Source of the DNA: a virus
Virus record (IMG/VR): IMGVR_UViG_3300034198_008044
Location: 1 to 27,978 of that record
Reading direction: 5' to 3' (one strand)
DNA length: 27,978 bases
Below the pieces are notes generated by a model. That model did no database searches and was not told the origin of the DNA. It was given only the letters and a program-made list of their open reading frames with translations. This document shows, piece after piece, positions 1-27,978 of this stretch. A program made the position numbers and the translations under genes. How positions within the stretch are numbered: the first letter of the stretch is position 1; each line of letters begins with the position of its first letter.

Positions 1-71
1 CCACTGTTTACTGCAGTTCTTGACTGAGGATTCTTTGCGTCCATTTCTTGTAGATTCTTACCACGAGGCAT
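1..71 (-). CDS. Partial late gene after gp21; possibly gp22 prohead core scaffold
   Basis: Only the first 23 codons are in the window. The reading frame starts with ATG at 71 and stays open to the edge; the protein begins MPRGKNLQEMDAKNPQ. A strong Shine-Dalgarno sequence (AAAGGAGAG) lies just upstream of the ATG, and a late-promoter-like CTAAATA lies about 45 nt upstream. The gene directly follows gp21. In T4 that place belongs to gene 22, the prohead scaffold, so gp22 is the natural guess. The visible residues are too few to confirm it, and the name rests on position alone. Confidence 0.55.
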   Translation of the reverse strand, partial: MPRGKNLQEMDAKNPQSRTAVNS

Positions 72-116
72 TTTAATCTCTCCTTTTGAAACCTTGTAAT
101 TTGTTTATTCTATACT

Positions 117-123
117 TATTTAG
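117..123 (-). promoter_or_regulatory. Late-promoter-like CTAAATA before the partial gene
   Basis: Read on the minus strand, this is CTAAATAAG in the gap between the gp21 stop (147) and the next start (71). It resembles the T4 late -10 octamer TATAAATA. It sits about 45 nt before the ATG, farther than most copies in this window. Confidence 0.5.
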
Positions 124-146
124 TAAAGTATTGCTTTTCAGGCAAC

Positions 147-794
147 TCAAATACTATTTATGAAATTATTAAATAACTCTAGTTTTTTCCCTTCAAGTTG
201 ACGAGATTCTACTAGTTTGTTAATTTTCTTCTTGGTATCTTCAATAAGCCACTCATTTTTAGTCACATCATAATACCACTCTCTACCTTCCATAATACCT
301 TCTACGAATGCAGAAGTACAGGAAGGGTCGTGAACAATATCTGCAACGGTTGAGAACATTAGGTCATCGCCTACAATATTCACACCTTCATTAGTTGCTC
401 TTAAAGAACCAACGGCCCGTGAAGAAACACCAAAAACGACACCCTCATCGTGAAGGTTCTTTACAATGTTACCCATTGGGGTATTTGTAATAGATGCTCT
501 ACCATAAAAATCGTTGCCTTTTCTGGTAATAGATTCAATGATATGGGACACTCTATCATAGTTAATGGTTGGAGTTGCACTGTGACCAAGTTCTCCTACA
601 GCCCGTCTCTTATTAACGAAGTTTTCAATATAGAAGTTTACCGCATTATTGAGAACTTGAAATGGGTAAACTCTACCATTTCTATTTTTATTTTCTGCCT
701 GGCAAAATACCCCTTCAATATAGAGTTTTTTCTTACCGTTTACACTTTCGGTAAGCATCTTAACGTCTTGGGCTTCTTCAGTAAAAAGTTTCAT
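147..794 (-). CDS. 21: Prohead core protease, T4 gp21 family
   Basis: This is the 215-aa protease that cleaves the prohead scaffold and capsid proteins during T4-like head maturation. The N-terminal part (about residues 25-45, YIEGVFCQAENKNRNGRVYP) is the conserved gp21 block. GELGH (His71) and FGVSSRAVGSL (Ser124/125) are the expected His and Ser of this serine protease fold, followed by an acidic patch around DIVHDPS. A TTG codon directly precedes the ATG at 794; I chose the ATG because the protein then starts MKLFTEEA. No good Shine-Dalgarno sequence is visible, but a late-promoter motif AATAAATA lies 23 nt upstream. In T4 this gene follows 67/68 directly. Here it is separated from the gp67-like gene by about 21 kb. 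Confidence 0.93.
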   Translation of the reverse strand: MKLFTEEAQDVKMLTESVNGKKKLYIEGVFCQAENKNRNGRVYPFQVLNNAVNFYIENFVNKRRAVGELGHSATPTINYDRVSHIIESITRKGNDFYGRASITNTPMGNIVKNLHDEGVVFGVSSRAVGSLRATNEGVNIVGDDLMFSTVADIVHDPSCTSAFVEGIMEGREWYYDVTKNEWLIEDTKKKINKLVESRQLEGKKLELFNNFINSI

Positions 795-817
795 CAATTG
801 TGTCTATTAGTATGAAT

Positions 818-825
818 TATTTATT
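818..825 (-). promoter_or_regulatory. Late promoter of gp21 (AATAAATA)
   Basis: The minus-strand octamer AATAAATA ends 23 nt before the gp21 ATG. The surrounding 19 nt (807-825) are repeated exactly at 14547-14565, upstream of another late gene, which supports a promoter or leader role. Confidence 0.6.
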
Positions 826-827
826 GC

Positions 828-1181
828 TCAACAATGTTTGAACTTAAAAAACTTATAAATCCGCATCAGTTCTAATGTGCAATAACAAATGTATGCCTTA
901 TATGGCTCAATCATATCTAATTCAATGGAGTTTTTTAAGAAATTTTTATTTCCATCTAAAAAACTATATTTACCCAAATCTGCCAGTTCCCATTCATAAT
1001 CGTGAATGATACTAGAATATGTAATATCGTTTGGATGTAGAAACCACCAAAAAGACCTCGGTATGCTTCCAAGGTCTGATTCATAGCCATAAGGAATCAC
1101 TAAAGACTCATTTATCTGCCAATCTTGCAACAAACGAACCTTATCATTTGGTATAATTTGAAATACTGGTAGTTCTGACAT
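828..1181 (-). CDS. DUF1353-like protein
   Basis: A 117-aa protein of unknown biochemical role. Residues of the type SDLGSIPRSFWW followed by SSIIHDYEWELA match the pattern of DUF1353 proteins (an SIPR...W segment, then a conserved HDY/HD motif). That small family is common in phages and is often encoded near tail or lysis genes. The ATG at 1181 overlaps the stop of the upstream gene as TAATG, so translation is probably coupled. The C-terminus is rich in Lys, Phe and Tyr. The family call is by motif only, and I infer no enzymatic function. Confidence 0.75.
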   Translation of the reverse strand: MSELPVFQIIPNDKVRLLQDWQINESLVIPYGYESDLGSIPRSFWWFLHPNDITYSSIIHDYEWELADLGKYSFLDGNKNFLKNSIELDMIEPYKAYICYCTLELMRIYKFFKFKHC

Positions 1182-1804
1182 TATTCAGGTGTAGGTAAAT
1201 AATCTGTAATAATATCAATAAACTCCTGAGGAAGATGACAACCTATTGCGAGACTAATTGTATCTTCTACTACGCTAGGATAAACCTGAACATATCGCAT
1301 CAGTTCTCTCCAGATAATTCTAAAACTACTAAAGTCACCTATTTTGGTCATATAAAATGATGCCGGAAATGCTGATGCAACCAGAGGATTTATTTGTGCG
1401 GCTGTAACAAGCAGGTTAATGATAGCAGTATTCCTTAGAACAACTTTCTCAAAAAGTTCCCATCTGGGTTCTGGAATTGGAGGAGGTTCTGGGGCGGGGG
1501 GAGTTCTTAATGCCAGTAGATATGCAATTTCATCTTCATCCATATCCACGATATAGAACTTGAGTTCTACTCTATCCCAAATAAATTTTTGAAATTCCGA
1601 GTCATAATCAAAGGGTTGGGATATATCTTCAGGATTTTTAGGAACTGGATATGTATAAGGACCAGTCCATCCCAATTCATTAATCTGACTGGTATTCAAA
1701 GTTTTCATATCAGTGCGAACCGCGCCGTCAACAAATTTCCAATAATCGGGAAGACCTTGCGGAAAATCACCATCAGGGGGACTATAAAGTTTGTTATTTT
1801 GCAT
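1181..1804 (-). CDS. Hypothetical late protein with proline-rich linker
   Basis: A 207-aa protein I do not recognise. The N-terminal half contains many Trp, Tyr and Pro residues and several acidic stretches. A proline-rich linker (TPPAPEPPPIPEPRW, about residues 101-115) separates it from a C-terminal half predicted mainly helical by eye. There is no signal peptide or clear membrane segment. It starts 22 nt after a CTAAATAG late-promoter motif and overlaps the next gene by TAATG. Being late-expressed beside fibre and modification genes fits a small structural or fibre-assembly protein, but this is inference only. Confidence 0.8.
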   Translation of the reverse strand: MQNNKLYSPPDGDFPQGLPDYWKFVDGAVRTDMKTLNTSQINELGWTGPYTYPVPKNPEDISQPFDYDSEFQKFIWDRVELKFYIVDMDEDEIAYLLALRTPPAPEPPPIPEPRWELFEKVVLRNTAIINLLVTAAQINPLVASAFPASFYMTKIGDFSSFRIIWRELMRYVQVYPSVVEDTISLAIGCHLPQEFIDIITDYLPTPE

Positions 1805-1826
1805 ATTAGTTTATTTCTTTATGTGA

Positions 1827-1834
1827 CTATTTAG
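1827..1834 (-). promoter_or_regulatory. Late-promoter-like CTAAATAG before the 207-aa gene
   Basis: CTAAATAG on the minus strand lies just after the stop of the glycosyltransferase gene and 22 nt before the ATG at 1804. The spacing agrees with the other late-promoter copies here. Confidence 0.6.
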
Positions 1835-1837
1835 CGA

Positions 1838-2818
1838 TTAAGAGTAACATAGTCCCTTACAAGTTTTCTGTGGAACAAAGGTATCTAGTGATTTCTTTGT
1901 ATTTTTCTCTATTCTTTCAATGATTTCTCTACAGGTGGTTTTAATTTCTTCTTCTGTGAATTTAACTCTTGGCTCATTTAGACGAGTTGCCAGCTGTGAA
2001 TCCATTCCACAGATTCTCATTGGAGACGGGTAAAATTGCACATCTCTTTCAATCATATGGAACACATCTGGATAAGAAATGTTAACCTTATGTGTTCCAG
2101 CAATAAAGACTGAAGCATCCTGATTTACCGCTCTTGCAATATGCTGACCGCAACTATCACAACCAATAAAATAGTCTGCTGCTTTTATGACTCCTGCCCA
2201 TTCTCTTAAGTTAGGGTCTGGCAATGGAATAAATGTCTTACCGTCATAAAAATCTTTTTCTCCCATAAAGATGATGTTATAATCTTTTGAAAGAATGGAT
2301 ACAATCTGCTCAAATGACTTATCGGAAAGAGAACGATAGGTTGGGTCAAAGACTCCCATAGGACAACGATTGGCGCTTCTACCGTATGGTTGAATCACGA
2401 TTGTTTTCGAATTCTTCTGTTGCTCTTTTGCCTGATAAACAACTTCGTGACCTTTTACAATCTCCAAATCTGATAGATTGAGAGTTAGTTCGGGTAGGTC
2501 TGAATGGTCGGTTGTATTATTGATTTCTCGGTCAAATGCTTCCATCAAAGAGATTTCCTGGCGATAATATGCGGGAATTTTATACGGTTCTGGAGTAATA
2601 ATATTTGTTGCATTCCAGTAATAGGTTTCAAAGGTTCCCTTTGTCTCTGGATTGAAAGTTCTTGTTTGAAGTTCTGGAATACCCCAGGTCATAAAGTCCC
2701 AACCGTGAACCATCACATACCATTTTTCACCTTGATGAAGTTGATGATATTTTAGTAGGGCAGGAATTGCAGTGATTGCCCTTCCTAGTCCACCGTCAAT
2801 GTTAATAATCGTGCTCAT
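1838..2818 (-). CDS. Glycosyltransferase family 9-like (heptosyltransferase-like)
   Basis: A 326-aa protein with two Rossmann-like halves typical of GT-B enzymes. The start, INIDGGLGRAITAIPALL, resembles the N-terminal G-x-G-D-x-x-x-x-x-P loop of GT9 and heptosyltransferase-like proteins. The second half carries QPYGRSANR and ADYFIGCDSCGQHIARAV, matching the family pattern of a 'D-S/T-G-x-x-H-x-A' donor-sugar site. It would transfer a sugar from an activated donor; the acceptor cannot be read from sequence. Its ATG overlaps the carbamoyltransferase stop (ATGA), which makes it the last gene of a coupled three-gene operon. Plausible roles are modification of host surface glycans or of virion proteins. 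Confidence 0.8.
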   Translation of the reverse strand: MSTIINIDGGLGRAITAIPALLKYHQLHQGEKWYVMVHGWDFMTWGIPELQTRTFNPETKGTFETYYWNATNIITPEPYKIPAYYRQEISLMEAFDREINNTTDHSDLPELTLNLSDLEIVKGHEVVYQAKEQQKNSKTIVIQPYGRSANRCPMGVFDPTYRSLSDKSFEQIVSILSKDYNIIFMGEKDFYDGKTFIPLPDPNLREWAGVIKAADYFIGCDSCGQHIARAVNQDASVFIAGTHKVNISYPDVFHMIERDVQFYPSPMRICGMDSQLATRLNEPRVKFTEEEIKTTCREIIERIEKNTKKSLDTFVPQKTCKGLCYS

Positions 2819-4533
2819 TGATATAGAACTCCAAGTGATTTTTTAATTTTTTGCTTTTGAACGATATAGTTTCCAATCACGAGATAGTCAATATCTAGAT
2901 TTAAAAATGACTCAACCGCGTGTTTTGGTGATTCAACGATAGGTTCACCATTATCATTGAATGATGTATTTAGAACCACAGGGATACCCGTTTTTTCTTT
3001 TAATTTTTGAAGTAAAAGGGTTGTTTGTGGATGCAATGATTTGCTGACGGTTTGAATTCTACAAGTATAATCAACGTGTGTAATTGCAGGAATTACGTGC
3101 GCCTTGTCTTCTTTTACGGTTAATGAATACAACATATAGGGAGACTTATAATCTTCATAAAAGTAATCATTGAGATGCTCTTCTAGAATGATACCGGCAA
3201 AAGGTCTCCAGTATTCTCTATGCTTCACTCTTGAATTAAGAATGTCCTTGTTTTCTTTTCGGGTTGGACTCATTAAGATAGAACGAGAACCAAGTGCTCT
3301 TGGGCCAAATTCAGAACGATTTTGAAACCAGGCGATGATTTTGTTTTGAGCAATATAATCGGCGGTTAGATAGCAGAGTTCTTCGAAGTCTTCATACTTT
3401 GTAAAAGTGACTTTATGTCGGGTAAGTTCTTTTTCTATTTCCCCGTTGGTGTATTCTTTACCTAGAAGTGCAATGTTTTCTGGAAGTTCAATTTTTTCTT
3501 TATTTTGAAATGCCCCAAAAAGAGCAGCACCATAATGAAGTCCGGTATCATTTGGACAAGAAGGAATGTGCATATTTTGCACGAGTTTATTGTTACGAAT
3601 GGAACTATTTCCGAGAACATTCAAAAATGACCCACCGGCAAGACATAGATTATCTTCAAGATAAGATTTAGCTTTGAGTTCACCGATATAATCAACAAGA
3701 GCAGTTTCAAAGTTCTTTTGCAGAATATATGCTTGCTCGTCTGCTGTTTTTAGAATGGAATGAGACTTGTAATCAAATACAACATAAGGAACCTCATTGT
3801 AATGAAGGTCTGATGAAAGTTGATATTCTTTATACTCCTCTTTGTATGGAAGATTCCCATAGGCGGAAAGACCCATTATCTTACCGTCCCAACTTTCTCT
3901 GTATTTCTCATCAAAAGCATCAATATGATTTCTGACTTTCTTGCAATAGATTTTGTGCGCCGCAGTATGATAATAAGACCCAAAATTATTGGTTCCAGAA
4001 ATACCATTGAAGAATCTAAAGATGCCATTTTCCTTATTGAAGTAACCAATTGAATTTGTTTCTGCTGCTAGAGAGTCTTCTTGATTATAAGAATAGATTA
4101 CAGAACCCGCACCATCCAATGTGATAAATGTTCCTTCGTTAAATTTTGATGAAAAAACTGCAGATGCGGCGTGAGATAGATGGTGAGAAATAATTTTAAA
4201 GACGGCATTGGGAAACAGTGATTTGATTTTTTTCTCAATGATTCCGTCTTTTAATTGACGATAAAAGTATTCCAGACACATTGATGGAATACAAATCAAA
4301 TTGACATCCTCTGCCGCGATATTGCCCTCTTGAAGACAGTATTCAATGGAGTTGATTGGGAAGTTACCATCATGTTTGATGCGGGTTAAACGCTCTTCAG
4401 AGATACTACAGATGTGTTTCCCATTGATTAAAAGTGTTACCCCAGCATCGTGAACCCACGTTAGATTTTGATGGTCATCGTATGATTGGTTTGCATCCCA
4501 ATCAACTGCACCATAAAGACCTAGGATGTTCAT
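2815..4533 (-). CDS. Carbamoyltransferase, NodU/CmcH (TobZ-like) family
   Basis: A 572-aa enzyme of the usual length for O-carbamoyltransferases that move carbamoyl from carbamoyl phosphate, via carbamoyl-AMP, to a hydroxyl of a sugar or antibiotic. The N-terminal Kae1-like domain shows VHDAG, SEERLTRIKHDG and ISHHLSHAASA (His117, 118, 121, metal ligands in this family), then LDGAGS and CLAGGSFLNVLGNS. The YrdC-like C-terminal domain has the hallmark EFGPRALGSRSIL (about 408-420) and later PVVLNTSFNDNGEPIV. It overlaps the upstream oxygenase and the downstream glycosyltransferase by ATGA, so all three are probably made together. The acceptor is unknown. Related genes occur in marine T4-like phages. 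Confidence 0.93.
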   Translation of the reverse strand: MNILGLYGAVDWDANQSYDDHQNLTWVHDAGVTLLINGKHICSISEERLTRIKHDGNFPINSIEYCLQEGNIAAEDVNLICIPSMCLEYFYRQLKDGIIEKKIKSLFPNAVFKIISHHLSHAASAVFSSKFNEGTFITLDGAGSVIYSYNQEDSLAAETNSIGYFNKENGIFRFFNGISGTNNFGSYYHTAAHKIYCKKVRNHIDAFDEKYRESWDGKIMGLSAYGNLPYKEEYKEYQLSSDLHYNEVPYVVFDYKSHSILKTADEQAYILQKNFETALVDYIGELKAKSYLEDNLCLAGGSFLNVLGNSSIRNNKLVQNMHIPSCPNDTGLHYGAALFGAFQNKEKIELPENIALLGKEYTNGEIEKELTRHKVTFTKYEDFEELCYLTADYIAQNKIIAWFQNRSEFGPRALGSRSILMSPTRKENKDILNSRVKHREYWRPFAGIILEEHLNDYFYEDYKSPYMLYSLTVKEDKAHVIPAITHVDYTCRIQTVSKSLHPQTTLLLQKLKEKTGIPVVLNTSFNDNGEPIVESPKHAVESFLNLDIDYLVIGNYIVQKQKIKKSLGVLYQ

Positions 4534-5141
4534 AGTGTTGGGAAATTCATTTTGCCCTTTGGAAGAGCAAGAATATTAAAAGAAATGGAGATTCGCTCTT
4601 CGTCGTGATTATTGGTTTCTACTGAATGTGGTAGATATGCTGGCCAAAGAAGAGCTGTTCCTTCTTGTGGTTCAATACGGAGCATATCACCTGTAAATTC
4701 GTTTTTGGTTTGAGTCAGCGCACAACCACTCCAAAGGCGATTCAGACCTGGATTAAAGACTACTAAACGACCACTTTCGGGTGGTGCAGAAAGATAGAAT
4801 ACACCAGAGAATGTTTGGTCGTGAATGTGCTCATTATTCATTGCCTGACGGGTATCATTAAAGTTTACCCAGGCAGAAGTTAGAAATACATCACACTCAA
4901 TAAAATTCAGGTCTTCTACTGCTTGAAGTGCCATTGAGCAGATAAACTCTAATAGTGGGCGAAGCTCTGGAACTCCTTGAAGTGTATCTGGAGAGTGATA
5001 ACCCGCAATATTTGATTTTGTAATGGACGGATTATTTTCTTTGAAAGCCCTTACTGCTTGAAGAAAGGCTTCCTTTTGCTCCTCAAAGTCGGGTAGTTCC
5101 GAACTCCAAAAAGGAGTTGAATAAATTGGCATCAATGTCAT
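4530..5141 (-). CDS. Putative 2OG-Fe(II) oxygenase
   Basis: A 203-aa protein of the phage and bacterial 2-oxoglutarate/Fe(II)-dependent oxygenase group. The core reads NNEHIHDQTFSGVFYLSAPP (His105, His107, Asp108), followed by GRLVVFNP, GTALLWPAYLPHSV (His172) and ERISISFNI (Arg183). This matches the family layout: first iron ligands, 'SGVYY' strand, distal His, then Arg binding 2-oxoglutarate. It would hydroxylate an unknown substrate. The ATG at 5141 lies 23 nt after a late-promoter motif in the stop of the reverse transcriptase gene. An alternative ATG is three codons further in. It is the first gene of a coupled operon with the carbamoyltransferase and GT9 genes, so a newly made hydroxyl might be the carbamoyl acceptor; this is inference. 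Confidence 0.88.
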   Translation of the reverse strand: MTLMPIYSTPFWSSELPDFEEQKEAFLQAVRAFKENNPSITKSNIAGYHSPDTLQGVPELRPLLEFICSMALQAVEDLNFIECDVFLTSAWVNFNDTRQAMNNEHIHDQTFSGVFYLSAPPESGRLVVFNPGLNRLWSGCALTQTKNEFTGDMLRIEPQEGTALLWPAYLPHSVETNNHDEERISISFNILALPKGKMNFPTL

Positions 5142-5164
5142 AATAATGAGTTTGTAAAGATTCT

Positions 5165-5173
5165 TTATTTAGG
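5165..5173 (-). promoter_or_regulatory. Late-promoter-like CCTAAATAA in the RT stop codon
   Basis: The last codons of the reverse transcriptase, CCT AAA TAA (Pro-Lys-stop), form CCTAAATAA, a T4-late-like octamer 23 nt before the oxygenase ATG. It would start the oxygenase-carbamoyltransferase-glycosyltransferase operon. Confidence 0.6.
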
Positions 5174-6214
5174 GATTAGTTTTGCGTAGTGAGACATCTT
5201 TAAATTGTTTTTAATTGCGATAGATTTTCTTAAATTATAACAATTCAAGTGAATCATCAATCCAAAATAAGAGTTTATTGATTTTGGATTAATTGCTAAT
5301 TTTGCTCTGTTTTTTGTCGCGTTTCGTATGTAAATTGAAAATGGTTTTATAATATAACCAACGTAATTTACACCATTTTCCAATTTGTTATGTTTTGTCT
5401 TTTTTGGATTCAATCTCATATTAAGTTTTAGAAGATAATCATTAATTATAGATAAAGTTGTCCGAATGGATTTTTCTTTTGGTAAGATAAAAATCAAATC
5501 ATCCATATAGCGAAAATAATAGTAAGTTATTTTGTTTTTACAGAACCAATCAAAATCATTTAGATAATTATTTGCGAAAAATTGTGAAGTTAAATTTCCA
5601 ATGGGAAGACCTGTTTCTTTATTTAACAATGATTTAGTTTCTGGAATTAAAAGTCTTAACTTTTCGTTGCCTTGGTAAATAAAATTTTTGGTTGGGTCTT
5701 GGCTAATGAATAGATTTAATAAATGAAGAGTTGTTAAATTGTCAATTTTAGGATAAAGTTGTGTTTTTACTATATCTTTATCAATTGAAACATAAAAGTT
5801 TGATATATCAACTTGAAGTACTCTATAATCGCTTCTCTGATGCCAAAGTTTTCTAAACGTCTTTTGAACATCTATTGCGGCCTTTAATGTTCCTCTTTGC
5901 TTTATACCGGCATATGTGGTTTGAATATAATCTTCTTCAATACATTTTATTCTATTGAAAAGTAGATGATGAACTATTCTATCTTTAAAACTTGCTGCCC
6001 AAACTTTTCTTGGTTTTGGTTTTAAAACAATAAAAAAGATATGAAATTCAGGAACATATTTTTCAGATTTTAATTCTAGGTAAAGTTCCCATAAATTATT
6101 TTCTAAATTAAATTCAAATTCAATTTGTTGATTACTATTTCTTTTTCTCTTTCTACACGAATAATATGCCGATAAAACTTCATCAAATGTGATGTCATTC
6201 GTAACTTTACACAC
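5165..6214 (-). CDS. DGR reverse transcriptase
   Basis: A 349-aa reverse transcriptase of the diversity-generating retroelement class. The catalytic aspartates are in LQVDISNFY (Asp136) and YFRYMDDLIF (Asp238/239; YMDD box). GLPIGNLTSQFFANNYLND (residues 202-220) contains the 'xGxxxSQ' form of RT motif 4 that typifies DGR and related group II-like RTs. NYVGYIIKP is a late RT motif. There is no maturase, endonuclease or integrase domain, and the length is normal for DGR RTs. The likely start is GTG at 6214, which lies inside the invariant 3' end of the template repeat; upstream the frame closes at a TAA (6235-6233), and no clear Shine-Dalgarno sequence is present. It lies downstream of target, avd and TR, the standard DGR order. 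It makes an adenine-mutated cDNA of TR. Confidence 0.96.
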   Translation of the reverse strand: MCKVTNDITFDEVLSAYYSCRKRKRNSNQQIEFEFNLENNLWELYLELKSEKYVPEFHIFFIVLKPKPRKVWAASFKDRIVHHLLFNRIKCIEEDYIQTTYAGIKQRGTLKAAIDVQKTFRKLWHQRSDYRVLQVDISNFYVSIDKDIVKTQLYPKIDNLTTLHLLNLFISQDPTKNFIYQGNEKLRLLIPETKSLLNKETGLPIGNLTSQFFANNYLNDFDWFCKNKITYYYFRYMDDLIFILPKEKSIRTTLSIINDYLLKLNMRLNPKKTKHNKLENGVNYVGYIIKPFSIYIRNATKNRAKLAINPKSINSYFGLMIHLNCYNLRKSIAIKNNLKMSHYAKLIPK

Positions 6215-6343
6215 CGGACGGAACGCACACAGTTAGTGTTGCTTTTGTTGTTGTTGTTGTTCTGGTTACCATTATTGAAGTTGACGTTACAAGCGTTGGA
6301 CGCATTGTTCTCGCTAGAACTCCAATAGTTCGTAGACGAACAA
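6209..6343 (-). repeat. DGR template repeat (TR)
   Basis: About 134 nt aligned with the variable repeat at 6870-7001. Read in the target's frame, the TR encodes C-S-S-T-N-Y-W-S-S-S-E-N-N-A-S-N-A-C, then a run of AAC/AAT (Asn) codons including five AAC in a row, then C-V-R-S-V-R-C. AAC is the typical DGR codon because mutating its two adenines samples many residues and no stop. Relative to TR, VR has 21 changes at adenines, two adjacent non-adenine changes near the 5' edge (the ACG codon), and lacks one AAC. The last 22 or so nt (TGTGTGCGTTCCGTCCGG and flanks) are identical and correspond to the IMH-type 3' end. The TR 3' end runs into the RT start codon. Confidence 0.97.
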
Positions 6344-6482
6344 ATTGATTTTCAATTACAAGTCTTTCTTTAGAAAAGAGTGTTTTGGTAAACATTTAGT
6401 TATTAAAAACTCTGAAAATCGTGTGGAAGGAGTCTCTGTTCAGTTGCTAGAACTGACCATTCTGCTCATTATGAATGACGAA
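6344..6482 (-). ncRNA. Putative 5' part of the DGR TR transcript
   Basis: This gap between avd and TR has no convincing gene. It begins directly after a late-promoter-like CTAAATAG and would form the leader of the TR RNA. Two short hairpins can be drawn: TCAGTT-CTAGC-AACTGA (6440-6456) and CATTC/GAATG (6458-6462 with 6473-6477). Only a 9-codon reading frame follows the promoter at the usual start distance. In studied DGRs the template is carried on a structured RNA spanning the avd end, TR and sequence downstream. The RNA call is inference from layout and these hairpins. Confidence 0.45.
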
Positions 6483-6490
6483 CTATTTAG
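6483..6490 (-). promoter_or_regulatory. Late-promoter-like CTAAATAG in the avd stop, ahead of TR
   Basis: The end of avd, ACT AAA TAG (Thr-Lys-stop), contains CTAAATAG. Unlike the other copies in this window it is followed by no substantial gene at 20-30 nt but by the TR about 140 nt on, so it could start a TR/RT transcript separate from the target and avd message. Confidence 0.5.
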
Positions 6491-6818
6491 TTGACCTCAA
6501 CCAACCTGATGCCTGTTTAACGCACGGTTGACTTACTTCAATAAAAGGAGAAAATTGTTTTTCGGTAACGATATTAATATCTTTGCTCATTCTTACTAAA
6601 AAACATAAAAAATCTAGACTAGAAACTAATTCATCTAAATCCTGCCTCTTGTCTTTATGTCTTGCTGCACGGTAGAGCAAAGCAGCACAATCTAAACAAA
6701 CATTTTGAATTCTTGTTCCTAAAGTGAATTTGTATTCTCTAGGAAAATTTTTAACTATTATAAAAACTCTTTTATTTAATTCCGAAATATCTCTGTAGAT
6801 TTGCAAACTTTCAATCAT
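6483..6818 (-). CDS. avd: DGR accessory variability protein, Avd-like
   Basis: A 111-aa, mostly helical, basic protein of the Avd / four-helix-bundle (S23-like) family, which binds the DGR RT and RNA and is needed for mutagenic homing. Family features are KNFPREYKFTLGTRIQNV (about residues 22-39), LLYRAARHKDKR, LDFLCFLVRMSKDINIVTEKQF and the C-terminal GWLRS. I place the start at the ATG at 6818, because GGAG lies 8 nt upstream of it and the protein then begins MIESLQIYRD as in family members; an in-frame ATG eight codons earlier lacks such a site. It lies between the target gene and TR, the usual place. The stop codon overlaps a late-promoter-like motif. Confidence 0.92.
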   Translation of the reverse strand: MIESLQIYRDISELNKRVFIIVKNFPREYKFTLGTRIQNVCLDCAALLYRAARHKDKRQDLDELVSSLDFLCFLVRMSKDINIVTEKQFSPFIEVSQPCVKQASGWLRSTK

Positions 6819-6859
6819 TTTAAAAACTCCAGCAAAATACAAATTTCAAAATTCAAAAT

Positions 6860-7357
6860 TCAAAGAAAAACACACCGGACGGAACGCACACAGAAAGGGC
6901 AGCTTTTGTTGCGGCAGTCCAGGCAACCACTAAGGAAGTTGACGCCACAAGCGTTGGACGCATTGATCTCGCTAGAACTCCAATAGACGATAGACGAACA
7001 AGTATCCCAAAAAGCGCGACAACAATATGCAGTAACCAATAAATCTTGACATGGTATAAACCAGTCGCAGGGATTAAAACCGCAACAAATCAAACGGTTA
7101 CACGTATTGGGCCAATTGGAAATGCAACACAGTGAGTTCCCCCCGCCAACAATTAAAGTGTTATTCCAACACCCACTTGCCCATTGGTCGCTTATTTGAG
7201 TAGAAGCGGGGGCAACAATCCACGCTTGTCCACCCGCACGACGATAAACCGCTGAACCGTCGCCCAAAATGGTCCCCAAAGGACAGATACGAGCATAATA
7301 ATCTGCCGCTTCTTTTGATCTTAACCACCAAGTTGTTGGTCCGATTACTACTGACAT
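6860..7357 (-). CDS. DGR target protein with DUF1566/C-type-lectin-like variable domain
   Basis: A 165-aa presumed virion protein whose C-terminal end is the DGR variable repeat. The stem of the domain reads AGGQAWIVAPAST, CDWFIPCQDL and SSIVYWSSSEINA, and ends NKSCPFCVRSVRCVFL; the YWSS(S/T)E ... V-x-F ... VR-x-VR frame is typical of DUF1566/lectin-type DGR targets. Variable positions lie between YWSSSE and CVRSVR and would form the ligand face. Eighteen of 165 residues are cysteine, with three CC pairs; three of the cysteines arose by Asn-to-Cys change relative to TR. No signal peptide or membrane segment is seen. A strong AAGGAG lies 7 nt before the ATG, and only 11 nt separate it from the upstream fibre gene, which suggests it is a fibre-tip adhesin. 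Confidence 0.93.
   Translation of the reverse strand: MSVVIGPTTWWLRSKEAADYYARICPLGTILGDGSAVYRRAGGQAWIVAPASTQISDQWASGCWNNTLIVGGGNSLCCISNWPNTCNRLICCGFNPCDWFIPCQDLLVTAYCCRAFWDTCSSIVYWSSSEINASNACGVNFLSGCLDCRNKSCPFCVRSVRCVFL
6870..7001 (-). repeat. DGR variable repeat (VR)
   Basis: About 131 nt, the copy of TR (6209-6343) at the 3' end of the target gene, ending four codons before the stop. Differences from TR include Asn to Ile, Gly, Leu, Ser, Cys, Asp, Arg and Phe, Gln to Leu and Thr to Pro, all from adenine changes. One AAC of the five-codon tract is missing, keeping the frame. Sequence just downstream is an AT-rich set of direct repeats (GAATTTTGAATTTTGAAA on the minus strand, about 6843-6862) before the avd start. 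Confidence 0.97.
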
Positions 7358-7368
7358 TTTTATTCTCC

Positions 7369-9291
7369 TTAGGGAACTAGTGCTATGATTCCGGTTCTTA
7401 CTAAACCGTCTGTTCCTCTTACTCTTACTGTAAGAGTGTTGTTGTTTGTAAGTTCAAAGCTCATTGTTCTATTTATTGTCGGTGCCGATGTTGCTTCTAA
7501 ACCAAACGTTGTAATACCCGTAATTGTGGCATTACCTTGAACGTGAAGAGTTGATGTAGGAACTGATGTTCCAACCCCAACATTACCATTTCTGTTAACT
7601 TCAAAAATTGCAGTAATAGTTGAGCCTATAGATAAGTTAGTGGTAGAACCAAATCCAACAACTGGGCTATTTACGCTAAAAAGACTACCAGAGACATTAT
7701 TAGTAAGACTTAAAATCTGGTCAGGTATGCGCGTAGTGCTTGCGGTTCCAGTATAAAAGTTAAGAGAACCTGTATCTCCAGTTGTAGGCGATACTATAAT
7801 ATGGTTTGTGGTTGGTGAGTTTGATAAATCACTAAATGGCTGCCTCGGTCTAATCAGACCAAAGATTGTTACATCCCCATTAATTCTTTGTGGTGATACT
7901 GCTAGGACATTAAACGGCGTGGTAATGGCAGTATGTGCAACCCCTAAAATAACACTACCTCTTACATCAAGTTTTGCACGAATTGATGTACCTATACCGA
8001 CAATAGTATTACCTGCTCTGTCTATCCTAAATGATTGTTCTATAAATTCTGTGGGTGGGGATGCGCCAGCTTCTATAAAAGAATATGGTTTTGGAGTATA
8101 CTTTGAAACTACGAATAAATCGTCAGCAAAGTCATCATTTAAGGTTAAAATTTGATTACCATAGCCATTAAAAACTAAAGTTCCATTATCTCTTGCATAT
8201 GCCTTTATTTCTACTGCATTAGTGTTTGCTACACCAGAATAATTAAATTGAGTAGCAATTCCAATAAAAGTTAAAGATGGTCTAGCACTTGTTGATGTTC
8301 CAATTCCAGAACCTGCCGAGAGTCTTATATTACCAAACAGATCAAGTTTAGTTATCGGGGTTGTTGTTCCGATACCCAAGTTACCGCTGGAAGGGACATA
8401 TACAAATGTAGAGCTTGCTAAAATTGACGAGGTGACCCCAGAACTGGTGGACGAAAAATTAATAAATTGTGGAATAGATGCACTGGATAGCCCCACCGTG
8501 TTTGGAATTAATCCTGTTAAATTACTGCCATCTCCATAATAAGTTACATTTCCTGAAGTAGCGGTAATAATACCTGCAGAGATTTTAACTAATCCTAGAG
8601 TAGAAATACCAGATACACTCAAAGATGTTACAGATCCAATACCGCCTATTACGTTTGTTGAAATGCCGGAATTTACTGCATATGTTGCAGCATTTGCGTT
8701 TCCAGTTAAATTTCCAACAAAACTAGTTGCCGTTATTATTCCTGCTGTAATATTGGGAGTTCCAGTGAGGCCCCGAGCAACCGTTGAGATGCCTGCCGTT
8801 TGAGCATAGTTCGCAGAGGCTGCACTATTTGCAAACCCCGCATTTGTTGCATACGTTATCGTTCCTACAATACCACCGGCGGTAATGCCAGTTAATTCTG
8901 AACCATCCCCCACGAACTTAGTGGCAGTAACAATGCCTCCTGAAATTTGAGCGCCACTAATAGTTGAAGGGCCGGTCACATTTAAGGACGTTACATTGGC
9001 AATTCCTCCGATTACGTTATTTGCAGTGCCAGAATTTAATGCATAGGATATTATACCAACAATGCTACTCGCGGTAATGCCAGTTAATTCTGAACCATCC
9101 CCCACGAACTTAGTTGCAGTAACAATACCTCCCAAAATTTGAGTGCTCTTAAATGTATTAGCAGTAAGATTTGTTACAGATGTAACTCCCAAATTTGTTC
9201 TACCAATTACATCTAATACTAGATTAGATTCAGTATAACTGCTTACACCAATTTTTAAACTAAGTTCTCTTCCGCTAAGATAGTCCGACAT
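7369..9291 (-). CDS. Repeat-rich tail fibre protein
   Basis: A 640-aa fibre. The N-terminal third is built of repeats of the type GGIVTATKFVGDGSELTGIT and VIGGI..VTSLNVTGPS, found in cyanophage tail fibres as trimeric beta-structured shafts. The middle and C-terminal parts have the GIGTTTPITKLDLFGN / GVGTSVPTSTLHVQGN pattern of a second type of fibre repeat, ending in a beta-rich tail (VRVRGTDGLVRTGIIALVP). No chaperone or enzymatic domain is visible. At the DNA level, 8641-8811 and 8890-9015 are near-identical to parts of the 1666-aa fibre gene. The start ATG at 9291 lies just past the stop of the upstream gene. The DGR target follows after 11 nt, probably on the same message, so this fibre is a good candidate for its physical partner. 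Confidence 0.9.
   Translation of the reverse strand: MSDYLSGRELSLKIGVSSYTESNLVLDVIGRTNLGVTSVTNLTANTFKSTQILGGIVTATKFVGDGSELTGITASSIVGIISYALNSGTANNVIGGIANVTSLNVTGPSTISGAQISGGIVTATKFVGDGSELTGITAGGIVGTITYATNAGFANSAASANYAQTAGISTVARGLTGTPNITAGIITATSFVGNLTGNANAATYAVNSGISTNVIGGIGSVTSLSVSGISTLGLVKISAGIITATSGNVTYYGDGSNLTGLIPNTVGLSSASIPQFINFSSTSSGVTSSILASSTFVYVPSSGNLGIGTTTPITKLDLFGNIRLSAGSGIGTSTSARPSLTFIGIATQFNYSGVANTNAVEIKAYARDNGTLVFNGYGNQILTLNDDFADDLFVVSKYTPKPYSFIEAGASPPTEFIEQSFRIDRAGNTIVGIGTSIRAKLDVRGSVILGVAHTAITTPFNVLAVSPQRINGDVTIFGLIRPRQPFSDLSNSPTTNHIIVSPTTGDTGSLNFYTGTASTTRIPDQILSLTNNVSGSLFSVNSPVVGFGSTTNLSIGSTITAIFEVNRNGNVGVGTSVPTSTLHVQGNATITGITTFGLEATSAPTINRTMSFELTNNNTLTVRVRGTDGLVRTGIIALVP
8641..8811 (-). 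repeat. Fibre module A, copy 1
   Basis: Near-identical to 19119-19289 in the 1666-aa fibre gene (constant offset of 10478). It encodes the segment with TAGISTV..GLTGTPNITAG and ITATSFVGNLTGN. The low number of differences, many of them silent, suggests recent copying or recombination between the two fibre genes. Confidence 0.85.
8890..9015 (-). repeat. Fibre module B, copies 1 and 1'
   Basis: This segment, coding for VTSLNVTGPSTISGAQISGG and GDGSEL, is near-identical to 19007-19130 in the 1666-aa fibre gene. A further partial copy lies at 9070-9150 in the same gene. Order relative to module A is reversed compared with the large fibre gene. Confidence 0.8.
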
Positions 9292-9292
9292 T

Positions 9293-9634
9293 TTAATTGA
9301 GAGTATTTAGTATGCTAGCAATTAGTTTTAACTCTGTTCCACTACTACCATATGCTATTAATGAATCACCACTTTCAAGAACAAATTTACCATAAAAAGG
9401 CTTAAAACTGTCTTTTGATGACACTGGACGTTGAATATGAATAGGAGTCGTTACTGCAATTCCCGAAACAGTTCTTTCGTGAGAAATTGAAACATCATAT
9501 GAAACTGCTCCACTATTTACAATATTACAAAAAAGAGCAACTCCAGTATAACCGATAGGGGCTGTATATACCTTCTCTGGAGTGGTGCCTAAAACTTTTG
9601 TAATAGTTTTAAAGACGTTAAGTGCTAGAGCCAT
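9293..9634 (-). CDS. Small virion-associated protein, unknown
   Basis: A 113-aa protein predicted mostly beta-stranded by eye (KVYTAPIGYTGVALFCNIVNS, YDVSISHERT, FVLESGDSLIAYGSSG). Small proteins of this look occur among the structural genes of T4-like cyanophages and probably decorate the tail or fibre, but I cannot name a family. The ATG at 9634 lies 27 nt after a perfect T4 late promoter TATAAATA. The final codons (S-I-L-N-T) include another CTAAATA before the next gene. Confidence 0.8.
   Translation of the reverse strand: MALALNVFKTITKVLGTTPEKVYTAPIGYTGVALFCNIVNSGAVSYDVSISHERTVSGIAVTTPIHIQRPVSSKDSFKPFYGKFVLESGDSLIAYGSSGTELKLIASILNTLN
9304..9310 (-). promoter_or_regulatory. Possible late-promoter motif CTAAATA inside the 113-aa gene
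   Basis: The coding sequence CTA AAT ACT near the 3' end of the upstream gene gives CTAAATA only 12 nt before the ATG at 9291. That is closer than other copies, so it may be chance. Confidence 0.3.
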
Positions 9635-9661
9635 TCTATTATATTTCTTCCGTTAATATGT

Positions 9662-9670
9662 CTATTTATA
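9662..9670 (-). promoter_or_regulatory. Perfect T4-type late promoter TATAAATAG
   Basis: TAT AAA TAG, the last two codons and stop of the DUF6165-type gene, is exactly the T4 late octamer TATAAATA. It lies 27 nt before the ATG at 9634. Confidence 0.75.
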
Positions 9671-10021
9671 AGATTTATATTCGGTAATTTCTGAACCATA
9701 AAACTCATTAATTTCCTTTTTTATTTTGGATCTCAAATCATTAGTCTTATAAACACTTCTTGCTAAATCTACAAATTCCTCCGAAAACTCGTTCTCTTTC
9801 TCCAATTCCCTCAAGGTATCTTCAATATTCCAAAGGATTAAATTAGTATGATAGAGAACTTGAATAAACTCATCGTTTAAGACCTTAAACTCTTTTGCAA
9901 TGCCAGAGAGTTTATTAAGTTCTTTACCCACTTCAATATTTTTAGAGTGCTCATACTTTATCATTAAGATTGTAATCTTATCTAAAAGTTCACCAACTGA
10001 CACTGGAATTGTTATTAGCAT
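9662..10021 (-). CDS. DUF6165-like protein
   Basis: A 119-aa, largely helical protein beginning ITIPVSVGELLDKITILMIK, the characteristic start of the DUF6165 family, followed by a conserved helical core with NLILWNIEDTLRELE and a C-terminal segment with NDLRSKIKKEIN. The function is unknown; in bacteria relatives sit near glycosyltransferase or sugar genes. Its place here between two fibre genes is odd for a non-structural protein. The ATG at 10021 lies 2 nt after the stop of the 1140-aa gene, so it is probably coupled to it. Its stop codon forms part of a perfect late promoter. Confidence 0.82.
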   Translation of the reverse strand: MLITIPVSVGELLDKITILMIKYEHSKNIEVGKELNKLSGIAKEFKVLNDEFIQVLYHTNLILWNIEDTLRELEKENEFSEEFVDLARSVYKTNDLRSKIKKEINEFYGSEITEYKSYK

Positions 10022-10023
10022 AA

Positions 10024-13000
10024 TTAGTCGCCGCCTAGAGCTAGAATAAATGGAGTTAGAGTTGAGAAAAGACTCTTCGTATAAGATGAACCCGAAACTG
10101 TACCGGTGTTTTGATTTACAATTACACCGTCGCCAATTCTAAAGTTACCAGATTGGTCTGTACTCGTATAAACAACGAGACCTCCATTTTTAGACACAGT
10201 TTCATTTTCTTGAATTGGTAGACCGCCAAGCCAAGGAAGGGCGTTATCAATATAATCTCCTGCACCTATGTATTGGAAAGAATGGCCAGAGGCAAGAATA
10301 CGACTTTGTTTGTAGAATGGAACTTCGGTTCCGATGCCAATAAATGCTGGAACGTTTTCATTGAAAAATACTCGGTATTTATCGTTTCCAATTGGCTCAG
10401 CCTTTGCAACAGAATAATATGTTGGTCTAATTGATGCAATAAGTCTTGCAGTATTGAATCCGACGCTTGGACCCTCTATCGTAATTCTTGGGACTCTAGT
10501 ATAACCGCGACCTGAAGACACAATTTCAATAGTGGAAACTGAGCCATTTGAAATTTCCGCCACCGCTTGTGCTGCAACTCCCCAGGGTGAATCTGGGTCT
10601 TCAATTGTAATGTTTGGTGCAAAAGTATAGCCAGTTCCGCCAGCTCCAACGGTAATGGTATCAATGTCATAAGTGAGGTCGCCAAAATAAACAACTTGGC
10701 CATCAAAAGGTCTAATTGTGCTACATTTTGTAATACCCCCTGAGTTATAATAATGTTTCTGCGTTGCGATACCAACATTGATGCTGAATACTGTGCTAGC
10801 GAGAGAAACATTTGGAAGTGAATTTAGATTACCGTTACCTAAATTGACAGTTAAAATGCCAGCAAGATTGTCAATAGTTGTAAGAACGTTTGCACAGGAA
10901 TTTGGACTTGTATTAAATCCGGTTAATGGGTCTGGAGCTAGTGCATAATTCTTGTTGTTTAATTGGTTATTGACTGCAAGTTTGATATAATCTCTTGCTG
11001 CCATAAATGCTGTAATAGATTCAGATACTTCTCCAACAAGACCATTAGAAATAGGAGAACCATTTCTATTGAAATAAAATTTAGTGGACCTAATGATTTC
11101 CTTATTGGTATAGTTTATTAGGTCTGAAGCAATTGCATCTACAATATAACCAATGTCTCTTGCACATTTTGAACCCCCTTCCGCAAACCCTCCTAGATTT
11201 TCATTTGGAAGTGCATTGAGAACACCAGCACCTAGAACGGTTGTAACAATACCAACCAGATTGTTAATATTTGATTGCACATCAAAACAAGCTCCAAAGT
11301 CAGAATTTGGAACGGTGGAACCAATGCCATTATAAATTGTAGTACCAACTGATACCGTTGAATCTTTGTTGTTAAGGTTATTTGTAATCGCCTGGCGCAT
11401 CAAACCACCAGCCGTCATAAATGCCTGAATGGACTCGGCCTCTTCACCAACTAGACCATTTACAATAGGTTGACCTGAATTATTAAAGTATTGTAATGTG
11501 AACCCTCTTGCATACTTGTTACCCCCGGTAAATACGTCGGTAGAAATGGCGTCCACAAAATAACCTAAATCTCTATAGCACTTTGAACCACCAGTCGTAA
11601 ATGTTCCAACATTAACGCTCGGTAAACTCACTAGACTCCCTGCCCCAATAACAGTTGTAATAATTCCAACAAGATTGTCAACGTTTGAGCGGACATCTGC
11701 ACAGGCATTTGGATTGGTATTGGGAATACTTACACCAGCCCCGGCATAGGATGAGGGGCCAGTAGAAACCGTTAAATCCTTGACAGGCAGATTATTGGTG
11801 ATAGCAAGTTTTACTAGTTCTCTTGCCTCTTGAAAGGCAAAAATAGATTGAGTTTCTTCGCCAACTAGACCATTGGAGATTGGAATACCCATACCATTAA
11901 AATATTGTTTGACAAACTCTCTTGAATAGTTGTTTCCGCCCGTGAATACATCTGTTGAAACTGCGTCTACAAAATATCCCAAATCTCTTTTGCACTTAGA
12001 TATGGTTGTAGAAATGCCAGGATATTGAATGAGAGCATTATTCCAGGCTGTGTTTACAATTTCTGTTTTATTTTGTTGAATTAATCTATATGCATCATAA
12101 TACCGAGAACGACTGTTAGTTTGAGAATCTCCGGGGAAATAAAAATCTGGATTAAAAATGGCAATAGATGCAAGTGACTTCTCTACAATTTCTCGCTTGT
12201 TCTGTTGAATGAGCCTATAAGCGTCATAATACCGAGAACGTGAATTAGTTTGAGAGTCAAATGGAAAATAAAAGTCGGGATGATTAATGGCAATAGAAGC
12301 AAGAGATTTATCTACAATCTCTCGCTTATTAAGTTTAATCATATTAGACGCATCGATGAAGCGTCCAGGTGCAACAGTTTTTACTTCAAAAGTATATCCT
12401 TTACTCCCGCTAGGATAAGTTAGAATTCCAGCGGATGTGGGGCAAGTGAAACCTAAACCAGAAATTGTAACTGACATTCCCACATTAAACCTGTGGGGCG
12501 CACTTGTGTAAATAGTTGTAATACCTGAAACATTATCATAAAGAGCATTAACAACATTAAATGTCGGTGTAGATAAATCAATATCAAATCTATCGCTATC
12601 AGCTCCAGCTGTTGCAGTAACGATGCCAAGAAACTTCATATGGCTGACACCATCAGCAATCATACCATAGGTGCCAAATGAAGAGTTAGAGTTTGTAAGG
12701 TCACAGGCACCACCAGAACCACAGTAAATTGCAATATTATCGCAAATTGTAAAGATTGATACCAACTGAGCATAAGCACTATTGGTAATAGAAACTCCAA
12801 TACCACCTTGATTATACTGTGTATAAGAGTCAACTACCATACTCTTAAGTGGTCCAATTACAATGTCGCCATCAATTTGCATTCCAATACTCCCCGGAAT
12901 GAAGTTGGTGCAGTTTCTCACATAAGGTGACTGATTAATATAACGCTGCTCTACTGGGTCAAATGAGAAGATTGCCTTTCCTGGCATAGTGCCATAAAAA

Positions 13001-13446
13001 GATACATTTTCAAACTCATTACCAGAACCCCAATAGAATAAATCTTTGTCTGGATTTAATGGTTGAATGCTGACTTCTCTAAGGTTCGTTCCCGTAAAAC
13101 TTACTTGGTCAGGAACCGTGATGGGATTGTCTTCAAAGTACGTTCCGGGGGAGATTTCAATAGTAGTTTCAGCTTTTGAAATAGAAACTGCTGCTTTGAT
13201 TGTTGCCTTTGCATCGCCTAATCGTAAGCCGGTATTTGTATCTTTTCCGTCCTTTGTCACATAAACAGTATTTCTTACCGAAGAACCTACTGATACACTT
13301 ACAATATCAGTACCAATTCCTGGCCTCTCGCGCTTAATATAAAGTTCTGCATCATAGGTGTTTAGGGCAAGCTGACCCAACTCTAGACTGGTGGGCTTTC
13401 TTCCTCGAACTGACGAACGCTTAATGCGAATACGTGGGGTGGCCAT
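10024..13446 (-). CDS. Large cyanophage-type tail fibre / beta-helix virion protein
   Basis: An 1140-aa structural protein. The start (RIRIKRSSVRGRKPTSLELG, then GQLALNTYDAELYIKRERPG) is the attachment-type N-terminus I know from T4-like cyanophage fibres. Residues of about 60-300 (VYVTKDGKDTNTGLRLGDAK, then ISPGTYFEDNPITVP) look like a right-handed beta-helix of pectate-lyase type. Next come two exact-length 43-aa repeats and a partial third (NKREIV.KSLASIAI ... YYDAYRLIQQ), then three units of about 138 aa starting SKC.RDLGYFVDA.STDVFTGG. The C-terminal part (ITVGAGGTGYTFAPNITIED, GRGYTRVPRITIEG) is a beta-rich region with two related units. A late-promoter motif AATAAATA lies 25 nt before the ATG. 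Confidence 0.9.
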   Translation of the reverse strand: MATPRIRIKRSSVRGRKPTSLELGQLALNTYDAELYIKRERPGIGTDIVSVSVGSSVRNTVYVTKDGKDTNTGLRLGDAKATIKAAVSISKAETTIEISPGTYFEDNPITVPDQVSFTGTNLREVSIQPLNPDKDLFYWGSGNEFENVSFYGTMPGKAIFSFDPVEQRYINQSPYVRNCTNFIPGSIGMQIDGDIVIGPLKSMVVDSYTQYNQGGIGVSITNSAYAQLVSIFTICDNIAIYCGSGGACDLTNSNSSFGTYGMIADGVSHMKFLGIVTATAGADSDRFDIDLSTPTFNVVNALYDNVSGITTIYTSAPHRFNVGMSVTISGLGFTCPTSAGILTYPSGSKGYTFEVKTVAPGRFIDASNMIKLNKREIVDKSLASIAINHPDFYFPFDSQTNSRSRYYDAYRLIQQNKREIVEKSLASIAIFNPDFYFPGDSQTNSRSRYYDAYRLIQQNKTEIVNTAWNNALIQYPGISTTISKCKRDLGYFVDAVSTDVFTGGNNYSREFVKQYFNGMGIPISNGLVGEETQSIFAFQEARELVKLAITNNLPVKDLTVSTGPSSYAGAGVSIPNTNPNACADVRSNVDNLVGIITTVIGAGSLVSLPSVNVGTFTTGGSKCYRDLGYFVDAISTDVFTGGNKYARGFTLQYFNNSGQPIVNGLVGEEAESIQAFMTAGGLMRQAITNNLNNKDSTVSVGTTIYNGIGSTVPNSDFGACFDVQSNINNLVGIVTTVLGAGVLNALPNENLGGFAEGGSKCARDIGYIVDAIASDLINYTNKEIIRSTKFYFNRNGSPISNGLVGEVSESITAFMAARDYIKLAVNNQLNNKNYALAPDPLTGFNTSPNSCANVLTTIDNLAGILTVNLGNGNLNSLPNVSLASTVFSINVGIATQKHYYNSGGITKCSTIRPFDGQVVYFGDLTYDIDTITVGAGGTGYTFAPNITIEDPDSPWGVAAQAVAEISNGSVSTIEIVSSGRGYTRVPRITIEGPSVGFNTARLIASIRPTYYSVAKAEPIGNDKYRVFFNENVPAFIGIGTEVPFYKQSRILASGHSFQYIGAGDYIDNALPWLGGLPIQENETVSKNGGLVVYTSTDQSGNFRIGDGVIVNQNTGTVSGSSYTKSLFSTLTPFILALGGD
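10755..12000 (-). repeat. Three internal repeats of about 138 aa
   Basis: Units starting near 12000, 11590 and 11170 each begin with S-K-C-x-R-D-(L/I)-G-Y-(F/I)-V-D-A, continue with NGLVGE.. and an AITNNL..KD segment, and end N-L-V-G-I-(I/V)-T-T-V-(I/L)-G-A-G or similar. They are clear at protein level and moderately diverged in DNA, as in an old tandem duplication within a fibre shaft. Confidence 0.85.
12061..12332 (-). repeat. Tandem 129-nt repeat in the 1140-aa fibre gene
   Basis: Two full units and part of a third with a period of 129 nt (units begin near 12061, 12190 and 12319 on the plus strand). Each encodes 43 residues ending SRSRYYDAYRLIQQ. The protein is almost unchanged between units while many third positions differ, which points to selection on the protein rather than very recent duplication. 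Confidence 0.85.
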
Positions 13447-13471
13447 TTATTCTGCTGGAATCATTACTTAT

Positions 13472-13479
13472 TATTTATT
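13472..13479 (-). promoter_or_regulatory. Late promoter AATAAATA before the 1140-aa fibre gene
   Basis: AATAAATAATAAG on the minus strand, 25 nt before the ATG at 13446 and just after the stop of the 49-aa gene. It fits the spacing of the other late promoters here. Confidence 0.6.
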
Positions 13480-13483
13480 GGCG

Positions 13484-13633
13484 TCAATACTCTTCCTCTG
13501 AAGAACGTTGAAGTTCCTGGACTTGTTTTTGTAAACTTATAATCTGTGCTTCCAATGCAACATTTCTGTTAAATAAATCAAAAGTTTTTTGCTGGTAAAC
13601 TTCAATAATTTGTTTTAGTGCTTCTTCGTTCAT
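13484..13633 (-). CDS. 49-aa coiled-coil peptide
   Basis: A small gene of 50 codons including the stop. The ATG at 13633 overlaps the stop of the upstream fibre gene (TGATG), and a late promoter follows its stop. The product begins MNEEALKQIIEVYQQKTFDL and continues NRNVALEAQIISLQKQVQEL, a heptad-like pattern of Leu, Ile and Val over about 35 residues, so a coiled coil is likely. It could be a short oligomerisation or adaptor peptide of the fibre, but the function is unknown. Coupling and the regular heptads support a real gene despite its size. Confidence 0.7.
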   Translation of the reverse strand: MNEEALKQIIEVYQQKTFDLFNRNVALEAQIISLQKQVQELQRSSEEEY

Positions 13634-14424
13634 CAATAAAAACCCTCATCAATAGAGACATTTTGCAGTTGTAGTTCACCATCATTGCACCCAATTACAA
13701 CTTGTGGACCGCCAGAGCAGGAGTTATTAATCCAAAGAGAATCAACTTCAATTGGAGCAAAATTTGAAATCGTCAATTGTGGGCTACTATATTGGTCTCC
13801 AGTATTTGTTGAAATGAAGTTATTTGAGAATTGAAATCTTTTTGTGGAATATTCCCAAATAAGGGCAGTTCTCTTTCTGGTGTTAGATTCGTTATAGTTA
13901 AAAACTAGACCCAAATCCCAAGTTGTATCTGATACAACACCAACCCCGCCATTCAAAAGGCCGATGTCAAGAAGGCGACCCTCTACAGATAGTGAAGGGG
14001 CATTACTAATGAAAGAACCATTAACTACTAGATTATTGTTGACTAGAACATTATTGGGAAATAATACATCAGATCCTCCGAAACCAACTGCGGCCTGCCC
14101 CGTCGATGAAAGAATTTCATCGCCACCTACTTTAATTTTTCCAATGAAAGATGTTATACCTGGGGCAGAAGTATTACCAATCGTGAGCGACGGTGTTGAA
14201 TATGAAAGTGTGCTTCTATATGGATTAAAACTTAAGCCAGAACTAGTAAAAATCGGGTTAGTTGAAGGGGTCGTTGAATTAACTCCAACGAAAGTTAAAT
14301 AATAAAGAGCATCATTTTCTTTCTTTTGTGTGTAAATCCTAAAAGCAGAGTCAGCGATCGGGTCCTGAATCGTGCTTACTTTATAAATTCCCGGCCCCAG
14401 TCTTACCGAATATTGGTCGCTCAT
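13633..14424 (-). CDS. Fibre/virion structural protein, cyanophage type
   Basis: A 263-aa protein. The N-terminal part contains KVSTIQDPIAD, shared with the large fibre (KVSTIQDPITN). The C-terminal half (TTWDLGLVFNYNESNTRKRT, then ALIWEYSTKRFQF and SNFAPIEVDSLWINN) is a conserved cyanophage structural-protein block that I recognise but whose role is not established. The ATG at 14424 overlaps, as ATGA, the stop of a decayed upstream frame (14425-14547), and GAGGAG lies about 10 nt before it. The gene seems to have lost its former N-terminal domain and restarted at a new ATG. A late-promoter motif is 133 nt upstream. Confidence 0.85.
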   Translation of the reverse strand: MSDQYSVRLGPGIYKVSTIQDPIADSAFRIYTQKKENDALYYLTFVGVNSTTPSTNPIFTSSGLSFNPYRSTLSYSTPSLTIGNTSAPGITSFIGKIKVGGDEILSSTGQAAVGFGGSDVLFPNNVLVNNNLVVNGSFISNAPSLSVEGRLLDIGLLNGGVGVVSDTTWDLGLVFNYNESNTRKRTALIWEYSTKRFQFSNNFISTNTGDQYSSPQLTISNFAPIEVDSLWINNSCSGGPQVVIGCNDGELQLQNVSIDEGFY

Positions 14425-14480
14425 CGTGCTGCGGTCTCCTCTACCATAATTGTACCTCTAACTGCCTTGATTGTCTCAAA
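14355..14480 (-). repeat. Fibre module C/D shared with the 1666-aa gene
   Basis: 14355-14382 matches 19293-19320, and 14431-14480 matches 19342-19391, nearly base for base. In the large gene the two blocks are almost adjacent; here they are separated by the new start region of the 263-aa gene. This is direct evidence of mosaic exchange of fibre N-termini. Confidence 0.8.
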
Positions 14481-14547
14481 CGTTACCCCTAGGGCTGCTG
14501 TGGGGGCTCTGTGGAGTGCCCAGAATGTCTTCTTGTTGTGTACTCGT
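14425..14547 (-). pseudogene. Relic of a BppU-like fibre N-terminal domain
   Basis: In one minus-strand frame this stretch reads ...V-T-F-E-T-I-K-A-V-R-G-T-I-M-V-E-E-T-A-A-R-stop, closely matching residues TNEFETIKVVKGTIMVEGTSAP of the 1666-aa fibre. No start codon precedes it and the frame is closed on both sides by stops. It appears to be the C-terminal end of a lost N-terminal domain, kept between promoter and new start. It might still act as a leader supplying the ribosome site for the 263-aa gene. Confidence 0.65.
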
Positions 14548-14557
14548 TAGTATGAAT

Positions 14558-14565
14558 TATTTATT
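14558..14565 (-). promoter_or_regulatory. Late promoter AATAAATA before the relic and 263-aa gene
   Basis: The octamer lies in a 19-nt block (14547-14565) identical to the gp21 promoter region at 807-825. No ATG is found at the usual 21-31 nt; the first real gene starts 133 nt on, in agreement with loss of the original gene start. Confidence 0.55.
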
Positions 14566-14570
14566 AATTG

Positions 14571-14663
14571 ATCTTGTTTGAAATTGAAAATGTAGTCAAT
14601 TTGTCGGTAACAATAGAGATTATATTTGATAAATAATAACAAGATTTTTAAAGAATGTAATTT
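14571..14663. other. AT-rich intergenic stretch with a long-range inverted repeat
   Basis: Between the end of the 1666-aa gene and the next promoter no gene is seen. ATCTTGTT (14571-14578) and AACAAGAT (14638-14645) could pair across 59 nt. This is too loose to call a terminator; it could slow transcription at the end of the long fibre gene. Confidence 0.25.
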
Positions 14664-17600
14664 CTACTCTACAAGTGGACTAAACCCAAACTTGCCGTCA
14701 TCCTCGTAAAGCGTCAAGCCACCGAAGTCTAAATCGTAATTAACCGACTTATCATCAAAGTAGAACTTAAAAAGGGCATTAGATGTGCTTGGGTCAATCA
14801 GAGTCCGATCGTAGTCGGGGGCCTTAATCTGGAAGACGTATTTCCTCCAGAATGGGGTTAAGGTGAACTTGGTGAAGAAGCCTCCATCAACCCTAAAATT
14901 GTTACCAGACGTTCCGGCATAGAACTGGGTGAAGAGGGTAACAGGATTTCTATTGTTTGATCTAGCCCACAGGACAAGAAGCAGTGATTTTTTCCTTAGC
15001 CTGTCAAGTTCCTCTGGGTAGCCAACTCTTGCAGCCCAAGTTCTGATCTCGCAGGTCTGGAAAGTGTATGAAGTAACTCCCGTTTCTGCATCTTTCTTTA
15101 TATTATAGTAGTAGTATGACGGGTTCTCTTGCCCTGAAGCATAAGACCCTTTCCCGGCTATAAGCTCCTTGACTAAATCATTTCTGCGTAGCCTACTTAT
15201 TCTAAGGGGCTTTTGTATGGATGCACTGGGACCCATCACGATTGAGTTTCCTCGATCCCCAAAAAAGTGTTCTAGCTGTGTGCTGGCGGGAGTAAAGAAT
15301 AGTGTGTCTGGGGGCAGACTGCCATTGTTTACGGTGGCGTACGGTCGGGTAAATGGCTTTAGGGTCTTCAGTAATCCGTAGCGAGAGATTGACTTATCTA
15401 CCCTTATCATCTGCATATATCCCTGGAAGAAATCAGTCGCTCCTGTAAATCCGCCGCGCCCCATAATTGGCCGGTTGAAACCTGAGACGATGAATCTGCC
15501 ACTGAACTGTGTTGTTAATGTAGCCTCAAGGGTCTCGTCAATATAAATTCTCACCACCCCCGAAAACCGACTCATAGTAATCCTACTAAAGATATTGGTA
15601 GGAATAGTTCTAGTGCTAGTGAAGTCTATGGTTTGTCCGCCAGTGCTGCGATTTTTGGCTAACGCTAGCTTTCCGTTTGCATCCAATATAAGCGCAAAGG
15701 GCGCCGCCTCCGAAGTAGCCCCAAAGTCAATTAGAGTCTGAACAACATTATTTCTAAGCGGGTAAACCAATAAATCCAAATCAAAATCACCTGTGCCAAA
15801 GTAGAATGGTGCAGCAGGGTCATTGTTAGTTGATACTGATGGAGTAAGAAGAGATGTTGTGCCGTTAAAAGAAAAGCTACCTGTGCCAAACTTGAAAACA
15901 GAGGTGCTGATTGAGACATTTGTATTATTCAAGGTAAGGCTTCGTGAGCTTCTATCCGTGAACTCATGCCCATTTAGAACCAGCGAAGTGCTGGGGAAGT
16001 CTGTATCTATATTGTCTTCGGTGCCCTCGGCATCAAAATTAGCCTTAGTTGGATTTATTAGGAGGTTGGAGATTTTCGAGTCTCCTTGTCGTGAGACCCC
16101 GAACTGGTTTTTTATTTGAACAGTGTTCCCGCTAAAATTGACCTCATTTGCGACAAAATCAAACTCGCTTTCAATTGAGTATACTGACGCCCTGGTGCAT
16201 CCGTTTAATGCATTCCCGTTGACTGTCCAGTTCTTGCATCTTTCAATGGTTAAGCAGGTGTATGGCCTGATATATAGCCTCCTACCATCAGATTCGTAAC
16301 GCCTGTAGGGGGTAGAACTGGAGCCGCCACTGTCGCACCCCCTTACAAAGGCAGCACCATTAACCACCCAATCCTTACAATCAATAGCATTAATATGTGT
16401 GGAGACCTGTGGAGGACTGTCTGGCATATAGTATTTCCCACGCGGCGGGATTCTACGCCCGTTTCTAAAAAAGAAGCAGTTGGAGATTGCCCAGTTGTCG
16501 GATCGGTCAGCGTCTACATTGGTAAATCCGCATGTATCCCAATAGACACCGCTCCAGATGTTATCTGGACTAAACAATGCAGTAACCCCGTGCTCATGGA
16601 TATATTCAATTCTGCCGTTAATATAAGTACATGCAGCGGTCCCGCCCCGCATTTGTAAACCAATTCTAGTGTTATAGATGTAAAAGCTCTCCATTCGGGA
16701 GTCATACATATTGTCGGAGGAAATACCAGTATCGCAGGAGTTAATAAAAAAGTTCCTAAAGATATGAACATTGCTGGGGCCATCAACCAACACACCAGCC
16801 CCACCCTTGAAATTTCTCACCATAAAGTTGTCTAACTTGGCGCTCCATTCACATGCGATACCGTTGGCATATTTGCCCCCGACAGGGATTCCTGAGATAA
16901 GGCCGCTGCTAGATATTGTCAGCCCAGAGGGAAGTGACTTTGCACTAAAAGTACATCCATCCACCGTTGCCTCTACCTGATAGGAGTAGGGATGACCCGC
17001 GACGGCCGACGGAAGGTTCCAGATCAAAGAGGTTTTCAACTGGGGGCGGACGGTCCATGATGTCCCGTTAAACACGATCATTGTTCCAAAGATTTTTCCA
17101 GTAGAGTCAGTGAATTTAACGAAAAATGAGAAGTTCCCTGAAGTAGTTGATGTTCCAGTGATAAAGCCCCGGATGCCGTCTGTTGAAAGCGTCAATCCTG
17201 GGGCAGGTTGCGTTGCTGATGGATAACCGGGTTGATTATTGCCGCCGCCCGCCGATCTGGCTACATCAATCTCCCATGTGAATGGCCCAACTCCACCTAC
17301 TGGATACAGCACGCCAGAATAAACCACGCCGAGCCTTGCTTCCGGGAGCGAGCCATACATCGAGGGGAAAGCGGTATTTTCAACCGTAAAGTCTATGAAG
17401 ATTTCGTCAATTAGAGTGTTTGCGTCAAAACTAACCGTATTGGTCGCACTTGTGATAGCAATTTTTAAGGTGTATTTTCCGAATGCGTTTGCGGGGGGAG
17501 TACCAGTGATTTCACCAGTGGTTTGGTTCATTGTGAGACCGCTGGGACCATCAATCAGCCACCAATAGTGGGCTATACCGTCATTATTCAGAACATTGAA

Positions 17601-19664
17601 ACTGTACTTGTATGCCTGGTTAATAGTCGCCGGGGGAATATCAGACAGGGGCAATTCAATATATTTACCGGTAACCTCCAACACAAGGTCTTTCTGCACA
17701 GTGGCGCCACTGGCGTCTGCTACTTGAATCGTTACAAACTGCTTGCCAATTTGTGCTGTGCCAGCATCACAGGTTACCCACCCGGATTTAGAGACTGCAA
17801 ACCCGGTAGGAATCGTGCCGGAAACTACATCCCACTGGTAGGGGTTGGCTGGTGTAATACTGGTGTAAGTGCTAGTTGCAACACCAATTCCTGTGGCATT
17901 GCCCCCCATGGCTTTCAACTGGAATCCGGGATACCATGCATCACCAAACTGGTGAGAGGGTATAACGGCAGTTTCCAGTGAAAGGATTTTTTTCTGCTTG
18001 GGGTCGTTTGGATCAATGACATGAAGCTCCCCGTTGAACGCATAAGAACCCCCGACCCCTGCAGGAGAGGTTGCAATTTTGATAATCGGATACCAGGATC
18101 CGTAGGTCATCTCGTAGCCGTCAACGGTGATTCCTTCCAGGGCCGAGGCATCTCCTCTCAGGACTACGGCGCAATTGTATGTCGTTGGCCGGAAAAGCTC
18201 GCAGTCACGATCGACGTAGATGCTAGGTCCGCTGGCTACATTATAATCACCAGCAAAACTAGAGTCTTGTTGTGGATATACAAGAGTATTTCTTTCGCCG
18301 TAAATGGTTATCCTTGCCCCCACATCAAGGTATCTCTTGATTTTGCAGTTGCCGCTAATTTGAACAACGTTAGTTTTTCCAACAAACCACTTGCCCACTT
18401 GCTCTATGCTATTCATGGCGAAAACAACGTCCAGAGCCTTTTGGATGGACGGGTAGTCATCAGCAATTCTGTTGCTAACGCACCCGAACCAATCCGACAT
18501 TACATTGCCAGAGAAAACTCGTCGCCATACACCATTAGTGCCTGGCGAGGTTTCGCCTATCTTATTAAGGAAGTTGACTAGGTTTGCCCGAGTCCCGTCA
18601 TATGGAACGGTTGGGGATATAAATAGGCCACCGTCATGTAGCGATTTGGGGAGATTTGGCTCCCACTGAAACCAACCCCCGCCTGCTCCGGTCTCAAGTG
18701 GCGAAGGCAGTGTTAGATTAACCTCACTGTAATTGACATAGTATTGCTTAACAAGAGAAGCCCCCGTCTGGGGGGCAGTCTGAAGGTCAATAATTGAATT
18801 GTAGGCACCCGAACCACTGGAAATATCACCCCAGTATGGCTTATTGGTTCCAGTGTTGTATAGTAAGACTTGGTTATTGGTAATAGTGGCGGGTAAAAAT
18901 GTTGTGACACCTGGAGCCAACTGGTAAGGTAGTGAACCAGTAGTTCCTACAGCAAGATTGGTGGCAGTAGTTGAAAATCCAACAGATGAAATTTGAGGGA
19001 GGTTTTTTAACTCAGAACCATCTCCCACGAACTTAGTTGCAGTAACAATACCTCCTGAAATTTGAGCGCCACTAATAGATGAGGGGCCGGTCACATTTAA
19101 GGAGGTTATAGAGGCAATTCCGCCAATTACATTCGTTGAAATTCCCGATGTTACCGAATATGTTGCAGCATTTGAGTTTCCAGTTAAATTTCCAACAAAA
19201 CTAGTTGCCGTTATTATTCCTGCTGTAATATTAGGAGTTCCAGTGAGACCCTGAGAAACTGTTGAAATGCCTGCCGTTTGAGCATAGTTGGTGATCGGGT
19301 CTTGAATCGTGCTTACTTTAGGGATTTCTATTTCTGGTGCAGAGGTCCCCTCTACCATAATTGTACCTTTAACTACCTTGATTGTCTCAAACTCATTTGT
19401 GAGAAGAACATCAAAGTAGTTTCTTCCGGTTTTCAGGTTTTGGGTGTCTGCTTTACCCATTTGAAGTGAAATATAGCCTATTGCTCCTAGTGCGACTGCG
19501 GTAAACGTTGCATAAGAAGGTGAACTGGGGTACTTTCTTATTTTAGCAACTGGGGTATAACTTGATAAATCAAGGGGATTACCATCGAATGCATCGATTA
19601 AAAATGACACGGAAAAATCCGTCCCCTTATCAATTATAACGCTAGTAATCTCTTGAATTGCCAT
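14664..19664 (-). CDS. Giant chimeric tail fibre: BppU-like head, beta-helix, Ig-like inserts, LamG-like domain
   Basis: A 1666-aa fibre, likely a main host-recognition protein. Residues 1-115 resemble a BppU-type baseplate/fibre attachment domain (IIDKGTDFSVSFLIDAFDG). Residues 115-230 are shaft repeats (GDGSEL type) shared at DNA level with the 640-aa fibre. From about 388 (DWFGCVSNRIADDYPSIQKA) a pectate-lyase-like beta-helix starts. At about 590-930 there are several Ig-like (He_PIG-type) units with PPATINQAYKYSF and SGLTMNQTTGEITGTPP. The beta-helix resumes at about 935 (NFMVRNFKGGAGVLVDGPSN). About 1227-1395 looks like a LamG/concanavalin-type domain, and about 1525-1665 like a carbohydrate-binding beta-sandwich. 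The middle and end are visibly richer in G+C than neighbours, as if acquired. The start overlaps the previous stop (TAATG). Confidence 0.88.
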   Translation of the reverse strand: MAIQEITSVIIDKGTDFSVSFLIDAFDGNPLDLSSYTPVAKIRKYPSSPSYATFTAVALGAIGYISLQMGKADTQNLKTGRNYFDVLLTNEFETIKVVKGTIMVEGTSAPEIEIPKVSTIQDPITNYAQTAGISTVSQGLTGTPNITAGIITATSFVGNLTGNSNAATYSVTSGISTNVIGGIASITSLNVTGPSSISGAQISGGIVTATKFVGDGSELKNLPQISSVGFSTTATNLAVGTTGSLPYQLAPGVTTFLPATITNNQVLLYNTGTNKPYWGDISSGSGAYNSIIDLQTAPQTGASLVKQYYVNYSEVNLTLPSPLETGAGGGWFQWEPNLPKSLHDGGLFISPTVPYDGTRANLVNFLNKIGETSPGTNGVWRRVFSGNVMSDWFGCVSNRIADDYPSIQKALDVVFAMNSIEQVGKWFVGKTNVVQISGNCKIKRYLDVGARITIYGERNTLVYPQQDSSFAGDYNVASGPSIYVDRDCELFRPTTYNCAVVLRGDASALEGITVDGYEMTYGSWYPIIKIATSPAGVGGSYAFNGELHVIDPNDPKQKKILSLETAVIPSHQFGDAWYPGFQLKAMGGNATGIGVATSTYTSITPANPYQWDVVSGTIPTGFAVSKSGWVTCDAGTAQIGKQFVTIQVADASGATVQKDLVLEVTGKYIELPLSDIPPATINQAYKYSFNVLNNDGIAHYWWLIDGPSGLTMNQTTGEITGTPPANAFGKYTLKIAITSATNTVSFDANTLIDEIFIDFTVENTAFPSMYGSLPEARLGVVYSGVLYPVGGVGPFTWEIDVARSAGGGNNQPGYPSATQPAPGLTLSTDGIRGFITGTSTTSGNFSFFVKFTDSTGKIFGTMIVFNGTSWTVRPQLKTSLIWNLPSAVAGHPYSYQVEATVDGCTFSAKSLPSGLTISSSGLISGIPVGGKYANGIACEWSAKLDNFMVRNFKGGAGVLVDGPSNVHIFRNFFINSCDTGISSDNMYDSRMESFYIYNTRIGLQMRGGTAACTYINGRIEYIHEHGVTALFSPDNIWSGVYWDTCGFTNVDADRSDNWAISNCFFFRNGRRIPPRGKYYMPDSPPQVSTHINAIDCKDWVVNGAAFVRGCDSGGSSSTPYRRYESDGRRLYIRPYTCLTIERCKNWTVNGNALNGCTRASVYSIESEFDFVANEVNFSGNTVQIKNQFGVSRQGDSKISNLLINPTKANFDAEGTEDNIDTDFPSTSLVLNGHEFTDRSSRSLTLNNTNVSISTSVFKFGTGSFSFNGTTSLLTPSVSTNNDPAAPFYFGTGDFDLDLLVYPLRNNVVQTLIDFGATSEAAPFALILDANGKLALAKNRSTGGQTIDFTSTRTIPTNIFSRITMSRFSGVVRIYIDETLEATLTTQFSGRFIVSGFNRPIMGRGGFTGATDFFQGYMQMIRVDKSISRYGLLKTLKPFTRPYATVNNGSLPPDTLFFTPASTQLEHFFGDRGNSIVMGPSASIQKPLRISRLRRNDLVKELIAGKGSYASGQENPSYYYYNIKKDAETGVTSYTFQTCEIRTWAARVGYPEELDRLRKKSLLLVLWARSNNRNPVTLFTQFYAGTSGNNFRVDGGFFTKFTLTPFWRKYVFQIKAPDYDRTLIDPSTSNALFKFYFDDKSVNYDLDFGGLTLYEDDGKFGFSPLVE
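19007..19391 (-). repeat. Fibre modules A, B, C and D in the 1666-aa gene
   Basis: 19119-19289 matches 8641-8811; 19007-19130 matches 8890-9015; 19293-19320 matches 14355-14382; 19342-19391 matches 14431-14480. This one stretch therefore carries DNA shared with two different fibre genes and is a hub for recombination among them. Confidence 0.82.
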
Positions 19665-19930
19665 TAGTTAGTAAATCCTACTTTATTTGCCTTAATTGCT
19701 GAATTGGTGAAAATAACATCCGTTGGATTTTTTTGTAAAAATTCAACAGAATTTGCAGGAATTGTAAATACAAATGTTGCGGATGCACCAACAGAAGTTG
19801 AAATGCTGACTTGAATCGCTCCAGCGGTACTGTTACAGAGCCTAACGCAGGTTGCAGAGTTAAGGCTAGTAGCAGCCCCGGCAGATGTGGCGGTTGTAAT
19901 TTCAGTCTCAATGAGTTTAGTGATTTGCAT
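19664..19930 (-). CDS. Small 88-aa virion-associated protein
   Basis: I place the start at the ATG at 19930, giving a protein starting MQITKLIETEITTATSAG. An upstream extension of the frame would run through the late promoter and into the previous gene, so it is unlikely. The protein is Ala, Ser and Thr rich with beta-like stretches (AIQVSISTSVGASATFVFTI) and ends NKVGFTN. Small proteins of this kind occur beside fibre genes in T4-like cyanophages; the function is unknown. A late promoter ATATAAATA lies 23 nt before the start, and the stop overlaps the start of the giant fibre, so it may be its partner. Confidence 0.78.
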   Translation of the reverse strand: MQITKLIETEITTATSAGAATSLNSATCVRLCNSTAGAIQVSISTSVGASATFVFTIPANSVEFLQKNPTDVIFTNSAIKANKVGFTN

Positions 19931-19953
19931 TAGTAAAAATAGTCCATAATTAT

Positions 19954-19962
19954 TATTTATAT
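19954..19962 (-). promoter_or_regulatory. Late promoter ATATAAATA before the 88-aa gene and giant fibre
   Basis: ATATAAATA on the minus strand matches the T4 late octamer and lies 23 nt before the ATG at 19930. It would also serve the coupled 1666-aa fibre gene. Confidence 0.7.
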
Positions 19963-19964
19963 TC

Positions 19965-21194
19965 TTAACGACTAATCTCTTCCCAATCCATAGAAGCGTG
20001 AATGACAGAATTTGCCGAACTTGCCGCCGCTGCAAGAGTAAGTTCAAATGGTACTCCAGCTAAACCATCTCTTTCCAGTTGAAACTTAAACAATGCTTCT
20101 TTAAGGATATCAATATTTGAATTTGATTGATTTGATGCACTAAAATACCCAGATGCTAGAACTCTACCACCGGATAAACCACCGCCACCGATTTTGTATT
20201 CTACCGCAGAATCTAAACTGGCATCGGACCAGACTCCACCTGTTGTAATACCGCTTGCAATAACTTTCCAATTATAGTTTGAGTTATTTGTGATACCAAG
20301 CATTGACAAGGCAGTAAGAATCACAATAGCATCTAATCTATTCGGAGTTTCCTTAAGACGGATTGAAATTATTGGATATAAAGTTCCCGCGAGGGGTAAA
20401 TTTACTGGGGATACAATAGAAGTTCCTATTGCTTGTTGTAACCCTCTTAATTCATAACCGCCTTCAGAAATAACTGTGGAGCATACCTGCTTCACTGTAC
20501 TTGCACTTGTCGTAACTCCAGTGTTTGCAATTTCATATCTCAATGGCAAGGATGCCGTCGTTATGTAAGTTGTTTCAATAAGATTAGCGTGATGGAATGA
20601 ATGAGCGTGAACGTATTTTCCATCTATTACAAATCCTGTTCTTACTGTTCCTTCTCCTAACCATTCAATATCGGTCCAGAATATCTGAGCCTTGGAAATA
20701 TCTAACGCAATTCCAGATGGATTAGATGCTCCAACCCCGGTTAAAGTGTCTACGTTCCATTGAGATTGTGGAACACGAGTTTCTGAAACGATTCCTGTTA
20801 CAATGCTTCTCTCTACGATATTTACGGTGGTTCCATCTTGTTCAAAGTAAATTCCGTTGTCATTTCCGAAGTACCCAATTCTTTGGCGAAGATTTGACTT
20901 TGGTGGATTCATAGCTCCAGTATTAAGAATACTTAATCCCTTTCCAGGTTGATATGCAAATACTTTTGTTGTTTCTCTTACAACTTGACAAGTTGCTCCG
21001 GTTCCAACCGTAAGTTCAACTAGACCTTGATATTGGTTAAATGAATATGTGCTACCTGCACCAATAACAGTTGTTGACCAGAGATTATTATCTCTATAAC
21101 GATGACTAGAATCAAATAACGTTAAAGGATTTGCTACTTTTAATCTACCAAAAGCATCATATAAGTTTTTACTCGATTCATATAAATGTGACAT
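19965..21194 (-). CDS. Virion structural protein with DAFGRLKV start motif
   Basis: A 409-aa protein starting MSHLYESSKNLYDAFGRLKV, then NPLTLFDSSHRYRDNN. A 'DAFGRLRVSxPxTLFDS' opening is widespread in marine phage structural proteins of unknown fold, which is how I recognise it. The rest is beta-rich, with TGFVIDGKYVHAHSFHHAN and an acidic C-terminal end ASMDWEEISR. I chose the ATG at 21194 because it overlaps the upstream stop (TAATG) and has GGAG about 10 nt before it; a TTG five codons earlier is less likely. The product is probably a fibre, baseplate or decoration component. Confidence 0.88.
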   Translation of the reverse strand: MSHLYESSKNLYDAFGRLKVANPLTLFDSSHRYRDNNLWSTTVIGAGSTYSFNQYQGLVELTVGTGATCQVVRETTKVFAYQPGKGLSILNTGAMNPPKSNLRQRIGYFGNDNGIYFEQDGTTVNIVERSIVTGIVSETRVPQSQWNVDTLTGVGASNPSGIALDISKAQIFWTDIEWLGEGTVRTGFVIDGKYVHAHSFHHANLIETTYITTASLPLRYEIANTGVTTSASTVKQVCSTVISEGGYELRGLQQAIGTSIVSPVNLPLAGTLYPIISIRLKETPNRLDAIVILTALSMLGITNNSNYNWKVIASGITTGGVWSDASLDSAVEYKIGGGGLSGGRVLASGYFSASNQSNSNIDILKEALFKFQLERDGLAGVPFELTLAAAASSANSVIHASMDWEEISR

Positions 21195-21967
21195 TAGACT
21201 ATTCTCCAACCGTTGTTATAAATTAATGTAAGTGAGCCAAAATTATAAGCAATTGTCGCCTTATCTTGTCCATCAATAGTATCTGAATTAGATGGCACAA
21301 TTGCAATATAACGATTACTTCCATTTGAGGCTTGCCCCAGTTCATCTTTAATGACATAACAAGTTCCATTTTCAACATTATCCGGAAGCGTTATCGTTAC
21401 CGCTCCGGGATAGTTTACTCCAATATAGTAATCAGTTAACTGAACCACGTATGCTGCAGATGTTACAGAAACGGTTGCATAACGAATTCCACTGCTTCCT
21501 GGATCGGCACCCTCCCATTTTTTTGTTGTATCATTGTAACGAAGAAACTTATTATTGACTTTAACTGAGTTTCTATCAACATCATCTAAAAATTCTAGGC
21601 GAGTTTCCCCGCCGCCACCTATAGTTGAAAGTTGCTGTTGTATTCTTGCCAAAAATGACTGATAATGCTTTTGAAAAGCCTCAACAGTCATAAAGTTCTG
21701 ATTAAGAGGAGTTAAAGGATCCTCATTTTTTGTATTAGTTGGCTCTGCGAGAAGTCCTAATGATTTCTCTATTAAAGATACTTCTTCTTTAATTGGCTCA
21801 ATCTTTGGTTTCGATTTTATTGTTTTAGTCTTTCTTTTTGGTTTGGCTTCCTCCAGTAAAGGCTTAACAAAAAAATCATCAAAAGAAGTAGAAGAATTAG
21901 TTTCTACTTCTTTTGATGATTTTTTTTCTTTACTTACAGCCTCAAAGAAATCTTTGAGTTCGCTCAT
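21194..21967 (-). CDS. Neck/fibre-like structural protein with beta-stranded C-terminal domain
   Basis: A 257-aa protein in three parts: a charged, Lys/Glu-rich, probably disordered N-terminal half (residues 1-90, with KPLLEEAKPKRKTKTIKSK), a helical link with VEAFQKHYQSFLARIQQQL (about 93-115) and GGGGETRLEFLDDVDR, and a C-terminal beta domain (VTITLPDNVENGTCYVIKDE ... GSLTLIYNNGWRIV) of the kind at fibre tips. The GGGETRLEFLDDVD block recurs in T4-like cyanophage structural proteins. The ATG overlaps the gp67-like stop (ATGA). The exact place in the virion is unknown. Confidence 0.82.
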   Translation of the reverse strand: MSELKDFFEAVSKEKKSSKEVETNSSTSFDDFFVKPLLEEAKPKRKTKTIKSKPKIEPIKEEVSLIEKSLGLLAEPTNTKNEDPLTPLNQNFMTVEAFQKHYQSFLARIQQQLSTIGGGGETRLEFLDDVDRNSVKVNNKFLRYNDTTKKWEGADPGSSGIRYATVSVTSAAYVVQLTDYYIGVNYPGAVTITLPDNVENGTCYVIKDELGQASNGSNRYIAIVPSNSDTIDGQDKATIAYNFGSLTLIYNNGWRIV

Positions 21968-22125
21968 TCATCCTCTGAACCATTAAAGAGTGAAGTAGAA
22001 ACTTCGGGAACTAGTGCATCAACTTTTTCCATTGCCTTATCCTTAATGATATCCTTGATAAGGTCACTAATTTGTGCCGGTGATTCGTCTGCTGCAATCA
22101 AATCAAGTAGGTCTTGGTCTTCCAT
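21964..22125 (-). CDS. 67: gp67-like prohead core peptide
   Basis: A 53-aa gene directly after gp20, the place of gene 67 in T4. The product begins MEDQDLLDLIAADESPAQ, continues ISDLIKDIIKDKAMEKV and VPEVSTSLF, and ends in an acidic GSEDE tail. T4 gp67 likewise has a helical N-terminal half and an acidic end, and is a minor component of the prohead scaffold cut by gp21. The name rests on position, size and general make-up; similarity to T4 itself is low. A late-promoter motif in the gp20 stop lies 21 nt upstream. The stop overlaps the next start (ATGA). No separate gene 68 is seen. Confidence 0.75.
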   Translation of the reverse strand: MEDQDLLDLIAADESPAQISDLIKDIIKDKAMEKVDALVPEVSTSLFNGSEDE

Positions 22126-22146
22126 TTTGTTATAAATTAACTAAGT

Positions 22147-22155
22147 CTATTTAGA
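22147..22155 (-). promoter_or_regulatory. Late-promoter-like TCTAAATAG in the gp20 stop
   Basis: The gp20 ending ATC TAA overlaps TCTAAATAG, 21 nt before the gp67-like ATG. It fits the T4 late octamer except for the first bases. Confidence 0.6.
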
Positions 22156-24322
22156 TTTCCCCGCCCTTAGGCATTTTGGGTTCTTTGGGCTTAATATCCG
22201 GTTCTACGGGAACTTTACCAGATTGACCTTTTATGTTGTTACCTGCACTAGAGGCTGCTGTAGGGCTCTGTGGAGCGGCTGCAGTGCCTTCTGGTGGGAC
22301 CATACCCACTTCTATGGGTAAACCCGTTTGTGGATCAACTGGTGCATTGGGATCAGGGATAATGCCATCTTCAATCTCCTTTGCCATAATTTCATCTTGT
22401 TCAATAATTTCCTCATCGGTTTGACGAAGAATCTTACGACGAAGATAATCTTGTGAGAAATAGCGCCCAACATAAGGTTCTGCCATAGATGCCATATTGA
22501 GCCTCTCTGTAAAGAGTTCAGATTCTTTGAGTTCAGCAAAGTGATTGTCATATAGGAAGTCAAACTGAATATGTTCAACCATTTTCTTCCAGTCTTCTGG
22601 TGTTACAATATTTTTCAGAAGAAGTTGTGTTCTTAGGAGGTCAATAAAAAGTTGCGAAAAGCGTTTGCGAAGTCCCCCCACAAATTTTGTAAACTTCACT
22701 TCATCTCTGAGGATTTCAGTTGATCGGCCGAGGTTGAATCCACTATCCCCACCAATGCGGGTTTCTGGTACATTTAACGATTTGTATAGATTGCGTTTGA
22801 AGTAATCCAAATCCGTTAATTCACCAAGATTGCTATTTTTGGTATAAACACCACAAGAAAGGGCAAAAGTGTGATAGTTATGGATAGATTCATCTGAATC
22901 AATGGTTAGGGTGCCAACTTCAATTTCATCGGTTAGATATTCAATAGCTAAAACGCAAATAACTGACTCTTTTTGACGAGAAATCATACTTTGGCCAACA
23001 ACTAGGTCTTTGGCCTCAACAAAACCGAGGTCATAAATTGGGAACTTGTGGTCATAAGTGCAGACAAGACTTTCACCATTATCAAGAGTAATTTTCATCA
23101 CCTTTGCACTCTTTTGAGTTACACCAGCCCAAGAAATCAAACCGGGCGCAAACACACCAGTTGAAGGGTGACACGAGTAAGTCCAAAGTTGTTTACCATC
23201 TTTCATTTCAGCCTCAATCTCTGAAATTGTTAATTCCCTTCCATCCAGTAGAGACACTTTTGTATCCATTGCTAGACAGCCCGCCGGAAGCGTGGTAACT
23301 TCAGTACCACGACCACCTTCTCTACGGGGGAACCAAAAGTCTTCCATAAGACTCATAAACTTACGAGAAGTATCTACCTCGCCAGTGAGGCTATTGTAGT
23401 TCATCTTATTACGATACTTCATCATCTGTTCACGAAGGAACTGCTCAGCCTTCGGTTTCGGTAGATTACCTACATCAATATAGAAGATTCTTTTTTCTGA
23501 ACTCCTGCTAAGGCGATAAATGACTACGCTATCCTCAATCATTCTAAGTTGATTGAGAATCTTGATTGCTTTATTGAGATATGATAGCGATGTGCCTTTA
23601 TTTCTATCAACAAGACCGGATGTGCAATATGCAATTGATTCTTTTGTAAATTTTATTCCCTTTTCTGCACCAGCAGACATATCTGCTGCACCCACTGGGT
23701 ATGTTTGCTTGGGGCTATAAACAAAATATTCCTCAAGTTCAGGAAAAACCTGTTCATTAGGCCCCTGGTCGCCATACATTTTTGGGCCAAGGATATCTCG
23801 TTTCTGTTTTTTCGCTTGCCTAACATAGCGAATTTTCATAGCATCCACATACCGAATATCTTGAATACCGGCGTGTGGATCTTTAATGTCAATTAATTTG
23901 TGATAATAAAGCCGCCCATCAATATACCAGTTTCGGAAAATTTCGTGGGCTTTTCTGTCAAAATCAAGCATTTCAAGAATTGCCTTAAATTCTTGACGAA
24001 TTGCATTTTTAATTCCATCGCTTGCATTAAGGTTAGAAAGTTCAATCTCAATTGGGGAATCATTTGTGTCAGTTACGATTGCCTCGTTTACAATATCAGC
24101 AATGGCGCTATCAACTTCGTGATGGAGTGCCATTTCCCGATACCGCTTGATTAAATCAAACTCTGTTCTATAGACACCTTCAACGTCAACATAAGAACCA
24201 AAAAAACCGGTTGTCAAATAATGGTCTGAGCCATCATCATTATTAGGAGGAACCGGCGAAATGATATTCTTGGATAACTTTTTATTGTTATCCTCAATAG
24301 AAAATCCAAATAACTTAGCCAT
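22151..24322 (-). CDS. 20: Portal vertex protein, T4 gp20 family, with intein
   Basis: A 723-aa precursor of the dodecameric portal through which DNA enters the head. The gp20 landmarks are GFFGSYVDVEGVYRTEFDLI, YREMALHHEVDSAIADIVNE, IYRLSRSSEKRIFYIDVGNL and TEVTTLPAG. The last is directly followed by a 148-residue intein and then SNLGELTDLDYFKRNLYKSL, the natural continuation. Without the intein the protein is 575 aa, in the range of cyanophage gp20. The C-terminus is rich in Pro, Gly and Lys. The start is the ATG at 24322 (MAKLFGFSIED); the TTG directly before it is less likely. A late promoter is 23 nt upstream, and it follows gp19 as in T4. Confidence 0.96.
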   Translation of the reverse strand: MAKLFGFSIEDNNKKLSKNIISPVPPNNDDGSDHYLTTGFFGSYVDVEGVYRTEFDLIKRYREMALHHEVDSAIADIVNEAIVTDTNDSPIEIELSNLNASDGIKNAIRQEFKAILEMLDFDRKAHEIFRNWYIDGRLYYHKLIDIKDPHAGIQDIRYVDAMKIRYVRQAKKQKRDILGPKMYGDQGPNEQVFPELEEYFVYSPKQTYPVGAADMSAGAEKGIKFTKESIAYCTSGLVDRNKGTSLSYLNKAIKILNQLRMIEDSVVIYRLSRSSEKRIFYIDVGNLPKPKAEQFLREQMMKYRNKMNYNSLTGEVDTSRKFMSLMEDFWFPRREGGRGTEVTTLPAGCLAMDTKVSLLDGRELTISEIEAEMKDGKQLWTYSCHPSTGVFAPGLISWAGVTQKSAKVMKITLDNGESLVCTYDHKFPIYDLGFVEAKDLVVGQSMISRQKESVICVLAIEYLTDEIEVGTLTIDSDESIHNYHTFALSCGVYTKNSNLGELTDLDYFKRNLYKSLNVPETRIGGDSGFNLGRSTEILRDEVKFTKFVGGLRKRFSQLFIDLLRTQLLLKNIVTPEDWKKMVEHIQFDFLYDNHFAELKESELFTERLNMASMAEPYVGRYFSQDYLRRKILRQTDEEIIEQDEIMAKEIEDGIIPDPNAPVDPQTGLPIEVGMVPPEGTAAAPQSPTAASSAGNNIKGQSGKVPVEPDIKPKEPKMPKGGEI
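22835..23278 (-). mobile_element. Mini-intein in the gp20 portal protein
   Basis: A 148-residue in-frame insert between LPAG and SNLGE. Block A is CLAMDTKVSLLDGRELTI, with Cys1 as the splice nucleophile. Block B is GESLVCTYDHKFPI with the T-x-x-H motif (TYDH). The end reads NYHTFALSCGVYTKN, with the terminal Asn and then Ser as +1 residue. The penultimate residue is Lys rather than the usual His, which some inteins tolerate. There is no room for a homing endonuclease, so this is a splicing-only mini-intein. Self-excision would restore the conserved TLPAG-SNLGE portal segment. Splicing activity itself is inferred. Confidence 0.93.
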
Positions 24323-24345
24323 CAATAAAGTTTATCTTTGTTTGA

Positions 24346-24354
24346 CTTATTTAG
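24346..24354 (-). promoter_or_regulatory. Late-promoter-like CTAAATAAG before gp20
   Basis: CTAAATAAG just after the gp19 stop and 23 nt before the gp20 ATG. Confidence 0.6.
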
Positions 24355-24355
24355 T

Positions 24356-24982
24356 TTAAGAAATTGGAGCGTTTACTTGGTCGGTAATACCGTTAGCATT
24401 TCCAGCGGTCCAATGTGTCATTTGGAACTCTACGGTAAAGTTTTGAATCTGATCGGTTGAATCCCAGTTGAGATCAATAGTGCTGACGTTGGTTGGCCAA
24501 ATGTTGTGAATTACATATGTGCGAAGGGGGCTCACCGTACCACCATTTTGTAAATTTGAAATGGTTGAGGATTCTTTACCGGTATCGTAACCGCGACCAA
24601 ATTGTTGGGCATATGCAACTGCGGCCATATATGAATCTGGACGGGTTACACCTGTACCAGTCTCCATACGATTGATCGCATTAGACCAGGCTTCAAAGGC
24701 AGTACGAATCTTAAAGTTTTCATCGTTGATGACAGTAATGGTCCAGGGATCATAGGTTCTATCGCCTGCAACTTTTAGAATGCGGCCTCTAAAATTTACG
24801 TCTACTGGCGATACGTTTGCGGCTGGAATTGCTGCACCTTTACATAAAAATGTAAATGTATCATTGTCCCATCCCGGAACAATAGAAGGAAATGCGGGAA
24901 TGCTAACTTCAAATAGATTTGCGCGGGCGCCGCCGCCAGCTAGTTTTGATTTGAAGCCAGTGATTGTTTTTAGTGATGCCAT
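24356..24982 (-). CDS. 19: Tail tube protein, T4 gp19 family
   Basis: A 208-aa major tail tube subunit that stacks in hexameric rings as the inner channel of the contractile tail. The sequence ANLFEVSIPAF, FLCKGAAIPAANVSPVDVNF, GRILKVAGDRTYDPWTITVI and the C-terminal TVEFQMTHW follow the gp19 / contractile tail-tube pattern, and the length is normal. It lies directly between sheath (gp18) and portal (gp20), as in T4. GGAGG lies 13 nt before the ATG. No late-promoter octamer was seen in the gp18-gp19 gap, so it is probably co-transcribed with gp18. Confidence 0.95.
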   Translation of the reverse strand: MASLKTITGFKSKLAGGGARANLFEVSIPAFPSIVPGWDNDTFTFLCKGAAIPAANVSPVDVNFRGRILKVAGDRTYDPWTITVINDENFKIRTAFEAWSNAINRMETGTGVTRPDSYMAAVAYAQQFGRGYDTGKESSTISNLQNGGTVSPLRTYVIHNIWPTNVSTIDLNWDSTDQIQNFTVEFQMTHWTAGNANGITDQVNAPIS

Positions 24983-25022
24983 TTTAGTTTTGAGACCTCC
25001 GTTTAGTTTAGTTAGTTATAAA

Positions 25023-27188
25023 TCAAGCGCGGCCAATCACTTCTTCAAAACTTACACCCGTGCGTGTAGCAACAAAGGTAAGAGTCACATAGTTAATTGA
25101 CTTAACTGGCTTAAGATAAATGTCGGCTCTAAACTCATTATTATCAATAACATCATCGGTGTTATTTGTTGTGTCACAGATAACTCGGAAATCATAAATT
25201 CCACCTTTTGCCTGAATATCACGAAGATAAGGCTCTACAATATTAATAAAGTTTGAACGAGTTTGTTCAGTGTTATTTTCAAATAGAGTTGCATTTGCAG
25301 TTGAACCGAGAGCCTGTTGAACCGTTAGGAACAACCTACGAACGTTAATACGATCAAATGCAGATGCATAACCCAAAGCAGTCTTGTCCCCCCATAGAGT
25401 TGGACCAAAGCCGGGAATATTTACGATTGCATTTACGCGAGCGGGATACAAACGGTCTCTTTGGTCTTTATCTGGACTGTATGCGAGATTGATAGCACTA
25501 TTAAGAACGCCTCTTTGTTGCCCAGCTGGGGAGTTCCAAGGATATGCATTAATGTTGGTACGAATCATCAGGCCCGCAACATCGGGATTGCAGGGAATGT
25601 AGCGATAACGATTATTGAATCTATCAAACACATACTTATAACCGGAGTCAAATACTACATAAGAACTGCTGGAGAGTGAGGTGTAGAACTCAATAACATT
25701 GTTTGTTTGGGTTTCAGTATTGGTAAGACCAACAACATCTGAACGATGTGGCGAAATAGTTGCAATACAGTCTTTTCTTTGATTAGCAAGGGAAATTAAT
25801 TGATTTGCTTTTGCCTGAGAATCTACTTTATTGTTATAACCTGGACCCATAATCAGATAATCCAGGGGATACTTATCTTTATTTGAGAAGATTTGATATG
25901 CAGAAATAATCTCAGCAAGAGTTGGAAGCATCCCCCCATTAGTCCCGTAATCTTTACCACCTAGAAGTGAGAATATGGAGTTACCAATTGAACTGAAGGT
26001 TACGCTCTGAGCTGAAACATTCCATAAACCTCGACCATTGGTGAGAGCAGTAAAACCATTGCTAAATCCGGTAGAATATACGGTTTCATTATTGCTGTTA
26101 TCGGAAGGGTTATCCCCAACGTAAATGTAATTTGAATACTCAGCAATATAATCCTTCCAGAAAATGTTCTGCGGAGTATTTACAGTAGAACGAGCATCGC
26201 TAGCCTTCGAAAGATTGGTGTGCTTTTCAAGAAGATTACCTTGAATACCAGTAATTTCTCCCGTGTCATCTACAACGACAACGTGAATTGCATCGTTTTT
26301 ACCGTTACGATCGAGTGAATATTGATTTGTTGAAGGTTTAGCTGCGATAGACTTCCAGTAAACTGTACTGTTGGTTAGAGGAATAACCTGTTCGTTATAC
26401 CAATCTGTTACAACAGTTGCTGTGGTTGTTGCAACTCCTACTCCACTGCCGTTAATAATAGAAATGCTATTTGAAGTTAGGAAAGAGCGGAGCTGTGAAC
26501 GCTCTGCATAAGTTACGGGAGTTTCAACATTAGAATTGCTAACAACAGAAGTGATTTTTACATCAATAGTGCTATTACCAACACCGGTAACAATCGCCTT
26601 TAGATAACCATTGAAAAGAGTTGTAGTGCCAACACCAGCGGAAGGAATATTAACTAGAGGTGTAGTAACACCCAAACCAATAACACCGGCGGTTGCTGCG
26701 GCTCCAACATTAAGAATTTGGTCCGCTTTGTCGTCAATAAGAGCAACTTTTAGGTTATTTGCCCATTGTCCGGGAGTCTTGGCTGCAAAAATATAAGTTT
26801 TTACATCACTAGTATGATTAAGATTATAGTCATCAAAGTTCTTTATTTTTAGATTCGCTTGGCCTACGGTAGAAACTCCAACAGCATCGTGCTTTGCATT
26901 GGCGTTTACTAGATTGCTGCCGTCGCACCGGATAACCTTGGCTGTACCACCATAAGTTAGAAAAGATGATGCAGAGAGCCAATACTCATATTGTGCATCC
27001 GTATCTTTTGGCTTACCGAATACAGTAAGAAGTTCAGATTCGTTTCTAATATTCACAGCTTCTTCAACCGGTCCAATACTAAAAGGACCGGCGATTGCTC
27101 CAATATTATCAACAATATTATCCACGCGACCAACAGTTTGGTCAACTTCTCTAATGATATATCCAGGAGATAATTGGGGTGTCGCCAT
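25023..27188 (-). CDS. 18: Contractile tail sheath protein, T4 gp18 family
   Basis: A 721-aa sheath subunit, a length usual for cyanophage gp18. The N-terminus LSPGYIIREVDQTVGRVDN, then GAIAGPFSIGPVEEAVNIRN, and the C-terminal GPTLWGDKTALGYASAFDRI, NVRRLFLTVQQAL and YDFRVICDTTNNT are conserved sheath blocks. The middle (roughly residues 150-430) is the more variable, surface-exposed domain insertion region of T4-like sheaths. A late promoter TCATAAATA lies 31 nt upstream. It follows gp17 and precedes gp19, as in T4. Confidence 0.96.
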   Translation of the reverse strand: MATPQLSPGYIIREVDQTVGRVDNIVDNIGAIAGPFSIGPVEEAVNIRNESELLTVFGKPKDTDAQYEYWLSASSFLTYGGTAKVIRCDGSNLVNANAKHDAVGVSTVGQANLKIKNFDDYNLNHTSDVKTYIFAAKTPGQWANNLKVALIDDKADQILNVGAAATAGVIGLGVTTPLVNIPSAGVGTTTLFNGYLKAIVTGVGNSTIDVKITSVVSNSNVETPVTYAERSQLRSFLTSNSISIINGSGVGVATTTATVVTDWYNEQVIPLTNSTVYWKSIAAKPSTNQYSLDRNGKNDAIHVVVVDDTGEITGIQGNLLEKHTNLSKASDARSTVNTPQNIFWKDYIAEYSNYIYVGDNPSDNSNNETVYSTGFSNGFTALTNGRGLWNVSAQSVTFSSIGNSIFSLLGGKDYGTNGGMLPTLAEIISAYQIFSNKDKYPLDYLIMGPGYNNKVDSQAKANQLISLANQRKDCIATISPHRSDVVGLTNTETQTNNVIEFYTSLSSSSYVVFDSGYKYVFDRFNNRYRYIPCNPDVAGLMIRTNINAYPWNSPAGQQRGVLNSAINLAYSPDKDQRDRLYPARVNAIVNIPGFGPTLWGDKTALGYASAFDRINVRRLFLTVQQALGSTANATLFENNTEQTRSNFINIVEPYLRDIQAKGGIYDFRVICDTTNNTDDVIDNNEFRADIYLKPVKSINYVTLTFVATRTGVSFEEVIGRA

Positions 27189-27219
27189 TTTTATGCCTAA
27201 TTTCAGTAAGTCTTAATAG

Positions 27220-27228
27220 TATTTATGA
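27220..27228 (-). promoter_or_regulatory. Late promoter TCATAAATA before gp18
   Basis: TCATAAATACT in the gp17-gp18 gap, 31 nt before the gp18 ATG. Its central TAAATA matches the T4 late octamer. Confidence 0.6.
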
Positions 27229-27249
27229 AATTGGGCATTTAAACTATAA

Positions 27250-27978
27250 TCAATAATTGTAGTTCCAGAAATATGAATAATCGTCATCTTCTTTTGTGTA
27301 CCAAAGGTTTCCATCACTATCTCTTTCGGCACCCAGATAGTTGTCATACAATTCTGCAATCTCATTGGGAAGTGAATCTGATGAAGAAACAAATCCAAAT
27401 GGGGTAGAGTCATTTTCTTCTAGTTCCTTTTCGTGTTCTTCTCTTAGTCTTTTTCTTATATCCGTCTCGGTCATTTCCTTGAAATATTCCTGGGTGCTTA
27501 TCCAGGCAAATAATACAAGGCAGATTGTCAGGTCATCATTTTTACCTTCTTCTGCACTAAAACTATTATAACGAGAAACAAATGTTGTAAGTTCTCCAAT
27601 AATATCCCTATCGTTAAAAATAAGTTTATCTTCTTCAATAAATGTTTTTAAATTTAAACAACCAGTTCTTTTTACTGGTTTTGACATCTTAATACCATAT
27701 TTAACACCCTTACCTGCTAAATTTTGACCGGCAACTTGTCCACCTCGGCCTAAAGTTTTAGTTTGAATAACATTAGGGTAACCATATTCAGTGTGAAGAA
27801 TATATGCAACCTGAGAATCATTATTTACCTCACATAAAATAAATGCATCATTATATGCACGCCCAACTGGTTCAATAACATCTGGATATCTTAAACTTGG
27901 AATATCATTATTTCTATATTTTGCAACAACTTTATATGGAATCTGTGTTGTATCAAATACAACAAATGCAGAATAATC
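27250..27978 (-). CDS. 17: Terminase large subunit, T4 gp17 family, C-terminal nuclease part (5' end outside window)
   Basis: The frame is open from the right window edge to the TGA at 27250, giving the last 242 residues. They start DYSAFVVFDTTQIPYK and continue VVAKYRNNDI, GRAYNDAFILCEVNNDS, VAYILHTEYGYPN and EEGKNDDLTICLVLFAWIST. This is the RNase H-like headful nuclease domain of gp17: the first Asp strand, the E-x-N segment and the D-D-L motif carry its metal-binding acids. An internal ATG at 27687 is not the start. The C-terminus is acidic and aromatic (DDDYSYFWNYNY). The enzyme packages DNA through the gp20 portal. The ATPase half lies beyond the window. Confidence 0.95.
   Translation of the reverse strand, partial: DYSAFVVFDTTQIPYKVVAKYRNNDIPSLRYPDVIEPVGRAYNDAFILCEVNNDSQVAYILHTEYGYPNVIQTKTLGRGGQVAGQNLAGKGVKYGIKMSKPVKRTGCLNLKTFIEEDKLIFNDRDIIGELTTFVSRYNSFSAEEGKNDDLTICLVLFAWISTQEYFKEMTETDIRKRLREEHEKELEENDSTPFGFVSSSDSLPNEIAELYDNYLGAERDSDGNLWYTKEDDDYSYFWNYNY

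Follow-up and report, generated by a model that had tools for sequence, protein, structure and literature searches.

A candidate diversity-generating retroelement among the virion genes of a T4-like, cyanophage-like virus

The metagenomic viral contig IMGVR_UViG_3300034198_008044 (27,978 nt, examined over its whole length and called the window in the following) carries on its minus strand, between positions 5165 and 7357, a target gene, an Avd gene, a template repeat (TR), and a reverse transcriptase (RT) gene, in the canonical order of a diversity-generating retroelement (DGR). The original prediction of a complete DGR, with all parts on one strand in this order, is upheld, each part having been found where it had been placed. 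A DGR-type RT, an adenine-biased pair of TR and variable repeat (VR), a lectin-like target gene ending in the VR, and Avd are all present, and judged by its sequence the element is a DGR, i.e. a known kind of system. We consider it very likely that it represents the complete DGR of a T4-like cyanophage, in which RT and Avd would rewrite the VR of a target that would most probably serve as a receptor-binding tip or as a decoration. What makes it worth reporting is this T4-like cyanophage setting, a related locus with several targets (in the phage G002, below), and the apparent repeated losses among its relatives.

The RT (5165..6214, minus strand; 349 residues from a GTG start at 6214) matches PHROG 1423 (RT, 1.2e-74), contains the motifs YMDD and GLPIGNLTSQ, and finds its best match among solved structures in Brt of BPP-1 (PDB 8ub7, 5e-25). 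For the DGR-type RT that had been claimed, a position outside the DGR clade had been named as the refutation; in the tree, the RT lies inside this clade, grouping with BPP-1 and other DGR RTs (support 98/99), and a group II intron RT, RT-Cas1, and two plasmid RTs fall apart from it. Avd, an accessory protein of most DGRs (here 6483..6818, minus strand; 111 residues from ATG, in an ORF open from 6842), is recognized by three libraries, in line with the Avd-like protein that had been proposed: Pfam bAvd (8.7e-16), PHROG Avd of DGR (2.7e-19), and NCBIfam DivGenRetAVD (4.5e-15, which is below its cut-off). The reading frames of RT, Avd, and target are all open, and the motifs are intact. There is no spacer between TR and RT, as the GTG at 6214 is already part of the TR match, within its final 6 nt; TR and RT are packed equally closely in the two uncultivated phages G002 and G011, and in phages Magia and QDWS. 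General RT profiles, including those for group II intron and DRT, also match the protein (the NCBIfam ones all below their curated cut-offs), as they might if the RT belonged to another class and the repeats were ordinary paralogous segments; given the DGR-clade placement, the adjacent Avd, and adenine-only differences in three separate loci, the probability of this is negligible, and both the tree and the neighboring parts speak against the retron, group II, and defense RT classes, which were rejected.

The TR (6209..6343, minus strand) is a direct repeat of the VR, rich in AAC and AAT codons when read in the VR frame; the VR (6870..7001, minus strand, delimited by alignment to the TR) forms the 3' end of the target gene, stopping 10 nt short of the end of its ORF. 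The pairing of a C-terminal VR with this TR, as originally claimed, is borne out by differences that fall almost only on TR adenines: in the core, from TATTGG to GTGTGT, 19 of 38 adenines are changed but none of the 78 other bases (p = 1e-11), and over the whole match 21/41 adenines against 2/91 other bases (Fisher p = 4e-11). The many AAY codons that the TR has in this frame yield no stops through changes at A; one AAA could become a stop. The final 24 nt of the VR (6870..6893, minus strand) are identical to the 3' end of the TR and form an IMH-like direct repeat, exact copies of which are found, among other viral contigs, only in the related genome G001, in two places; near this end in G002 and G011, the TR has A where the VR has T or C. 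In BPP-1, IMH and IMH* differ, whereas the two 24-nt ends in the window offer no sequence difference that would set the direction of transfer. The TR also contains one AAC codon more than the VR (window 6235-6275), possibly through template slippage or a recent TR expansion; because this codon is missing both here and from the VR of the same gene in G001, the last rewriting of the VR may date from before the TR acquired it.

No inverted repeat or cruciform was found after the VR (folding z = +0.74), where BPP-1 has a stem-loop; this feature is neither required in DGRs nor universal among them. RNA folding of the TR region is unremarkable (z -1.35), and Rfam gave no match near the TR. An ORF of 62 aa across the TR (6207-6395) was rejected as a gene, having no family match. 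Just upstream of the VR, and outside TR coverage, window positions 7013-7116 show dense differences between the target genes of the window and G001, many of them affecting whole codons, while over the 200 bases that follow they hardly differ; this raises the question of an older, longer TR, or of recombination between paralogues.

In the mechanism that we propose, a transcript through the TR would be reverse-transcribed by the RT together with Avd, with the RT misincorporating at template adenines; the cDNA would then take the place of the VR in the target gene, with the 24-nt IMH-like end common to both repeats as its starting point. The AAY codons of the TR would allow about 16 residues at most of a C-type-lectin-like domain (within residues 124-155) to be changed in this way at almost no risk of a stop, and the protein carrying them would most likely be the receptor-binding tip or a decoration of the neighboring tail fiber. 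By analogy with BPP-1, we infer an RNA intermediate, the joint action of RT and Avd, retrohoming, receptor binding, and activity to the present; what the sequences display directly are the products of such a process.

The target gene (6860..7357, minus strand) encodes a Cys-rich, Lcl_C/DUF1566-like protein of 165 residues with the VR at the C-terminal end of a predicted C-type-lectin-like fold. The comparison to DUF1566 and C-type-lectin models that had been suggested as a check comes out in favor of this assignment: the protein matches the Pfam Lcl_C profile at 2.5e-4, which is below the cut-off, and its predicted structure matches the C-terminal domain of Legionella Lcl. AlphaFold gave an unusable model from three sequences (pLDDT 40), and one with pLDDT 80 and pTM 0.75 from 15 members of the target family (156-174 aa in length). 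The sole PDB match of this model below 0.001 is the Lcl domain (8q4e; E 3e-5, TM 0.55/0.67), with C-type-lectin-like domains as the weaker ones; among viral models, a Peptidase S74 protein ranks first, and the name DUF1566 is borne by several of the others. Variability in the family peaks at the residues with AAN codons in the TR (2.49 vs 0.99 bits, p = 2e-6). Profile searches extended the family to roughly a dozen additional viral contigs; among 50,697 phage records, none was found at the sensitivity used. The target has 18 Cys in its 165 residues, several of them at VR positions (TGC from AAC), a content uncommon among phage proteins that fold in the cytoplasm.

Because of the lectin-like fold and the adjacent fiber gene, binding to the host surface is the most likely use that we infer for the target. 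The DGR could also be genuine and its target have no part in receptor choice, its ligand being matrix, the sugars of a capsule, or another surface of phage or cell, or its place of action the inside of the cell. This is unlikely, but carries appreciable weight: the protein is small and stands alone, with no fiber domain of its own; there are up to three copies in relatives, and some VR-bearing copies in G001 are far from this tail region; and the Lcl fold is an adhesin domain in Legionella. Receptor binding is nevertheless favored by the fiber gene, which lies directly upstream both in the window and in several relatives, and by the best viral structural match, which is in a protein with a Peptidase S74 domain, as commonly found in tail spikes and fibers.

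The ORFs of the window are nearly all on the minus strand and, in the direction of transcription, lead from the end of a terminase gene through tail sheath (25023-27188), tail tube (24356-24982), portal protein (22151..24325, T4 gene 20 type; PHROG 213, 5e-201), and structural and fiber genes to a large tail fiber protein (10024..13446; PHROG 17885 tail fiber, 3.6e-182), a tail-fiber-like gene (7369..9291; weak PHROG baseplate/tail matches), the DGR, a 2OG-Fe(II) oxygenase (4530-5141), a NodU-like carbamoyltransferase (2815-4533), and a head maturation protease (147..797, T4 gene 21 type; PHROG 207, 2.2e-66); portal, both fiber genes, and protease are on the minus strand. Portal protein and head maturation protease form the upstream and downstream borders of the module, which places the DGR in the interval from a T4 gene 20-type to a T4 gene 21-type gene. 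This is the setting that the original prediction had described: the T4-type head and tail genes are there, with portal, sheath, tube, and prohead protease all matched on the contig; the gene directly before the target is indeed tail-fiber-like, and its homologs adjoin targets in the related contigs G004, G005, and G010; and the cyanophage-like T4 relative is recovered in the T4-type genes and in the sheath, for which the closest isolate is Synechococcus phage B23 (Kyanoviridae, 243,633 bp; 64.5%). The sequence comparisons support a T4-like, cyanophage-like virus, the host of which would, judged from its relatives only, be a cyanobacterium. In the sea and in fresh water, Synechococcus and Prochlorococcus have T4-like cyanophages among their major predators, and a DGR in the virion gene region of these phages would provide a concrete, testable source of rapid variation in a surface protein.

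Intact homologous RTs are found in two more uncultivated phages, G002 and G011, at 64% and 59% identity to the window RT, respectively; the three form a separate clade (support 100/100). G002 (IMGVR_UViG_3300032294_003113), which has T4-type hub-lysozyme, tube, and helicase-loader genes, carries RT, Avd, TR, and three targets, with one VR about 5.5 kb from the TR. Relative to this single TR, the three VRs are changed at 15, 20, and 18 of 41 adenines, and each at 0/93 non-adenines; all changes (53/53) are at template adenines, as is every difference between one VR and another. This pattern suggests that one TR has written three targets, and is the nearest proxy for VR variation within a population. 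In G011, which has an intact RT, TR and VR differ at 13/36 adenines and 0/81 other bases. Single-sequence RT searches of viral and bacterial contigs yielded no usable relatives; a genome scan with a profile of the three RTs yielded RTs from bacterial genomes at 28-41% identity, in 35 loci. These comparisons place the window cassette in a small DGR family that has no cultured representative so far. The closest full-length relative of the RT in a bacterial genome (L090, 6001-7065; 40%) is in a MAG of the Gastranaerophilales, a sister group of the cyanobacteria, on a contig that is perhaps phage.

The best-known counterpart of the cassette, in the Bordetella phage BPP-1 (mtd, avd, TR, brt), has the same gene order, an Avd, a TR/VR pair with the VR at the end of the target gene, and a location beside a tail fiber gene; its target, Mtd, also has a C-type-lectin-like fold. 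It differs in that 144 nt separate TR and brt, where the TR of the window runs into the RT start; in that Brt is only about 29% identical to the window RT over 245 residues; in that the target is Mtd, where the window has a small Lcl_C protein; and in that BPP-1 is a 42-kb temperate phage. The nearest characterized RTs are those of Magia, QDWS, Cruim01, and Haboob (37-40% identity to the window RT), from which the three cyanophage RTs of the window, G002, and G011 stand apart as the clade described above. Magia and QDWS share the order target(s)-Avd-TR-RT, with the TR directly abutting the RT, and have two VRs; their cassettes are, however, located near integrase genes in phages of about 45-48 kb, whereas that of the window is embedded among T4-like virion genes. 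Cyanobacterial DGRs (PMC7517822), among them one on an Acaryochloris plasmid, likewise have CLec variable proteins and remote targets under one TR, but they are cellular, with mostly cytosolic targets, and the Acaryochloris RT is only 33% identical to that of the window; cyanophages go unmentioned in that paper. Two-target DGRs of gut phages (tentaclins, PMC10743442) also combine one phage DGR with more than one lectin-like target; there, the targets differ in architecture, whereas those of the cyanophage family are paralogues of one small protein.

Phage DGR clades have come mainly from gut phages, and detection of DGRs in the open ocean is rare (PMC8144416), although some of the contigs described here may already be contained in that survey. 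In the search of 94 phage records with an RT match, no cyanophage name is found among the matches listed. We found no literature pairing DGRs with Kyanoviridae in open-access sources, whose coverage is incomplete, and the titles and abstracts retrieved for DGRs together with cyanophages, Synechococcus, or T4-like phages report no such cassette.

Other relatives retain targets and appear to have lost part or all of the core. The genome of G001 (IMGVR_UViG_3300042560_001323; 243,166 bp), which aligns with the window at roughly 85-90%, is probably complete, since its 467-bp ends are identical. The target is still found where the window has it, but RT and TR are absent and Avd is a frame-shifted remnant, half of it lost. 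A second VR is found at 238.9 kb (16/38 adenines and 2/78 non-adenines changed relative to the window TR), in a gene that looks frame-shifted upstream; a copy at 241.5 kb is doubtful as a VR (12/36 and 10/77), and a paralogue at 44.9 kb was rejected as a current one (21/40 adenines, but 27/78 non-adenines). Near the remote targets, there is a tandem array of repeats of about 20 nt (L002, 6258-6617), and repeats of 12 nt are found at the contig ends. Window positions 6673-6895, comprising the Avd remnant and the target end at 169.9-170.2 kb in G001, are about 99% identical between the two, with one substitution and small indels, while the flanks differ by about 10-20%; this suggests a recent exchange of the module. 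In G005, a single ORF begins as Avd and finishes as RT, and G013 has a remnant of Avd containing stops. In G005 and G004, both without RT, most differences between the two main targets (17/22 and 15/20, respectively) fall on columns that are A in the G002 TR. The G005 targets (L051, 4493-4999 and 8137-8607) have different N-termini and a long identical middle stretch, as if by gene conversion.

Our reading is that related phages have repeatedly lost the DGR core and retained its targets, with the qualification that the contigs other than G001 are fragments, so that an RT may lie elsewhere in these genomes. Losses of this kind (RT, TR, and half of Avd in G001, the Avd-RT fusion scar in G005, the Avd remnant in G013), and the codon by which the window VR falls short of its TR, would also be expected if the window cassette, though complete, were silent or nearly so, its VR the record of past activity in an element heading for loss. 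We judge this improbable, as RT, Avd, and target frames are open with their motifs intact, and as the identity of TR and VR at non-adenines in the core (0/78) would decay if rewriting had ceased. Very improbable, in our estimate, is an arrangement in which a co-infecting relative supplies the RT and TR that rewrite, in trans, the targets of phages without RT, as a mutator shared between phages, with T4-like cyanophages holding a lineage-specific DGR whose core is repeatedly lost. The intact, scarred, and target-only relatives provide a natural comparison of DGR cost and benefit within one group.

Downstream of the DGR, window positions 1838-5141 contain the 2OG-Fe(II) oxygenase, the NodU-like carbamoyltransferase, and a phrog_8954 protein with a weak GT9 match; homologs of these genes border the targets in most relatives, with an additional sulfotransferase in G002, and together they resemble an island for sugar modification that is linked to the targets.
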